Source of the DNA: Candidatus Poribacteria bacterium
GTDB lineage: Bacteria; Poribacteria; WGA-4E; WGA-3G
Direction of reading: 5' to 3'
Assembly (NCBI GenBank): GCA_022827625.1
Contig: JAJEIE010000031.1
Coordinates: 1 to 64,000, forward strand
DNA length: 64,000 nt
In this document: in pieces, positions 1-64,000 of the stretch
Numbering within the stretch: the stretch's first letter is position 1
Layout of the letters: each line of letters starts with the position of its first letter
The notes under the pieces: model-generated
Database searches by the model: none
What the model saw: the letters and a program-made list of their open reading frames with translations, nothing else
Told to the model about the DNA's origin: nothing
Program-made: the position numbers and the translations under genes

Positions 1-1
1 G

Positions 2-631
2 GAGTGGAAGTTGCGTATTCTGCGTTGGTTATCGAAACTCTATCCGATCACGGATGTCTGTGTTGAGGATATAAAAGCCCGGACAATAGCGGACGCGAAA
101 AAGTGGAATAAATCCTTTAGTCCTTTGGAGGTAGGTAAGCAATGGTTCTACGCTGAAGTTGAGAAGCGTTGGCACCTGAGCACGCTTCAAGGATGGGAAA
201 CAAAACAGATTCGGGATAGACTCGGTCTCAAAAAGTCTACCAAGAAACGATCAGAAACCTTTGGCACCCATTGTGTCGATAGTTGGTGTTTAGCGTATCA
301 GATTATAGGCGGAGAGTGTATACCTGATAACACAGACATATTCTGCATAGCTCCTATACCTATCCGTAGGCGAGAACTGCATCGACAGAACCCACAGAAA
401 GGTGGCAGTCGTCCGCGATACGGCGGCACGGTTTGCAACGGTTTGGTAAAGAACACGCTCGTCAAACATGTCAAACACGGCTTGACGCGTATCAGTGGGT
501 TCGGCAAACAGGGTCTTTCGCTCTACGATTTAGAGGGTAACCGTCTTTGTCAAAACGCTAAGCACCAAGATTGTCGCATCCTCACACGCCTTAATTTCAA
601 CTATAGGAGCGGGTTTTCCTCCCCCGAATAA
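2..631 (+). CDS. IscB/IsrB-like RuvC nuclease, C-terminal part (5' truncated by window)
   Basis: The frame is open to the window edge, so the start lies upstream. Numbering from the TTG at 11, the RuvC-II segment (TDVCVEDIKART, Glu19) is followed only 68 residues later by the RuvC-III segment (THCVDSWCLA, His87 and Asp90). No HNH domain fits between them. IscB carries HNH at that point, whereas the related IsrB lacks it. Residues about 115-195 (RRRELHRQNPQKGG, YGGT, VKHVKHGL, LCQNAKHQD) resemble the basic C-terminal tail of RRXRR/IscB proteins. These are RNA-guided nucleases of IS200/IS605-type elements, and their omega RNA normally lies upstream, outside this window. No transposase is visible. 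IsrB-like is inferred; an IscB that lost HNH is the alternative. Confidence 0.7.
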   Translation, partial: EWKLRILRWLSKLYPITDVCVEDIKARTIADAKKWNKSFSPLEVGKQWFYAEVEKRWHLSTLQGWETKQIRDRLGLKKSTKKRSETFGTHCVDSWCLAYQIIGGECIPDNTDIFCIAPIPIRRRELHRQNPQKGGSRPRYGGTVCNGLVKNTLVKHVKHGLTRISGFGKQGLSLYDLEGNRLCQNAKHQDCRILTRLNFNYRSGFSSPE

Positions 632-640
632 ATTCAGGGG
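621..640 (+). other. Hairpin at the 3' end of the IscB/IsrB-like gene
   Basis: An imperfect hairpin (C-rich arm, GAAT-AA-ATTC core, one bulged A, GGGG arm) overlaps the TAA stop of the nuclease gene and is followed by TTTCC. Subterminal hairpins mark the right ends of IS200/IS605-type elements, so this may be the element end. It could equally act as a weak terminator before the ABC operon. Confidence 0.35.
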
Positions 641-660
641 TTTCCAAACCGAAGAACTTG

Positions 661-1599
661 ATGATTGAAGTCAAAGAACTCACAAAATCCTACGGCACGA
701 CGGTTGCTGTTGACAATGTTACATTCGACGCACACGCTGGCGAGGTCCTGGGTTTCCTCGGACCCAACGGCGCAGGTAAGACAACAACGATGCGTATCCT
801 TACTTGCTATCTCTCCGCAGACGCTGGGACCGCAACTGTTGCTGGATACGACGTATTTGAGGAATCCGTTGAAGTCAGAAAAAACATCGGTTACCTTCCT
901 GAAAGTGCGCCGCTCTATACCGATATGGGAGTCATTGAATACCTCAACTTCATGACACAGGTGCGAAATATCCCAAAAAACCAGCGGAAAGAACGCATCC
1001 GAACGGTTATTGATACCTGTGGACTTGATGATGTAATTCAAAAAGACATTGGCGAACTCTCAAAAGGGTACCGTCAACGGGTAGGTTTAGCACAAAGTCT
1101 GATTCACGACCCACCCATCCTCATCTTAGATGAACCCACCTCTGGACTCGACCCGAGCCAGATCATTGAGATTCGTAACTTAATTAAAAACATCGGGCAA
1201 GAGAAACTCGTCCTCTTCAGTACACACATACTGCCCGAAGTTTCTGCCACCTGTAGCCGAATCCTCATCATCAACAATGGGAAGATTGTCGCAAACGGTA
1301 CACCGGAGGAACTCTCCAGTCAGGCGAAAGGTGAAGAGATTGTGCATATCACTATCCGAGGCACACAAGAAACAGTCGAAGCACAACTCAACGCACTCGA
1401 ATTCGTCTCACAGTGGAACCACATTGGGACGGATAACGGCATAGTCAGCTACCAAATCAACGCCGTTCAGGGTAGCGAGGCCGCCGAGGCACTCTTCCAT
1501 GTCGTTGTAGAGAATGGGTGGAGTTTAACAGAACTCCGTCAGGAATCCGTAGATTTAGAGGACGTTTTCCTCAATTTGACAGACAAGGAGCAGGCATAA
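661..1599 (+). CDS. ABC transporter ATP-binding protein, GldA-like
   Basis: A 312-residue ATPase that should power the ABC-2 permease encoded next. The Walker A (GPNGAGKTT, residues 34-42), signature LSKGYRQ (133-139), Walker B (ILILDE, 153-158) and H-loop His189 are all intact. About 100 residues follow the nucleotide-binding domain, as in GldA/CcmA-type subunits. I chose the ATG at 661 over a TTG one codon earlier. It is the first gene of an apparent operon with a permease, a GldG-like protein and a DUF4340 protein. This set is known from Bacteroidetes gliding (gldA, gldF, gldG) but is widespread in non-gliders, where the substrate is unknown. Confidence 0.9.
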   Translation: MIEVKELTKSYGTTVAVDNVTFDAHAGEVLGFLGPNGAGKTTTMRILTCYLSADAGTATVAGYDVFEESVEVRKNIGYLPESAPLYTDMGVIEYLNFMTQVRNIPKNQRKERIRTVIDTCGLDDVIQKDIGELSKGYRQRVGLAQSLIHDPPILILDEPTSGLDPSQIIEIRNLIKNIGQEKLVLFSTHILPEVSATCSRILIINNGKIVANGTPEELSSQAKGEEIVHITIRGTQETVEAQLNALEFVSQWNHIGTDNGIVSYQINAVQGSEAAEALFHVVVENGWSLTELRQESVDLEDVFLNLTDKEQA

Positions 1600-1643
1600 C
1601 ACTTCCACAATAAGAAAGGAAACTGCTCTACAAACGAAAAATC

Positions 1644-2360
1644 ATGACGAACATTGCAGCCCTACTCAAAAAAGAATTTAAAAGTTATTTCAGCTCACCC
1701 ATCGCGTATATCTTCATCACATTCTTCCTCGGCATCTCTGGATGGCTCTTCTTCCGTAGTTTCTTCCTCGTGAATCAAGCGGAGATGCGTGGGTTTTTCG
1801 GGTTAATGCCGTGGATCTTCCTATTTTTTATCCCAGCCGTTACTATGAAACTCTGGGCTGAAGAAAAGAAACTCGGCACCGTAGAAATTCTCATGACACT
1901 ACCGATTCAGGATTACGAGGTAGTCATCGGGAAATTCTTGGCGAGTTTTGGACTTCTCGTTGTAACCGTGTTGCTTTCACTCGTTCTGCCCTTCTCAGTG
2001 ATGTACCTTGGGAACCCGGATGGCGGCACACTCATTTCAGGCTACATCGGACTCCTCTTGATGGGAGGTGCCTACCTTGCAATCGGGCTTTTCGCCTCAA
2101 CATTGACCGAGAACCAAATCGTTGCCTTTATCTTGGGAATTACTGCCTGCTTTGTGTTGCTCATTATTGGTGAAGATATTGTCCTTTTCAACGCACCGAA
2201 TTGGTTGTTCCCGATTTTCAGTTACCTTGGACTCGGTGCCCACTACAGTAGCATTCTCCGCGGTGTGCTTGATTCCCGTGACATTATCTACTATCTGTCA
2301 CTCATCGGTTTCTTTCTATACCTAAGCACATTATCGGTTGAAAGCCGCAAATGGCGTTAA
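1644..2360 (+). CDS. ABC-2 type permease, GldF-like
   Basis: A 238-residue integral membrane protein with about six hydrophobic segments. The N-terminal part reads LLKKEFKSYFSSPIAYIF, typical of ABC-2 permeases of the GldF/CcmB-like kind, and the hydrophilic EEKKLGTVEILMTLPI segment follows the second helix. It should form the channel for the upstream ATPase. The end overlaps an in-frame ATG of the next gene, but a better start for that gene lies just downstream. The transported substrate cannot be read from the sequence. Confidence 0.85.
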   Translation: MTNIAALLKKEFKSYFSSPIAYIFITFFLGISGWLFFRSFFLVNQAEMRGFFGLMPWIFLFFIPAVTMKLWAEEKKLGTVEILMTLPIQDYEVVIGKFLASFGLLVVTVLLSLVLPFSVMYLGNPDGGTLISGYIGLLLMGGAYLAIGLFASTLTENQIVAFILGITACFVLLIIGEDIVLFNAPNWLFPIFSYLGLGAHYSSILRGVLDSRDIIYYLSLIGFFLYLSTLSVESRKWR

Positions 2361-2361
2361 G

Positions 2362-2370
2362 AAAGGAGGT
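2362..2370 (+). promoter_or_regulatory. Strong Shine-Dalgarno deciding the GldG-like start
   Basis: AAAGGAGGT lies seven bases before TTG 2378 and directly after the permease stop codon. It supports TTG 2378 over the in-frame ATG at 2351, which overlaps the permease and has no comparable site. Confidence 0.7.
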
Positions 2371-2377
2371 CCCTGCT

Positions 2378-4003
2378 TTGGTTAATAAACAACTTAAGTA
2401 CAGTGGCAACACTGTCGCTTTTGTAGCAATCATCTTTGGCATCCTTGTGCTAATCAACTTTCTCTCTACACGTCGCTTTATTCGTGCCGACCTTACCGAG
2501 GACAAGCGGTATACCATCTCACACGCAACTAAAAATCTAATCAGCACGTTAGACGATATTGTAACAATCACCGCCTATTTTTCGACAAATCCCGCTGAGG
2601 TTGCCCAAATCCGTCGTGATGTCAGAGACGTGCTCGACGAATACAACGCTTTCTCCAAGAAACTCCAGATCGATTTTGTGAACCCGGCTGACTTCGACGA
2701 TGGACAGAAACAGGAACTCCGCTTCAAGGGGATTCCTGAAGTCCAAATTAATGTCGTGAAAAAAGACAAAGCAGAAATCGCGAATGTTTATATGGGTATC
2801 TCTATCGGTTACAGCGGCAAAGAGGAAATCTTACCTATTGTGCGCTCAACCGCTAATTTGGAGTACGAACTCACATCTACTATTCTCAAAGTCACGACGA
2901 AAGAAGCAAAAACAGTCGGATTTTTGACAGGGCACGGCGAGTTCGATATCAATGACCAAAACCATCAGCAGTTCCGCCAACTTTTGGACAAAAACGCACA
3001 AGGACAATACAACCTCACACCTGTAAGTCTGCAAGACGGAAAAGCAGTGGATGCCACCGTCGCAACGCTGGTTATCGCCGGTGTAACACAACCGCTGACT
3101 GAACGCGAGAAATACGAAATCGATCAGTTCATTATGCGCGGGGGAAGAGCCGTTTTCTTAGTCGATCCGATTCAAATGCAACCCGGCACACTGCAAGGGG
3201 CACCATTGAGTACCGGACTCAATGACCTACTCGAACATTACGGAGCCAAACTCGGGAACAATCTCCTACTCGATCGTAGATTCCACGATTCTGCCAGATT
3301 CCAACAAGGGTTCATGACTGTTATTCAACCCTATCCGTATTTCGTCAAGATTGTTAAACCGAACTTCTCAGCAGAAAATACGATTACCAATCAGTTGGAA
3401 GCCGTGACGTTGCCTTGGACGAGTTCCTTAGAAATTATAACGAAAGAAGGGGTCACAACAACCGCATTGGCAAAAACGAGTGAATTTGGACAGAGTCTCC
3501 AAGGCTACTACAACCTGATGCCAAATTCTCCAATCCCCGATGCCGAGTTGCAATCCTACACCGTCGCTGCGGCACTGGAAGGAAAATTCAAAAGTTTCTA
3601 TGCCGATAAAGAAATTCCACCAGCAGCGACCGCCTCAGATACGGCGGAAAGCGATACACCGGTTTCAACCCCAGACCCTGAAGCGCGGCAGACGAAAACC
3701 GAAAGTGAACAGACACAAATTGTTGTCGTCGGCACGGCACAATTCCTCACGCAGCTCCGGCCAGATGGCATTAACTTTTTCCTAAACACCGTGGATTGGC
3801 TAACTCTCGGCGACGCACTTATCGGTATCCGCTCTCACACGATCACCGACCGACCGCTCCGAGAAGTCTCAGAAATTGAGAAAAACTTTATCAAATACCT
3901 ATGCACTATAGGTATTCCACTACTGGTCGTGATCTTTGGACTCGTCCGATATTCCTTAAAGCGACGCGCAAAACGACTGGTAGAGACGTACGGATCTGTG
4001 TAA
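2378..4003 (+). CDS. GldG-like ABC-associated membrane protein
   Basis: About 541 residues from TTG 2378. An N-terminal membrane segment (VAFVAIIFGILVLINFL) precedes the motif RADLTEDKRYTISHAT, which is characteristic of the GldG/ABC_transp_aux family. A long extracytoplasmic region follows, then an acidic Ser/Thr/Pro-rich linker near residues 425-445. A C-terminal membrane helix (IGIPLLVVIFGLVRY) ends in basic residues. The extracellular part should be periplasmic. In GldG-containing systems this subunit accompanies the GldF permease, and the gene order here is the same. Function outside gliding bacteria is not established. Confidence 0.8.
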   Translation: MVNKQLKYSGNTVAFVAIIFGILVLINFLSTRRFIRADLTEDKRYTISHATKNLISTLDDIVTITAYFSTNPAEVAQIRRDVRDVLDEYNAFSKKLQIDFVNPADFDDGQKQELRFKGIPEVQINVVKKDKAEIANVYMGISIGYSGKEEILPIVRSTANLEYELTSTILKVTTKEAKTVGFLTGHGEFDINDQNHQQFRQLLDKNAQGQYNLTPVSLQDGKAVDATVATLVIAGVTQPLTEREKYEIDQFIMRGGRAVFLVDPIQMQPGTLQGAPLSTGLNDLLEHYGAKLGNNLLLDRRFHDSARFQQGFMTVIQPYPYFVKIVKPNFSAENTITNQLEAVTLPWTSSLEIITKEGVTTTALAKTSEFGQSLQGYYNLMPNSPIPDAELQSYTVAAALEGKFKSFYADKEIPPAATASDTAESDTPVSTPDPEARQTKTESEQTQIVVVGTAQFLTQLRPDGINFFLNTVDWLTLGDALIGIRSHTITDRPLREVSEIEKNFIKYLCTIGIPLLVVIFGLVRYSLKRRAKRLVETYGSV

Positions 4004-4016
4004 CTCACGATAATTA

Positions 4017-4036
4017 GCGAGGTTCGGAAACCTCGC
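4017..4036. repeat. Palindromic repeat (GCGAGGTT family), possible terminator
   Basis: A perfect 8-bp stem, GCGAGGTT and AACCTCGC, with a CGGA loop, lies 14 bases after the GldG-like stop. A second member with an 8-bp GGCGAGGT stem lies at 46217-46238. No long T run follows, so it is better seen as a dispersed palindrome that may attenuate transcription. The remaining bases up to 4242 show no gene. Confidence 0.6.
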
Positions 4037-4242
4037 CAGCAATAGGTTTAATACTTTAATTGTCCTTGAGACGTACAAACTTAGGCAAAAGTCAGATTAA
4101 CTTGTAAAGTCCATCTGCGCGGATATTCACTCCTTAAGAAGGGAAGGCGATCTTAAAGCATTGCTGCGCTATGTCGTTGGAATTAACCAAAAATCACTGT
4201 GAAACGTAGTGGAACAGTGCCCAGATTCCCATAGTTTAAAAA

Positions 4243-5208
4243 ATGAAAACGAAACAACTTTTGATTTTAGGTGCTATTTTTCTCGTTTTGGCAATCGTTG
4301 TCCTGATCCTCGAAAACCCGTTCGGACAAAGCGACTACGAAAAGAAAATTGAAACGGCAGTACCGCTATTTCCAAACTTCAATCAGGAACAGGTTACCAC
4401 AATAGAAATTATCGCTGACGGCGCAACCACAACGCTCTCAAAACAGAACGGCGACTGGGGTGTTGCTTCAATGGATAACTACCCAGCAGACAGCGAAGGC
4501 ATCTCGGAACTGCTATCGAAAGTAGCAGAATTTAAGAACACGCAGCTTGTCTCAAATAATCCAGAAAAACAGGCGGAATTCGAGGTCGATAGCACCGGTG
4601 TCGAAGCAAAATTGATGGATGCAAACGGGACGCTTTTAGCACACCTGTTTGTTGGAAAAACAACCCCAGGGTTTCTAAGCAGTTACGTGCGTGCAGCCGA
4701 CGCCAACGAGGTCTATGTCGCCCAAGGCTATCTCCAATCCGTCTTCAATAAAGGGGATCGGACCTGGAAAGATCGGACGATCTTCGATTTTAACAAAGGC
4801 ATCCTCACCCAACTCAACATCTCTTCACCCGAAGAAACCCTTGAACTGCATCTCGACGCAAACGGGACATGGCAGATGCTCAAACCTGTAGCTGCCGCAG
4901 TTAAACAAACTGAGATCGACTCCCTGATCACAACCTTTAGCGACTTGGATACTGATGATTTCGCCGAGGCGACGGACGATCTCGGTGAATACGGTTTAGA
5001 TATACCCCAATCCACCATATCCGCCGTCCGCAACGACGGCACAACAGCAACACTGCACATCGGAAAAGAAGTAGACGGGAAACTTTATGTCAAACGGGCT
5101 GATACGGAAACTGTCTTTAGACTCTTCAAATCGAATGTGGATAGGCTAATAAAGAAGTCTGAGACGCTCAAAGCAGAGGACCCACCACCAGAAGTTGAAA
5201 CCGAGTAG
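4243..5208 (+). CDS. DUF4340 domain-containing protein
   Basis: A 321-residue protein with an N-terminal membrane anchor (LLILGAIFLVLAIVVLIL) and two related beta-rich halves. The halves carry DUF4340 features: TTIEIIADGATTTLSKQNGDW early, and YGLDIPQSTISAVRNDGT with LHIGKEVDGKLYVKRA late. The tail is acidic. DUF4340 proteins commonly follow GldG-like genes, as here, so it probably works in the same envelope complex. The gap of 239 bases and the palindrome in front suggest partly separate expression. No Shine-Dalgarno is evident before the ATG. The biochemical role is unknown. Confidence 0.8.
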   Translation: MKTKQLLILGAIFLVLAIVVLILENPFGQSDYEKKIETAVPLFPNFNQEQVTTIEIIADGATTTLSKQNGDWGVASMDNYPADSEGISELLSKVAEFKNTQLVSNNPEKQAEFEVDSTGVEAKLMDANGTLLAHLFVGKTTPGFLSSYVRAADANEVYVAQGYLQSVFNKGDRTWKDRTIFDFNKGILTQLNISSPEETLELHLDANGTWQMLKPVAAAVKQTEIDSLITTFSDLDTDDFAEATDDLGEYGLDIPQSTISAVRNDGTTATLHIGKEVDGKLYVKRADTETVFRLFKSNVDRLIKKSETLKAEDPPPEVETE

Positions 5209-5264
5209 TGGGTCCATCAAGGTGTAAAACATCGCAGTAACCCTGCCGATTAAAGGAGATTATC

Positions 5265-6002
5265 GTGAAGTCATTAAAACTTTTGTGTTTAGGACTGAGT
5301 ACACTGCTCGTTCTAACGCTTGCTGGATGTGAATCCCAAATCGTAACACCCTTGTTGCCATCACCCGCGGACAGAACTGTCCATGTCACCGGGAATGGTT
5401 CGGTTGTCGGTGAACCCGATATAGCAACGCTCAATTTAGGGGTGTCCGCCGAAAAAGCATCAGTCGAGGAAGCGCGTGAGGCAGCGGCGAGTGCGATGAC
5501 AAGCGTTATCGAATCGCTGAAAGCCAATGATGTCGCTGAAAAAGACATTCAAACGGAAAATTTCAGCATCTATCCGCAGTACGACTATACGGACAACGGA
5601 CGTGTGCTGCGTGGATACAGAGTAAACAACACCGTCAGCACAAAGGTGCGGGAATTGGAGAACCTCAGTGATATAATCGACGATGCCGCTGGCGCGGGTG
5701 GAGATATTGTTGTTGTAAACTCGATTCAATTCATGATTGAGGACAGTACAGCATTACAGACGCAGGCGCGTGCGTTAGCCGTAAAAAACGCTGAAGCGAA
5801 GGCGCAAACCTTAGCAGAAGCGAGCGGCGTTACCTTAGGGAAACCTGTTACCATCACAGAGACGACTTACGGAGAAAGTCCTCCAATCGCTTTTGCAGAG
5901 AGCGCAGCACTCGCCGCCGATAGCGCCCGGAGTTCAACACCCGTCCAAGCCGGTGAACTCACAGTTACTGTGAATGTTACGATTGTCTATGAAATTAAGT
6001 AG
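5265..6002 (+). CDS. SIMPL-domain (DUF541) lipoprotein
   Basis: A 245-residue protein starting at GTG with AAAGGAG a few bases upstream. A signal peptide ends in the lipobox LAGC (Cys22), so it should be lipid-anchored. The rest matches the SIMPL/DUF541 fold: VHVTGNGSVVGEPDIATLNL, then a long helix, then YDYTDNGRVLRGYRVNNT, and a C-terminal strand LTVTVNVTIVYEIK. Family members include periplasmic oxidative-stress and outer-membrane associated proteins of uncertain mechanism. It is the last plus-strand gene before a convergent minus-strand operon. Confidence 0.85.
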   Translation: MKSLKLLCLGLSTLLVLTLAGCESQIVTPLLPSPADRTVHVTGNGSVVGEPDIATLNLGVSAEKASVEEAREAAASAMTSVIESLKANDVAEKDIQTENFSIYPQYDYTDNGRVLRGYRVNNTVSTKVRELENLSDIIDDAAGAGGDIVVVNSIQFMIEDSTALQTQARALAVKNAEAKAQTLAEASGVTLGKPVTITETTYGESPPIAFAESAALAADSARSSTPVQAGELTVTVNVTIVYEIK

Positions 6003-6046
6003 GCTTTCTCAAAGAACCACACGACTCAAGGCACTGAGAATCCGCG

Positions 6047-6556
6047 CTAAACCGTAAACTGCTTCAACGTATCATCATCCAAATTCTCAAGAACATCTTT
6101 TGGATCGTGCCGCCTACCTTTGTTGAGTTCCTGCTCAGAGAAGCCTTGCTCCGTTATGACCTTCTCAGCGACATAGATCGGTGCTTCACAACGCAGCGCG
6201 AGTGCAATCGCATCGCTCGGTCGGCAATCCACCTCAATTTCGTCGCCGTCTACCTGCAAGGTCGCATGTGCATAGAAAGTCTGCTCTTCCACCGAGCGCA
6301 CGCAGACACCAATGACCTGCGCGCCGAGGGTTTCAATCATAATTTTAAGCAAATCATGGGTCATCGGACGCGGAAGTTCCATCTTCTCCAAATGCATTTG
6401 AATAGCCGCCGCTTCAGATTCACCGATCCAAATCAGGAGTATCCGGTTCAAATCGTCGTCTAACTCTTTCAAAACAACTATCGGCGCGCCAGTACCGCGA
6501 TCAATCGAGAGGAAGTTAACCTTGACCTTAATCTGCGTCTCTTTCTCTTTGTCCAT
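6047..6556 (-). CDS. Bifunctional nuclease (BFN) domain protein, DUF151
   Basis: A 169-residue protein. Residues about 12-140 form a DUF151/BFN domain: VVLKELDDDLNRILLIWIGE, then ALRCEAPIYVAEKV near the end, with the hallmark ECRPSDAIALA-like stretch seen here as VDCRPSDAIALALR. Family members show DNase/RNase activity in plants and are common but poorly studied in bacteria. The start has a good ribosome site (AAAGGA). It is the last gene of a minus-strand run behind the flotillin gene with a 19-base gap, so co-transcription is likely. Confidence 0.85.
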   Translation of the reverse strand: MDKEKETQIKVKVNFLSIDRGTGAPIVVLKELDDDLNRILLIWIGESEAAAIQMHLEKMELPRPMTHDLLKIMIETLGAQVIGVCVRSVEEQTFYAHATLQVDGDEIEVDCRPSDAIALALRCEAPIYVAEKVITEQGFSEQELNKGRRHDPKDVLENLDDDTLKQFTV

Positions 6557-6575
6557 CTGTCTGTCCTTTCATTAA

Positions 6576-8438
6576 TTAATCCGTATCCGTTGATTCGGAT
6601 GCTGTAGAATCTGTTTCGGTCTCCACCGCCAACCCGGAAGCATAATCCCGAACAGTCCGTGCAATTCTTTCAGTATCTAAACCGCTGAAGCCGACAATCT
6701 CTTTAAACAACGGCACCGCCGCACCAGCGTTTACAATTGAACTGAGAATGCGGTTCATCCCATTGCTGCCATTACCGTTGCCGCCGTTTCCAAGATCAAG
6801 CACACGGATGCTTTCAATACGTTCCGCCGGTTTCATCAACTCACTCGTAACCTCTGGCAAAGATTCAACAAGTGCCAAAATAGCATCGCTGACGAGAACT
6901 TTCGGGTCCGCTTGATTTTTCGCGGCAATAGATGCCTCTTCGCCATCCGCTTTCGCCTTCGCTTCAACCAGTAACGCCTCCGCGAGAATTCGCTGTGCTT
7001 GCGCTTTGACCTCAGCCGCTTCGAGTTCTGCTTTAGCGACTTCTACAACCGTATAGGCTTCCGCATCCGCAGCCCGTTCTTTAGAGATCCGTTCCTCATC
7101 GGCTTCCTGCTCCGCTCGGATGAGTGCAATTTGGCTCTGGCGCTCGGCTTCCTCAATCGCTTCAGCAGTCAAAACACTCGCCTCAGCCTTCGCCTTTTGG
7201 GCAGAGACCTCTAAGAGTTCAATCAACGCAGCCTCACGCTGTTTTTCCTTGACCGAGACCTGAATTGCGTTCTCGGCTTGCGCTTCTTTCTCTTCACGTT
7301 CTTTGTCAACGAGAACAATTCTGCTGGTGATACCCGCCTCTTCAACAGCCCGCTCCTGCTCAATCTTCGCCCTTTCAACAGTGAGACTGCGTTGGATTTG
7401 CGCTTCCTCAATCATCTGTTCCTGCTGCACACGAGCGATTTCGACCGCCTGCTTTTGCGCAATCTCGGTTTCTTGGACCTGGCGCTCTTGCTCAATCCGC
7501 GCCGTATCAAGCCGCTGCTTCTGTAGAATTTCCGTAGACTTCACCACTTCCTCTTGCTTGATTCGCGCTTCCTCAATCGCTTGTTGTTGTTCAAACTTAT
7601 GCGCTTCAATCTCGCGTTCCTGCTCCGCCTTGTTTGTAGCGATCGCTTTGCGCTGCTCTTCTTGGGCGAATTCAAGGCGTTTCGCAACCTCTAAGGCTTG
7701 CGTTTCCGTCTCCTCTTCGCGCTGTTTAATTGCCAATTCGGCTTTGAGTCTGTCCGCTTCACGCTGCACTTGGTTTTCGTGTTCAATCCGAGCAGTTTGC
7801 GTCTGCCGATCCTCGACCTCTTGTTTAATAGTCTGAATCGCAACGACATCAAAACGGTTGTTCTCGTCAAGTGCTTCGAGCGGGGTTTGATCGAGGTTTG
7901 TAACGGCAACGCTCTCTAACTTGAAACCGTTCTGCTCAAGATCGTCGCGACACGCTTCTTGAACCTGATCAGAAAACTCCTGACGCTTTTCGTGTAACTC
8001 CTGCAGGTCCATCGTGGCAGCAACACTTCGAAGGACACCCACCAATTTACCCTCAAGCAGATTATTAACTTCTGATGGTGTCAAAGTTTTGTCGCCCAGA
8101 CTCGCCACCGCCTTGAGTACATCCTGCTCGTTCGGTTCAATTTTGACATAAAATTGCGCTTCCAAATCAACACGCAAACTATCCTTGGTGATCAGTGCTG
8201 CATGTCCAGTTCGCTCCACCGGTAATTGAAGTGTATTTAAGGAAATAAGTTGGCTGGTGTTAGTAATCGGATTGATCAAGGTTCCACCAAAGACGACCCG
8301 CTTTTTGCGTCCACCAGAGATAACCAACGCCGAATCCGCAGGTGCTTTTTTGTAAAAGGAACGGTAGATTAACAGAAAAATCACCATCAAAGCAACGACA
8401 CTACCGACAATTGTGATAAACAAGTTGGCATTTAACAT
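6576..8438 (-). CDS. Flotillin-like SPFH domain protein (YqiK-like)
   Basis: A 620-residue protein. An N-terminal membrane segment (residues about 8-25) is followed by an SPFH domain to about residue 200. A very long Glu/Gln/Arg/Ala-rich coiled coil (about 200-480) and a C-terminal flotillin region with an NGGNGNGSNG linker follow. Flotillins scaffold membrane microdomains. The adjacent YqiJ-like gene upstream copies the yqiJ-yqiK pairing of Escherichia coli, which supports the assignment. AGGAG precedes the ATG. The coiled coil is longer than in most family members. Confidence 0.9.
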   Translation of the reverse strand: MLNANLFITIVGSVVALMVIFLLIYRSFYKKAPADSALVISGGRKKRVVFGGTLINPITNTSQLISLNTLQLPVERTGHAALITKDSLRVDLEAQFYVKIEPNEQDVLKAVASLGDKTLTPSEVNNLLEGKLVGVLRSVAATMDLQELHEKRQEFSDQVQEACRDDLEQNGFKLESVAVTNLDQTPLEALDENNRFDVVAIQTIKQEVEDRQTQTARIEHENQVQREADRLKAELAIKQREEETETQALEVAKRLEFAQEEQRKAIATNKAEQEREIEAHKFEQQQAIEEARIKQEEVVKSTEILQKQRLDTARIEQERQVQETEIAQKQAVEIARVQQEQMIEEAQIQRSLTVERAKIEQERAVEEAGITSRIVLVDKEREEKEAQAENAIQVSVKEKQREAALIELLEVSAQKAKAEASVLTAEAIEEAERQSQIALIRAEQEADEERISKERAADAEAYTVVEVAKAELEAAEVKAQAQRILAEALLVEAKAKADGEEASIAAKNQADPKVLVSDAILALVESLPEVTSELMKPAERIESIRVLDLGNGGNGNGSNGMNRILSSIVNAGAAVPLFKEIVGFSGLDTERIARTVRDYASGLAVETETDSTASESTDTD

Positions 8439-8480
8439 CCTTCAATTCTCCTCTATGCAAACAAAAATGCTAAATCCGCA

Positions 8481-9188
8481 CTACTCCACTTCACTTTTTC
8501 GGACATCAAAGATCCGTTTTGTGCGATCATAGTCTATGAGAATAACAGTATCTCCTTTGACAGGAGTATCTTCATCCAATTTGGCACGGCAGCTGACGGT
8601 TAATTCCGGCCCATCCGGCACCTGTACCCTTGCGGTTCCGAAAGTCGTTGTAATCTGTCCGCTAATGACGCGTCCCCTTAGACCGAGCAATTGTACATCC
8701 CTAATAGCTTTTTCACTCTCTGGTAACAATTTTGAAAGCGCGATGGAGATATATCGTGTTGCTAAGAAACTACAGAAAAACGCGATGACACACGATATCC
8801 AAACCCACTGCGGATTCTGCGGAACATTCAGTGCCGCGTTCGCAATCAGTCCAGTAATTCCCCACATCGCTAATAGCGACATAAGAACGACCATCAAGGG
8901 GACTCTACCGACGTTCAGAAACCCAAACACATCACCAAAAGACGGGCTCAGTTCTCCGGCATCTGCTTCTACGTCTGCGTCCATGTCTACGTCCGCATCT
9001 ATATCTACATCCGCGTCCACATCCACATCCACATCTGCGTCTATATCGGCGTCCGCGTCCACGTCGGCATCACCGAAGTCCATTGCCCCAATGAGAAGCC
9101 GAAAAAGCGCGAAGAGGAACACAATCGTCAGCGGTGCGGTAAACCAGACATTATATGAAACTATAAGATAATTCAAGAATTCTCCCAT
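8481..9188 (-). CDS. YqiJ-like membrane protein with OB-fold and Asp-alternating linker
   Basis: A 235-residue protein. One N-terminal membrane segment (about 18-34) is followed by a striking tract, residues 40-77, where Asp alternates with Val/Ala/Ile/Met. Two more membrane helices (about 92-110 and 125-150) lead to a C-terminal OB/NfeD-like domain (GLRGRVISGQITTTFGTARV, TPVKGDTVILIDYD). NfeD/YqiJ proteins partner flotillins, and the flotillin gene follows 42 bases downstream. The acidic tract may bind cations, but this is inference. GAGGGGT precedes the ATG. Confidence 0.85.
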   Translation of the reverse strand: MGEFLNYLIVSYNVWFTAPLTIVFLFALFRLLIGAMDFGDADVDADADIDADVDVDVDADVDIDADVDMDADVEADAGELSPSFGDVFGFLNVGRVPLMVVLMSLLAMWGITGLIANAALNVPQNPQWVWISCVIAFFCSFLATRYISIALSKLLPESEKAIRDVQLLGLRGRVISGQITTTFGTARVQVPDGPELTVSCRAKLDEDTPVKGDTVILIDYDRTKRIFDVRKSEVE

Positions 9189-9249
9189 AGTACCCCTCTT
9201 TACCTTGTGCGGACATCCAACTTACTTAACGGTGGGTTCCCCAGATTTG

Positions 9250-9630
9250 CTACTTCTCCCGCTGTTTAGCGATGCATGCGTATGCAGACCGTGCCGAGCG
9301 GAAACTGATATTATCAATCCAATGCACATTACGCACAACGCTAATTTCAAGCTTCGCTTGGCCGAGCAGTCGATGCTTGAAACACCTGACTAACCTGACA
9401 TCGCGCATTTCCGTGAACAAGACATTACATCGGACGTTCGCATAAGAAACAGCGAGACTGCCCATATACCGCTCATCTAACACCAGTACCCGACGCGTCG
9501 TGATAAAAACGAAATCCGGACGCAGTAGGTTTGAACGACCCAAGACGCACAAACAAACCCGTTCATCCTTACATAGATGCGTATTCACTATCTTTTGAAT
9601 ACGAGGTGGCATGTTCGCGAATTCAGCCAT
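9250..9630 (-). CDS. Small PH-domain (YokE-like) protein
   Basis: About 126 residues from ATG 9630; a TTG at 9642 is the alternative start. It has the pattern of bacterial PH-like domains: DERVCLCVLGRSNLLRP, FITTRRVLVLDERYMG, SYANVRCNVLF, and a C-terminal helix SFRSARSAYACIA. No membrane segment is visible, so it is probably cytosolic or peripheral. It leads the YqiJ-like/flotillin/BFN gene run, which suggests a membrane-surface role, but nothing direct shows a function. Confidence 0.6.
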   Translation of the reverse strand: MAEFANMPPRIQKIVNTHLCKDERVCLCVLGRSNLLRPDFVFITTRRVLVLDERYMGSLAVSYANVRCNVLFTEMRDVRLVRCFKHRLLGQAKLEISVVRNVHWIDNISFRSARSAYACIAKQREK

Positions 9631-9697
9631 ATCACTTTGCAACCAATAATTGCTGCGAAAAAATATTGCCGTCGGAAACAGAGTAGATGCATGAAGA

Positions 9698-10051
9698 TGG
9701 AGGTGGCGGGAATCGAACCCGCGTCCGAAGGCATTTCAATAGAGGCTACTACATGCTTATCACAGGTTTTGCGCTTCGCCTACCTGACTCCCCTGTGCAG
9801 GATTCACAATAGACTATCTCAAAAGATGGTTCGCGGCTCGCCCTTTGAGAACAAGCGAACGGCTAGCCCGTATTGCGACGCTTTAACCTTCCTGACGGGC
9901 AACAGGTCAGCCAAGCGTAGCCGCGCTATTAAGCGGCTAATGCTAATTCTTCATCAGCATTTATAAATGTTCCGCCTATTTTACGAGGCCTGCGGAGACC
10001 TCGGCATGCAACCTATATCTCATTCACCTTCGTCGAAACCTTGACACCCCC
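9698..10051 (-). ncRNA. ssrA: tmRNA
   Basis: Both ends of the tRNA-like domain are present. The 5' end reads GGGGGUGUCAAGGUUUCGAC and the 3' end carries the T-arm GGGUUCGAUUCCC followed by CACCUCC and discriminator A. The acceptor stem pairs over 7 bp with one G-U. CCA is not encoded. The tag frame ends at a UAA at plus positions 9929-9931 and reads back as ADEELALAA, with the resume codon probably a Gly codon near 9974. Length is about 354 nt, normal for one-piece tmRNA. It rescues stalled ribosomes with SmpB, whose gene lies 76 bases upstream in the same direction. Confidence 0.95.
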
Positions 10052-10127
10052 AGATAGGAAATAGATGGTTAGAATAGAAACTGTACGCATCGGATTCTAC
10101 AACCGATTCATCCCGCTATGAGTGCTA

Positions 10128-10586
10128 TCAATTATATGCACGTATCTCATTTGCTGTCGCCTCACGTTCAATCTTATCCCGTTTATCATAAACCCGCTTA
10201 CCCATCGCAACAGCTAACTCTAATTTGACTTTACCGTTGCTAAAGTACGCACGCGTCGGTACGATGGTCATGCCTTTTGAACGGATTGAACGCTCAAGTT
10301 TAGTGATCTCTCGCCGATGCAACAGGAGTTTTCGCTTACGTTTCGGCTCGTGATTGGCAACATTCCCGTGTTCATACGGACCGATATGCGCATCAAGCAG
10401 AAAAACCTCACCATCTGTCACCTGTGCATAGCTATCAGTGAGGTTAAACCGTCCGGCGCGAATCGCCTTCACTTCAGTACCTTGCAAGACAACACCCGCT
10501 TCGTACCGATCGCGTAAATGATAGTCGTATCGCGCTTTTCGATTTGTTGTAATCAATGAGGTTTCAGAATCTTTCGTACTTTTCAT
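10128..10586 (-). CDS. smpB: SsrA-binding protein SmpB
   Basis: A 152-residue protein from ATG 10586. It has typical SmpB motifs: RKARYDYHLRDRYEAGVVL, GTEVKAIRAGR, EVFLLDAHIGPYEHGN, HEPKRKRKLLLHRREI and a basic C-terminal tail. It binds the tRNA-like domain of tmRNA in trans-translation, and the ssrA gene lies directly downstream. A GTG seven codons earlier is possible, but a good promoter leaves room only for the ATG and a leader of a few bases. No Shine-Dalgarno is visible, which fits near-leaderless translation. Confidence 0.95.
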   Translation of the reverse strand: MKSTKDSETSLITTNRKARYDYHLRDRYEAGVVLQGTEVKAIRAGRFNLTDSYAQVTDGEVFLLDAHIGPYEHGNVANHEPKRKRKLLLHRREITKLERSIRSKGMTIVPTRAYFSNGKVKLELAVAMGKRVYDKRDKIEREATANEIRAYN

Positions 10587-10597
10587 CGTAACATTAA

Positions 10598-10626
10598 AGT
10601 ATAACACAAAACTAACTTAGAGACAA
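10598..10626 (-). promoter_or_regulatory. Sigma-70 promoter of smpB
   Basis: On the minus strand, TTGTCT and TATACT are separated by exactly 17 bases. The -10 box ends 11 bases before the smpB ATG, so the mRNA would have a leader of only about 3-6 bases. Confidence 0.6.
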
Positions 10627-10674
10627 GAAAAAACATCAGAAAATCTGAAGTATCCGCTCAAGACCGGATTTCAA

Positions 10675-10703
10675 TTGAAAAAAGCCCGTAGATATGATAA
10701 ACT
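10675..10703 (+). promoter_or_regulatory. Probable promoter of hflX
   Basis: TTGAAA and TAAACT are separated by 17 bases, about 79 bases before the hflX ATG. Confidence 0.45.
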
Positions 10704-10781
10704 ATATCGTAAAATCCATGTCGTTGGGTAGACCGAGCCCTCATACTTCCGTCTCCCTCTAAAACAAGAAAGGAGTCCTTG

Positions 10782-12071
10782 ATGCAAGAATTTTATGACA
10801 CCCGTGCACCGAATCCACCTACACGCGCAATCTTAGTAGGTGTAAAACTCCGAGATAACCTGATGCACGAAACCGAAGAATCGATACAAGAACTCCGTCA
10901 ACTCGCAGAAACTGCCGGTATTGAAGTCGTCTGTGAAACCATTCAGCCTCGCAACATGCCCAACCCAACGTATTTTATCGGCGAAGGCAAGGTGGACGAG
11001 ATCAAACCGCTGATTGAAGAACTCAACGCCGACGCAATCATCTTTGATGAAGAACTGTCGCCAGGGCAGAATAGAAATCTTGAAAAGGCATTTGATGTCA
11101 CCACAATTGACAGGACAGGTCTTATCCTCCAAGTTTTTGCGCAACGCGCACTTACGAAAGAGGCACGACTCCAAGTCGCATTGGCGCAGCTCGAATATGC
11201 GTTGCCGCGTTTGACGCGCATGTGGACACACCTCTCACGACTCGCAACTGGCGGCGGGGGCAGTAGGATGCTTCGGGGTCCCGGCGAAACGCAGCTCGAA
11301 ATGGACAGACGTTGGGTCCGTCGGAACATCGGAAACGTCAGAAAAGCACTCCAAGCCGTCGAAAAGCAACGCCATGTCCAACGCAGAAATCGATCTGAGA
11401 AAGTCAAAGTGTCGCTCGTTGGATACACAAATGCCGGGAAATCAACGCTTTTCAATGCGCTGACAGGCGAAACCGTCTTAGCTGAAGATAAACTGTTCGC
11501 AACCTTAGACTCTACTACACGGAAAGTGGATTTGCCACAAAAGCAGCAGATTCTGTTAAGCGATACCGTTGGATTTATCAAGAAACTGCCACATCAATTA
11601 GTCGCAGCATTCAAGGCAACGCTCGAAGAGGTCTCAGAAGCCGACTTTCTGATCCATGTCGTTGATGTAAGTCATCCGGAAGCAGAAGCACAGATCGCTG
11701 CCGTGAATGTAGTGCTTGAAGAACTGAATGCCACTCAGATCCCGATGTTCATGGCTTTCAATAAAATTGACAATCTCAAAAATGAAGAAGGGTTACAAAT
11801 TCTCAAGAGTCAGTATCCAGACGCATTTCCGATCTCGGCACAACGCGGGGACGGTATCAAGGAATTAACGGAGGCACTCGCACATCGCTTTGGTGAACGT
11901 GGCACGAAGCTCTCTTTCAGTATTCCATACACGGAAGGAAAAGTGCTTGATTTACTCTACAAGCACGGGACCGTACTCAATACCGAATACACGGCGGAAG
12001 CCGTTCAGGTCCAAGTACGCCTCCCCAAGCGATACCTCAAATCCGTTTCTGAATTCTTGGTTGCTTCTTAA
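10782..12071 (+). CDS. hflX: Ribosome-associated GTPase HflX
   Basis: A 429-residue GTPase. The N-terminal HflX domain (about 15-180) contains FIGEGKVDEI and the glycine-rich linker LATGGGGSRMLRGPGETQLE. The G domain follows: G1 GYTNAGKST (about 213-221), G3 DTVGF (about 260) and G4 NKID (about 326). HflX binds the 50S subunit and splits stalled or stressed ribosomes, which fits its position beside the ssrA-smpB rescue genes. AAGGAG lies seven bases before ATG 10782; the TTG just before it is less likely. A small zinc-ribbon gene follows after 13 bases. Confidence 0.95.
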   Translation: MQEFYDTRAPNPPTRAILVGVKLRDNLMHETEESIQELRQLAETAGIEVVCETIQPRNMPNPTYFIGEGKVDEIKPLIEELNADAIIFDEELSPGQNRNLEKAFDVTTIDRTGLILQVFAQRALTKEARLQVALAQLEYALPRLTRMWTHLSRLATGGGGSRMLRGPGETQLEMDRRWVRRNIGNVRKALQAVEKQRHVQRRNRSEKVKVSLVGYTNAGKSTLFNALTGETVLAEDKLFATLDSTTRKVDLPQKQQILLSDTVGFIKKLPHQLVAAFKATLEEVSEADFLIHVVDVSHPEAEAQIAAVNVVLEELNATQIPMFMAFNKIDNLKNEEGLQILKSQYPDAFPISAQRGDGIKELTEALAHRFGERGTKLSFSIPYTEGKVLDLLYKHGTVLNTEYTAEAVQVQVRLPKRYLKSVSEFLVAS

Positions 12072-12084
12072 GAGGACAGGAACA

Positions 12085-12333
12085 ATGCCATGGCTCGACC
12101 AGACTGACATCGGACACGACTTGCAAATCTGTCCAGATTGCGACACGGAATACGAGGTCTTGGACCAGTTTTTAGGCAATCCATTGAAAGATTCTCCGCA
12201 TAATCTGATTGATGCCGTGTTTAACGATGCCTACTATGTCGAGATCCGCTGTCCACAGTGCCTCGAAACTCGGCACCTCTGTATACAATCTCTAACAGCC
12301 ACGCAATTTCATAGTGAAAAGGAGAGAAAATGA
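12085..12333 (+). CDS. Small zinc-ribbon protein
   Basis: An 82-residue protein with two CxxC pairs, CPDC near residue 17 and CPQC near residue 59, that could bind one zinc ion. No known family is recognised. It lies 13 bases after hflX, with AGGACAGG before the ATG, and overlaps the next gene by four bases (ATGA). This suggests translational coupling within one operon. The function is unknown. Confidence 0.65.
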   Translation: MPWLDQTDIGHDLQICPDCDTEYEVLDQFLGNPLKDSPHNLIDAVFNDAYYVEIRCPQCLETRHLCIQSLTATQFHSEKERK

Positions 12334-13121
12334 AGATAGGTGTAACCCAAATTATCCTTGGGGGTATGTCCCTAAACGATACACTTTCGCTCTGTCAAGA
12401 TGCCGGTTACGATGCCGTTGAACTCACGTTCGGTGAAGGAAAAGACACCGACATCAATATGAGTGATACGGAACTGCAAGGCATCGCTACAAAGTGTGCC
12501 GATGCAGGTATTGAAATTAGCAGTATCACAGCAGGCTACGCTGACCGAGGCAATCTGTTAAGTCTGGACGCAACCGAGCGTGAAAAAGGGGCAGTCTCTC
12601 TGGCACGTGGCTTAGAAGTCGCTGGTGCGTTGGGTGTCGGTGGAATTTTATTGCATCCGGGTCAACTCACCGTCGAAGGCACATACCAACAGGTTTGGGA
12701 TAACCTCGTCGGTATTCTGAAAGACCTCGCGCCTGCCGCGGAAACACACCAAGTCGCCATCGGACTTGAAAACGTCTGGAATAAATTCCTGCTCAGCCCA
12801 AAAGAGATGCGAGATATTGTTGATGAAATAGACAGCGAATGGGTCGGCACCTATCTTGATACCGCAAACATGATGGCTTACGGATACCCAGAGCATTGGA
12901 TCCGCGAACTCGGACCCCGTATCAAACGGGTCCACTTCAAGGACTTCTCCCGCAGCGACCACCGGTTCGTCAATCTCTTAGACGGAGATACAGATTGGGG
13001 GGCAGTTATGGAAGGATTCCGTGCCATCGGCTACGATGGCTACGTTATTCATGAAGTCGGTGGCGACAGGGACACACAAATCGATCTTGCAAAACGGATG
13101 CGCAAAATCGTCGCAATGTAA
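12330..13121 (+). CDS. Sugar phosphate isomerase/epimerase (TIM barrel, AP endonuclease 2 family)
   Basis: A 263-residue xylose-isomerase-like TIM barrel. Typical segments are the N-terminal KIGVTQIILGGMSLNDTLSL, the LLHPGQ strand, GLENVWNKFLLSP, TYLDTANMM (metal-binding Asp), and VHFKDFSRSD near residue 200, ending with YDGYVIHEVGGD. The His, Glu and Asp metal ligands expected of the family are present. The substrate cannot be assigned. Such isomerases often serve inositol or unusual sugar catabolism and accompany Gfo/Idh/MocA dehydrogenases, which are frequent in this genome. Confidence 0.85.
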   Translation: MKIGVTQIILGGMSLNDTLSLCQDAGYDAVELTFGEGKDTDINMSDTELQGIATKCADAGIEISSITAGYADRGNLLSLDATEREKGAVSLARGLEVAGALGVGGILLHPGQLTVEGTYQQVWDNLVGILKDLAPAAETHQVAIGLENVWNKFLLSPKEMRDIVDEIDSEWVGTYLDTANMMAYGYPEHWIRELGPRIKRVHFKDFSRSDHRFVNLLDGDTDWGAVMEGFRAIGYDGYVIHEVGGDRDTQIDLAKRMRKIVAM

Positions 13122-13151
13122 CTATGATGGATTATATAAATAAACACAATT

Positions 13152-13190
13152 CCCCCCTGATAAGGGGGGTTAGGGGGGTTGGTTTTTTTA
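13152..13190. repeat. C6/G6 palindromic repeat
   Basis: A six-C arm, TGATAA loop and six-G arm are followed by TTAGGGGGG and a T7 run. Related copies lie inside the M24 peptidase gene at 15096-15148. Here it could also act as terminator for the sugar isomerase gene, although the T run begins 13 bases after the stem. Confidence 0.6.
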
Positions 13191-13234
13191 CTATAGTGTC
13201 CAAATAATTCTAAAATCTACCATAAAAACAGAAA

Positions 13235-13261
13235 GGCGATGGGTCTACTGAAACCATCGCC
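13235..13261 (-). terminator. Rho-independent terminator of tRNA-Leu
   Basis: On the minus strand an 8-bp stem GGCGATGG/CCATCGCC is followed by TTTCTGTTTTT. It begins three bases after the tRNA 3' end. Confidence 0.75.
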
Positions 13262-13264
13262 ACA

Positions 13265-13349
13265 TGCCGGAGGTCGGACTCGAACCGACATGGACCTAGG
13301 GTCCGCTGGATTTTGAATCCAGTGCGTCTACCAATTTCACCACTCCGGC
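13265..13349 (-). tRNA. tRNA-Leu(CAA)
   Basis: An 85-nt class II tRNA. The acceptor stem GCCGGAG/CTCCGGC is perfect. The D-loop region has TGGTAGACGC, the anticodon loop TTCAAAA gives anticodon CAA, a long variable arm is present, and the T-arm has GGTTCGAGTCC. CCA is not encoded. It would read UUG codons. Confidence 0.95.
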
Positions 13350-13438
13350 TTCTTTGCTAATTCCATTATTATATAATATTTTCGACAAGAAGTCAAATTT
13401 TTCCAAAGAGACTCGACTCGAAAATCCCACTAAAAACC

Positions 13439-14287
13439 ATGATAAACGAGCAACGCAACTTCCAATCTGAAAATATACTGCAACGTCTCTTTATCAACGC
13501 GAAAGCACTATTTAACCAACTCCTGCAAAAGGAGACATGGCAGACCTTATGGCAGTGGATACTTTGGCGTGCTATCCCGAAACGCCGCCGGATTCTGAAA
13601 CTAACAAGCCAACTTCAACCCCTCGATCCGAGTGCTCCCGCTGAAATCCGCGCCGTCCGAGATGAGGTCTTCGCAAAGTGTTGCTTAGAACTACAGACCC
13701 CGGAACAACAAACCCTTTTAGATATCCTCAAGTTCGCCGCACAACCGCTTGGATACGAGCAGATCCTTTTCACAGCCATCTATCCGGTTCTCATTAAACG
13801 CGACATGGCAGTCATCCCGATACAAACCGACCTCAAACACCGACTTGACGTAGAAATCGGTTACCTCGGACATAACGAAGACTATTTCTTTTGGGTACTT
13901 GAAATTGATGGGACCGGACGCTTATCTCTTGACACACCGCTCGACCCAAGAATAGAAACCCGAGATGACAAACGGTACGTAGCCTATTCGTTGGGCAGTA
14001 ACGGACTTGTGGACACAGACTACGCGGCGTATGCAGAGCAGTGGCTGCTCGACTCTCACCGTTTAACAGCGGCACTCCCTCTACTTGCCGCTGCCTATGC
14101 AGAACAGTGGATACTGAACGCACGCACTTATCTAAGCCACATCCTCACAGACCTGAAAAAGCGGAATTATCAGGTCACAGCAACGGCAATACCTGATTTT
14201 GAACGGGAGCGGTTGTCACTTTTACGCCGTCTCTCCCTCGACCGGCTAAAAAAACGTCAATTTCTGTCCGAACGCCGAAATCGTTGA
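13439..14287 (+). CDS. Conserved-looking protein of unknown function
   Basis: A 282-residue soluble protein that I do not recognise. The N-terminal half is basic and helical (ILWRAIPKRRRILKLTSQL). The middle looks beta-rich (VIPIQTDLKHRLDVEIGYLGHNEDYFFWVLEIDGTGRL). The C-terminus is helical and very basic (ERERLSLLRRLSLDRLKKR). Its last 113 bases overlap the 3' end of the convergent M24 peptidase gene. Codon use matches the neighbours, so the gene is probably real. No Shine-Dalgarno is clear before the ATG. Confidence 0.55.
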   Translation: MINEQRNFQSENILQRLFINAKALFNQLLQKETWQTLWQWILWRAIPKRRRILKLTSQLQPLDPSAPAEIRAVRDEVFAKCCLELQTPEQQTLLDILKFAAQPLGYEQILFTAIYPVLIKRDMAVIPIQTDLKHRLDVEIGYLGHNEDYFFWVLEIDGTGRLSLDTPLDPRIETRDDKRYVAYSLGSNGLVDTDYAAYAEQWLLDSHRLTAALPLLAAAYAEQWILNARTYLSHILTDLKKRNYQVTATAIPDFERERLSLLRRLSLDRLKKRQFLSERRNR

Positions 14288-15425
14288 GATAGATACCGGG
14301 TTCAATCGAGAAGCAAACCCCCGGAATCAGGGTGCGCCTATCGCGTGTTTCCAAGTTATCTAAATTAACACCATTCCCGTGGATAACAGCGCCGATGTTA
14401 TGTCCAGTGCGGTGAATAAAGAACTCCCCATACCCTTTTTCAGTGATGTATCCCCGGACACAATCATCCACTTCATAACCGTAAATCGGTTCATCGCGTT
14501 CCCACCTTTCACGGATAAACCGGACAGCTCTGTCTCGTGCTTCCTTGACAATCTCAAAAATCTCAACGTATTGTGTGGGCACCGTTTTTCCGGCATAAGC
14601 CACCCATGTCGTATCTGCGAAGATTGCATCCGATGCTTTCTGTTTTGCCCACAAATCGATTAAGATGAAGTCTCCACCTTTAATCGCTTGGGTATCGGTT
14701 GCAGTGGGAGCATAATGCGGGTCGCTGCTTTTGGCGTTGACAGCAACGATCGGCGGATGGTCTGTGACCAAGTCCATTGCATCAAACTGTCCGAGAATCT
14801 CCTGCTGAACGTCATACTCCGTAATTGTTTTCCCACTGTTCAGCTGCGAACCGATCCATGCGAAGGCATAATCTTTCGCTTGTAGTACGAGACGTGCGGA
14901 TTCTTGATGTCCCGCCGCCTGTGCCTCGTTCAAGCGAGCCTCCATGCGTTGTGCCAAGTCCGCAGAAGTCCGTATCTCGACTCCGAAAGAACGTATCCAT
15001 TCCAGTGTCCCCGCATCCACCCGTGAGATGTATGGAATCTCAGCATTCGGCGAATACTCCATCGCAACAGTTTTGATACCAGAATCCCCATCTTGCCCCC
15101 CTGATACGGGATCCCCATTCTGCCCCCCTGATAAGGGGGGTTGGGGGGTTGCAAGCAGCACACGCATCGCCTCATTCAGCTCCTGCCAACCCGCATAAAG
15201 CGTCATTTGTCCTGGGACACCCACGAAGTTTGATGTTTCAATCTTATGGATCAGCCATTGTGGTTCACCCTGTGCCGGAACGAGGCAGAACCATCGGCGT
15301 GTTATATTTTTCCCTGACAAGCCAGTAACATTCTGTGCAATTGGGTTAATGCCACGAAAATCGTAGAGGAGCCACGCATCTAATCTTAAGGCTGCTAATT
15401 CGCGTTGAATTTCTGTTATTTTCAT
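14175..15425 (-). CDS. M24 family metallopeptidase (Xaa-Pro aminopeptidase-like)
   Basis: A 416-residue creatinase/aminopeptidase-fold protein. The N-terminal domain (1-160) is followed by the catalytic M24 domain with the five expected ligands: Asp in LIDLW, Asp in IFADTT, His in HRTGHNIG, Glu in SIEPGIY and Glu in RTEIDVF. It should cleave N-terminal residues before proline or a related substrate. Near residue 95-112 an in-frame Gly/Pro/Asp-rich insertion (PPLSGGQNGDPVSGGQDG) is encoded by copies of an intergenic palindromic repeat. The start overlaps the antitoxin-like gene by four bases. The 3' end overlaps a convergent gene. Confidence 0.9.
   Translation of the reverse strand: MKITEIQRELAALRLDAWLLYDFRGINPIAQNVTGLSGKNITRRWFCLVPAQGEPQWLIHKIETSNFVGVPGQMTLYAGWQELNEAMRVLLATPQPPLSGGQNGDPVSGGQDGDSGIKTVAMEYSPNAEIPYISRVDAGTLEWIRSFGVEIRTSADLAQRMEARLNEAQAAGHQESARLVLQAKDYAFAWIGSQLNSGKTITEYDVQQEILGQFDAMDLVTDHPPIVAVNAKSSDPHYAPTATDTQAIKGGDFILIDLWAKQKASDAIFADTTWVAYAGKTVPTQYVEIFEIVKEARDRAVRFIRERWERDEPIYGYEVDDCVRGYITEKGYGEFFIHRTGHNIGAVIHGNGVNLDNLETRDRRTLIPGVCFSIEPGIYLNDFGVRTEIDVFLAGRGRDGVKVTTAPVQNQVLPLL
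15096..15148. repeat. C6/G6 palindromic repeats inserted in the M24 gene
   Basis: One full copy (C6 at 15123-15128, TGATAA, G6 at 15135-15140, TTGGGGGG) and one degenerate copy (15096-15113) lie within the M24 coding region. The translated insert stays in frame and is rich in Gly, Pro, Gln and Asp. Confidence 0.75.
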
Positions 15426-15637
15426 GCCCGCAAAAGTTTTCCTTCCTTTTTTAATTCGGATCGAATTTCTTGATAGTCTCGGAAATTTGTAGCCGTTTCA
15501 ACCGCCGAATCCATGTCCAAAATGTCCTCTAAATCCTCAAGGGACTTGATTAGAAAATTGTACTCTTTCATAGTGAGAACAGTAGCAGTCTTTTCCCCTT
15601 TGTCATCAACAATATATTTCGGATTAATAGCAAGCAT
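15422..15637 (-). CDS. Antitoxin-like protein (Phd/YefM-type), orphan
   Basis: A 71-residue protein: N-terminal NPKYIVDDKGEKTATVLTMKEYNFLIKSLEDLED, then a helical acidic/basic tail (YQEIRSELKKEGKL). Both parts are typical of small antitoxins that neutralise RelE/Txe-like toxins. No toxin gene follows; the next gene, overlapping by ATGA, is the M24 peptidase. It is therefore orphan, or acts on a toxin elsewhere. The family placement is by pattern only. Confidence 0.65.
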   Translation of the reverse strand: MLAINPKYIVDDKGEKTATVLTMKEYNFLIKSLEDLEDILDMDSAVETATNFRDYQEIRSELKKEGKLLRA

Positions 15638-15684
15638 GAAGATTCTCCCATCGCCAATCTGGCATATACGGTCAGATGAAACCT

Positions 15685-15819
15685 TTAATCGCCTGCACCG
15701 CGTTTCTTCCGCTTATAGTCCTCACCATACCGTTTTCGGGTATCTATGATGGACCAAGTGGCAACACTGATGCCTACTATTGCAGTAACCGAACTTATGA
15801 TGATAATTGCAGTGTTCAC
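15685..15819 (-). CDS. 44-residue single-span membrane protein
   Basis: A short frame from GTG 15819 to TAA. Residues 2-25 (NTAIIIISSVTAIVGISVA and following) form one hydrophobic span, and the rest is strongly basic (DTRKRYGEDYKRKKRGAGD). A weak GAGG lies about ten bases before the GTG. The hydrophobic-then-basic layout is that of small inner-membrane proteins with the tail in the cytoplasm. No family is recognised. It precedes the orphan antitoxin gene by 47 bases in the same direction. Confidence 0.5.
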   Translation of the reverse strand: MNTAIIIISSVTAIVGISVATWSIIDTRKRYGEDYKRKKRGAGD

Positions 15820-15874
15820 TGGATTAATCCTCAGTTAGAATTTCTCTCATAAATGTTCGAGCTATGAATACCGA

Positions 15875-16004
15875 AGCCCTAATAGAGCGAAATGCGTATA
15901 GAACACCGAGCCCACCCCTGCCTTAAAGCCCCAGCGGGGCGAAATGTCTATAGAAAATACAATATCCCCACACCGTAAGCCCCAGCGGGGCGAAATGTGC
16001 ATAT
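15875..16004. repeat. Three copies of a GCCCC-AGC-GGGGC palindromic repeat
   Basis: Copies lie at 15924-15953 and 15976-16004 (51-base period). A degenerate copy lies at 15875-15901. Each contains a GCCCC/GGGGC stem followed by GAAATG and a TATAG-like tail. They fill the gap downstream of the STAND-like ATPase gene. Confidence 0.7.
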
Positions 16005-19000
16005 CTACCGAAAAACCTCATCAAGCCGCCAAACCAGCTTAAGCGCATCCGTCCAGCCCGTTTTAGCAAACATATCCAATAGATTCAGTAGGTCTTCCAA
16101 AGCCTTACCATCTTGCACCTCGTCCCGATGGTCAGCAAGGACAATTTCAACAAATTCAACGACATCTCGGACTGCAATAGCGTCAAGGTTATACTCAAAA
16201 GATTCACTTGATTTTACGACTCCCGCCGCTAAATGCAATACCTCTTTCGGATTGCAGCTCAGGAAACTTGTTAGGAGTTGCATGAAATAGTGTGCCGTTG
16301 GCGCGAACATCAATCCATGTTCTGAATTTTTTGCGAAATCAATAACCTGCTGCATCAACGGTTTGACTTCATTGTAAAATTGACTGCGCAACTCAATAGG
16401 TTTCTCAGATTGGTCTTTTTCAGGTGCCACCTCATAGTAAAGACACGTGATAACCCGGTCAATCACTTCATAGGTATCACGTAATTGTTTTGCTACTGCC
16501 TCAGTTTCATGCTTTTTGAGAGTTCTATATAACTCCCCAACCCTACCAGAAACCACATCAATCACTTCCTTTAACCAGTCAATACCTCGTTTTGCTATTT
16601 TACGTCCGGCATCCGTTTCAAAGTGCTTCAGACTGACATAATCCTTCGTAACCTGATTCACAGCACGGGTTAGAATGTTAGCGTACTGGATCGGATCTGT
16701 GAAAAAGGTGTTTTTGATTGTTTCCAATGCCCATGAATTTTCGCAGCCTATCGCCAATCCCATCAACAGATAACTAAATGGGTCAAACGAACCTGATTTT
16801 GCTGGCGGTAGCGGTGTATGCTGAAGTAACTTCGCCATAATGCGAGCAGTCTTATCTTCATTTTCTTTCGCCTTTCTGATGACTTGTGTCAACGTAAAGT
16901 AGAGATATTCTTGTACAATGTGAGTTCTTTCATGCCTTGCTCTATTGTTCACAATGTGCCAGAATTCTTCCGGTGCCTTGTCATAAACTTGGAACAACTC
17001 CATCGCCGTTACCATACGAACAGATGGTACAAGATCATTCGCAAGCGCCTCAATTGTGTCCAATATCTCCTTATCAGGTTGGTGAAACGCGAGTCTAAGT
17101 AGACCCCGAGCAGCTTCATGCCGTGGAAATGGAGAATAACCTGGACCATCAAATTGGTCATCGTAGAAGGGATTTGGTTTGGGCTGCTCGTGTTCTGCGC
17201 CCTCTAAAAGTACTTGTCTGCAAAAAATGAATGACTCACTCTCAAGATTATTAGCAATTCGAGCTATAATTGCTACACAATTGGTTAGATTTCGCCAAAG
17301 TAAATCGGTTACCCCTTGATCGGCTTCTGTATCGCTTTTTAGTTTAGTGCATACTTCCCGTAACTGCGGTAAAATCAATTTGGCAGCTTCCTGAGTCGGT
17401 GTATCATTTCGCCAATCAGAACTGAATTTATTGAGATTCGGAGAAAAACGTTGCAATCCTTGATTTTCAGGTGTAGTCGTATCAACGCCCTGTCTTTGAA
17501 GCCATTTTTCCTCAGTAACAGGTTCTGTCCAAGTTCTAAAAGTGACAGGAGGTTGATTCTCGGGAATATCGTTTTTACGCTCCATATCTTCTCGAATTTG
17601 CTTCGCTTCATCCGTTCGCAGCAAATTTATGGAGATTTGTGCCAGGAGCCGGTTTCTGCACATTTCAAGAGATTCACGATTATCTTCGGATCCGCTCGGG
17701 AGTCTTAAGATACTCTTTTCAATCTGAAGAAGTTGGTCTGACGTAAACTCAGATGCAGCGGCTTTTAAAAATAGGCCGAGTTCATAAGAGGTTTCAAAAT
17801 GTAATAGTACCGGTTTCGCAATACACAATTCAAATAGACGTGGCGCGAAAACTTTGGGAAATTGTGCAGCAGTTTTCAACAGCCGTTTCCAGAAAAATGC
17901 AACCCAAACTTCATCGCGGACAATATCAAGTAGTGAATCAAGGCGTGGATCTTCTGAGGCAGCCAATTCTGCAATAAATCCAAACAGCGTATCCGCCATT
18001 TCAATTGGCTCATCGGAGGACCGCTGTTCATCCCACATATAACTATTGTCTTGGACAAAATATGTGGATTTTCCACGAAAATCAAAAGTTTTCGTCAAAT
18101 TATCAACTGTTCCATTAATATAGAAACGAATAATGAAGAAATTTAAACTTTGAATTGCTGCTCGCGCAGCAGTTCGTGGTAACACCTGAAGAAAATTATC
18201 AAAATGGTTCACTAACCTATATTGACACATTCGATAGTCCTGATGACGAACAGTCGCCATAGGGAAGATAGGTCCACCTCGAATAACCTTCTCATCACTA
18301 TGCTCGTAACGGGCAAATACCGTACGATAAATCAAAACGACGAACTTCGGGTCGTACTTCCAAATTCTATCAACATGTTCGGTTAAGGATGACAGAAAGC
18401 CTATCGGAAAATTCTCTTCCTCCGTCAGCTGGAGAACTTTTTCAAGAAGCACTCGTGATTCTTCAACATTCGTATGATATGTCTTGGCAACAAGTGGCAC
18501 AACCCAATAACCACCCAGTCGATTATACCAATCGTTCTCATTCATTCCTCTCTCCTGCCACACCCATTCAAGGAACCGTCGGCCAATCCGTCCACATGCC
18601 TCTTCAACATTTGCATCCGTTGCTCGCTTAAGAATATCCGAAGTGAGGGTTGCCAAATCCCAAGCAAAGTTGGCGTGCAAGTATTCCGAAATCTGATCAA
18701 AAAATTCGCTCCAGAGAACGTCACGTTCAATTTGCAGTGTCCGAAGTGCTTGCAAAAGTCGTATTATTGCCTCGTTTGCAATATCCTCTCCACTCCGTAG
18801 TTTCTCTAAAAGCGGCTCGAATTGATTTATCTCACGAGCTTCACTTGCGATCGCACTTGTCGGAATCAAGCGCGCGACAAGGCGCAAATGTACAGATTGA
18901 TCGCTTGGGAAAATATGCCAAAAAGTTCTCCAGAAACTTTTAGAGTCATAATACCACAGACGGGTGAAAAAATAGGTGAGGCTCGGTCGGAGAAAAAGCG

Positions 19001-20012
19001 GACGCGACGGATCCTCGGTAACAAAACCTTCTAGGTGTTGAGGAGCATCATCAATGAGTAGAACGCTAATTGCATAATCAAAAAGAATGTTGTGAGAAAA
19101 AGCAATCTGCCCTCCACTAGAAGATACCTTTGTCAAGATTTCATCACTCAGGAGATCATTCCATGCCGCCTGTCTAACAGGTACATCAAGATTCAGTTCT
19201 TCATAAATTTTGTACTGTTTAATAGCCAATAAACGTTTCTCAACCATCCGTTTCGCGATTCCTTCAAGAACGAACCGACGGGTGTCGCCATTACTTCGAG
19301 CCTCAATTCGGCGTTCCCAAAAGAGACCGAGTAATTGAACTTCAGAACGCACTTGGCTAAAATCGGGCAGATCTGGTGAAGTTTTTAGAATTTTTTCTAA
19401 TAACCAGAGATTAAAGGGATTTGCAAGGATATTTTTAAAGTCCTGAGAACCGTCGTTATAGACAGATTGAGGGCATCCAATCTGATTTAAGGCTTGTAGA
19501 ATTTCGTCAGGATTGAGGATAGGAATTGTGAAATGGCGGCATGAGATGTCTTCGCTCTGATATTTGGTGTCACCAGGACTACCGAATAGCTCTAAGAGTT
19601 CTTGTGATTTCTTCGCGTCATAGGTACGGACTGTAACGACAACATTCCACTTCACGAGTTCGCGAATTGCACGTCCGATCAGATTTAGGAAGCGTTTACG
19701 CGTCTGCTCATCCCGGGCAGCATCAAAAGCATCAAAGAGTAAAATTGCGTTTTTGCCTGACACCGGGATAGATTTCAACTTTTCAATAAGATCGCCTTTG
19801 TAAGATAACTCTTGCTGTAAAGTTTTGGCGGTGCCATCTCCAAGTTGGTCAATCCGTAAAAGGAGATGTGGAACTTCGTTAGCCTTTAGGCGTTGGCGAA
19901 GTTGTTTCAGGACGTATGTTTTTCCAACACCCGGGCTGCCGATGATAACACCATCTCCCCGCGAGGCGAAATCTTGCAAGTCGTTCAATAGTTGCTTCCG
20001 CTCAATTTTCAT
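16005..20012 (-). CDS. STAND/NACHT-like P-loop ATPase with large helical C-terminus (putative defence protein)
   Basis: About 1335 residues. Walker A GSPGVGKT and Walker B ILLFDAFDA lie within the first 100 residues, followed by VTVRTYDA, a sensor-like arginine segment. Near residue 335 the motif FSHNILFDYAIS matches the winged-helix end of NACHT/STAND modules. About 1000 residues of helical, repeat-like sequence follow, with no effector recognised. STAND ATPases of bacterial defence sense phage proteins through such C-termini and switch on an attached effector. Here the effector would be the SIR2 protein, whose gene overlaps this start by 11 bases. I chose ATG 20012, with GAGGA upstream, over TTG 20018. 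An R-M gene lies in the same run. The defence role is inferred. Confidence 0.65.
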   Translation of the reverse strand: MKIERKQLLNDLQDFASRGDGVIIGSPGVGKTYVLKQLRQRLKANEVPHLLLRIDQLGDGTAKTLQQELSYKGDLIEKLKSIPVSGKNAILLFDAFDAARDEQTRKRFLNLIGRAIRELVKWNVVVTVRTYDAKKSQELLELFGSPGDTKYQSEDISCRHFTIPILNPDEILQALNQIGCPQSVYNDGSQDFKNILANPFNLWLLEKILKTSPDLPDFSQVRSEVQLLGLFWERRIEARSNGDTRRFVLEGIAKRMVEKRLLAIKQYKIYEELNLDVPVRQAAWNDLLSDEILTKVSSSGGQIAFSHNILFDYAISVLLIDDAPQHLEGFVTEDPSRPLFLRPSLTYFFTRLWYYDSKSFWRTFWHIFPSDQSVHLRLVARLIPTSAIASEAREINQFEPLLEKLRSGEDIANEAIIRLLQALRTLQIERDVLWSEFFDQISEYLHANFAWDLATLTSDILKRATDANVEEACGRIGRRFLEWVWQERGMNENDWYNRLGGYWVVPLVAKTYHTNVEESRVLLEKVLQLTEEENFPIGFLSSLTEHVDRIWKYDPKFVVLIYRTVFARYEHSDEKVIRGGPIFPMATVRHQDYRMCQYRLVNHFDNFLQVLPRTAARAAIQSLNFFIIRFYINGTVDNLTKTFDFRGKSTYFVQDNSYMWDEQRSSDEPIEMADTLFGFIAELAASEDPRLDSLLDIVRDEVWVAFFWKRLLKTAAQFPKVFAPRLFELCIAKPVLLHFETSYELGLFLKAAASEFTSDQLLQIEKSILRLPSGSEDNRESLEMCRNRLLAQISINLLRTDEAKQIREDMERKNDIPENQPPVTFRTWTEPVTEEKWLQRQGVDTTTPENQGLQRFSPNLNKFSSDWRNDTPTQEAAKLILPQLREVCTKLKSDTEADQGVTDLLWRNLTNCVAIIARIANNLESESFIFCRQVLLEGAEHEQPKPNPFYDDQFDGPGYSPFPRHEAARGLLRLAFHQPDKEILDTIEALANDLVPSVRMVTAMELFQVYDKAPEEFWHIVNNRARHERTHIVQEYLYFTLTQVIRKAKENEDKTARIMAKLLQHTPLPPAKSGSFDPFSYLLMGLAIGCENSWALETIKNTFFTDPIQYANILTRAVNQVTKDYVSLKHFETDAGRKIAKRGIDWLKEVIDVVSGRVGELYRTLKKHETEAVAKQLRDTYEVIDRVITCLYYEVAPEKDQSEKPIELRSQFYNEVKPLMQQVIDFAKNSEHGLMFAPTAHYFMQLLTSFLSCNPKEVLHLAAGVVKSSESFEYNLDAIAVRDVVEFVEIVLADHRDEVQDGKALEDLLNLLDMFAKTGWTDALKLVWRLDEVFR

Positions 20013-21039
20013 CGTCAATTCCTCGTTCCATACGTTGATTCACTTCTTCCAACCAATCCACTTGATCCGCTGTCGGTTGACTTCTAATTGTACACGCTTC
20101 GTGAATCTCATCAACGATTTGCTCTAAACCTTGATGTGAGTTGTCAGGGTCCTCATAAAATACAGTGCCAACGCCATATTCATTGTTAAGTCTTTTAGAT
20201 TTGTCTTTGGAATCCTCAGCATCTTTGAGGGAGATACTCATAATTGCAAAATGAGTGGATTTATTCCATGTCCATAAATCTTCACTGACAGTCTCTAATA
20301 TCTTGTTGAGATAAGGATCGTCCATGCTAAAACCAACAAAAACGACTCTACGGGTTGCTAAAACCGCCCATAGCAGCCTGAAACGAAGTCTCGATTTGTT
20401 TTTTTCATCATCTTCGGCAGCTGGATCAAGACCATAAGCACGCTTGTAGTCTTCAATACTTAGAATTATACTGTCTGCTGGGTTAAATGTCCCATGTAAA
20501 TGTGCGATGCGGCGAGTCATTCTTTTATCATTATTCATTGCCATTAGGAATTCATGAACTCGTGCGCCGGAATTCTCGTCAATAACCAATGAATTATCAG
20601 ATGCAGACTCTTGGTCTATTGCACCTAATGCAGCTTCAAGCACAGTATCATAATTCGTTGTCAAAATTCCTCTAAAAGGTAATGAGACGAGCATCTTGTG
20701 AAAATCATCACATGGAGGAGATTTCCGCTCAAATAATCTATAAAGAAAATCATGATATCTACGCAGATTACTTGTTTTATCACGAATGTGTGATTTGATG
20801 TCTTCCGCGTATGCTAATGCATCGCCGCTCCGCGTTTGATCAAGACCGGTGCCACATCTATTGGCTAAATTCTTCAATTCCTCCAGAAGCCCATCCCAAG
20901 TCACATAACCTACACGTGCACTACTTCCAGCACCAACTATGAGTACGGATTCTCCTGAAGCAACAAAGTCAATCAACTCACGCTTTCGCTCCTCATTTTC
21001 GTCTCGTTCCTCAGGTGTAAAAATTTCTGGATTGTTCAT
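20002..21039 (-). CDS. SIR2-family protein (putative NADase effector)
   Basis: 345 residues from ATG 21039. The SIR2 Rossmann motifs are intact: GAGSS (36-40) for NAD binding, TTNYD (127-131), the HLHG catalytic His at about 182, and VFVGFSMDDPY (about 234-243). No zinc-binding CxxC pairs are present, as in defence SIR2 proteins that hydrolyse NAD rather than deacetylate. The C-terminal 100 residues look helical and may contact the partner. The stop codon overlaps the start of the STAND-like ATPase, so the two are probably made in fixed ratio. An upstream TTG extension to 21153 is less likely. Abortive-infection activity is inferred from family knowledge. Confidence 0.8.
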   Translation of the reverse strand: MNNPEIFTPEERDENEERKRELIDFVASGESVLIVGAGSSARVGYVTWDGLLEELKNLANRCGTGLDQTRSGDALAYAEDIKSHIRDKTSNLRRYHDFLYRLFERKSPPCDDFHKMLVSLPFRGILTTNYDTVLEAALGAIDQESASDNSLVIDENSGARVHEFLMAMNNDKRMTRRIAHLHGTFNPADSIILSIEDYKRAYGLDPAAEDDEKNKSRLRFRLLWAVLATRRVVFVGFSMDDPYLNKILETVSEDLWTWNKSTHFAIMSISLKDAEDSKDKSKRLNNEYGVGTVFYEDPDNSHQGLEQIVDEIHEACTIRSQPTADQVDWLEEVNQRMERGIDDEN

Positions 21040-21186
21040 GCAAAAAATTAGGGGTTTGTCCAATTTCAAATTGTAACTTACCCACAATAGACCCTCCCAA
21101 CTTCCCGTTGCTGTCTTCGTTAAAATAGTAGCACATTTAACTCGGAAAATCAAGATGAAGATAAATATGCTACCCTTATGATCTGA

Positions 21187-21218
21187 TTACGGCACACGGA
21201 GTGTGCCTACTACTTTAA
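21187..21218 (-). repeat. Stop-codon palindromic repeat, copy 1
   Basis: On the minus strand AAAGTAGTAGGCACAC supplies the last Lys codon and TAG stop of the R-M gene. A GGCACAC/GTGTGCC stem and GTAA follow. It is related to copies at 25037, 37255, 39050 and 40774. Confidence 0.75.
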
Positions 21219-24200
21219 GGCAGGCAACCCTTCAACAACCGCCACCGTCTCCAAACTCACCGTAACCACCTTCCCAATCAACCGAACAATATACTGCGGA
21301 TCGTCCGTACGGTTCGGGTCGTTAACAATACCACTTCGTTTGTCCCTCTTGAGGCGATACTGATCCACGACCCACTCCAACGCCGAACGCGTGCCAAGTC
21401 GGTAGTCAAAGACTTGTGGCGGAATGCCATCAATCGTGAGGAATTTGTTGTAGACAATTTGCGTTTTGTCTCTGGAAAGTTTCATCTTTTCCACGCGCCA
21501 ATCAAGTGGGACCTCAGGATTCTGAATGAACTTGAGTTTATTGTATTCAGGTTGGGATTCGTAGTTAACGTGGATTTCCGCGAGCCGTTCGCCTGCCTTT
21601 GCGAATCCCCAGAAATCTTGAATATAGGGGATATGCGGCAGATCGCGTTTGAGGTTCGCTTCATATTTCTCGCGATAGTTGGGATGATGCAAGAGTCCAT
21701 AGGTGTAATGAAAGATGTCCCACTTGGTGATGGTGTCGTCGTTATAATGCGTTCGGAAGTGTGTCAATGCCCAATCTGTGATGTTTTCTCGGCGGTTCGT
21801 CCCGTCTTCATCGTAAGTGTAGAAAGGGAAACATTGAAAGCGATCGCGTGCCGCAAGTATGTGAGAATCAGGAATTAGATTCGCCATCAAGGTATTGAAA
21901 TCTGCCCGGAAGCCGTGGTCGCTGACAATTATCACTCGATTTTCGGTTTCGCTCTGAAGGTTAGGGAAGATAGACGGACAAACGTATACTCGTTCTGTCA
22001 GCATTCTGTCAAAGTAAAGATTTGATTTGGTAAACGGACGATAGATAGATGCCCTCATCTTTTGATGCGAAAAATCAACAGTTCTCCCTCTTTGCAAATT
22101 TCGTTTGAGTCCTTCACTCCACTTGATTTTATCATCATCAGAAACAACAAAATCATCAACATTTACATCTTGATCTGTCAGATGCTGCCACTTGAGCATC
22201 TGCGAATTGTAGGTACTAATCATGCGGCTCATATTTTCAGCGAGTGTACCCGGATTAAAGTTGTAAGCCCAGGCATCACGACTTGTGTTAACACCTGCCC
22301 CATAGATTTTGAAAATTACGCCTTCTACCTCACCTTTTATCGCTTTGGCTTCCTTAGTCCCCATCGGTATAAAAGTGTCAAACTCAGGATGAAGCCCTTC
22401 AGTAAGCCACGTATGTCGTCCATCGGGTTGAATGTTTTGCCACGGAATAGTTCCGACGTGTTGGCAATCATCAAGAAAGTCAAATTTCTGCTTTCTGTTC
22501 CATAGGTCATCAGTGCGATAGTAAAAGATACGTGTGGATTCTGATAGGTTCTGTCTGTTTTTTACAAACAGATTGATGCTAACGCCGACACGTATTCCAA
22601 ATACATTCGCATCGGAGACTTTTAAGCCTTTCCGTGCATTCCCACCTAAGTCGAAAATATAAATCGCGTCAAAGTCTTCCGTGAGGTGCTTCCGCATGCC
22701 ATCAAATGCCACGCCATCCAGAAAACCGTTGTTTGTCACAAACGCAACAACGCCTTCATCTCCAATACGATCCGATGCCCACCGAATCGCCTTCACATAA
22801 GGATCCGAGAGTGCGTTTTTATTCGTTGCCTTTGAATCTTGCGAATACGTTTCTCGGACTCGCGCATCCATCGTCTCATACTTCCGATTCTTGTTGTTGT
22901 CGTTCTCATTGACCTGCCCCGCATTATAGGGTGGATTGCCGATAACCACAAACATCGGAGTCTCTTTTTGTTTTTCGACGCGCTCGGTATTCGCTGGCGT
23001 GAATAGCTGCATCTGCCGTTCTTCTGCCATCTCAAACGTGTCTACCAGACAGATACCTTGATAGGGAGCATACCGATGCGTTGCAGTGTAAAACTGCTGT
23101 TCGATATTCAGGTTGGCGATATAATAGGGCAGGAGCATCACTTCGTTACACTGGAGTTCAGGCGGATCCGCCGTATATTTCCGCTCTAACGAAATCGGAT
23201 CCAGCTCCTGCATAAGACGGACGATGAAGTTGCCGGTCCCCACAAATGGATCAATAATATGGACACCAGCATCCGAGAGGGAACGGTTAAATTCGGTCTG
23301 CAAAATATGCGCAACGCTTTTCACCATGAAATTCACAATCGGCTGCGGTGTATAGACGATGCCGTGTGTATCCGCTACCTTGATGGAGAAGCCTTGAAAG
23401 AATTGCTCATAAACAGTATTGAGGAATCCCTGTTTTTGTGAGAAATCGGTAATCGTACTGGCAGTTGTCTCAATCGCAGCGTAGAACGGCTCCAAGGGAC
23501 GAAGAAATTCTGATCGGTTCAACGTCCGCTCAGTAAGCACATCAATGACGTTTTCAATTTCACGAGCGATAATATTTCGGCGGGTAAAATCAGGATTATC
23601 AAAAACAGTGCGGAAGATGCGCTCTGTCAACAGATGCTGGATAAGCATCTCCTCTACGGCAGCAATAGAGAGGTTCGGATTAATGGAGACTTGGCACTGC
23701 TGATGAAAACGGGTGAACGCCTCATGAAAATGTGGACTGTTTTGGCGTTCCGTTTCAATTAACGCTGCCAATTTTTCGCCGAGTTCCGGCACCGTCTCTC
23801 TGAATTCAGAAACTGCCGCATGCCACGCCGTGATGTTCTCTTCCTGATAGGCGAAGAAGGTCTGGAGAACGTGGACAAGGTTTCTCGGCTCAGTGATGTC
23901 AAGGTCAAGTTGGAGCTGCCCGTGTTGATAGAGGAGGGCGTGGGTTGGCGATTGGATAACGATGTTTTTCGAGGGATAGCCTGCAGCGAACTTCTTGTCC
24001 GCTTCAACGTATAGGTCGTCCCGTGTATCTTTCGCTTCCCAATAACCGTGTGGTAAACCGTAGGTATCGACGACTTCACCATCAGGCGTTATTCGTCTTC
24101 TCTCCGGCGTGTAGTGTGTCTTTTCACAGAGGAGAGTGAGGTCGGATTTGTGGCAGTAGTGCTGGAGGAGGTTTTGGAATGCGGCGCGGACAGTGCCTTC

Positions 24201-24290
24201 ATTTTCCGCACCGTGTTGTGCATATTTTTTCAGTTCAGCGTAATATGTTTTGATGGGTTTGTGCGTCGGTTTGATGTTGGTATCTGGCAT
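21210..24290 (-). CDS. Type ISP-like restriction-modification enzyme without helicase domain
   Basis: 1026 residues. An N-terminal PD-(D/E)XK-like nuclease carries Asp75 and WEAKD (Glu85, Lys87). A helical coupler leads to an N6-adenine methyltransferase with motif X VYTPQPIV (about 312), motif I DPFVGTGNF (347-355) and motif IV NPPY (452-455). The C-terminal third should be target recognition (type ISP C-terminal domain). Classical type ISP enzymes are about 1500 residues with a translocase between nuclease and methyltransferase. That part is missing here, so the layout is closer to type IIG. It has its own promoter and precedes the SIR2/STAND pair. The recognition site cannot be read. Confidence 0.85.
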   Translation of the reverse strand: MPDTNIKPTHKPIKTYYAELKKYAQHGAENEGTVRAAFQNLLQHYCHKSDLTLLCEKTHYTPERRRITPDGEVVDTYGLPHGYWEAKDTRDDLYVEADKKFAAGYPSKNIVIQSPTHALLYQHGQLQLDLDITEPRNLVHVLQTFFAYQEENITAWHAAVSEFRETVPELGEKLAALIETERQNSPHFHEAFTRFHQQCQVSINPNLSIAAVEEMLIQHLLTERIFRTVFDNPDFTRRNIIAREIENVIDVLTERTLNRSEFLRPLEPFYAAIETTASTITDFSQKQGFLNTVYEQFFQGFSIKVADTHGIVYTPQPIVNFMVKSVAHILQTEFNRSLSDAGVHIIDPFVGTGNFIVRLMQELDPISLERKYTADPPELQCNEVMLLPYYIANLNIEQQFYTATHRYAPYQGICLVDTFEMAEERQMQLFTPANTERVEKQKETPMFVVIGNPPYNAGQVNENDNNKNRKYETMDARVRETYSQDSKATNKNALSDPYVKAIRWASDRIGDEGVVAFVTNNGFLDGVAFDGMRKHLTEDFDAIYIFDLGGNARKGLKVSDANVFGIRVGVSINLFVKNRQNLSESTRIFYYRTDDLWNRKQKFDFLDDCQHVGTIPWQNIQPDGRHTWLTEGLHPEFDTFIPMGTKEAKAIKGEVEGVIFKIYGAGVNTSRDAWAYNFNPGTLAENMSRMISTYNSQMLKWQHLTDQDVNVDDFVVSDDDKIKWSEGLKRNLQRGRTVDFSHQKMRASIYRPFTKSNLYFDRMLTERVYVCPSIFPNLQSETENRVIIVSDHGFRADFNTLMANLIPDSHILAARDRFQCFPFYTYDEDGTNRRENITDWALTHFRTHYNDDTITKWDIFHYTYGLLHHPNYREKYEANLKRDLPHIPYIQDFWGFAKAGERLAEIHVNYESQPEYNKLKFIQNPEVPLDWRVEKMKLSRDKTQIVYNKFLTIDGIPPQVFDYRLGTRSALEWVVDQYRLKRDKRSGIVNDPNRTDDPQYIVRLIGKVVTVSLETVAVVEGLPALK

Positions 24291-24330
24291 CTATTTCTCC
24301 GGACGTTGTGAGTATAGGAAATAATGCCAA

Positions 24331-24359
24331 ATTATACACAAATCAGCACACAATCGCAA
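24331..24359 (-). promoter_or_regulatory. Promoter of the R-M gene
   Basis: On the minus strand, TTGCGA and TATAAT are 17 bases apart. The -10 box lies 40 bases before the ATG, and GGAG precedes the start. Confidence 0.6.
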
Positions 24360-24647
24360 GCGGAATTTCGTTGCCGATAGCGTCATTTAGAAACGCAGTC
24401 GGGATTTGGAAATCCCTCCTACAAGAGAATTGAATACCTTTGCGCTGTTCACCCGACTATTCATATCTGGAAAATTTGACAAGTACGCTCACGCATACGA
24501 CAGAAAGCACGATTAGAAAATTCATTGTCCTTCCCTCCTCAATTTCTCAAGATTTTTGATGTTTCTATAAAATATAATGACATGCTTTAGTAATACGTAA
24601 TATCTGTGAAAAGGTGACAAAAATTTGTGATGAATTAACAGAAACCA

Positions 24648-24676
24648 TTGACACCCAAACGCTCTTACCCTATAAT
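24648..24676 (+). promoter_or_regulatory. Perfect-consensus sigma-70 promoter
   Basis: TTGACA, 17 bases, TATAAT: every hexamer base and the spacing match consensus. The start codon of the next gene follows 39 bases after the -10 box. Confidence 0.85.
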
Positions 24677-24715
24677 ATTCCTAAAATCGATAACGAATGA
24701 ATCCATAAAAAATAG

Positions 24716-25039
24716 ATGCTTTCACAAGAATACATAGAAAAATGTCAACACCCCCAAATTCAGGCACTTCGACCTGACTCAGAAAACTCGAAAGGCTTGT
24801 GGATACCAACCGCTGAACAACTTCAGCAACTCTTAACTCAGAAACTCCCCTATCCAGACCGGTCGGTTTTACGCCGTACCGCAGACGGATGGGAATATCA
24901 AACTTATTTTCGTGAGTGGGCAGCCGATTACGGCACTTATATTGATACACACCGCCAGTTTACTGGCACTGATACCGAAAGTGTGCTTTTACAAGTATTA
25001 ATGGCTTTTCTCGGTATCAGTGAACGATGGATGGTATAA
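24716..25039 (+). CDS. Unknown 107-residue protein
   Basis: A soluble protein with no recognised domain. It contains LWIPTAEQLQQLLTQKL, WEYQTYFREWAADYGTYIDTH and a C-terminal TESVLLQVLMAFL helix. It stands behind a perfect-consensus promoter, so it is probably well expressed, although no Shine-Dalgarno is visible. Its TAA stop begins a palindromic repeat, after which the ASRT-domain gene follows in the same direction. The two may form an operon. The function is unknown. Confidence 0.55.
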   Translation: MLSQEYIEKCQHPQIQALRPDSENSKGLWIPTAEQLQQLLTQKLPYPDRSVLRRTADGWEYQTYFREWAADYGTYIDTHRQFTGTDTESVLLQVLMAFLGISERWMV

Positions 25040-25067
25040 GCAGTAGGCGCACACCGTTGTGCCGTAA
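25037..25067 (+). repeat. Stop-codon palindromic repeat, copy 2
   Basis: It begins with the TAA stop of the preceding gene and continues GCAGTAGGCGCACACCGTTG, a variant of the family, in the direction of transcription. Confidence 0.7.
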
Positions 25068-25082
25068 CGTAAAAGGAATACG

Positions 25083-25793
25083 ATGACATTTGCAACGCTA
25101 CTGGCAACAATTGAAGATTACAAACTGATAGGCACCTCAAACCTTGAAACTTTATCAACACTCCTCAACGATACATTCGGCGATTGGTTCGCATCGCAAG
25201 GCATAAGTTACCTCAGGATGTTGGGAGATAACACGGTATGCCTAAACGTGAGAGGCGAACTAAAACACACCACATCAGTAGATGGTATAAAAACACGCTC
25301 CCGATTTCTTGTGATTTCGCTGGACCGAGTGGAGGACAATCCAGAGGCAATCGCGGAAGCACTCAAATGCTATAGCTTAGATGGAGATGGGGCTTATGTC
25401 TGGATTATTCCGGATGGCTACATGGCAGCACTAACGCCGGCAGAACAGGAATGGGAAGCGCACGGCGGTGGGTATTTTTCGCATGAATCTATATGTATCT
25501 CCAATACCGCTGATAGAGATACGCGTTGTCTTTTAGAAGTGCTTTATGAGGATACGGCTCTGGAGAACGTCTCCTGCGAATTCGAGGTGCCTGCACATCG
25601 TTCAGTGCATTATCGACTCGACCAACTCAAGGACGCAAACGGTGAACCGTTGATTGCCAAAGACGCACCCGTCAGCTACAAAATCACAAGCCGTGATACC
25701 CGGATTGTCGTTCAAGGTTCGCGCATCCTAACGAGCGGTGAAAACAGCATGTTTGCGAGTTTCGGTACCGTGATGGCGTGGTCCCCGCAATAG
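25083..25793 (+). CDS. ASRT (sensory rhodopsin transducer-like) domain protein with extra N-terminal domain
   Basis: 236 residues. Residues about 112-236 match the Anabaena sensory rhodopsin transducer fold: YVWIIPDGYMAAL, FSHESICISNTADRDTRCLL, FEVPAHRSVHYRLDQL and RIVVQGSRILTSGENSMF. The single-domain transducer is a cytosolic tetramer of about 125 residues, and homologues occur in bacteria without rhodopsins, where sugar binding has been suggested. Residues 1-105 (LLATIEDYKLIGTSNLETL, YLRMLGDNTVCLNVRGEL) form an added domain I do not recognise. AAAGGA precedes the ATG. No rhodopsin gene is in the window. Confidence 0.7.
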   Translation: MTFATLLATIEDYKLIGTSNLETLSTLLNDTFGDWFASQGISYLRMLGDNTVCLNVRGELKHTTSVDGIKTRSRFLVISLDRVEDNPEAIAEALKCYSLDGDGAYVWIIPDGYMAALTPAEQEWEAHGGGYFSHESICISNTADRDTRCLLEVLYEDTALENVSCEFEVPAHRSVHYRLDQLKDANGEPLIAKDAPVSYKITSRDTRIVVQGSRILTSGENSMFASFGTVMAWSPQ

Positions 25794-25846
25794 TCCGGGA
25801 CATCTGTACGATGCAAAAAATCCGCGTCTATAGTCTATCAAAATTC

Positions 25847-25875
25847 TTGTATTTACGGGTCGGATAGTGTATACT
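25847..25875 (+). promoter_or_regulatory. Promoter of the TPR-DUF433 gene
   Basis: TTGTAT and TATACT are 17 bases apart; AAAGGAG and the ATG at 25897 follow closely. Confidence 0.6.
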
Positions 25876-25896
25876 GGAATAAAGGAGATAATTCAA

Positions 25897-26382
25897 ATGA
25901 AAATCGAACCCAAACCATTATCTGCCGAGAAGCACTTCACGTGGGGCAATGAGAAGATTAAGTCGGGGAACTATAAAGGTGCTATCGCCGATTATAACAC
26001 AGCGATTCATCTAAAGCCAGATTTTGCTCGCGCCTATTATCACCGAGCGGAAGCGAAGAGCAAACTCGGACAACTATCCAAGGCAAAATCTGATCTCCAA
26101 ATTGCGGCGAAACTTGCGAAACAAGCCGGTGATGTAAGTCTCAAAGTCATGACTGAACAGAAACTTCGATTAAGCCGGATCACTTTTAATCCCGGCAAGT
26201 GCGGTGGACGCGCCTGTATTCGAGACATGCGGATTCGTGTCACAGATGTCCTCGAATTGCTCGCAAGCGGACTTTCTGTTAAAGAGATTCTTGAAGAAAT
26301 GCCAGATCTGGAAGCCGAAGACATCTTCGCGTGCCTCCAGTTCGCTGCACATCAACTGGACACTCCCATAGTCACTTCATGA
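25897..26382 (+). CDS. TPR-DUF433 fusion protein (antitoxin-like)
   Basis: 161 residues from ATG 25897, which has AAAGGAG just upstream. Residues about 8-75 form two TPR units (GNYKGAIADYNTAIHLKPDF, ARAYYHRAEAKSKLGQ). Residues about 95-158 form a DUF433 domain (FNPGKCGGRACIRDMRI, VTDVLELLASGLSVKEIL, MPDLEAEDIFACLQFAA). DUF433 proteins are winged-helix antitoxins normally followed by a DUF5615 PIN-like toxin. No full toxin follows. An 11-residue toxin-like start (MKFWLVLHLTP) overlaps the stop and runs into the convergent YibE/F gene. The TPR fusion is unusual. Confidence 0.75.
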   Translation: MKIEPKPLSAEKHFTWGNEKIKSGNYKGAIADYNTAIHLKPDFARAYYHRAEAKSKLGQLSKAKSDLQIAAKLAKQAGDVSLKVMTEQKLRLSRITFNPGKCGGRACIRDMRIRVTDVLELLASGLSVKEILEEMPDLEAEDIFACLQFAAHQLDTPIVTS

Positions 26383-26403
26383 AATTTTGGTTAGTCCTAC
26401 ATC

Positions 26404-29016
26404 TTACGCCCTCTGCTTCGGATTCCAGAACGCGCAAATTATCGCCGTAATCGGTATTGCCAAGACCAATCCCAAGGTTCCAGCGAGCAATCGAACGATC
26501 TCCGCAGATACAACCCCGATACTCAATAGCTGCACCGGCGGCGATTTAAAAAAGTCCAGATTCGGTGCTGCAATCGTGACAACCAAGAGCAATTCCACGC
26601 CGAGATACGCGAAGACCAGCGTATTCACCATCGTGCCGAGGATGTCCGTACCCACGTTAAGACCAGAAGCAATAAGTCGCCAAGTCGGCATATTCGGATT
26701 CGCTCTACGAATCTCCTCCATACTCGATGCCACCTCAATCGCACCGTCAACAGCAACCCCTAAGACCCCCATCAGCATACCCGCCAAGAGGATTTGCACG
26801 AAATCGAACGGGGGTGTACGCGTCGCCTCAACAATATCGGCAGAAATCGCATTCTCCAACCCCGAAAAATGGAGGTGCTGCTGCGCAAACAGCACAATCA
26901 AACCAGCGACCAAAATCCCACCCATCGTTCCAAGCACCGCTGCAAACGTTTTTCGACTCGGACCGATGACGAATACGAGAGATACAAATGCCACCACACC
27001 CGATGTCAGCGTCACAACGAACACAGCATTCGCACCCTTCGAGATTAAGGGTAACATGAAAAAGTAGATGACCGCTGCAGAAATTAGCATCGCACACGCC
27101 GTTCGGATACCCTCAAGCCTACCCACAAGAATAATCATCAGGAGCATCCCACCTACCATCCAAATCAGAAACCGGTCTCTGCTGTAATCTTGAACGATGT
27201 TCACAAGACCCACCTGATCAGGGTCTCCGGCGACACGGCAGAGAATCACATCTCCAGGTTCCGCAGGGATACTTAACAACGGCATATTGTGATTCACAAT
27301 GTTCCGTAATACTAAGCGTCTGCCTTTATACATCCCGCTGAGCATCTCCACCTCAAGAATATGATGTTCACTCTTCGATTCATAGACGTTGAGAACGTTC
27401 TTTTCCCCGTCCTCCATTGCCCGGATGCTATAGGTCTGCTCGTACTTCTCATCCGAGAGCAGCCAACGACTGTCTTTCCAAGGCTTGACCGAGACACTCA
27501 CCGCATCCGAAAATAGGATGTCCTGACGTTTGAATTCCTCACGTAAAACCTGTGGTACGATATGATTGTCCAACTCACTTGCAGCACTGCCATCAATATT
27601 AAAAAGGAAATCCCCATTTGATTCAAGCAATCGGATTACTTTACCCTTCGCATACTCCGACTTATTGATCGGGTTCCCTTCGGCATCGCGTTGCTCAGAG
27701 ACTGTCGCCGAGAGTTCGTGTGTGCGATTGTAGACAAAGATTGTACCCATCAGGACGAGCGCCATAGCAATAGGCACAGCGATTCGGGCTTTGCTGCGAG
27801 GCGGATCCGCACGGAATAACTCCTCTAATTCCTCTTCCGAAGGCAGGTCTTCGTGAATCTCAGACTCATCCACCTTCGCGTATTGCGTCAGAAAACCGGC
27901 AACACTTGCAGCAATCGGAACCGTGAGCACCAATCCGATAGTCCCAACGACTGCTTGGATAATCGCAACCGCTGTCGCCTCATCGTTGACCAGACGGAGA
28001 AAAGGATAGAGGATCCCGACTTCGGGAAAATCGATGCGGGGTAGGAGCATCGTCATCATGTGCGCACCGAGGTAAGCAAAAATGAGCGTATCCGCCATCG
28101 TTCCCATAATGTCGCGACCGACATTCAGTCCAGCGCGGATCGCCTGACGGACGGTGATGTTTGGGTTCACCTGCTTGACCTCATGCACACTTGAAGAGAT
28201 CGACATACTCACGTCCATCATCGCACCAACAGCCCCCAAGATGATACCCGCCGAGAGAATACCCGTGAAGTTCCAACTATGCGAACTCGAGGTCCGCCAC
28301 AACGCAAGACCGAGTTCTAAAAAACCGAACTCTTGCGCCAACCCAGTCAATGCCATCACATGCTGGCTCAGGACAGATAAAACGCCAACAGCGGCTAACC
28401 CACCGAGGGTCCCAATTACACCAGAGATTAATTTAAAACTAAATCCTGTGATGAGAAGGAAAGTCGTGAACGTCAGAAAGGCAGCAATCAGGAGGGCAAT
28501 TGCGATCGGATTGTAACCCGCAACAGTTAGTGGAACCAGCACATAAAGCACAGTCAGCGCAGTAACAAAGAGCGTCAGAATAGCACGGACCCCCTTCATG
28601 CCAGCGACGAGTATCATCAGCACACCCAACGCACCCGCCAGATAAAGCAGAAACGGTGTCCGAAAGTACTCCCGCATTGAAACCGTGTCAATCCTCGGAT
28701 TCATCGGATCGCGGAGCGGAATATCAAGAAATAATACATCACCTTTCCGTATGACACGGTCCCCAAAGGCGCGGCCCGTCCAGATATTGTTCACCTGAAT
28801 CGTCTCGCCACGAAATTGTCCAGAGAGGATTCGGAAAGATAAAACCTGATCTGCTTCGTCGCTTGTGTCTATCCCGACGACGCGTCCCAAGCAGACCAAT
28901 ACTTGTAACGCACCGTCGTGTGTCACTTCAGCGAACCGATAGAGTCGGACGTGCAACGCGACAACGCTCAATAGGATGAGTAAGATAGCCGCGATTTTGA
29001 TGTTTCTTTCTCTCAT
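26404..29016 (-). CDS. Tandem YibE/F family membrane protein
   Basis: 870 residues in two homologous halves. Each half has an N-terminal helix, a soluble beta domain with SGQFRGETIQVNNIW or SGMYKGRRLVLRNIV, and about seven to eight membrane helices. Diagnostic pairs are MDVSMSISSSVHEV/VDGAIEVASSMEEI and AGLNVGRDIMGTMADTLIFA/SGLNVGTDILGTMVNTLVFA. YibE/F proteins are normally single units of about 350-400 residues with unknown transport function. The halves are clearly diverged, so the duplication is old. The 3' end converges on the TPR-DUF433 gene with a 21-base gap. Confidence 0.85.
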   Translation of the reverse strand: MRERNIKIAAILLILLSVVALHVRLYRFAEVTHDGALQVLVCLGRVVGIDTSDEADQVLSFRILSGQFRGETIQVNNIWTGRAFGDRVIRKGDVLFLDIPLRDPMNPRIDTVSMREYFRTPFLLYLAGALGVLMILVAGMKGVRAILTLFVTALTVLYVLVPLTVAGYNPIAIALLIAAFLTFTTFLLITGFSFKLISGVIGTLGGLAAVGVLSVLSQHVMALTGLAQEFGFLELGLALWRTSSSHSWNFTGILSAGIILGAVGAMMDVSMSISSSVHEVKQVNPNITVRQAIRAGLNVGRDIMGTMADTLIFAYLGAHMMTMLLPRIDFPEVGILYPFLRLVNDEATAVAIIQAVVGTIGLVLTVPIAASVAGFLTQYAKVDESEIHEDLPSEEELEELFRADPPRSKARIAVPIAMALVLMGTIFVYNRTHELSATVSEQRDAEGNPINKSEYAKGKVIRLLESNGDFLFNIDGSAASELDNHIVPQVLREEFKRQDILFSDAVSVSVKPWKDSRWLLSDEKYEQTYSIRAMEDGEKNVLNVYESKSEHHILEVEMLSGMYKGRRLVLRNIVNHNMPLLSIPAEPGDVILCRVAGDPDQVGLVNIVQDYSRDRFLIWMVGGMLLMIILVGRLEGIRTACAMLISAAVIYFFMLPLISKGANAVFVVTLTSGVVAFVSLVFVIGPSRKTFAAVLGTMGGILVAGLIVLFAQQHLHFSGLENAISADIVEATRTPPFDFVQILLAGMLMGVLGVAVDGAIEVASSMEEIRRANPNMPTWRLIASGLNVGTDILGTMVNTLVFAYLGVELLLVVTIAAPNLDFFKSPPVQLLSIGVVSAEIVRLLAGTLGLVLAIPITAIICAFWNPKQRA

Positions 29017-29203
29017 TTTTTATTTTATATTTTGTAGGATTTAAGATTAAAAATAGTTATTGCAAATAACATGCCAACCCAAAAATACCACACCTACGCG
29101 ACAAGTCCACGAATCCGCGTGCTGTAACTGCCCAAATCAGTGCAACACAGTAAACAAATTGCACGAATCCGTGCAGTCTGTCGCAGCACTTCAACATAGC
29201 GAA

Positions 29204-31042
29204 TCAGAGGTGTTTCCGAATGTTCTCAGCAACACTGCGGGGTATCCCTTTCACAGAGAGCAACCCATCCAAGCTCGCCCCTCGAATCGCCTCAATAGAA
29301 CCAAAATGCTGCAGCAGTGCCTGTTTCCGCTTCGGGCCGAGGTTCGGGATTTCGTCAAGCACCGAGACGCTCAGCGACTTTTGCCGGAGTCGCCGATGAT
29401 AGGTAACCGCAAATCGGTGCGCCTCATCCCGTAACCGCTGAATCGTATGTAGGGTCGGGTTATCTTTTCGCAAGACAATTGATTCCGACTTTCCGGGAAC
29501 GAAAATCTCCTCAATCCGTTTCGCAAGCGCAATCATCGGAATATCAGGAAGGCTGGCAGCAGCAAAGGTCTTCACCGCTTTCTGTGCTGCGCTCAGTTGC
29601 CCCTTACCACCATCAATTAACATCAGGTCGGGGAGTTTGTTAAATTTCTCATCATCTGCGAGGGCACGGCGGAAACGACGGGTGATAACCTCTTGCATCA
29701 TCGCAAAATCGTTTTGCCCAGCAACCGTCCGAATCTTAAATCGTCGATACTCCCCCGAAGCCGGTTTTCCATCTTCCAAAACCACCATCGAGCCGACTGC
29801 AAATCTATCGCCAAGGTTTGAAATATCATACGCCTCAATCCGTCTGAGGGGCTGCGCCAACCCAAGCAGTTCCTGCAGTTCAACGAGCGCAGGATCGACC
29901 CCACTGCTATAAACCACATTCTGCTCACGCTGCGTCAGCAGAATCTCGGCGTTCTTCGATGCCAAAGCCTGCAGCTTCCTGAGCCGACCCGCTCTCGGCA
30001 CGTGCAACGCGACGCGGTTCCCCCGTTTTTCGCTAAGCCAATGCTCAATGAGTTCTACCCTTTCAATCGACAGCGGTAAGACAATCGTCTTTGGAACAAA
30101 AACAGCGTTTTGATAATACTGGGAAATAAAAGCACCCAACGCCGTTGCCAGAGATTTCGGATCGGCATCGTTGAGATAATAGTGCTCACGCTCAAGAAGT
30201 TTACCATCTCGGACGCGCAGCAGTTGTACACAGGCGATGTCCGTCCGAGCCGCAATCCCGACGACATCCTCATCCGCAGCGGAAACAGTATCTAAACTCT
30301 GCGTCGTAATCGCCTGTTGAACGTCTTTCAGCGTATCCCGATATTTCGCCGCCGTTTCAAAATCGAGTGCCGCCGCCGCTGCCTCCATCTGTGCTGTCAA
30401 TTCCTTAACCACAGCGTCTGTATTCCCACTCAAGAACTGACACACCTTGCGAACAATCTCGGCGTAATCTCGGACATCAATTTTATCTGCACACGGCCCC
30501 AGACAGCGTCCGATGTGATAATCCAGGCAGACCCGATATTTATTGCCTTTTGCTATAAGTGGCAGGGTACAGGTACGGATAGGAAATAGTTTCGTTAATT
30601 GCTTGAGGATCTGGCGAGTGGAACGCACATGAACATAGGGCCCGAAATACCGTGCACCGTCGTTCTCGGCTCTACGCGTAATATAGATACGTGGAAGCGG
30701 TTCATTCACAGTCACGCATAGATACGGATAGCGTTTATCGTCCTTAAGCTTTACGTTATAGCGAGGCTGATGCGCCTTAATCAGATTATTCTCTAAAATC
30801 AGTGCTTCGACTTCCGTCTCCGTGACGATGTAATCAATCTCCGTGACATACCGCATCATTTGCGATGTCAGGGCATGTGCGGATTTTTCGCTAAAATAAG
30901 AGCGCACTCGGGTACGTAGACGAACGGCTTTTCCAATATAAATGACAGTCCCATCCGAGGCTTTCATCAGGTAAACCCCTGACACGTTGGGAAGAGATTG
31001 CCACAATTCAGGCGTAGTATTACTGAGTTGCTCTGATTTCAT
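29204..31042 (-). CDS. uvrC: Excinuclease ABC subunit C
   Basis: 612 residues from ATG 31042, which has AGGAG upstream; an earlier start at 31066 lacks one. The N-terminal GIY-YIG nuclease domain (GVYLMKASDGTVIYIGKA) is followed by the UVR motif (LDFETAAKYRDTLKDVQ), the RNase H-like second nuclease with LMLIDGGKGQL, and C-terminal helix-hairpin-helix motifs (LDEIPNLGPKRKQALLQHF). It makes both incisions in nucleotide excision repair with UvrA and UvrB. A UvrA lies at 53.3 kb; uvrB is not in the window. Length is normal. Confidence 0.97.
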   Translation of the reverse strand: MKSEQLSNTTPELWQSLPNVSGVYLMKASDGTVIYIGKAVRLRTRVRSYFSEKSAHALTSQMMRYVTEIDYIVTETEVEALILENNLIKAHQPRYNVKLKDDKRYPYLCVTVNEPLPRIYITRRAENDGARYFGPYVHVRSTRQILKQLTKLFPIRTCTLPLIAKGNKYRVCLDYHIGRCLGPCADKIDVRDYAEIVRKVCQFLSGNTDAVVKELTAQMEAAAAALDFETAAKYRDTLKDVQQAITTQSLDTVSAADEDVVGIAARTDIACVQLLRVRDGKLLEREHYYLNDADPKSLATALGAFISQYYQNAVFVPKTIVLPLSIERVELIEHWLSEKRGNRVALHVPRAGRLRKLQALASKNAEILLTQREQNVVYSSGVDPALVELQELLGLAQPLRRIEAYDISNLGDRFAVGSMVVLEDGKPASGEYRRFKIRTVAGQNDFAMMQEVITRRFRRALADDEKFNKLPDLMLIDGGKGQLSAAQKAVKTFAAASLPDIPMIALAKRIEEIFVPGKSESIVLRKDNPTLHTIQRLRDEAHRFAVTYHRRLRQKSLSVSVLDEIPNLGPKRKQALLQHFGSIEAIRGASLDGLLSVKGIPRSVAENIRKHL

Positions 31043-31086
31043 CTTTTTTCTCCTGCAGCGATCCACGCCACACGCAGACCCTCACA

Positions 31087-31674
31087 CTACCGCTCAGAAA
31101 AATTGACTTTCGCATAAATCGCCTGTAACGATAATTCGCACCTTATCGAAACGAGTTGAAACACATCCGATAAGAAACGAAATTCCGTCAACTCCCACCC
31201 ATCTTCTTGTCGTAAATAGTGTTCAACCTGAACCCTGTCTTGTGAAATGAGGATGTATTCACATAACGAATCAAGGTATTGATAACGCCTAAACTTCTCA
31301 CCTCGATCGTATGCTGCCGTTGACGGAGAAAGCACTTCTATCAAAACAGTGGGATTGAGAAGTGTATCGAAATGTCCGTCTTCAAAGCGCGGCTCATCAC
31401 AAACAACAATGACGTCCGGATAGGTATATAGTCCCCCAGCACTCACCTTTACCCGCATATCGCTTGGATAAACTTCACACGATCGGGTCCTCAATTGTAT
31501 ATAGAGTTCACCAGTAACGTGAACTGTGATGAGATTGTGCGCACGACTCGCACCGGGCATCGCGTAAATCCGCCCATCCCGGTATTCACTCTTGTTCAGT
31601 GCCTTCCGCTCTCTGGCAAGGTATTCTTCAGGTGTAAAGAGGGCTTGTGCCGCAGCAGTTTCTACAGTTTCCAT
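31087..31674 (-). CDS. Uma2 family endonuclease-like protein (DUF820)
   Basis: 195 residues with the PD-(D/E)XK pattern of the Uma2/DUF820 family: FTPEEYLARERKALNKSEYRDGRI at the N-terminus (Glu-Tyr-x-Asp-Gly), then YTYPDVIVVCDEP, PTVLIEVLSPSTAAYDRG (catalytic Glu), and KFRRYQYLDSLCEYILI. The family is very common in cyanobacteria and related uncultured phyla, and its role is not settled. It lies just upstream of uvrC in the same direction with a 44-base gap. Confidence 0.85.
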   Translation of the reverse strand: METVETAAAQALFTPEEYLARERKALNKSEYRDGRIYAMPGASRAHNLITVHVTGELYIQLRTRSCEVYPSDMRVKVSAGGLYTYPDVIVVCDEPRFEDGHFDTLLNPTVLIEVLSPSTAAYDRGEKFRRYQYLDSLCEYILISQDRVQVEHYLRQEDGWELTEFRFLSDVFQLVSIRCELSLQAIYAKVNFSER

Positions 31675-31779
31675 TTTTTAATTAATTGCTCCTGGGCTGC
31701 GCTCCATTACATTACGCGCAGGTTTCAGTTGATTCTCTACTGGATTCGGAGGAACCGGTTCGTACTTCTGGTTAAGAAA

Positions 31780-32478
31780 TCAGAACCTTTCATAAATCGC
31801 TCGATAGATTTCTCTGCCTTCCAAGGTATACTTCATCTCAAAATTCGTCGCAATATCCCGATCTGGACCAAGGTTGTCTGCAACAAGACGCAAGGGGTTC
31901 ACTTGTGAAAGCCGCTCTTGAATCTCCGCGAAATACGCTTTATAATCCGTTGCGATATAAAGCCGACCGCCATCTGATTTGAGTGTGGCGGTCAACGCAG
32001 CCAGAAAATCCTGATTCCGAAAGATTCGGCGTTTTCGTTGCCGCTTTTTCGGCCACGGATCTGGGAAATAGATATGATACGCCTGCACAGATGAGGATGG
32101 TACATACCGAGTGACAAAATAGTTTGCATCCGTCCATGCCAAACGCACATTTGAGAACGTTCCAGACGCTCTATCCACCCCGAAATGACGTATATGCTTC
32201 TCAAACCGCTCCCGTGTCAATTCGACGTACTTCCGCGCACGCTCTACACCGATGTAGTTAACCCGCGGATGCCGTTTTGACGCTTCAAGCAGGAAACGCC
32301 CTTTACCGAACCCAATCTCTATCTCTACCGGATACGCATTACCGAAGAACGCTACCCAATCAATCGGCGCAGCCAATTCGCTTAGCGGCACAACACGTTT
32401 CGTTACAATATCAATTATCTGGGAGTAAGTCGTCGTATTTTGATAGTAGAGGTCGTTGTAGTCGGGATTTTCACGCAT
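31780..32478 (-). CDS. trmB: tRNA (guanine-N7)-methyltransferase
   Basis: 232 residues from ATG 32478. The class I methyltransferase motif EIEIGFGKGRFLLEASK binds SAM. The family-specific YFPDPWPKKRQRKRR and the C-terminal TNFEMKYTLEGREIYRA are both present. It forms m7G46 in tRNA. A TTG start at 32496 is possible, but the ATG follows a GGTG weak ribosome site and matches family length better. Confidence 0.93.
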   Translation of the reverse strand: MRENPDYNDLYYQNTTTYSQIIDIVTKRVVPLSELAAPIDWVAFFGNAYPVEIEIGFGKGRFLLEASKRHPRVNYIGVERARKYVELTRERFEKHIRHFGVDRASGTFSNVRLAWTDANYFVTRYVPSSSVQAYHIYFPDPWPKKRQRKRRIFRNQDFLAALTATLKSDGGRLYIATDYKAYFAEIQERLSQVNPLRLVADNLGPDRDIATNFEMKYTLEGREIYRAIYERF

Positions 32479-32504
32479 AAGGCACCTAACGAACAAGCCA
32501 ATAA

Positions 32505-33260
32505 CTATTCCGACAGAAACTTATGAAGATGCGTTTTAACCAAATTATCCTGCGGTTGATACCCTAACACTTCGACTGCACCACTTATATCAAGGAAGCT
32601 CTGCTGATACCCATCAGAATTCGCAGAACGTCCATAAGTAACCAAGTATTTAACAGGTCCGTCGTAATCCACAGCCAATCCAAAGAGTTGTACACAGTCG
32701 CGCGGTGTTAGCAGTGTACTACAATGGCGTATCCCCTCCGGTTCATACGTGCCGTTGAAAGTCCCGATTCGGATGCTAATGAACCGCATATCGTGTGCAT
32801 CAACGAGATAGCGTCCAGTAATCTCCGCCATCCCCTTCATCGCGCCGTACCAACTATCCGGACGAAACTGATCCCCTGTAGAGAACCGAGGCGGAGAACT
32901 CAACCGTTCATTCCACCCTGAAACGTGATTCGTACTCGCATAAACAATCTTTTGGACACCTTGTTCGCGCGCCGCCTCAAACAGCGTCATAGATGCACCG
33001 ATGTCGCTCACTTCCCCTGGATTCTTTCCAAGCGAGTCTTGACGGACGTAAGCCAGATGCACCAAGACATCTTGATCCTGACACAATTCCTTCATTGCAG
33101 CATAATCGCGAAGATCCGCCATCACCACGCGCGACGCCGTCTGCAGAATCGGATTGATATCCATCAACGTTAGTGTGTAGGTATCCTGTTTTTCCCATGC
33201 CTGCCAGAGGGCTGTGCCGACTTTACCAGCCGCACCCGTAATAAGTACACGTTGCTTCAT
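32505..33260 (-). CDS. NAD-dependent epimerase/dehydratase (uronate dehydrogenase-like)
   Basis: 251 residues from ATG 33260, which has AAGGG upstream. The SDR fold is clear: nucleotide motif GAAGKVG near residue 10, VHLAYV, STNHVSGWN, and the catalytic YGAMK (Tyr and Lys). ISIRIGTFNG follows. Extended SDRs of this length resemble uronate dehydrogenases or sugar epimerases, but the substrate is not certain. It lies 21 bases after the glnD-like gene and is probably co-transcribed with it. Confidence 0.85.
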   Translation of the reverse strand: MKQRVLITGAAGKVGTALWQAWEKQDTYTLTLMDINPILQTASRVVMADLRDYAAMKELCQDQDVLVHLAYVRQDSLGKNPGEVSDIGASMTLFEAAREQGVQKIVYASTNHVSGWNERLSSPPRFSTGDQFRPDSWYGAMKGMAEITGRYLVDAHDMRFISIRIGTFNGTYEPEGIRHCSTLLTPRDCVQLFGLAVDYDGPVKYLVTYGRSANSDGYQQSFLDISGAVEVLGYQPQDNLVKTHLHKFLSE

Positions 33261-33280
33261 CTGTATCCCTTCACTCAAAA

Positions 33281-35995
33281 CTATTTCTTATTTTCAACAT
33301 CCAACGCCGCCATAATATCGGCGTGCACCGCTTTTGGATCAATCACCTGTTGCGCATAGAACCGGTCAACCGCCTGACCCCCTAAGCCTGAGCACTTGCA
33401 CATTTCAACATTTAAACCGAGTTTCGCAAGAATACCGCTGAAGTAATGCAAAAATCCAACCTTTTCTTCACCCACAACAACAATCTCCGTATAACTTCGC
33501 GTCGTTTCAACACTAACTTCATCAACCTGCCACGTCTCATCCATATTCACGTAGTGTCTATCAAAAACCTCCGCAAGCGTTACTTCCTGTGCCAGTAAAC
33601 TACGGATGTCAAAATCCAGATCGCGCTTGAGCTCCTCATCAAGCGGCATCGGCTCTCCACTATGATGCGGCGGTTGATGCACAAGACGATAGATTTCCAA
33701 TTCAACGTTGGTATCCTGCTTGGTGTAGACGCGCGCGTCTTGGACATCTATCCCATTGGCGAAGAAAAGACCGCTCACTGTGTGCAATTTTCCGATACGA
33801 CTCGGGCTACATAGATGGAGCTCCGTAAATCCAGGTCGGTCAACAAACTGAACAACCCCCGCACTCGGCGTGTCTTCTGCCTCCAGAGTTGCACTCTCAA
33901 TTTGCGCCGTCATCTTTATATGCATCGCTATCTCTTCAGGAGAAACACTAATACGATAGGAAACCGGCATGTGGTGCAAAAATTGCTGGAACTCTTCAAC
34001 AGGTGCGAAGGCACCCCACTGCGTCTCTTCTTGCCCAACAAAGCGGGTCCGCGCGGCTTCATACAAACTCTTCAGGTTATGTTTAACCACATGACTGAAG
34101 TTCTGTGAACCGTTGGCTTTGGAATCGCAATACGTCAGTAGATAGAGCGCCGTTAAACGCTCCAGAGAGTTCACTTTTTTACAAAATTCGGAAATCGTCC
34201 TTTCATCCCAATGATGATAACGTGCCAAATCTATCATCTCCAAGTGTTCTCGAATGAGGAAGCAAATGTCATCTGTCTGTTGTGAGTTGGAGCCGAATTC
34301 CGGAGCGATACGTTCCGCTTTCTCCGCGCCGGTCGCTGGATGTGTCGGATCGGGTTTATCTATATCATGAAGAAAAAGCGCCATATAGAGAGGCGTTGGA
34401 TCCGACAAAGAACGAAACGCCGCATTAAGATCTTCCAATTCAGAAGCCGGCGATGGCGACATCGGCGAGCTAAATCGGGCACCCCCAAACGGGCTACTCG
34501 GCTCTGTCGCCCGGATTTCATCAAGATGACCAATCGCAACAAGCGTATGTTTCCCGACTGTATATGGATCCAAACTCCGTTCGCTTCGGGTCATCATCGC
34601 CTTTTCAAAGAGTGCCCCACCTTCACCCAAACGCGACAGAATATTAAGTCGGTGTAGACGGGTCAAGGTCTTCTCAACGTCTCCCGGTGTGTTTATCAAT
34701 TCGACCATCCGCTTCTGGAACGAACGCCAATCAAACGCATGCACATACCGAGAAATAAATGTAGAAAGAGACGCATCAATCTCAAAGTCGTACTGTTGGA
34801 AGTAGGTGAACAGCTGAAAAAGTTCATTAGTATCAAGCTCACCGAAATTATTATCCATGCAATACAACAGATCGGTTCTGACAGCGAGCACATCCGAGAT
34901 CGGAATCCCATTTGCTAACATTTTCCGGATGAGAAGTTCCGCCTTGAAATGGAGATATTTCGCCTTAGCATAATATTCTGCCATAAAGGTATAACGTCCC
35001 TCGTCTGTTCCATCTATGAATCCGAGGACCCGAGCGACTTCTGTCTGAAGCGCGTCCCCTCTTTCAGGATGATAGGAGAGATCATCATGGGGTGCATCGG
35101 CGAGTACATGCAGAAGATTTCGGACTTTAAACACGAAATCCAGGGAAGGCATGAGCTGCTCGTCATCGTATCGCTCGTAGAGATCAGGAATGGATGTAAA
35201 GTCCGGAAGCCCACATATCCAGAGGGCATATTGCAGGGTGCGTAATCCGCCGCGGCCGGTCTTCACATTCGGTTGGTTCAGATAGATCGTGTCCTCAGAT
35301 GCCTTGAACGCATCCGCTTTTGACTTCAGTAAATCCAGCACCAAGGAAATATCCGACTTCTCAGAGCGGACGGCTCTTCGGAACTGTTCTGTCAGTTCGA
35401 CATTCCCAGCAATAAACCGCATATCTATCAAGGCTGTCATATCCTGATAGTTCCACTTCGCTATATCCGCAAGCGGACGGTAAATAAAACTGAACTCAAA
35501 CCCCGGAATCACTGAATGAAGACTGTCAAAAAAGTCGTAGAACCATCGGATCAGCTCAAGCGTACTCTCATCGTAAATATCCTCTAAATCCACAGAAGAG
35601 GTGTATACAACATCAACATCCGAAAAATAGCAGAGCTCATTCCTACCGTAGCTGCCAACGCCATAGAGTGCAACATCCGGCAGCCAGTCTTCTAATTCCG
35701 ATTCCAAGTCATCCGTGTCAACATCGGGAAGCATCTTTAGTACTTCAATCTGCTTCTGGTATTCATCCCAAATCTGAAAGGAGGCTACCTCGTAAACCTT
35801 TTGAATAACTGCATCCCACATCCCGGCGTGGGCTTCACAAGCCGCAAACCCGGTTTCGCCCTCCAAGATACGGGCTTTTAAGTGTTCGCGTTCGGATTGA
35901 ATGAAAGCAGCTAACTGCTTCTGTAAGTCCTCAAAAGGCACACTCAGGTCTGGCACATAACTATTGAGTCGCTTTTCGATTTTTGCGGTCTCCAT
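33281..35995 (-). CDS. glnD: GlnD-like [protein-PII] uridylyltransferase/uridylyl-removing enzyme
   Basis: 904 residues with the GlnD order: nucleotidyltransferase motif GSYGRNELCYFSDVDVVY (residues 114-131, Asp126 and Asp128), a helical GlnE/GlnD linker, an HD domain (HTLVAIGHLDEI, then LFLHDIDKPDP near residue 535), and two C-terminal ACT domains (about 715-790 and 835-895). GlnD senses glutamine and (de)uridylylates PII. The first ACT domain is followed by a PPHHSGEPMPLDEEL insert. No PII or glutamine synthetase gene is near, so the target is inferred from the family. It has its own promoter. Confidence 0.85.
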   Translation of the reverse strand: METAKIEKRLNSYVPDLSVPFEDLQKQLAAFIQSEREHLKARILEGETGFAACEAHAGMWDAVIQKVYEVASFQIWDEYQKQIEVLKMLPDVDTDDLESELEDWLPDVALYGVGSYGRNELCYFSDVDVVYTSSVDLEDIYDESTLELIRWFYDFFDSLHSVIPGFEFSFIYRPLADIAKWNYQDMTALIDMRFIAGNVELTEQFRRAVRSEKSDISLVLDLLKSKADAFKASEDTIYLNQPNVKTGRGGLRTLQYALWICGLPDFTSIPDLYERYDDEQLMPSLDFVFKVRNLLHVLADAPHDDLSYHPERGDALQTEVARVLGFIDGTDEGRYTFMAEYYAKAKYLHFKAELLIRKMLANGIPISDVLAVRTDLLYCMDNNFGELDTNELFQLFTYFQQYDFEIDASLSTFISRYVHAFDWRSFQKRMVELINTPGDVEKTLTRLHRLNILSRLGEGGALFEKAMMTRSERSLDPYTVGKHTLVAIGHLDEIRATEPSSPFGGARFSSPMSPSPASELEDLNAAFRSLSDPTPLYMALFLHDIDKPDPTHPATGAEKAERIAPEFGSNSQQTDDICFLIREHLEMIDLARYHHWDERTISEFCKKVNSLERLTALYLLTYCDSKANGSQNFSHVVKHNLKSLYEAARTRFVGQEETQWGAFAPVEEFQQFLHHMPVSYRISVSPEEIAMHIKMTAQIESATLEAEDTPSAGVVQFVDRPGFTELHLCSPSRIGKLHTVSGLFFANGIDVQDARVYTKQDTNVELEIYRLVHQPPHHSGEPMPLDEELKRDLDFDIRSLLAQEVTLAEVFDRHYVNMDETWQVDEVSVETTRSYTEIVVVGEEKVGFLHYFSGILAKLGLNVEMCKCSGLGGQAVDRFYAQQVIDPKAVHADIMAALDVENKK

Positions 35996-36083
35996 TTTCC
36001 TTTACCCCAACGTAAATAAGAGGAGCCAATTGTCGCGTAGTTACTTCACAAAAAATAAAATAACTGAGGTTTCACCTAAACGC

Positions 36084-36113
36084 ATTATACACGAAACATC
36101 GAAAAAAAAACAA
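36084..36113 (-). promoter_or_regulatory. Promoter of the glnD-like gene
   Basis: On the minus strand TTGTTT and TATAAT are 18 bases apart, with GTG before the -10 box. The start codon lies about 88 bases downstream. Confidence 0.5.
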
Positions 36114-36146
36114 GCACGTTTTTTTGATTTTGCCCTGACTTTTTCC

Positions 36147-36175
36147 TTGACACACTTTTGCAAGGCTGCTAACAT
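36147..36175 (+). promoter_or_regulatory. Promoter of the Gfo/Idh-PhyH-sulfatase cluster
   Basis: TTGACA and TAACAT are 17 bases apart. The -10 box lies 20 bases before the first ATG, leaving a short leader that contains AGGGG. Confidence 0.6.
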
Positions 36176-36195
36176 GCAAAATCAGGGGATTTGAA

Positions 36196-37257
36196 ATGAG
36201 CGACACCAAATATCGTGTAGCCATCATCGGCTGCGGACGGATGGGCCAAAACTACGCAGAGGCATACACCACCTATCCCGACACAGAGATTGTCGCGATC
36301 GCCGATGCCAATGCAGAACGGCGAGAGGTCCTCGGCACGCGCTTCAATGTTGCCGCACTCTACCCAGATGTAGAAACCCTATTGGCAAACAACGTACCCG
36401 ACATCGCCGTTGTCGTTACACCCACGAAATACATGAAAGATGCCGTCCTCGCCTGTACTGAAGCGGGTGTTAAAGGCATCTCCACGGAAAAACCGATTGC
36501 CGCACGTCTCGAAGATGCCGATGCAATGGTCGAAGCGTGCACTGAACGCGGCGTGGTCTTTGCTGGTGGGAACTTGCAACGCGCAATGAATGAAGTCCAA
36601 GAAGCAGCCGCTCGGCTCCATAGTGGCGAATTCGGGGACATTCGCGGCGCAAGCGTTCACGGATTCGGCGGCGAAATCTCCGGTGGCGGATGCCAACATA
36701 TCTCCATCCTGCGCTTGTTCACCAACGCCGAAGTTGAAGAAGTCATCGCGTGGGGATCACCGACAGAAGCCCTGAACGCAGAAACCGACGAAGGCTTAAT
36801 CATCAACGGACGCTTCCAACTTACCAATGGACTCGAATGCAGCGTCTTCGGAACACCAACACCCTGTCGCGGCGTAGATGTCTGGACAGGCGAATGCCTT
36901 GTCCGTTGGGATTGGAACCCGCCTGAGATTTTCAAAGGCTACGACCCGCACGGCAATCGTATCCGGTGTGAACCCAACTATAGTCCGTACCCGTGGAGCG
37001 AATTTAACTATCTCACCGGTTCAATCCGCTCCTTTCTGGCTGCCGTTAATGGCGAGGGACAGCCATGGATTACCGGGGCGGACCTCCGACAGGCACTGGA
37101 AGTCGCAATCGCCGCAAAACGCTCCGCGACCCGAAACAGTGTTCCCATCAAACTCCCATTAGAGGATAGATCTTTAGCACTTTACCCGCGTCCCTACCGA
37201 TGGCTCGGCGGCGACGTAACCGGTAGACCTCAAAGTATCGAAGAAGCAACAGGCTAA
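36196..37257 (+). CDS. Gfo/Idh/MocA family oxidoreductase (1)
   Basis: 353 residues. The N-terminal Rossmann motif is VAIIGCGRMGQNYAEAY, and the family catalytic segment STEKPIAARLEDADAM contains the EKP lysine. A C-terminal substrate domain follows (GGEISGGGCQHISIL). Such enzymes oxidise sugars, inositols or sugar acids with NAD(P). The gene opens a plus-strand cluster with PhyH and sulfatase-like genes behind a good promoter, so it probably takes part in breakdown of a modified sugar or related metabolite. The stop codon is part of a palindromic repeat. Confidence 0.9.
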   Translation: MSDTKYRVAIIGCGRMGQNYAEAYTTYPDTEIVAIADANAERREVLGTRFNVAALYPDVETLLANNVPDIAVVVTPTKYMKDAVLACTEAGVKGISTEKPIAARLEDADAMVEACTERGVVFAGGNLQRAMNEVQEAAARLHSGEFGDIRGASVHGFGGEISGGGCQHISILRLFTNAEVEEVIAWGSPTEALNAETDEGLIINGRFQLTNGLECSVFGTPTPCRGVDVWTGECLVRWDWNPPEIFKGYDPHGNRIRCEPNYSPYPWSEFNYLTGSIRSFLAAVNGEGQPWITGADLRQALEVAIAAKRSATRNSVPIKLPLEDRSLALYPRPYRWLGGDVTGRPQSIEEATG

Positions 37258-37286
37258 AGTAGTAGGCATACGCCGTGTGCCGTAAC
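37255..37286 (+). repeat. Stop-codon palindromic repeat, copy 3
   Basis: It starts at the TAA stop of the oxidoreductase gene and reads TAAAGTAGTAGGCATACGCC, then GTGTGCCGTAAC. It lies between this stop and the ribosome site (CAGGAG) of the next gene. Confidence 0.8.
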
Positions 37287-37300
37287 AGGAGAAACTACCG

Positions 37301-38089
37301 ATGAACGAAGATCAGAAATATCTATTCGATTTGACAGGATACCTTATTATCGAAAATGCCTTAACAGCCGAAGAAGTCGCAGCATGCAACGCAGCCATAG
37401 ACCACCACATTGAGGCACTGAGAGAACGCGAGAGTTCTTTGGCAGGCGGGTCGGCGGCACTCAGCGGTACAGCACACCGTATGGATATGGGTGGCATGCT
37501 GGCATGGGAAAAACCTTGGTGTGATCCTTTCCGCAACCTGCTCGTGCATCCCAAGATTAAACCGCATCTTGAAGAGGTCTTAGGGACACAATACCGACTC
37601 GACCACGGACCCGGATTAATCGCCATGGAGAAAGGCACAGAGGGTGGCACACTCCACGGTGGCGGGATTGAACGCCCTAATTTCTCCGAAGCCTATTTCT
37701 TCAAATACGGACGCATATACACAGGCTTGACTGTCGTGGAATACATGCTCGCTGACGAAGGTCCCGGCGACGGCGGATTAGCCATTATTCCGGGAAGCCA
37801 CAAGGCAAACCTCCCCTGCCCAAGCGGCATGAAACGATATGAGCAATACCAGAAACACGTCGTTGAAGTCAACGCCAAGGCAGGCGATGCCGTAATTTTC
37901 ACCGAAACACTGACGCACGGCACACTCCCATGGAAGGGGAACCATCAGCGACGCGCCCTTCTCTACAAATTCAGTCCGGGATTCCAGGCTTATGGCGCAG
38001 GGGCGCACCAAATCTCATATCCGGATTATATTGAGGAGATGTCCCCGGAACAGCGCGAGGTCATGGAGGCACCGCACATCCGACGCTAA
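37301..38089 (+). CDS. PhyH family protein with HxG instead of HxD motif
   Basis: 262 residues with the double-stranded beta-helix of phytanoyl-CoA dioxygenases. The expected Fe(II) motif HxD/E appears as His119-Gly-Gly121 (GTLHGGG). The distal His206 (TETLTHGTLPW) and the 2-oxoglutarate Arg (QRRALLYKF) are present, as is the DGGLAIIPGSHK segment. In Fe/2-oxoglutarate halogenases such as SyrB2 the Asp/Glu is replaced by Ala or Gly, opening a site for chloride. Whether that holds here is unknown. The other two PhyH proteins of the cluster keep HRD. CAGGAG precedes the ATG. Confidence 0.85.
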   Translation: MNEDQKYLFDLTGYLIIENALTAEEVAACNAAIDHHIEALRERESSLAGGSAALSGTAHRMDMGGMLAWEKPWCDPFRNLLVHPKIKPHLEEVLGTQYRLDHGPGLIAMEKGTEGGTLHGGGIERPNFSEAYFFKYGRIYTGLTVVEYMLADEGPGDGGLAIIPGSHKANLPCPSGMKRYEQYQKHVVEVNAKAGDAVIFTETLTHGTLPWKGNHQRRALLYKFSPGFQAYGAGAHQISYPDYIEEMSPEQREVMEAPHIRR

Positions 38090-38104
38090 TCAGAGGAAAA
38101 AACT

Positions 38105-39052
38105 ATGTCAAAACTACGAGTTGCTGTCATTGGTTGCGGTGGTAGAGGCCGCGGACACATGAAAATCCTTTCAGAATTTGACGACACAACGCTCGTCGCT
38201 GTCTGCGATCCGATTGAAGGGGCGCGGAACAATGCCGGCGATATGTTCAACATCTCGGCACGCTACGAGAGCATCGAAGCATTGTTAGATGGTGAAACCT
38301 TAGACGCTATCTTCGTTGCCACCCCTGCACACCTCAACGGCGAGGCGGCACTCCCGTGTTTTGAACGCGGTGTCCATACACTCTTAGAAAAACCGCCGGG
38401 GATGAGCGTTGCAGAAACGGTCGGATTGCGCGACGCAGCGGCACGGACAGGGGCAAAAGGAATGGTCGGCTGGAACCGTCGTTTCCATCCCATTATCGTT
38501 GAAGCCAAACGGCACGTCACCGCGCGGGGACCCGTCACCCAAATCGTTGGGGAATTCCATAAGAGCATCACGCAATTAGCAAAAGGCGGCAGATTCCCTG
38601 AACACCTGATGGACAATATGTTTCTGGAGACCCCCATTCACGCCCTCGATGCCATCCGCGCTATCGCTGAAGCCGATGTTCAAGAAGTCCATAGCGTCGT
38701 CCGCCGGACAATCTCCGACTACAAGGATGTCCACGCCGCGCTCATCCTCTTCGACAACGGGTGTGTTGCCCAACATATCGCCAATTATACCACCAATGCA
38801 CGCCTCGAACGCTACGAGATTCACGGTAGAGACATCTCTGCCTATCTTGAAGGGGTCTCGCAAGGCACTGTTTTTGCCGATGGTAGCCAACACAAACTCA
38901 CGAACGCAGGCAACGGCGGTACCACTGAGCAAAACAGGTATTTCCTCAATTGCGTCAAGTCCAATACGCCTGTCTCGTTCCCAGCTGCGAACCTCGATGA
39001 GGCTGTTAAAACCATGGAACTCTGCGAAGCAATCCTCAGTGGGCTGTGCTAA
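38105..39052 (+). CDS. Gfo/Idh/MocA family oxidoreductase (2)
   Basis: 315 residues. Rossmann motif VAVIGCGGRGRGHMKIL and catalytic LLEKPPGMSVAE are present, followed by GWNRRFHPI and a C-terminal domain. It is shorter than the other two family members in the window. AGAGG lies before the ATG, 15 bases after the preceding PhyH gene. Co-transcription with the flanking PhyH genes suggests that oxidised sugar intermediates are processed in the same pathway. The exact substrate is unknown. Confidence 0.9.
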   Translation: MSKLRVAVIGCGGRGRGHMKILSEFDDTTLVAVCDPIEGARNNAGDMFNISARYESIEALLDGETLDAIFVATPAHLNGEAALPCFERGVHTLLEKPPGMSVAETVGLRDAAARTGAKGMVGWNRRFHPIIVEAKRHVTARGPVTQIVGEFHKSITQLAKGGRFPEHLMDNMFLETPIHALDAIRAIAEADVQEVHSVVRRTISDYKDVHAALILFDNGCVAQHIANYTTNARLERYEIHGRDISAYLEGVSQGTVFADGSQHKLTNAGNGGTTEQNRYFLNCVKSNTPVSFPAANLDEAVKTMELCEAILSGLC

Positions 39053-39081
39053 AGTAGTAGGCACACACCGTGTGCCGTAAC
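39050..39081 (+). repeat. Stop-codon palindromic repeat, copy 4 (best copy)
   Basis: It starts at the TAA stop: TAAAGTAGTA, then GGCACAC-ACC-GTGTGCC (39060-39076), then GTAAC. It is the cleanest palindrome of the five copies. Confidence 0.85.
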
Positions 39082-39100
39082 AATTAACAGGAACACTCCA

Positions 39101-39925
39101 ATGCCAACGTCCGACGAACGCTTTGAAGCATATAAAAAAGATGGATTCACAATTTTTGAGAAGGTATTTGACGAACTGCAGATGCAAAGGTGGCGGGAAA
39201 AGCACGCCGAACTCTCTGCAGCCAACGACGGACAAACATGGTTCGGTAATACACTTGAACTCGCGCCCAAACTGATGTGGCCCGCTGTCTCACATCCCAC
39301 AATCCTTGCGTTTGTAGAAAAGGTGATGGGACCCTTCGTGCAATTAGACAACCTCACACTCGCTGCGTTCCCATCCATGGAAAAAGAGAAAGCGGAAGGT
39401 AGAGTCTCCGGTTGGCATCGCGACCGATGGGCACACGTGCCGTACACCGATGCCTATCACCGTCCAAACGCTATTAACGCTATCGCTTATCTACAGGACC
39501 TGACAGACGAATTCGGACCGCTACGTGTGATTGTCGGTTCACACCGCAAGCCGATAACCATGGCAGACCCGGAACGCGCAAAACCGCATCTTGATGAAGT
39601 GCTGATCCACATGAAAGCCGGTGATGTCGTCATTACACACAACGGACTCATTCATTCCGGTACACCGAATACTTCTGGAAAGTTACGCTACTTCTTCAGC
39701 ATCTATTACAATCTGACATGGCTGAAACACACCGACCATCACACAGGACCACAGACGCAACGCCTGATTGAAGCAGCAAAAGCCGCCAATAATCATCAAC
39801 ACATGCGACTCCTCGGTGTCGATGAACAACTACAGCCGCGATGCAACTCCGGTTTCCTTCACTCCGATGAAGAGCGATGGGAAGAATGGGCAACCGCCGA
39901 CCGAGAAGCAATAAAGGAAGCATAA
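39101..39925 (+). CDS. Phytanoyl-CoA dioxygenase family protein (2)
   Basis: 274 residues of the Fe(II)/2-oxoglutarate oxygenase fold. The facial triad is intact: His106 and Asp108 in SGWHRDRW, and His185 in GLIHSGTPN. Arg196 (GKLRYFF) should bind 2-oxoglutarate. GPLRVIVGSHRKP is the usual strand before the distal His. It should hydroxylate a small molecule that cannot be named from sequence. It is followed after three bases by another PhyH gene, so the two are very likely co-translated. Confidence 0.9.
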   Translation: MPTSDERFEAYKKDGFTIFEKVFDELQMQRWREKHAELSAANDGQTWFGNTLELAPKLMWPAVSHPTILAFVEKVMGPFVQLDNLTLAAFPSMEKEKAEGRVSGWHRDRWAHVPYTDAYHRPNAINAIAYLQDLTDEFGPLRVIVGSHRKPITMADPERAKPHLDEVLIHMKAGDVVITHNGLIHSGTPNTSGKLRYFFSIYYNLTWLKHTDHHTGPQTQRLIEAAKAANNHQHMRLLGVDEQLQPRCNSGFLHSDEERWEEWATADREAIKEA

Positions 39926-39928
39926 CCG

Positions 39929-40675
39929 ATGGCTAATCCCAGCGTCGTCCCCTCAACACTCAATGTCGAATTGGATCACCAGCTCCAACAAGAGGTCAAC
40001 TTCTTCCTGAATTGGGGCTATCTCATCGTCGATAACGCTGCAACCCCCGATCAGATTGCGTCGCTGCGCGAGGCACTCGATGAAAGCTACGCGCGCAACG
40101 ATAAAAGCCAATTCATCGGTGAATTGCTTGAAGAAGACGACCGTTTCGCGTTCTTACTCGACAATCCACCTGTCTTAAAGCGGATGGAAGCGATACTCGG
40201 GACCTGCGTCCAACTCCACAGCGCAACGGCACGTATCACCGAACCCGGAACGCCTGACCAGAATTGGCATCGCGACGGTCCGTGGCCCGTAGCACCCCAT
40301 GGGACACCTTATGGCAGCCTCCCCGCACAGATTAACTGCGGATACTATCTCGACGAAATCACCGATGATACCGGTCCAACCGTCATCCAACCTGGCAGTC
40401 ACAGGGCACCGTTTCGACCGCCGCCGAGCCCCGTTGAACTGCCAGACGAAAAACGGGTACTTGTATCCCCAGGGCAAGCCGTCATGTTCGATGGTTGGAC
40501 GTGGCACCGAGGTGCCGCCAATACCTCCGCACAACGCCGACGCGTCTGTCTCATGTGCTACCAAAATGCGTGGATGAAATCCCGTGAACCCTTCGACGGT
40601 CCCCGCGTCACAAAACTCCGAGAAGAAGGCACACCCCAACAGAAATTGCTGCTCGGCGCAATTCCAAAATGGTAA
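39929..40675 (+). CDS. Phytanoyl-CoA dioxygenase family protein (3)
   Basis: 248 residues. The Fe(II) ligands are His114 and Asp116 (NWHRDGPW) and His193 (TWHRGAANTS), with Arg204 or Arg205 for 2-oxoglutarate. The PGSHRAPFRPPPSPVELPDE segment is typical of PhyH proteins abundant in Poribacteria and Planctomycetes. Only three bases separate it from the previous PhyH gene. The substrate is unknown; the neighbourhood suggests a modified sugar, an aminoalkyl compound or a lipid head group. Confidence 0.9.
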   Translation: MANPSVVPSTLNVELDHQLQQEVNFFLNWGYLIVDNAATPDQIASLREALDESYARNDKSQFIGELLEEDDRFAFLLDNPPVLKRMEAILGTCVQLHSATARITEPGTPDQNWHRDGPWPVAPHGTPYGSLPAQINCGYYLDEITDDTGPTVIQPGSHRAPFRPPPSPVELPDEKRVLVSPGQAVMFDGWTWHRGAANTSAQRRRVCLMCYQNAWMKSREPFDGPRVTKLREEGTPQQKLLLGAIPKW

Positions 40676-40722
40676 CGCAGTACTCCATCAACTCTCAAAC
40701 AGACCACTATATTCTTGTAAGA

Positions 40723-40737
40723 GCGAGTTTTACTCGC
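40723..40737. repeat. Short palindrome GCGAGT-TTT-ACTCGC
   Basis: A perfect 6-bp stem with a TTT loop lies in the gap between the PhyH and sulfatase-like genes. It is embedded in TTGTAAGA on the left and GATC on the right, and looks like another dispersed palindrome type. Confidence 0.5.
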
Positions 40738-40773
40738 GATCTTTACACCGTGAAAACCTGACTGGATAAAAAA

Positions 40774-40800
40774 ATAATAGGCACGCGCCGTCGTGCCGTC
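40774..40800 (+). repeat. Stop-codon-type palindromic repeat, copy 5 (variant)
   Basis: AATAATAGGCACGCGCCG followed by TCGTGCCGTC resembles the other four copies, but it is not joined to a stop codon. It lies upstream of the sulfatase-like gene in the direction of transcription. Confidence 0.6.
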
Positions 40801-40827
40801 CACCTGTAAACCACTGGAGAACTATAA

Positions 40828-42282
40828 ATGAACATCGCCTACATCGTCATCGACACACTCCGCTACGACTACATCGGCGCGAACGGAAACGATTGGATAG
40901 AGACACCGAACATCGATCGGTTCGCCGCTAAAGCCTTAGCATTCGACTACGCTTTCTGTGCCAGTTTCCCGACAATTCCGTACCGAACAGATGTCATCAC
41001 GGGTCAATACGGCGCGCCGATCCACCCGTGGAAACCGCTCCGTCACGAACGCCAAACGCTGCCGTGGACGCTCGCAGAAAACGGCTACGCCACGCAACTT
41101 ATTCACGATACACCGCATCTCGTCAACGGTGGACATAATTTCGACTGGCCCTTCCACGCCTGGACATTCGTTCGCGGCGCAGAAGTTGATAGAGACTGGA
41201 TTACCGACACCGTCGTATGGCCCGACAACTGGACCCGCCAGCCGCTCTTTGATTGTATCGACGACAAAGCCGCTGAATCCGGCATGCTCCGCAGCTACGC
41301 GCGCGCCAACCGAAACCGCAAAAAACCGGAAGATTGGAATTGCGCGAGACTTTTCAACACCGCCGCGCAATTCCTCAAAGATAACGCCAAACGAGACAAC
41401 TTCTTCCTCTGGGTAGACTGCTTTGACCCTCATGAGCCTTGGGACGCACCCCTTGAATTCATGAAAAAATACGATACCCGTCCCGGCTACGACGGTCGTG
41501 TAGATCCACGCAGTCTCGGTGCACGCGGTAACGCCCAGCTCTCAGATGAGGCGAAACAACACATCAAAGCGCAATACGCCGCGAAAACGACATGGATGGA
41601 CCACTGCTTCGGACAATTCCTCGACGCACTCGAATCCACAGGACTTGACAAGAATACTGCTGTCATCTTTACCGCTGACCACGGCACAAATGTCGGTGAG
41701 CGCGGTAGATTTGGCAAAGGACAACCCGTACGCCAGCAGGAGACACACGTCCCCCTCTTTATCCGACTCCCGGAAGGGGATACGGGCAGAAGCAACGTTA
41801 TTGTGCAACCCCAAGATTTCTTCCCAACGATCCTCAATATCTTAGGGGAGGCACGTCCTGACGGTATCGAAGGACACGACATCGTAACGCCTGCGCGCAA
41901 TGGAGAATCTGGTGATAGGGAACTCGCACTTTCAGGCGGAAGTATTGAACGGTGGGAGAACGCCACACAAAATCCGAACATCAATCTGTTCACTATCTTC
42001 ACCCGCGAGTGGAGCTTAGAGGTCGGAATAACCCCTGAAAATTCAAAACTCGTCCGACTCGATGAATTAGACGACGTTTCGAGTGAGCATCCGGATGTCG
42101 TTGCGAAACTCCACGCCGCTGCTATCGATGAAATCGAACGCCGCGGCACGGATCCGTCATTGATGAAATGGCTCCGTAGCGGTGGTGAAGCCGATTTTCC
42201 CACTGATGCCACTTATTGGAACGGCTACCCTGGTCCCGCAGGCTACCGCCCTTACTTCGGAAAACTCTACACGGGTGAGTGA
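40828..42282 (+). CDS. Sulfatase-fold hydrolase with Thr at the formylglycine position
   Basis: 484 residues of the alkaline phosphatase/sulfatase superfamily. The metal site starts at IVIDTLRYDYIG (Asp9, Thr10), TPNIDRFA follows, and FTADHGTNVGERGRFGKG supplies Asp/His near residue 283. The sulfatase signature C/S-x-P-x-R-x4-T-G reads Thr49-Ile-Pro-Tyr-Arg-Thr-Asp-Val-Ile-Thr-Gly59. The residue normally converted to formylglycine is therefore Thr. Thr nucleophiles are used by phosphodiesterases and phosphonate hydrolases in this superfamily. No signal peptide is seen, so it is probably cytosolic. CTGGAG precedes the ATG. Confidence 0.85.
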   Translation: MNIAYIVIDTLRYDYIGANGNDWIETPNIDRFAAKALAFDYAFCASFPTIPYRTDVITGQYGAPIHPWKPLRHERQTLPWTLAENGYATQLIHDTPHLVNGGHNFDWPFHAWTFVRGAEVDRDWITDTVVWPDNWTRQPLFDCIDDKAAESGMLRSYARANRNRKKPEDWNCARLFNTAAQFLKDNAKRDNFFLWVDCFDPHEPWDAPLEFMKKYDTRPGYDGRVDPRSLGARGNAQLSDEAKQHIKAQYAAKTTWMDHCFGQFLDALESTGLDKNTAVIFTADHGTNVGERGRFGKGQPVRQQETHVPLFIRLPEGDTGRSNVIVQPQDFFPTILNILGEARPDGIEGHDIVTPARNGESGDRELALSGGSIERWENATQNPNINLFTIFTREWSLEVGITPENSKLVRLDELDDVSSEHPDVVAKLHAAAIDEIERRGTDPSLMKWLRSGGEADFPTDATYWNGYPGPAGYRPYFGKLYTGE

Positions 42283-42307
42283 TATTTTACTTCACCCAAC
42301 CACGGTA

Positions 42308-42426
42308 GGTGCGGTTTTGCGGCGTACTCACCTCGGTTCATGCCCCACGGCATGAATACCCGGGGAAGTGCATAAGCACTTCATACCGTTGATTCTGATT
42401 CATGCGACGTGCATTTTAACCGCACC
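42308..42426. mobile_element. Small inverted-repeat element with two internal hairpins (MITE-like)
   Basis: GGTGCGGTT (42308-42316) and its complement AACCGCACC (42418-42426) bracket about 119 bases with no gene. Inside are two perfect hairpins in a row: TTCATGCC-CCAC-GGCATGAA (42337-42356) and GAAGTGC-ATAA-GCACTTC (42365-42382). The layout suggests a non-autonomous element or structured RNA. No target duplication is obvious. Confidence 0.4.
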
Positions 42427-42531
42427 GAGCCACTCTCAATGAACTTGACAAAGACTTCAGACTTTGATAACATATTAACACTAAACAAGAAGTGTACCCC
42501 AATAAAGATAAACCTTTTAAGGAGGTCTGTG

Positions 42532-42762
42532 ATGAAGAATGCAAAACTGCAAAAGCAAGCTATGATGTTAATCGAGCGACTCCCAAATAAAAAACTCAAA
42601 GCTGCTATAGATTATATGACCTATCTTTATGACAAGGAAGCATGGGATGCAACACACGAACTGACAAGTAACACGGAAATCGTGAAAAGTTTAGAACGTG
42701 CGGAGGCCGATGAAAAGGCCGGCAGACTCAAAAGTTGGGATGATGTTAAGCGAAATTCTTAA
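42532..42762 (+). CDS. Small antitoxin-like protein, orphan
   Basis: 76 residues from ATG 42532 with a strong AAGGAGG ahead. MMLIERLPNKKLKAAIDYMTYLYDKEAWDATHEL, split by a loop, and the tail SLERAEADEKAGRLKSWDDV resemble DUF2281/RelB-type antitoxin partners that end in a toxin-binding acidic segment. No toxin gene follows; the next gene, 27 bases on, is a Gfo/Idh oxidoreductase. This is a second orphan antitoxin in the window. The assignment is by pattern. Confidence 0.65.
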   Translation: MKNAKLQKQAMMLIERLPNKKLKAAIDYMTYLYDKEAWDATHELTSNTEIVKSLERAEADEKAGRLKSWDDVKRNS

Positions 42763-42789
42763 ATGTATCACCTTACAAAGGAGATAACC

Positions 42790-43839
42790 ATGCCACGTAC
42801 ATATAAAGCCTGTCTCATCGGATGCGGACGGATGGGCGCAACCATCGACGATGAAGTTGAAGGCCGCGCCGATGCCTTTATTTGGCAACCCTTCTCACAC
42901 GCAGCCGCCGCTGTTGCCTGTGAACGAACAGATCTCGTCGCTGTCTCCGATGTTTTCGCTGAGAAAGCAGAAGCGATCCGACAACGCTACGGAGCCGAGC
43001 GCGCCTATACAGACTATCAAGAGATGATCGAAAAAGAGAAACCCGACATCGTCTGTATCGCCACGCGTCCGGGTCCACACCCCGACATGACTGTCTTTGC
43101 CGCTGAGAACGGAGTCAAAGGTATCTACTGTGAAAAACCGCTCTGCTGCTCCATGGAAGAGGCAGACATCATGGTAGACATCGTCCAAAAACACGGGGTC
43201 AAATTCAACTACGGCACGCAGCGTCGCTACATGCCGATCTATCGTAAAGTGCGCGAACTCGTCGATGCAGGTGAAATCGGTCGGGTCTTATGTTCCATCG
43301 CACAATACGGCGCCGGTTCCGCGCTCTGGGGCTTGACCCACGCCGCTGATATGCTCCTCTTCCTCGCCGGTGATCCAGAGGTCGACTTTGTGCAAGGTGC
43401 CATTATATGCGAAGATTCAGATTGGGACGGTAACCGCCTTAACGCCGATCCCGGTATCGCTTGTGGTTACATCCGTTACGCCAATGGGGTCCACGGCTAC
43501 AACACCGCAGGTACGGGACCCGAATACGAGGTCTGCGGCACGGACGGCAAAATCCGTATTCAGAACAACAGCCGGGAAATCCAGTTCCGTAAAAAGGACG
43601 GCTCTTTCTTTGAAGAAGTCCCCTTTCCAGAAACCTCTCGCGCAACCGGCACTGTCATGGGTATTACCGACATCGCCGAAGCACTCGACGAGGATCGCGA
43701 GACCAAGGGACCTGTCCACCTTGCGCGGCGCAGTCAAGAGACGCTCATGGGCATGATTGAATCACATCGACTCGGCGGCAAGCACATCTCACTCCCCATG
43801 GAAAACCGTTCTCTCTACGTTACCAGAGACAACTGGTAA
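42790..43839 (+). CDS. Gfo/Idh/MocA family oxidoreductase (3)
   Basis: 349 residues from ATG 42790, behind AAAGGAG. The Rossmann motif is KACLIGCGRMGATIDDEVEG, the catalytic segment GIYCEKPLCCSMEEADIM, then NYGTQRRYMPIYRKV. The dinucleotide loop after GCGRMG is extended and acidic, unlike the other two family members here. It closes the plus-strand catabolic-looking cluster. Substrate unknown; NAD(P)-linked oxidation of a sugar or sugar acid is likely. Confidence 0.9.
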   Translation: MPRTYKACLIGCGRMGATIDDEVEGRADAFIWQPFSHAAAAVACERTDLVAVSDVFAEKAEAIRQRYGAERAYTDYQEMIEKEKPDIVCIATRPGPHPDMTVFAAENGVKGIYCEKPLCCSMEEADIMVDIVQKHGVKFNYGTQRRYMPIYRKVRELVDAGEIGRVLCSIAQYGAGSALWGLTHAADMLLFLAGDPEVDFVQGAIICEDSDWDGNRLNADPGIACGYIRYANGVHGYNTAGTGPEYEVCGTDGKIRIQNNSREIQFRKKDGSFFEEVPFPETSRATGTVMGITDIAEALDEDRETKGPVHLARRSQETLMGMIESHRLGGKHISLPMENRSLYVTRDNW

Positions 43840-43868
43840 TCAGTTCGCTCACTTCAAATCAACGCTAT

Positions 43869-43971
43869 GAAGTCCGTATGGACTTCACTGCGCTTTCAGT
43901 TATCGGTTATCAGTTAAGAGAGTTATCGTTTAAGGAAATCTCTTGTAACTGATAACTGACGACTGACAACT
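43869..43971. repeat. Palindrome and GTTATCAGTT-type repeats
   Basis: A perfect GAAGTCC-GTAT-GGACTTC palindrome (43869-43886) is followed by repeated CAGTTATC/GGTTATCAGTTA units. Their imperfect inverted copy TAACTGATAACTGACGACTG comes next. The 144-base gap before moxR holds no gene. Confidence 0.55.
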
Positions 43972-43983
43972 ATTCACCCAAAC

Positions 43984-44967
43984 ATGAACTTAGAGACCCA
44001 AATCCAGCAATTCCGAGAAACCTTTTACAACGTCAAAGCCGAAGTCCAAAAGCGCATCGTCGGTCAAGACGCGATTATTGAAGGTGTCCTCCTCTGTTTA
44101 CTCGCCAACGGGCACGCCCTCCTTGAAGGCATCCCCGGCCTAGGCAAAACACAACTCATCCACACCCTCAGCGAAGCACTTAATCTCTCCTTCAAACGCA
44201 TCCAATTCACACCAGATATGATGCCCTCCGACATCACAGGTACAACGCTCCTCGTCGAAGATGAACACGGCAGAAGGCAATTTGAGTTCCAAGAGGGACC
44301 CATTTTTTCACAACTCATCCTCGCCGACGAAATCAACCGTGCGACACCCCGCACGCAATCCGCACTCCTTGAAGCGATGCAGGAACGCACTGTCACCGTC
44401 GGACGCACCAGCCATACGTTAGAAGAACCGTTCTGCGTTTTAGCGACACAAAACCCACTGGAGATGGAAGGCACCTATCCGCTCCCAGAAGCACAACTCG
44501 ATCGCTTTCTCTTCAAACTCCTCATCGACTTCCCAAGTGAAGACGAGATCGTCGAAATCCTACGCCGCACGACATCCGGCACCGACATCACGATAGATAA
44601 AGTGACGGATGCCGCAACGCTAAACGAAATGCGCCGACTCGTTCCACAAGTTATCATCGCCGAGCATGTCGAACGCCACATCATCAGACTCGTTCGCGCC
44701 ACACACCCCAATTCCGAGGACGCACCAGAGATTGTGAAAAATTATGTCCATCTCGGCGCAGGGATCCGGAGTGTCCAAGCCATCGCCTTGACCGCCAAAA
44801 TCAATGCACTCCTCGACGAACGCTACAACGTCGCCTTTACAGATATTGATGCCGTGTTACTCCCCGCCCTCCGTCACCGTATCCTCCTGAACTTTGAAGG
44901 ACAAGGTGAGGGTATCGAACCTGATACGATTGTTAGCGAGGTCCAAAACGCGCTTTCGGAGAGGTAG
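43984..44967 (+). CDS. MoxR family AAA+ ATPase
   Basis: 327 residues. Walker A GIPGLGKTQ (about 44-52), Walker B ILADEINRA, sensor LATQNPLEMEGTYPLPEAQLD split across a loop, and the C-terminal lid with GAGIRSVQAIALTAKI match MoxR ATPases. These act as chaperones that help insert metals or assemble complexes, usually beside DUF58 and von Willebrand A genes. Here the next gene is a Fic gene, so the usual partners are missing from the window. The ATPase motifs look fully functional. Confidence 0.92.
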   Translation: MNLETQIQQFRETFYNVKAEVQKRIVGQDAIIEGVLLCLLANGHALLEGIPGLGKTQLIHTLSEALNLSFKRIQFTPDMMPSDITGTTLLVEDEHGRRQFEFQEGPIFSQLILADEINRATPRTQSALLEAMQERTVTVGRTSHTLEEPFCVLATQNPLEMEGTYPLPEAQLDRFLFKLLIDFPSEDEIVEILRRTTSGTDITIDKVTDAATLNEMRRLVPQVIIAEHVERHIIRLVRATHPNSEDAPEIVKNYVHLGAGIRSVQAIALTAKINALLDERYNVAFTDIDAVLLPALRHRILLNFEGQGEGIEPDTIVSEVQNALSER

Positions 44968-44990
44968 AACCGTCTTATATTATCACTTTT

Positions 44991-45059
44991 CATAATATAG
45001 AATTTTATATTATGAAAAACTCCTAAAAATCAAAATATAGAATTCCATATTACGAAAAA
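44991..45059 (+). promoter_or_regulatory. Twin palindromic operator-like repeats before the Fic gene
   Basis: Two 29-base direct repeats start at 44991 and 45031, exactly 40 bases apart, with 25 of 29 bases equal. The first is a perfect 9-bp palindrome CATAATATA/TATATTATG around GAATTT; the second is near-palindromic around GAATTC. A four-turn spacing on one DNA face suits cooperative repressor binding, and they lie just before the Fic start. Confidence 0.55.
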
Positions 45060-45075
45060 TTGAGACAATCACAAC

Positions 45076-46202
45076 ATGAAAAAATTTACAGCAGGTAAAT
45101 ACAAACAACAACAAGAATATAGAAGTTTCACCCCTTCCTTTATAAATAACCGTTTTATCTGGGATAATCCACAGATAGATGTTCTGTTAGAAAAAGCAGG
45201 CCGGCTTTTAGGTGAATTAAACGCCTACGCGGAACTCATACCCGATGTCGATTTTTTCATCCGAATGAAGGTTGTCAAAGAAGCGAGAGACTCTAATCTT
45301 ATTGAAGGCACCAAAACTGAACTTGATGATGTCCTGCTACCGCAAGAGGAGATTAATCCAGGGAAACGAGATGATTGGGACGAAGTCCAGAATTATATCA
45401 AAGCGATGAACTTCGCTATAGCCAAATTACCCGAACCGCCACTTTGTCTGAGGCTTCTAAAGGATGCACACAAGATCTTGCTCTCCGGTGTCCGGGGGCA
45501 ACACAGAGCTCCTGGAGAAATTCGTAAGAGTCAAAACTGGATTGGTGGTTCAACACCTTCTAACGCATTTTTGTCCCACCCTCCGCAGCAGAAGTTCCAG
45601 ATCTTTTAAGCGACTTGGAAAAATTCTGGCACAATCAATCACTACAGATCCCAATGTTGATCAAAATCGCGATTACACACTACCAGTTTGAAACTATTCA
45701 TCCTTTTCTGGATGGAAATGGCAGGTGCGGAAGGCTGTTAATTGTCCTGCAGCTCCTTGATGCCCAGATATTGCAAAAGCCAGTGTTCTATATGTCCACC
45801 TTTTTTGAAAGACATAGGGCTTCTTACTACGACTCGCTCTCTATAGTCCGTACATCAAATGATCTGGAACAGTGGATTACCTTTTTTTTAACCGGTGTCG
45901 CTGACACCGCACAACATAGCATTGAGATATTCCGGGAAATTATCTCGCTCCGTCAAGAATATGAAGAACAAATCTTAACGCTCGGTTCCAGGGCGAAAAA
46001 TGCTCATAAATTGCTTCGGTGCATGTTTGCGCAGCCAATAGTCAACGCGAAATTAGCCACAAAGGAATTAGGTATGGCTTTTTCAAGCACAAACCTACTT
46101 CTAAAATCCTTGACTGACCTCGGTATACTAAAGGAAGTTACCGGCTTTTCTCGCAACCGCCTTTTCGCCTTAGAGAAATACCTGAATCTCTTTAGAAGTT
46201 AG
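45076..46202 (+). pseudogene. Fic family protein with C-terminal winged helix, frameshifted
   Basis: Two frames together make one Fic protein of about 375 residues. The first (45076-45609) carries the DUF4172-like N-terminus, the inhibitory-helix-like NLIEGTKTE and NWIGGSTPSNAF. The second continues with ITHYQFETIHPFLDGNGRCG, the intact catalytic Fic motif, and a C-terminal winged helix (ATKELGMAFSSTNLLLKSL). The break is at TTTTT (45568-45572): adding one T restores VPPSAAEVPDLLSDLEKF. Fic enzymes AMPylate target proteins. It is either a recent mutation, slippage or an assembly error; both halves are otherwise undamaged. Confidence 0.85.
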
Positions 46203-46216
46203 CGGAATCTACCGCT

Positions 46217-46238
46217 GGCGAGGTCTCCTAACCTCGCC
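46217..46238. repeat. Palindromic repeat (GCGAGGTT family), second copy
   Basis: GGCGAGGT and ACCTCGCC form a perfect 8-bp stem with a CTCCTA loop, 14 bases after the Fic stop. It is related to the hairpin at 4017-4036, which also follows a gene end. Confidence 0.6.
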
Positions 46239-46328
46239 TCTGGCCTTCCTAACTTTTCTTGACAACCAGGCTCGAAAATGTTAGACTTAAATTATAGTGA
46301 ATTCCACAATTAATTGGACACTTCTATT

Positions 46329-46387
46329 GTAGCGCAAACTGTTAGTTTGCGTGCAAATCCTAAACACAAACTAACAGTTTGTGGTAC
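46329..46387. repeat. Paired-hairpin repeat (CAAACTGTTAGTTTG family), copy 1
   Basis: Two hairpins of opposite orientation: CGCAAACT-GTT-AGTTTGCG (46333-46351) and CACAAACT-AAC-AGTTTGTG (46365-46383), flanked by GTAG and GTAC. A copy with the arms exchanged lies at 50067-50122. Confidence 0.75.
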
Positions 46388-46491
46388 AAATGTTCACATA
46401 TTTTCGGGCTTTACTATAAGCTGACACAAACATGATAGCAATCACACCACCACAGTAGCCAGCGGAACGATAAAGCACCGGAGAAAAAGAA

Positions 46492-46995
46492 ATGGATTTC
46501 AGCTGGACGACAATCAGTCTCATAGATATAGGGATATTTAGCTTGAGCATAATTGCTCTGGCTACCGGATGGCTCGTTAGAAAGCACGCAGACAAACGAT
46601 ATAACGCCCTTCAACAAGAATATGGAAGCCTGCAGCAAGAACACAACAACCTTCAACAGAGGCATAACGCCCTGCAGCAAGAACACAACAACCTTCAACA
46701 GAGGCATAACGCCCTTCAACAAGAACATGTAACTCTTCAGGAGGCGTTCAGTAGTTTTCAAAGCGCTGCTGACCAACGCTACAACGCACTTCAACAAGAA
46801 CATGAAGCCTTAAAAGAGGAAAACGCAACCCTCCGATCCGCGGTCGATGCGCTCACCACAGAACAAAAAGCACTCCAAAGTGCACACGACCGTTTGTCCG
46901 GACGACACGACGAACTCGTTGAAAGAGTGATGCCAGTCTTTGAAATATTAGCGCGTGAAAAACTAATGGAAATAAACGCTCGCAGTGAAAACTGA
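46492..46995 (+). CDS. Membrane-anchored coiled-coil protein with tandem repeats
   Basis: 167 residues. One N-terminal membrane span (SLIDIGIFSLSIIALATGWLV, split by a short turn) is followed by a Gln/His/Asn-rich coiled coil built of heptads such as LQQEHNNLQQRHNA, which is repeated exactly at DNA level. The tail SGRHDELVERVMPVFEILAR is helical. It should be held in the inner membrane with the coil outside or inside the cell, perhaps as a spacer or oligomer. GGAG lies in the leader. No family is recognised. Confidence 0.6.
   Translation: MDFSWTTISLIDIGIFSLSIIALATGWLVRKHADKRYNALQQEYGSLQQEHNNLQQRHNALQQEHNNLQQRHNALQQEHVTLQEAFSSFQSAADQRYNALQQEHEALKEENATLRSAVDALTTEQKALQSAHDRLSGRHDELVERVMPVFEILAREKLMEINARSEN
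46631..46714 (+). repeat. Perfect 42-bp tandem duplication in the coiled-coil gene
   Basis: Bases 46631-46672 and 46673-46714 are identical. Each unit encodes 14 residues, exactly two heptads, so copy-number change keeps the coiled-coil register. Confidence 0.9.
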
Positions 46996-47045
46996 ACGCG
47001 TCCACATTATTCATAGGACTTACGCGTTTCCTCAATACTTTTCCC

Positions 47046-47074
47046 TTGCCACTCCCCACCAATTATGCTAAAAT
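47046..47074 (+). promoter_or_regulatory. Promoter of the GlcD-type gene, near-leaderless
   Basis: TTGCCA and TAAAAT are 17 bases apart, with TGC just before the -10 box (extended -10). The ATG begins 9 bases after the -10, so transcription would start about at the start codon. Confidence 0.55.
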
Positions 47075-47083
47075 TCACATAGT

Positions 47084-48469
47084 ATGAATCAACACAATTT
47101 AAAATACGCACATAAAGAACTCAGTGCCTTGCTCGGCACACGTTTCAGCACAGATAACACCGTTCGAGACGCGCATGCACGCGATGCTTCCTATCACCGA
47201 GGTGCGCTGCCAGATGCCGTCGTTTTCCCGAAAACCAACACCGAAGTCGCCGAAACCGTCAAAATCTGTGCGAAATATAAAACACCCATCGTCCCCTACG
47301 GCACTGGAACCGGGGTCGAAGGTGCTGTTGTCGCAACCGAAAGCACGCTCTGCATCGCACTCAACAAGATGAATCGCATCCTCCGCGTCAGCAAAGACGA
47401 TAGAGATGCCACCGTCCAAGCCGGTGTGACGCGTATGCAATTGAACACACATCTCACAGAGATAGGGACACAACTCCACTTCTCCGTCGATCCGGGAGCT
47501 GATGCTTCATTAGGCGGAATGGTTGCAACACGCGCCTCTGGCACGAGTGCCGTCCGATACGGCACAATGCTTGATAACGTCCTCGGTCTGACCGTTGTCA
47601 CCGCCGATAGCACGATTGTCCATACAGGCAGCAGGGCGCGGAAATCCGCCGCAGGCTACGACCTCACGCGTCTCTTTATCGGTTCAGAGGGGACACTGGG
47701 AATTATTACCGAAATCACGCTTAAATTAACACGGTTTCCCGAAGCAGTCGCCGCCGCTGTCTGTGCGTTTCCAAGTGTAGACGCAGCCGTAAATACCGTC
47801 ATCAAACTCATGGATACCGGCATTAGTATCGCTCGCATCGAACTCTTAGATGAACTTCAGATGGACGCTGTCAACAGATATGCCGGGTTAACTTATGAAG
47901 TCGCGCCGACCCTATTTTTTGAGTTTCACGGATCCGAGAACACCGTCGCAGAAAGCTCAGAGATTGCCGGTAAAATCGCAGCAGCACACGGTAGTGGCGA
48001 CTTCCGATGGGCAACAGACGAAAACGAACGTAAGAAACTCTGGCAAGCCCGATACGATAGCTACTACGCAGCACTCAACCGTCGTCCCGGTGCTGTCGGT
48101 TATGTCACCGATGCCTGCGTTCCAATCACCCGACTTGCCGAGTGTATCGCCAAAACGAAAGGACTGCTTGAGCAATCAAGCCTTCCCACAACAATGCTCG
48201 GACACGTCGGAGACGGAAATTTTCACGTCGTCTTCGCGCTCGAACCCGATAACAGAGACGAGTTAGCAGAGGCACAGCAACTCAGTCATCAAATCGTAGA
48301 CATCGCTCTAAAAATGGACGGCACTTGCACCGGTGAACACGGGGTCGGCGTCGGTAAACGGAACGCCTTAGCGAAAGAACATGGAGCGGCAGTCGACTTA
48401 ATGCGTGCTATCAAACACGCTTTAGATCCCTTAAATCTAATGAACCCGGGTAAAGTTTTTCGAGTATAA
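47084..48469 (+). CDS. FAD-linked oxidase, GlcD/D-lactate dehydrogenase type
   Basis: 461 residues. The FAD-binding type 4 domain has PYGTGTGVEGAVVATE and FSVDPGADASLGGMVATRAS with the pyrophosphate-binding GGMVATRA turn. The C-terminal oxidase domain has MLGHVGDGNFHVVF and CTGEHGVGVGKR with catalytic His residues, ending MNPGKVF. It should oxidise D-lactate, glycolate or another 2-hydroxyacid. No GlcE or GlcF partner follows. A 2-hydroxyacid dehydrogenase gene lies two genes downstream. The promoter implies a leaderless or nearly leaderless mRNA, and no Shine-Dalgarno is seen. Confidence 0.92.
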   Translation: MNQHNLKYAHKELSALLGTRFSTDNTVRDAHARDASYHRGALPDAVVFPKTNTEVAETVKICAKYKTPIVPYGTGTGVEGAVVATESTLCIALNKMNRILRVSKDDRDATVQAGVTRMQLNTHLTEIGTQLHFSVDPGADASLGGMVATRASGTSAVRYGTMLDNVLGLTVVTADSTIVHTGSRARKSAAGYDLTRLFIGSEGTLGIITEITLKLTRFPEAVAAAVCAFPSVDAAVNTVIKLMDTGISIARIELLDELQMDAVNRYAGLTYEVAPTLFFEFHGSENTVAESSEIAGKIAAAHGSGDFRWATDENERKKLWQARYDSYYAALNRRPGAVGYVTDACVPITRLAECIAKTKGLLEQSSLPTTMLGHVGDGNFHVVFALEPDNRDELAEAQQLSHQIVDIALKMDGTCTGEHGVGVGKRNALAKEHGAAVDLMRAIKHALDPLNLMNPGKVFRV

Positions 48470-48491
48470 CAAACTTAAGGAGAAACTTCTT

Positions 48492-48944
48492 ATGAAAAAC
48501 CTGATTTTCATAGGGATATTGCTAATCTTCACCACATCCGCTTTTGCGGAACTCACCGACTCAGATCTCCAAAGGATTCGGGAGATTGTTAAAGTTGAGG
48601 TAGTCAGTTCGGAACAACGGCTCCGAGCGGAAATGACTGCAGCAATCAAGGCTTCTGAAAAACGGATGATAGAATACCAAGACATAAAATTGACAGGGTT
48701 GGACAAACGTGTGGATCTTCTCTCTTCGTTGCTAATAGGCATAATGGCATTGATTGTGTTAGCGGTTGGGGCCCCACAACTCATCCTTGCTTACAGACAG
48801 CGCAAACACGAACAACAACTAAACGCAATTCAGGAACTCCGTGCAGCGTACGAAGATGTCTTGGTCCAACTCAAAGAACTAAAGTCAGAGAATGAAGCCA
48901 TCAAACAGCATCTCTCGGCACAACCCGAACATCACAGTTCATAA
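48492..48944 (+). CDS. Secreted/membrane coiled-coil protein of unknown function
   Basis: 150 residues. A signal peptide ends at SAFA-EL, then comes a periplasmic helical segment (LQRIREIVKVEVVSSEQRLR). One membrane span (LLSSLLIGIMALIVLAVGA) leads to a charged C-terminal coiled coil (VLVQLKELKSENEAIKQHL). AAGGAG precedes the ATG. It lies 22 bases behind the GlcD-type gene. No family is recognised; the layout suggests a membrane sensor or scaffold, but nothing shows the role. Confidence 0.65.
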   Translation: MKNLIFIGILLIFTTSAFAELTDSDLQRIREIVKVEVVSSEQRLRAEMTAAIKASEKRMIEYQDIKLTGLDKRVDLLSSLLIGIMALIVLAVGAPQLILAYRQRKHEQQLNAIQELRAAYEDVLVQLKELKSENEAIKQHLSAQPEHHSS

Positions 48945-48979
48945 TCTCATGTTTCGTGAGGCATACCGTAAGCAAAAAT

Positions 48980-49996
48980 ATGCAAAACGACTGGAAAATT
49001 CTCATAACCGATTACGCATGGCCCTCTATAGAACCGGAACGACAGGTACTGGCTGAAATCGGGGCGGAACTCATCGCCGCGGAGACCGGGGACGAACCTG
49101 AACTCCTCACCCTCGCGCCGATGATGGACGGCATCCTCACCTGTTGGAAACCCGTTCGCGAGCCGGTCATTGCCGCCGCTGAAAAATGTCAAATTATCGG
49201 GCGATGTGGCATCGGACTCGATAACATCGACGTGGAAGCCGCTACGGAACACGGCATCGTTGTTACCAACGTCCCCGCCTACTGTATCGATGAGGTTTCC
49301 GACCATGCGATGGGGCTGCTGTTGGCGTGCGCCCGAAAAGTCTCACGTTTCAATCGGGCTACCCGGGACGGTATATGGGAGCAGAACATCGGACCAGCGA
49401 TGTATAGACTCCGAGGCAAAACACTCGGGGTCGTCGGATTTGGACGGATTGCGAGATCCATTGTACCAAAAGCGAAAGGGTTTGGACTGACAGTCAACGT
49501 ATGTTCGCCACGTACCGACTCAGCATTAATTCAGGAGCACGGTGCACAAAAGGTTTCGTTTCCAGAACTCCTCACAACCTCAGATTTTATCACGATCCAC
49601 ACACCCCTGACCCCAGAGACACGCTATATGTTCAGTTACGCTGAGTTTCGGGCGATGAAACCGACGGCATACTTAATCAACACAGCGCGTGGCGGTATCG
49701 TAGACACCACGGCACTCACCACCGCACTCCGTAACGCTGAAATTGCTGGTGCCGGGTTGGATGTCCTGGAAACAGAACCGCCTGAAGAAAACGAAGAACT
49801 ACTCACACTTGAGAATGCCATCGTCACACCGCACGCCGCTTTTATCTCAGAGGAATCCATTCTTGATCTTGAGGTTGCCGCTGCAACATGTGTCGCAGAA
49901 GTGCTAACAGGAAAACTGCCAGAATCCGTTGTGAACCCATCGGTGTTGGAACAACCCAACCTCCGAGCAAAATCACTCGCGCAAAGGATTTCATAA
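48980..49996 (+). CDS. D-isomer-specific 2-hydroxyacid dehydrogenase (phosphoglycerate dehydrogenase-like)
   Basis: 338 residues from ATG 48980; a GTG at 48956 is a less likely start. The NAD motif GVVGFGRIARSIV and catalytic residues Arg in NTARGGIVD, Glu in LETEPPEE and His in IVTPHAAF are all present, as is CGIGLDNIDVEAATEHGI early on. No C-terminal ACT domain is present, so it is the short type. It could oxidise 3-phosphoglycerate or reduce a 2-keto acid. The GlcD-type gene upstream suggests linked hydroxyacid metabolism. Confidence 0.9.
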   Translation: MQNDWKILITDYAWPSIEPERQVLAEIGAELIAAETGDEPELLTLAPMMDGILTCWKPVREPVIAAAEKCQIIGRCGIGLDNIDVEAATEHGIVVTNVPAYCIDEVSDHAMGLLLACARKVSRFNRATRDGIWEQNIGPAMYRLRGKTLGVVGFGRIARSIVPKAKGFGLTVNVCSPRTDSALIQEHGAQKVSFPELLTTSDFITIHTPLTPETRYMFSYAEFRAMKPTAYLINTARGGIVDTTALTTALRNAEIAGAGLDVLETEPPEENEELLTLENAIVTPHAAFISEESILDLEVAAATCVAEVLTGKLPESVVNPSVLEQPNLRAKSLAQRIS

Positions 49997-50066
49997 GTAA
50001 CATCATTTCACCTTAAACATTTCGTATGTGATAAGGGTTGCATTTTGTGTGTCAAAGACATAAGCT

Positions 50067-50122
50067 GTAGCACAAACTGTTAGTTTGTGGTGGACACTGC
50101 GCAAACTAACAGTTTGCGCTAC
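50067..50122. repeat. Paired-hairpin repeat (CAAACTGTTAGTTTG family), copy 2
   Basis: CACAAACT-GTT-AGTTTGTG (50071-50089) and CGCAAACT-AAC-AGTTTGCG (50100-50118), flanked by GTAG and CTAC. Compared with 46329-46387 the CG- and CA-type arms are swapped, and paired bases change together. Confidence 0.75.
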
Positions 50123-50181
50123 GAGCAGGACTTTTTATCGAGCTCACGCTAAATATAAATCGCAATAGAAGGAGAATTATA

Positions 50182-51375
50182 ATGCAACAACTCCCTGATG
50201 CAAGGGGACATTTCGGACAATTCGGAGGTAGATACGTCCCCGAAACACTCATGCCCGCCCTGTTGGAACTCGAAGACGCATACATGAAACTCAAAGATAA
50301 CGCCGACTTCCAAAAAGAGTTTCAGTATTACCTCCGTGAATACGTTGGACGCCCCAACCCGCTCTATTATGCCGAACATCTGACAGAGACCCTCGGCGGC
50401 GCAAAAATATATCTCAAACGGGAAGACCTCAACCACACAGGCGCGCACAAAATCAACAGCGCAATCGGACAAATCCTCCTCGCACGCTGGATGGGCAAAA
50501 AACGCATTATCGCTGAAACGGGTGCCGGACAACACGGGGTCGCAACAGCCACCGTCGCCGCAAAATTCGATATGGAATGCGAGGTCTACATGGGTGAAGA
50601 AGACATAGAACGCCAAGCACTCAACGTCTTCCGCATGCAGTTGATGGGAACAAAAGTGGTACCGGTTACCTCTGGATCACGAACCCTCAAAGACGCCATC
50701 AATGCCTGTTTCCGCGATTGGGTCACAAACGTCCGGACGACCTACATGCTCCTCGGTTCAGTTGTCGGTGCGCATCCATACCCGATGATAGTCCGAGACT
50801 TCCAAGCCGTCATCGGTGAAGAGGCGAGAGCACAGATTTTAGAGGAAGAAGGCACTTTACCAGATTCTGTCGTCGCCTGCGTCGGCGGTGGTAGTAATTC
50901 GCTCGGTATGTTCTATCCGTTCTATGCCGACGCATCCGTTCAACTCATCGGCGTAGAAGCCGCCGGTGAAAGCATCCGTAGCGGACGACACGCCGCACCT
51001 CTCACCGCAGGCAGCGTTGGCGTTTTCCACGGTGCGAAATGCTATCTTTTGCAAGAAGATGACGGTCAGATAACCCCCGCGCACTCAATCTCTGCAGGTT
51101 TAGACTATCCCGGTGTTGGACCGGAACACAGTTACTATCGCGAAAGCGGCAGAGCCGAATACGTTCCAATCACCGATGCAGAAGCAGTAGAAGGATTCCA
51201 GTTGTTGTCAGAAACAGAGGGTATCATCCCCGCATTAGAATCCGCACACGCCATCGCTTACCTGCGAGAACTTGCCCCTAAACTCGGTAAGGACAAAATC
51301 ATCCTCGTCTGTCTTTCGGGGCGTGGCGATAAAGATGTCTATACGATCGCCAATGAATTAGGTATAAATCTCTAA
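50182..51375 (+). CDS. trpB: Tryptophan synthase beta chain
   Basis: 397 residues, normal for TrpB. The N-terminus [19 protein letters not shown] is diagnostic. The PLP lysine is Lys90 in [11 protein letters not shown], and the phosphate-binding glycine loop is GGGSNSLG (about 233-240). It joins indole and serine into tryptophan. No trpA or other trp gene is adjacent, so it is not in a classical operon. GAAGGAG precedes the ATG. The TrpB1 type is indicated by length and motifs. Confidence 0.97.
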
Positions 51376-51451
51376 TTGCGTACGAATTCATCCGACGTGC
51401 TACCATTGTTGCCCTTGACATCACATTTGACGCGGGTGCAATTCAAAGAAG

Positions 51452-51481
51452 TTGCTATTTAGATGTATTCTATGATATAAT
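51452..51481 (+). promoter_or_regulatory. Promoter of the HEAT-repeat gene
   Basis: TTGCTA and TATAAT are 18 bases apart, about 70 bases before the start codon. Confidence 0.5.
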
Positions 51482-51551
51482 CATTTTGTTTAGTCTTTAA
51501 ACTGTATTTGAATCGGCTTTCCGTCTCCATAACACAATAAGGGTGACATTA

Positions 51552-52166
51552 ATGACACGTGAAACTGCGGACTCTGGTTCAAACTCGTCGCTAAAGCAAA
51601 AAGTCGACAAATTCATCAGATGGCTTCTACACTCAGACGGACCCGTTCGGAATTGGCGGTATATTCCATCACACCTCTTGCTGCGAAAACTGAAATCGGA
51701 GTCGGCAGAGATGCGTGCTTATGCTGCCGAAGGATTAGGGGGAGTCGGCGATGCCCATGCCGTCGCACCGCTTATTAATGCCTTAGATGATAACAATTCA
51801 ACAGTCCGCCGTTTTGCCATCTCCTCCCTCGGACATATCGGCGATGCCCGCGCCATTGAGGTTATCATACCGTTTTTACAAGACGAAGAAGCCGATATGC
51901 GCTGCGCCGCTGCTGTCGCCCTCGGCGAATTAGGACTCAGTGAAGATAGATTCTCAACGCCACCCGTACAGATAATAGAGGCACTCATAAATAGCATAAC
52001 CGACACCGACAGAGGTGTCTGCTCTGCTGCCGTCGTCGCCTTAGGCAGAATTGGCAACCCACAAGCCATCTCTGCCCTCAACACATTAGCAGAAAGTACC
52101 GATAGCGAATGGATCCGCCGCTATATTAGCGAAGCACTGCATCAAATTGAGGAGCAGAATCCATAA
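51552..52166 (+). CDS. HEAT-repeat (PBS lyase-like) protein
   Basis: 204 residues from ATG 51552; a GTG three codons earlier is possible. At least four HEAT units are visible: MRAYAAEGLGGVGDAHAV, VRRFAISSLGHIGDARAI, MRCAAAVALGELG and VCSAAVVALGRIGNPQAI. Such repeats form a curved protein-binding surface. No catalytic domain or membrane segment is present. The N-terminal 60 residues are basic. It lies between trpB and era without obvious functional link, under its own promoter. Confidence 0.85.
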   Translation: MTRETADSGSNSSLKQKVDKFIRWLLHSDGPVRNWRYIPSHLLLRKLKSESAEMRAYAAEGLGGVGDAHAVAPLINALDDNNSTVRRFAISSLGHIGDARAIEVIIPFLQDEEADMRCAAAVALGELGLSEDRFSTPPVQIIEALINSITDTDRGVCSAAVVALGRIGNPQAISALNTLAESTDSEWIRRYISEALHQIEEQNP

Positions 52167-52194
52167 CGCACTCATGACGTGCTGCAAATTTCAA

Positions 52195-52224
52195 TTGGCA
52201 AATTACCTTACAATATGCTATAAT
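52195..52224 (+). promoter_or_regulatory. Promoter of era
   Basis: TTGGCA and TATAAT are 18 bases apart with TGC directly before the -10 box. The leader to the era ATG is about 39 bases. Confidence 0.6.
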
Positions 52225-52269
52225 ATTTTAAAGTTATTTAGTGTTTAGTAAACATTGTATTCAAGAATT

Positions 52270-53187
52270 ATGCACAAAAATCAAAACTTCAAATCCGGTT
52301 ACGTCAGCATCATCGGCGCACCTAACGTCGGCAAATCCACTCTGTTGAATACTTTTTTGGGGCAGAAGTTAGCCATCGTCACCCCGAAACCCCAAACGAC
52401 GCGAAATCAAATCCGAGGGATTCTTACTACCGACACCCATCAAATTATTTTTGTCGATACCCCCGGATTGATGAACCCTAAATACCGGCTACAGAGCGAA
52501 ATGGTCCGAACCGCTTACGGCGCTTTGGGGGATGCAGACGTCGTGCTTTTTGTCGTGGACGTCAACCGTCGGGATCCAGAGATTGAAGACAGAATCTTAA
52601 CACGTCTCCAGCGTACCAAATCGACAGCAATCCTCGTTCTTAATAAAGTAGATCTCGTTCCAAAACCGACACTGCTTCCCATCTTTGAAGACTATCACCA
52701 AAGATTTGAATTTGCACAGATGATTCCCATCTCCGCACTCACTGCTGACGGTGTTCCTGCTCTCCTTGAGCAGATTGAAAACTACCTGCCCTTGGGGCCG
52801 CTTTACTTTCCAGAAGATCAACTCAGCGATCTTCCTGAACGCTTCTTTATCGCCGAAACCGTTCGCGAGAAAATTATGCTCCTAACGCAACGCGAAATCC
52901 CTTATGCATCCGCTGTGGTCATTGAAGAATTTGAGAAACGCCAGACCAAAAAATCAGACGAAATTATCTACATCCGCGCCATCGTCTATGCAGAACGGCA
53001 GACGCAGAAGCAAATTATTATCGGCAAAGGCGGCAAACTCGTCAAACGCGTCGGTGAACTTGCCCGAACCGATATTGAAAAATTCTTAGACGCACGCGTC
53101 TTTTTAGAAATCTACGTAACAGTCAAAGCCGACTGGCGCAAAGATGCACGTCAGATCAAAGAGTTAGGCGGTTTTATGGATATTTAA
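52270..53187 (+). CDS. era: GTPase Era
   Basis: 305 residues. G1 GAPNVGKSTL, the G2 region PQTTRNQIRGI, G3 DTPG and G4 NKVD make the GTPase domain. The C-terminal KH domain has EIIYIRAIVYAERQTQKQII, IGKGGKLVKRVG and RVFLEIYVTVKADW. Era binds the 3' end of 16S rRNA and aids 30S maturation. The ATG at 52270 is preferred over a TTG at 52255. uvrA follows after 66 bases in the same direction. Confidence 0.97.
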   Translation: MHKNQNFKSGYVSIIGAPNVGKSTLLNTFLGQKLAIVTPKPQTTRNQIRGILTTDTHQIIFVDTPGLMNPKYRLQSEMVRTAYGALGDADVVLFVVDVNRRDPEIEDRILTRLQRTKSTAILVLNKVDLVPKPTLLPIFEDYHQRFEFAQMIPISALTADGVPALLEQIENYLPLGPLYFPEDQLSDLPERFFIAETVREKIMLLTQREIPYASAVVIEEFEKRQTKKSDEIIYIRAIVYAERQTQKQIIIGKGGKLVKRVGELARTDIEKFLDARVFLEIYVTVKADWRKDARQIKELGGFMDI

Positions 53188-53253
53188 CATCCCTCTAAAA
53201 ATACATGCCAAACCGCGAAAACTACAATTCAAATAACCATTGGGTACCATGCA

Positions 53254-56200
53254 ATGACAGAAGAGTCAATTCACGTTCAAGGGGCACGAGAACACAACCT
53301 AAGAAACATCGATATCCAACTCCCGAAAGATAAGCTCATCGTCTTCACGGGCGTTAGCGGTTCCGGCAAATCTTCACTGGCAATCGATACCGTCTACGCC
53401 GAGGGACAACGACGATATATAGAGTCTTTATCTGCCTACGCACGGCAATTTCTGGGGCAGCTCGGAAAGCCGGACGTAGATGAGATTATCGGCTTATCCC
53501 CGTCTATCGCTATCAGTCAGGGTTCAACGGGGCATAACCCGCGCTCCACAGTCGCCACCGTAACCGAGATTTACGACTACCTGCGGGTTTTTTATGCGCG
53601 CGTCGGACAATTCCGCTGTCCCGAATGTGGAAGCGAAGTCGGTTCACAAACCGCCTCAGATATTATCGAAACACTGGTTAACTACCCGCAACGCACAAGG
53701 CTTATCATTTTAGCACCGATCTTCAGAGGTTCCCGCGGCGCGCATGAAAAGGAAATTGAGGACCTACGAAACGCAGGGTTCGCTCGGTTACGCGTTGATG
53801 GCGAAATACACGAACTGCGTCCGGGTTTCGCCCTTAGCCGTAATCAGCGTCACGATATTGACCTTGTTATTGACAGGATTATCATTAAAGACGGAATTGA
53901 ACCTCGCGTCAGCCAAGCCGTAAACACCGCGCTTTTGCGTGGAGACGGAAATATGCTCGTCCAAATCGTTCCGATTGAAGGCGGAAACTCGCCCTTCATG
54001 TCAGAAGAGGATGACCTACTCTTTAGTGAGGATTACACCTGCTCACACTGTCGGATTAGCTTCGTGAAGCCCGAACCCCGCCACTTCTCTTTCAACAATC
54101 CTGATGGCATGTGCGAAGATTGCAGCGGGTTAGGCACACAGATGGGGATTTTACCAAAATTAATTATCGCCGACGATACACTCTCCATCATGAAAGGCGC
54201 CATCAGTCTGTGGGGACCCCTCAACAAGCGAGAGCGGACCACAGAAATATCCATAATGGAAGCACTCGCGAAACATCTCAAATTCGACATAACAACACCG
54301 TGGAAGGATCTCACGCCAGAGCAACAGCACGCTGTCCTCTACGGCACCGGTGACGACATTCTTACCATCACCACACCCCGAACAGATACACACAAGAAAC
54401 GGAAACAACGACGGCGCTACCGGGCGCGCTTTCACGGTATCATCACAGCCGAAGAACAGAAATATCGCTTCGACAACGATACTGAAACCGACGCAGATGA
54501 TTTTCCCGATTACTTTGTGAAGATGCCTTGTAGAACATGTGAAGGCACCCGACTTAACGCGTGGATCAAAGCCATAACGATAAATGATACACCCATCACG
54601 GATATCCTTGAAATGTCTATCCAGAGTGCCACCGAATTCTTCAACACATTGGCACTCCCAGAACGCGAGGCATTTATTGCGGAAGAACTTCTAAAGGAGA
54701 TTCGTGGACGGCTCGGTTTCCTTATGGATGTCGGACTGGGATATTTGACGCTCGCACGCGCTGCCCCGACGCTCTCCGGTGGTGAAGCACAGCGCATCCG
54801 ACTTGCCAGTCAAGTAGGCGCAGGGTTACGCGATGTCACCTATGTTCTCGACGAACCGAGCATCGGCTTACACCCGCGCGATCATGCCGGACTTCTCACA
54901 ACGCTCCTCAATTTGCGGAATCAGGGGAACACCGTCATCGTCGTTGAACACGACGAGGCAACCATGCTCGTAGCCGACTGGATCGTCGATTTCGGACCCG
55001 GAGCAGGCATCAAGGGTGGAAAAGTGACGGATATGGGAACACCCACGCAATTCGTAAAAGAGAGCAACACACTCACCGCTCAATACCTCCGAGGCGACAA
55101 AGTGATCGTCCAACCCGAATCACGCCGTCCGACAGGCGATAAATGGGTACAAGTTTGCAATGCACGCCAAAATAATCTCAAAGGCATCAACCCGAAAATA
55201 CCGATCGGTACCCTCTGCTGTGTGACAGGTGTCAGCGGTTCTGGAAAGAGTTCCTTAATCCACGATATTCTTTACAATGCCCTCGCCCGCGATCTGATGA
55301 AGGCAAAGACTGTCCCAGGCGCGTACGATACAATTCAAGGGGTCGTCAAAGACAAAAATCTGCCGGTCTCCGATGTTATTGACAAAATTATTAACATCAA
55401 CATGGCACCCATCGGACGGACACCGCGTTCTAATGCCGCAACCTATACAAAGGTCTTTGATGCCATTCGGTCCCTCTACGCCGGTTTGCCCGACGCAAAA
55501 CTGCGAGGCTACAAACCCGGACGGTTCAGTTTCAATGTCAGCGGCGGCAGATGTGAAGCCTGCAACGGCAACGGTGCGAAAAAAGTTGATATGGGACTCC
55601 TCTCTGATGTCTGGGTCGAGTGCGAGGTCTGCGAGGGAAAACGTTTCAACAGTGAAACGCTTGCTATTAAATATAAGGGGAAAAATATTGCTGAAGTCCT
55701 TGAGATGGACATTGACACCGCACTTACACATTTCGCCGATATTCCACGGGTCGCAAGAGGATTACAACTTCTTCACGATGTCGGTCTGGACTACATTAAA
55801 CTCGGACAACCCGCCCCCACGCTTTCCGGTGGCGAGGCACAGCGCATTAAACTCTCAAGGGAACTCTCTAAACGCGGGACGGGAAAGACGCTTTATATCC
55901 TCGATGAACCTACAACCGGATTGCATTTTGACGACGTAAATAAACTCTTGACGATCCTTCATCGACTTGTAGACGATGGCAATACCGTTGTCGTCGTAGA
56001 GCATAACCTTGAGGTTATCAACTCCGCAGATTACATTATCGACTTAGGACCAGAAGGAGGCGTGGGTGGCGGTGCTATCGTTGCCGTAGGTACGCCTGAA
56101 GAAATCACCGAGATACCCGAATCTTACACCGGACAAGCACTTCGCGGTGATTTTGACATTTGGCGCGAGGCAAAGCAACGGCTCATGGAACCCGAACTTG

Positions 56201-59025
56201 CACACGCCTTTGGACAGGCACAAGAAACCCAAACAGCAATCGCAGTACAAGGTGCCACGGAAAACAATCTCAAAAACATTGACATCGATATTCCACATCG
56301 AAAAATGACGGCATTGACCGGGGTCAGCGGCTCTGGAAAGACCTCTCTCGCCCTTGATACGATTTATGCGGAGGGGCAACGTCGCTATATTGAAACGCTC
56401 AGCACCTATGCCCGCCAGTTTATAGGGCAGATGGAAAAGCCGAAAGTCTCAAAAATTGAGGGACTCTCACCCGCCATTGCAATCTCACACGCAAACGCAG
56501 GTCAAAATCCGCGCTCAACGGTAGCAACAATCACGGAAATACACGACGGACTCCGTACCCTTTATGCCAGATGGGGCAAACCCTACTGTCCCGATTGCCT
56601 TGAGATCGTCCGTCCACAGACCGCCGAAGAGATAACAGATAGGATATTTGAACTTGTCCGTGAACAGCGGGTCGATGTCCTCGCACCGCTCACAAACTTT
56701 ATGCTTGTTCCCAGCAGCGAAACAGGTGCATTAAGAGGCAAAATCATCGACATCAATGCCAATGAATCCGCTTACGGTATAAAGGGACATGAAGAATACG
56801 CCGATGTCTTCCGACGACTGCAAAGAGCAGGATTCGTCCGTGTCCAAATTGATGGAGAGATACACCGACTCGACGAAGCACCGACATTGAGTCGCGGCAT
56901 TCGCCACGAAATCTCTATTGTTATTGACCGCGTCGAGCTTGTTGATGAAGAAAAGAGCCGCTTTATGGAAGCGATCGAGCTGGCACTACTTCAGAGCGGG
57001 GGGTTCGTGCTGATTGAGGAAAGCCGCCGTGGAAAAACATCAACCCGACACTTCTTCAGTGAACACGCGATGTGTCCCGCTTGCGGAAACAACTTCGGAC
57101 AACTGACACCACGACACTTCTCCTTTAACAACAAAATAGGGGCGTGCGATTTCTGCGATGGACGCGGACGGAACATACACCCACCCTACGATGCCTGTAA
57201 CCAATGCCACGGCACACGCTTGAAACCTTTCCCAAGCAGCGTCAAGTTCGAGGAGATGACCGTTGCTGAACTGATGGCGTTGTCGATTGACGAAATCATT
57301 GAATTCTTCAAGGTACGCCTGAAACAGATTGAAGCGACAATCGCTTTTAATGATGCGGAAGCCAGTCGCAGCGATCTTCTGGTCACAACAGGGGTCTCAA
57401 CCTCAAGAGCCACGCACCCGGCACTTCACGTGCATACTTCACCTGAGTTTGAAGCCGAAGTCCTGAGCCAAATCCAGATCCGACTCCAATTTCTCGAAGA
57501 CATCGGTCTCGGTTATCTCGCACTCGACCGCGGTGCCCCTACGCTTTCTGGGGGTGAAATGCGTAGAATCCAACTCGCAAGTCAACTCGGTAGCGGTCTC
57601 ACAGGTGTAACCTATATCCTTGATGAACCGAGCATCGGATTACACCCGCGCGATCAAGAACGCCTTATCTCCGCGCTCAAGGAACTCCGCAATATCGGGA
57701 ACAGCGTTCTCGTTGTTGAACACGACCGAGACACGATATTAGCCGCTGACCATGTGATTGACTTCGGGCCCCAAGCGGGCAAAGGTGGTGGCGAAATTAT
57801 TGCTGTCGGCACACCCGATACCTTCACCAAAGGTGATTCCGCTGTAGAAGCGATCTCCGAATCGCGACCTGTTGATGGACCCGCATCCGCTAAATCCTTG
57901 ACGCGCGCCTATCTCTCCAACGAAGTAGAAATCCGGGTGCCAGAAACCCGGCGCAAAGGCACAGGCAAAAAATTGGCAATATACGGAGTAAAAACAAACA
58001 ACCTCAAAGACATTGATGTTAAAATTCCATTCGGAACCCTTACATGTGTAACCGGGGTCTCAGGATGCGGAAAGAGTTCACTCGTTGAAGGCACACTCAA
58101 ACCAGCGCTCGAAAGCCGTAGCGCAATCAGAACAGGTGAACCGAAAGATCGTCGCTACGGCTACTACATGGCGGATGGTCACCGAGAACCGATCTATAAC
58201 GACTACGGTTTGCCGGAGTATGAGAGCATCCGAGGGGTTAGCCATATCAAGCGTCTCATCAATGTAGACCAGAAAGCGATTGGTGAGACCCCGCGCTCCA
58301 ATCCTGCCACCTATACCGATCTGTTCACGAAAATTCGCGAACTCTTTGCCGAACAACACGACGCAAAGATGCGCGGATTCACCAGAGGCTCCTTCAGTTT
58401 CAATCTCTCCGCTGGGCAGTGTCCCGTCTGCGAGGGACATCGTTTTAACCGCGTCGAAATGCACTTCCTCCCTGATGTATGGATGCCGTGCGAGGCGTGT
58501 AATAGCACAGGCTACAGTCCCGATACGCTTGAGGTTCGTTATAATGGGAAAAATATCGCTGAAGTCTTGGATATGACGGTAGATGAGGCGCTCGCGTTCT
58601 TCAGTGAAAACTCGCGGATCTGTCGGACGCTCCAGATGTTGACAGATGTCGGATTAGGCTACATCCAATTAGGGCAATCGGCAACGACGCTCTCTGGGGG
58701 TGAGGCACAGCGCGTTAAACTTGCGAAAGAGCTGGCGCGTCGCCAAACGGGTTCAACGCTCTATATCATGGACGAACCCACGACAGGCCTCCACTTTGAC
58801 GACATCCAGAAACTCCTCAAAGTGCTGAACCGACTCGTAGATGCCGGTAATACGATTATCGCCATCGAACACAACATCGACGTTATCAAATCCGCAGACT
58901 GGATCATTGACCTCGGCCCAGAGGGCAGCAAAGGCGGCGGCGAAGTCGTGGCGATGGGCACGCCAGAGAAGGTGGCGAAGGTTCAAGAATCCCACACTGC
59001 TCGCTTCCTACGCGAGGTTCTGTAG
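53254..59025 (+). CDS. uvrA: Tandem (double-length) excinuclease ABC subunit A
   Basis: 1923 residues, twice the usual 940, made of two complete UvrA units joined near residue 990. Each unit has two ABC ATPase heads; Walker A motifs start near residues 33, 658, 1022 and 1600 (the last is GVSGCGKSS). Signature loops are [36 protein letters not shown] and [11 protein letters not shown]. Zinc-finger CxxC pairs occur in both units (CEAC/CEVC and CPVC/CEAC). UvrA dimers find DNA damage; here one chain may act as a built-in dimer. Similar double UvrA proteins are known in Chlamydiae and Planctomycetes. Confidence 0.93.
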
Positions 59026-59131
59026 GCGCAATTTCCTTTCCCTAAAAACTGAATCCCCCAATTTTCCCTTGACAAATTCTGGAATCTATGGAATTATAAA
59101 TACCGTATCTATCAGAAGCGTCGTATTTACC

Positions 59132-59992
59132 ATGCAAATTCCAGACTATTATCAAATCTTAGAGGTCAAGCGGAACGCTACCGCTCCCGAAATAAAACGT
59201 GCCTTTCGGCGACTCGCAAAACGCTACCATCCCGATAAAAATCCGGAACAGATTGCCTTTGCAGAACAGATGTTTCGTAAAGTTTGTCGAGCATACGACA
59301 CGCTACGCGATAAAAAACAAAAATCGAATTACGACCGGACGCTACAGACCCTTGAACGCCAGCGAAAAGCGCGCGAAGCATACCTCGAAAAACTCAGTAA
59401 ACTCAATCAGAATTACGCCAAGTTAGAACTCCTGCTCGAAGCACTCCTCCATCACAACTACGAAACCGGCATCTCTTTATATGAACAGCTGTGTCAGAAT
59501 AACAAGAAAACAGGCAAAGTGTGGCGCATTGACGACTTCCTTAGCTACGAAGAGAGCCGGGACTGTGAATTCCTCATCGCCGAAGCATACCAGAACCTCG
59601 GATTCTCCAACGGAGACGCGTCTTCCACTTTCGAGCGACATCGAAAGATTAAACAGGCGATGTTGATGTACGAATCCCTCTTGTCTGCCGAATCAAAACG
59701 TCCCTGTTTCAGACATTTTACTCGAGAGGTCAAGGAACGCCTCAAATTCATTTATCTCTACCACTTCAGCGTTAACGGATACAATCAAACGTCCCATATC
59801 CCACTCACCAAGATCCGCGCACTAAAACTCCCGAAACGTGAAACCGCCTGGATGTACAAAAAAATTGCTGAGTTCTACGTGGAAATCGATCAACTCCCCG
59901 AAGCACGCACTGTTTTGAAAATGGCGTTTGAACTGCAACCCCGTCTTACCGGCGCTAAAAAGATTTGTAGAACTTTAAATATAGAATATTAG
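59132..59992 (+). CDS. DnaJ-domain protein with TPR-like C-terminus
   Basis: 286 residues from ATG 59132. Residues 3-68 are a J domain (DYYQILEVKRNATAPEIKRA, then the HPD tripeptide in YHPDKNP), which should stimulate an Hsp70. A charged linker (LERQRKAREAYLEKLSKLNQ) precedes a helical region that ends with ETAWMYKKIAEFYVEIDQLP and ARTVLKMAFELQPRLTGAKK, resembling TPR units. No Gly/Phe or zinc region is present, so it is not DnaJ itself. A TTGACA at 59070 may be part of its promoter. Confidence 0.85.
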   Translation: MQIPDYYQILEVKRNATAPEIKRAFRRLAKRYHPDKNPEQIAFAEQMFRKVCRAYDTLRDKKQKSNYDRTLQTLERQRKAREAYLEKLSKLNQNYAKLELLLEALLHHNYETGISLYEQLCQNNKKTGKVWRIDDFLSYEESRDCEFLIAEAYQNLGFSNGDASSTFERHRKIKQAMLMYESLLSAESKRPCFRHFTREVKERLKFIYLYHFSVNGYNQTSHIPLTKIRALKLPKRETAWMYKKIAEFYVEIDQLPEARTVLKMAFELQPRLTGAKKICRTLNIEY

Positions 59993-60022
59993 TTGTCGAT
60001 TATCGGTTGCCAATAAAACCGA

Positions 60023-60553
60023 TTATCGCCGCTCCGCCTCTATATAAGACGCAATCACAGCGACTCCCCCTGTTAGGGTCATACAACCGAAAAGCGCGCC
60101 CGCAACAACCGATTTCATTTGATACGATCGCATCCGTGCCCGATAGGCATCGGCGTAAAATGTGACATATTCCGGCGATTTTCCGATCAGTCTCTCAGGT
60201 GGCGGATACGGTGGACGGATAGCATATCGAAACAGCAGACTGAAAGCACCCGCAGCACTTACTGCAGCCGTTAAGTAAAAAAGCTCGTCCTCCCCCTGCC
60301 CAAGCGTCGCGTCGGCGATGAATCCCGTTATCAAACCGCACATCGCTGCGGCGAAAGTTGCCCCCATGCCTGTGCCAAAAGAAGTCAGCACTGCCACATC
60401 GCGTTTGGCATCCGACACCGCAGCGGCTTTTGCCTGAAGATGTATCGGGTGCTGCGCCGCAAGTGGTATCTGCACAGAATGTTTAGCACCGCAGCCGGTA
60501 AGCACAAGGCTCCACACAATTGACATACACCCTAAACATCGTAAGCATTTCAC
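60023..60553 (-). CDS. Lipoprotein with membrane segments, unknown function
   Basis: 176 residues starting at GTG with AAGGAGG in front. The signal peptide ends in lipobox LTGC (Cys21). Two or three hydrophobic stretches follow (TGMGATFAAAMCGLITGFIA, YLTAAVSAAGAFSLLF and SVVAGALFGCMTLTGGVAVI). The loop RPPYPPPERLIGKSPEYVTF is typical of lipoproteins anchored near the envelope. It follows the FG-GAP lipoprotein gene and may be co-transcribed with it. No family recognised. Confidence 0.65.
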   Translation of the reverse strand: MKCLRCLGCMSIVWSLVLTGCGAKHSVQIPLAAQHPIHLQAKAAAVSDAKRDVAVLTSFGTGMGATFAAAMCGLITGFIADATLGQGEDELFYLTAAVSAAGAFSLLFRYAIRPPYPPPERLIGKSPEYVTFYADAYRARMRSYQMKSVVAGALFGCMTLTGGVAVIASYIEAERR

Positions 60554-60580
60554 AAGAAACCTCCTTCAGGCTGCGGAACG

Positions 60581-62206
60581 TTACCGGGCAATCAGCAATG
60601 TCACCCGATGCGGTTCGGTGGTGGATGGATGATACATTAAGACATCCCGCTTAGCGTCCCTATTCAGATCTACCAGCCAAGTGTGTCGCTCATCAAAAGG
60701 GGTCGCGACTGCTATCTTTTTAGGTTTCTGGGTGAATACATCAGGTCCCGGCACACCCATGAAAACGTGCAGTTCTTTGGGGGCGTGCTGCACCAATAGA
60801 TCGGCGCGTTTATCGCCGTTCACATCTCCGATCAGCACAGACGATAAGGTCGACCGTTCACCTGTTTCGTCGCCAGGATATAATTTGACCGTGCGGATAG
60901 CACTCGGCGCGTCAGGATAGTGACCACCCACCATGCGGTAGAACTCAATATCCAACGGCACGGAGTCTGTCAAAATCCCACGGACAAGCATGCGGGTCAC
61001 GCTGAATACACTCGGTTTAATGACAGCGGCGAACATCATAACGCTTTTGCTACTCTGACCGAAATCGTGCTGTTCCATCATGTAAGAGATACCGTCTAAG
61101 TCGAGTGTTGTATCGGCATTCCGTGCGAAGGTCGTGCCACCCTCCGGTGTCGGCGCGCCGAAGTAGACCTCATAAGTGGCGTGCATGTGCCAGAGACTTC
61201 CGCCTTTCAGCGCGAAAACCCCGAGATCGGCGACACCGTCCCCATTCATATCCCTGAGTACGTGTAGCACGCGCCCTGTCAACCTTCCCGTCGGTTGATG
61301 ATCCATGCGCCGCCGTCGAATTCCGTAGGGTGCCGCAAGCGAGGCGAGATCGTCTGAGTCAAAGACCACATCGGTCGTGAAGGTTGTGGCGACGGGGTCA
61401 AATAACCCATGTGCGTCCTGGTGATGCACCGCAAAGTGATCGCCGTTCCAGAACACCAAGTCGTTGCGTCCGTCTCGGTTGTAGTCGATCTCATGGATAC
61501 GGTTCTGTTCCCACGGATTGTATCGATACGCCTTTACATCGTAGAGTATATCTCTATGCGTGGCGGTGCCAAGTTTCACAGGATCGGCAAACGCACCGTT
61601 TGCTTTCTGCATAAACACCCAAAAACCGTCTGCGTCGGGGATGACCAAGTCGTCGCGCGCATCCCCGTTCACATCGTGCGTGATGTCTACATGCGGCACC
61701 GCCGTGCTGGGAGGCGGTACCATAGAAGGCACCGCCACCAGCGTGTGTTCCGTCTCCGATCCGGGATCAAACCAGTTCAGGCGACCCTGTTCGTAGGTGA
61801 TTAAGCGGTCGCGTCCGTTGATGTTTGCGACATCGATGTACAACACTTCTCGACGCAGTGGTGTATCCAGTCTGAGCTGCCACGTGTTGTTGTCAAACGC
61901 ATAGATACGCAAGTGCCGGCTATCGTTTCGGTCAATATTGACCACGACGAGTTCAGCGAAATCGCCATCGAAAAGAAATCCTGTCAAAACGGTTTGGTGT
62001 TTCGCTCGACCCGTGACGATCTCATGCTGCTCGAACGTGAACGCCGCGGCGGCAGATGCCAATGGATCAACAGTGTCGCCAAGCGTCCCTGCACATCCCG
62101 ATAGAAAGACACCGGGCACCAATAGCGGAAACAGGCTGAGTCGACAATATTTTCTCAACTCGGCTGCGGAAAAAAAGAGGCTTTGGAATAGGTTTCGTTT
62201 TTTCAT
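60581..62206 (-). CDS. FG-GAP/VCBS repeat lipoprotein
   Basis: 541 residues from ATG 62206 (GAGGAG upstream); a longer frame to 62344 is unlikely. A signal peptide ends in lipobox LSGC. At least five calcium-binding FG-GAP units follow, with the pattern D-x-N-x-D-x-x-x-D: DVNGDARDDLVI, DYNRDGRNDLVF, DMNGDGVADLGV, DVNGDKRADLLV and DLNRDAKRDVLM. These form a beta-propeller on the cell surface, as in integrin-like and VCBS proteins, and may bind sugars or other proteins. It lies between a deacetylase and another lipoprotein. Confidence 0.85.
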   Translation of the reverse strand: MKKRNLFQSLFFSAAELRKYCRLSLFPLLVPGVFLSGCAGTLGDTVDPLASAAAAFTFEQHEIVTGRAKHQTVLTGFLFDGDFAELVVVNIDRNDSRHLRIYAFDNNTWQLRLDTPLRREVLYIDVANINGRDRLITYEQGRLNWFDPGSETEHTLVAVPSMVPPPSTAVPHVDITHDVNGDARDDLVIPDADGFWVFMQKANGAFADPVKLGTATHRDILYDVKAYRYNPWEQNRIHEIDYNRDGRNDLVFWNGDHFAVHHQDAHGLFDPVATTFTTDVVFDSDDLASLAAPYGIRRRRMDHQPTGRLTGRVLHVLRDMNGDGVADLGVFALKGGSLWHMHATYEVYFGAPTPEGGTTFARNADTTLDLDGISYMMEQHDFGQSSKSVMMFAAVIKPSVFSVTRMLVRGILTDSVPLDIEFYRMVGGHYPDAPSAIRTVKLYPGDETGERSTLSSVLIGDVNGDKRADLLVQHAPKELHVFMGVPGPDVFTQKPKKIAVATPFDERHTWLVDLNRDAKRDVLMYHPSTTEPHRVTLLIAR

Positions 62207-62222
62207 TGTAGGCTCCTCATGT

Positions 62223-62912
62223 TCATTGGCGGACATCCGATACCCGCACAAACGTGTATCCCTCTCGTTTAAGGGCAGTAATAATCCTGTCTGTTGCCTC
62301 AACGGTTCCCAGACGTTTGGCATTCCCATAGACACCTTTTCCATCGTGTAGGACGATAATGGAACCCGGCTTTACCTTCTTCAACACCGTTTTAGTGATT
62401 CTGTCTGGGTTCTGTGTTACCCAATCCCAACTCCATACATTGCAGCTCACATGTGCGCGATCCCGCTTTGCGAGTACCCACGCCACCGGCAGAAACCTTG
62501 TTAGCACGGGTGCCCGAAACACAATCTCACCCTTTACCCCGATTTGGCGAAGCACGACATCCGTCCGTTCAATTTCCCGTCGGACCTGGGACGGCGGTAG
62601 CAAACCCAGTAAAGGATGACTGTAGGAATGGTTACCGATCTGGTGTCCCTCAGCGATCACGCGGCGAACCGTTTCAGGATGCTGTTCGACCCGATTCCCA
62701 ATCATAAAGAAAGTGGCTTTGACCTCATGTTTAGCGAGGACATCCAGCAATGGATCGGTATAAGGCGGACTCGGTCCATCATCATAGGTGAGCGCGACAA
62801 CCCGTTGATTCGTGTTCAGGTGAACAATGTTCTTGCCGAAGGGCGGTTTGAAGAAAACCCACAACAGTCCCACGATTGCGACCCCTGACACAGCCGCGAT
62901 TATTGATTTCAT
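62223..62912 (-). CDS. Polysaccharide deacetylase (NodB domain)
   Basis: 229 residues from ATG 62912, with GGGA upstream; an ATG at 63017 would add 35 basic residues and is possible. An N-terminal membrane anchor (IIAAVSGVAIVGLLWVFF) is followed by a NodB domain: TYDDGP (Asp44, Asp45), NHSYSHP (His95, His99), RAPVLTR (Arg133), and IIVLHDGK (His189). The Asp-His-His metal site and the catalytic Asp and His are intact. It should de-N-acetylate a cell-wall or exopolysaccharide outside the membrane. It is the first gene of a minus-strand group driven by a perfect-consensus promoter. Confidence 0.9.
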   Translation of the reverse strand: MKSIIAAVSGVAIVGLLWVFFKPPFGKNIVHLNTNQRVVALTYDDGPSPPYTDPLLDVLAKHEVKATFFMIGNRVEQHPETVRRVIAEGHQIGNHSYSHPLLGLLPPSQVRREIERTDVVLRQIGVKGEIVFRAPVLTRFLPVAWVLAKRDRAHVSCNVWSWDWVTQNPDRITKTVLKKVKPGSIIVLHDGKGVYGNAKRLGTVEATDRIITALKREGYTFVRVSDVRQ

Positions 62913-63067
62913 GTTTTTTCCCTTATTAGACGGGTTTTTCCCTAATGGTTTTTTACGACGACTGAGAAGAAACCCGGTCAAAACAGGACCTTTTCCCTTG
63001 TTCACGTTTTTTAACATCCATCACTTCATCTCTGATTTACAGAGTCATCTAACTTAGCAATGTTAAT

Positions 63068-63096
63068 ATTATATCAGGTGTTTTTATTTTTGTCAA
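63068..63096 (-). promoter_or_regulatory. Perfect-consensus sigma-70 promoter of the deacetylase gene group
   Basis: On the minus strand TTGACA and TATAAT are exactly 17 bases apart. It drives the deacetylase and the two lipoprotein genes behind it. Confidence 0.8.
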
Positions 63097-63289
63097 ATAA
63101 TTTATCGTGTAGATAGATTTGCGGAGTGTCTAATTAATTCTAAACTTTACGATAAATGGATAGAAAATTAAACCAACCCCATCTGACAAAAGAAGTTTTT
63201 ATGCTTGAAGCAGTTCCGATAATCTGATAACATAGTCTCTAAGTCGTAATTCACAATAATAACCAATACTGTTCCAAAAGGAAGAACGC

Positions 63290-64000
63290 ATGCGAAAAGA
63301 GGTACGTTGGGAACGGATGTTCCCTGACGAATTAGAAGCAGCATTTGATGCATGTCCTGCTGTCTATTTCACTTATGGTCTGTGTGAACCACACGGACCC
63401 CAAAACACTGTAGGACTGGACGCACTCAAGGCACACGCCATCGCTTGTCGCGCTGCAGAGACTCATGGCGGCATTGTCGCGCCCCCGGATTATTGGCACA
63501 TCCACGAACACGGTATGTACGCGAATTGGGCATATCGGAGCGTCGGCGAAGTCCGAAGCTGGCTGACCGCTATGCCAGCGTGGCAACACTTCAAAAATAT
63601 CTGCTACCATGTCCGTGCTGCCGATGCTCTCGGATTCCATGCAGCCATCTTCCTCACCGGACACTACGGACCAAACTGGCAAGACCTCAAGACCCTCCTC
63701 TCTCTCATTCAACCTCACTTCGCTATGCGTCTCTACGGACTTCCCGATTTCGAGGCGAACACACCTGGGTTTGACGGACAAGGCAACGGTGGGGACCATG
63801 CCGGTAGGGTTGAAACTTCACTCCTATGGGCATTAGAACCCGACTGCGTTGATATGTCACGGATGCCTGAAACTGACACTGAGGAACCGCATTTTGCGAT
63901 GGGCGCAAACGCCTTCGAGTCAGACAGACGTATCGGTGAACGGATGGTGAACGATGAAGTCGCATGGCTTGGGCAAAAGATGCAGGAACTCTTGGCGGCT
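63290..64000 (+). CDS. Creatininase family protein (3' truncated by window)
   Basis: 237 codons to the window edge, with no stop. AAGGAAG precedes ATG 63290. The family metal motif is present as TYGLCEPHGPQNTVGLDALK (Glu, His and Asp ligands), followed by GHYGPNW with another His and a C-terminal Glu-rich stretch. Creatininase-family enzymes are zinc or manganese amidohydrolases that open creatinine or related lactams, or act in mycofactocin and riboflavin-related pathways. Its substrate is unknown. Genes of this family often sit beside PhyH and Gfo/Idh genes in Poribacteria-like genomes. Confidence 0.85.
   Translation, partial: MRKEVRWERMFPDELEAAFDACPAVYFTYGLCEPHGPQNTVGLDALKAHAIACRAAETHGGIVAPPDYWHIHEHGMYANWAYRSVGEVRSWLTAMPAWQHFKNICYHVRAADALGFHAAIFLTGHYGPNWQDLKTLLSLIQPHFAMRLYGLPDFEANTPGFDGQGNGGDHAGRVETSLLWALEPDCVDMSRMPETDTEEPHFAMGANAFESDRRIGERMVNDEVAWLGQKMQELLAA

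Follow-up and report, generated by a model that had tools for sequence, protein, structure and literature searches.

A GTAG-tagged repetitive extragenic palindrome of Poribacteria, its cognate RAYT transposase and its placement on stop codons

REPs of E. coli reportedly stabilize mRNA, an effect attributed to Newbury et al. 1987, and REPINs, in the definition ascribed to Bertels and Rainey 2011, are said to be inverted pairs of REPs. Di Nocera, De Gregorio and Rocco (2013, PMC3733652) describe GTAG REPs as palindromes of 20–40 bp with GTAG at the 5′ foot, which are dispersed, mostly intergenic, located near the 3′ ends of upstream ORFs, and found in the PVC superphylum. In REPtrons, known from E. 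coli, Stenotrophomonas, and Marinomonas, a single-domain HUH/Y1 transposase is bordered by its own REPs (PMC8266576; PDB 4er8), and GTAG is the recognition or guide motif (PMC8266576). A relation to stop codons has been described for E. coli: according to the section of PMC12306157 on Liang, Rudd and Deutscher 2015 (PMID 25891074, cited also through PMC8049555), a REP at a distance below 16 nt from a stop codon down-regulates translation, and for 260 of 496 REPs the distance downstream of the stop is at most 15 nt.

The window analyzed here, a stretch of 64,000 nt, is contig C19 of a 5.02-Mb genome (G000, 95% complete) of the same genus as the Poribacteria chromosome OY282374.1. It contains five copies of a palindrome of about 31 bp, AAAGTAGTAGGCAYACNCCGTRTGCCGTAAC. 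Their shared layout is AAAGTAGTAGG-CACAC-NCC-GTGTG-CCGTAAC, that is, a doubled GTAG tag, a stem of 6–7 bp, a three-base loop, and CGTAAC. All five had been listed in a first-pass annotation and were recovered, the fifth spanning 40774–40806. The annotation was also right that four of them begin at or within the stop codon of the upstream gene; the fifth is divergent and not fused to a stop. Its statement that the stem is followed by GTAAC is exact for three copies, but the minus-strand copy has GTAAT and the fifth GTCCA. The copies in the window are single.

The minus-strand copy (21187–21218) supplies the stop codon of the gene for a type ISP/IIG restriction-modification enzyme (21210–24290, minus strand), which stops on the TAG (21212–21210) inside ...TTAAAGTAGTAGG of the element. 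In congeners whose site is empty, the gene stops at the corresponding codon (L378) or two to three codons away. The remaining copies are on the plus strand. A stem variant with a one-base bulge (GGCGCACACCGTTGTGCC), at 25037–25068, is located directly 3′ of the TAA of a small plus-strand gene without a Pfam family (24797–25039, 80 aa), where the TAA is followed by GCAGTAGG; it is missing in 8 of 8 congeners, which have the stop at the same codon. Two plus-strand genes for GFO/IDH/MocA oxidoreductases (GFO_IDH_MocA), at 36196–37257 and 38105–39052, carry copies fused to their TAA (37255–37286 and 39050–39081, respectively), with AGTAGTAGG directly 3′ of the stops at 37255–37257 and 39050–39052. 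The former copy is separated by 14 nt from the start codon (ATG) of the next gene and is found in most congeners, with stems that vary but still pair; it is absent in L292 and L297. For the latter gene, congeners without the REP have TAA or TGA at the same codon. The divergent copy (AATAATAGGCACGCGCCGTCGTGCCGTCCAC; 27 bits and E 0.04 with the covariance model) is 98 nt past the stop at 40675 and about 22 nt ahead of a sulfatase gene (40828–42282). A further hairpin, GAGCGAGTTTTACTCGC, is present at 40721–40737 (plus strand), about 35 bases ahead of this copy.

Several other features of the window were recorded. The restriction enzyme gene adjoins a region (16005–21153, minus strand) that looks like a split or two-gene defense system: a SIR2-domain protein (20002–21153, minus strand) overlaps a 1337-aa protein that matches the candidate defense family PDC-M54A (profile 300–1657). 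Between two genes, at 15874–16003, three copies of AAGCCCCAGCGGGGCGAAATGT with a spacing of about 51 nt represent another palindromic repeat family. A degenerate short tandem repeat with steps of 12 nt (8961–9070) is contained in the gene at 8481–9188 (minus strand), where it encodes a low-complexity protein stretch. An ORF of 1923 aa (53254–59025, plus strand) has four matched stretches to UvrA models, far over the NCBIfam cut-off, and looks like two UvrA proteins fused in tandem.

Comparison of copies retrieved by a pattern scan revealed how constrained the element is. GTAGTAG precedes the stem and is invariant in 130 copies; this includes the GT before AGTAGG, although it lies outside the selecting pattern. 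AAA is common 5′ of GTAGTAG, and conservation ends past CGTAAC. The RNA was folded in silico, and a hairpin was predicted with a stem that begins about 7 nt after the first GTAG; the hairpin of fused copies is therefore within 15 nt of the stop. This distance of at most 15 nt applies to 4 of 5 copies in the window and to 13 of 26 intergenic copies genome-wide. When the inner stem was left free in the search, C-G, T-A, and G-C pairs were found at its positions in nearly all of 116 elements. Very few were unpaired, and the arms change together (CAC/GTG, CAT/ATG, CACGC/GCGTG). Every forward frame of the repeat contains a stop codon, whereas no reverse frame does. Fused copies therefore do no harm to the upstream protein, and a clean deletion of them is difficult. 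The GTAG is unpaired and located at the 5′ foot of a palindrome that is short and imperfect, and the sequence is dispersed, multi-copy, and mainly extragenic (4 of 30 copies are inside genes); these features identify the repeat as a repetitive extragenic palindrome (REP) of the GTAG-tagged type.

In the window's own genome, a pattern search yielded 16 copies at up to 3 mismatches (reversed-pattern control: 0), and a covariance model yielded 38 matches at E≤1. The copy number is about 35 in this genome and 206 in one Pirellulales genome, compared with more than 100 for classical GTAG REPs. Of 85 Poribacteria genomes, 64 have copies, with numbers per genome between a handful and 155, and control matches were zero. 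In an exact-pattern scan of GTDB contigs, all matches among those listed were from Candidatus Poribacteria or Planctomycetes (Pirellulales, Planctomycetaceae). A near-identical element, matching almost letter for letter, is found in two phyla. The Pirellulales and Planctomycetaceae copies often form inverted pairs, whereas those of Poribacteria are mostly single or direct tandem repeats.

The repeat adjoins the genes of one RAYT/TnpA-REP subfamily in 11 genomes. At 9 of 9 Poribacteria loci the RAYT is accompanied by co-oriented copies, at eight of them on both sides, and in the two Pirellulales genomes (G003, G011) it is adjoined by inverted pairs. A Y1/HUH transposase gene bordered by a single REP family, the arrangement of a REPtron, is thus present. 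Of 20 more distant RAYT loci, none carries the repeat, and many carry other GTAG hairpins. The cognate RAYT (OY282374.1:708688-709326) has 213 aa and an extended N-terminus. It scores over the cut-off of Pfam PF01797 (Y1_Tnp), matches NCBIfam NF047646 (REP_Tyr_transpos) with 5.9e-16 and 58.7 bits, which is below the curated cut-off of 80, and has a weak match to TnpA-REP (PDB 4er8). In the window's genome, at 95% completeness, a search for the cognate RAYT gave no match, and the copies of this genome therefore look like relics.

The Y1_Tnp genes of the window's genome were rejected as drivers of the repeat, as two are IS200-like and the third is a RAYT (on contig C7) inside a different REP family. 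The latter, the only RAYT of the genome, sits in tandem arrays of GTAGTAGNGCRATTCATYGCNCGT (G000:C7:153430-154900; L137, L180-L190), a sister family (B) with about 225 copies in this genome. In the sister family 0 of 52 copies are fused to stops, which shows that the GTAGTAG repeats of this genome do not generally fuse to stops. A Y1 gene near one copy of the repeat (L127/L236) is of an unrelated RAYT type with a single copy and was not counted.

The association with a transposase bears on the question whether the hairpins have nothing to do with mobile elements and are instead intrinsic terminators or a regulatory RNA motif. The hairpins are indeed 3′ of genes and co-oriented in the window. 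However, the stem is followed by GTAAC and not by a T-run, the next genes begin 14–50 nt on in the same direction, and an Rfam search of the window returned tmRNA and tRNA families only. In addition, some copies are intragenic, and others are arrayed in tandem around RAYT genes. We regard this reading as extremely improbable, and the RAYT association refutes it. The first-pass annotation had recognized the placement at stops, but it had missed both the GTAG REP identity of the repeat and its cognate RAYT transposase.

To quantify the placement, genes were called with a simple home-made dicodon ORF scorer, and copies were defined as fused when the distance of the GTAG from the end of an upstream co-directional stop was between −9 and +6 nt. 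Expectations were calculated for uniform placement and random orientation in the same intergenic spaces. In the window's genome, 12 of 26 intergenic copies are fused to a stop, compared with 2.95 expected (P<5e-5). The other Poribacteria loci gave 22 of 80 compared with 2.48, and genome G032 alone gave 6 of 21 compared with 0.17. In contrast, fusion is nearly absent in G031 (0 of 33), G040 (1 of 19), and Planctomycetes (1 of 20); some genomes appear under two labels (G095/G001, G021/G002, G040/G008), so that these sets are not all independent. The genome-wide count proposed in the first-pass annotation therefore bears out a placement at stops far above chance in this genus, but also shows that it depends on the lineage: it is strong in this genus and one other family, whereas two other genomes and Planctomycetes show next to none. 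This shows that the element does not need a stop codon, and it argues against a fixed target specificity. Fusion occurs solely at the GTAG end, with 40 cases at the 5′ end and 0 at the 3′ end.

The claim that the repeat is always oriented with transcription holds for 5 of 5 copies in the window, but not for the genome: of 30 copies, 8 point the GTAG end at a gene start and 2 are antisense inside genes. About half of the copies are not fused, and these have no orientation bias. At same-strand junctions, the non-fused Poribacteria copies numbered about 20 co-directional versus 17, and those of G032 6 versus 6. Co-orientation with transcription is thus a property of the fused class only.

How the elements came to lie on stops was addressed by comparing the 3′ ends of the orthologs of 14 stop-fused genes across congeners. 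Several copies contain the TAG or TAA stop within the element (the offset of the GTAG from the end of the stop is −1 or −4; for example, the gene at 21210), as would be expected if insertion truncated a gene near its 3′ end and supplied a new stop. Yet in nearly all of the 14 genes, the stop of orthologs that lack the element is at the same codon or one to three codons away. A filled site GAA TAG|TAGTAGGCAC... corresponds to an empty GAA TAG CGGAAAGG, CGT TAG|AAAGTAGCAGG... to CGG TAA CGACG, and GGTA TAA|GCAGTAGG... to GGTC TAAAAGGAAG. The repeat is thus placed on pre-existing stops, as read from the aligned gene ends, and the elements did not truncate the genes. The ortholog ends largely refute the creation of stops by insertion, which we consider very improbable.

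Native stops might instead have been preferred by the inserting machinery, that is, by a transposase, or through single-stranded DNA exposed in transcription or replication, with a preference for targets resembling gene 3′ ends, e.g., TA[A/G] followed by A/G-rich sequence. Where an empty ortholog is available (L156, L163, L166, L155), the left junction and the final base of the native stop are 0–5 nt apart; the GTAG end alone is ever fused, and AT-rich 5′ flanks (TTAAAA/ATTAAA) are frequent. The latter are frequent in non-fused copies, too, and a stop-specific target motif, sought by comparing the 5′ flanks of fused and non-fused copies, was not found. The similarity of the flanks counts against stop-directed insertion. 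Furthermore, G031 and G040, which have many near-identical, arrayed, and thus recent-looking copies, barely show fusion. We therefore judge directed insertion as the main cause to be unlikely.

The congeners also revealed the fate of the copies. Many are old and common to congeners. At the dapF-dapA junction (gene names read off the sequence), the element or a remnant is present in 8 of 9 congeners, and two of the eight have an unrelated stem (GGAAAACCCA...TGGGTTTCC). Decay, deletion, or conversion into a non-folding hybrid has affected the hairpin at several stops (L293, L318, L319, L322), and any function is therefore dispensable. In L318 and L319 the palindrome is precisely missing at one gene end, and the bordering AAGTAGCAG...CCGAAGC has been kept. 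Hybrids at congener gene ends (L379, L382, L322, L333, L336) have the 5′ arm GGCACAC joined to the 3′ arm of another REP (GGGTTCTCC), and the hairpin is unpaired, which points to the central CACnCCGTG as a site of recombination between REP families. In one congener ortholog (L388), the stop is occupied by a GTAGGGGCGAGGTTTCCTCGTCC hairpin, which is another GTAG repeat. In four congeners, 18 of 53 fused sites and 8 of 39 non-fused sites are occupied (p=0.17; sites and genomes not independent). When one ambiguous site, which is stop-fused in orthologs, was dropped, the numbers were 18 of 53 and 4 of 35 (p=0.02). A longer persistence of fused copies in congeners is suggestive only.

These data could be accounted for by neutral survivorship: insertions elsewhere in compact operons would be purged, whereas a copy that follows or supplies a stop would be tolerated and could not be cleanly deleted, and no regulatory role would be involved. 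We rate this as possible, but short of probable. The stop codons in three forward frames and none in reverse, the somewhat longer apparent life of fused sites, and the loss of the folding hairpin from some orthologous copies with retention of the gene are all in agreement with it. Neutral survivorship alone, however, does not account for the absence of 3′ ends abutting a convergent stop or for the alternative pairing stems at fused sites (dapF-dapA junction, L348, L350).

The explanation that we consider probable is a GTAG REP with a cognate RAYT, of which the stop-fused copies stem mainly from biased retention, possibly with some insertion bias. The RAYT, an HUH/Y1 transposase, would recognize the GTAG tag and the hairpin and would spread the latter as a non-autonomous hairpin of single-stranded DNA. 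Its predicted substrate is single-stranded GTAGTAGGCACAC...CGTAAC, and mobilization would proceed by single-strand cleavage and integration, as deduced from the known biochemistry of TnpA-REP (PMC8266576). Preferentially retained would be those copies that set a hairpin of 6–7 bp at most 15 nt past a stop, between genes of one transcript. By analogy, ribosomes terminating at the stop might be paused or tuned down by the hairpin, and/or the upstream mRNA might have its 3′ end protected or defined by it. The presence of a tmRNA gene, found in the Rfam search of the window, is in agreement with this explanation. Stop-proximal copies, if they act at all, probably modulate termination, translation, or mRNA 3′ ends, as in the analogous case of the E. 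coli REPs. A more far-reaching proposal is that REPs were mobilized to, or retained precisely on, native stops and were co-opted as a lineage-wide termination or 3′-end signal in operons, e.g., at dapF-dapA, with stems being exchanged between REP families while the hairpin was kept; this we hold to be rather unlikely.

Compared with the GTAG REPs of PMC3733652, the present repeat has the same tag position, palindrome, dispersal, and intergenic bias, but differs in the doubled tag (GTAGTAG), in the CGTAAC that follows, and in being common to two phyla. As far as the main text of that source is concerned, Poribacteria and the present sequence are not named. Like the transposases of REPtrons, the cognate RAYT is a single-domain HUH/Y1 protein bordered by its own REPs; its length of 213 aa, extended N-terminus, and score below the curated NCBIfam cut-off set it apart from them. 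The Pirellulales copies resemble REPINs as inverted pairs that flank RAYTs, whereas the mostly single or directly repeated Poribacteria copies do not. With the stop-proximal REPs of E. coli, as characterized in the cited accounts, the fused copies have in common a hairpin at most 15 nt past the stop; they differ in overlapping or abutting the stop, always by the GTAG end.

The results extend the GTAG-REP/RAYT system to Poribacteria. What is of interest here is the clean empty sites at stop codons and the occurrence in two phyla, where almost identical repeats accompany a single RAYT subfamily; the latter suggests either horizontal spread or unusual conservation. The filled and empty sites of congeners provide a rare comparative data set of REPs exactly on pre-existing stops, with which placement by the transposase, maintenance by selection, and mere tolerance can be directly tested against each other. 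Taken together, the repeat and its RAYT are a genuine addition to the GTAG-REP/RAYT kind and not a separate kind.
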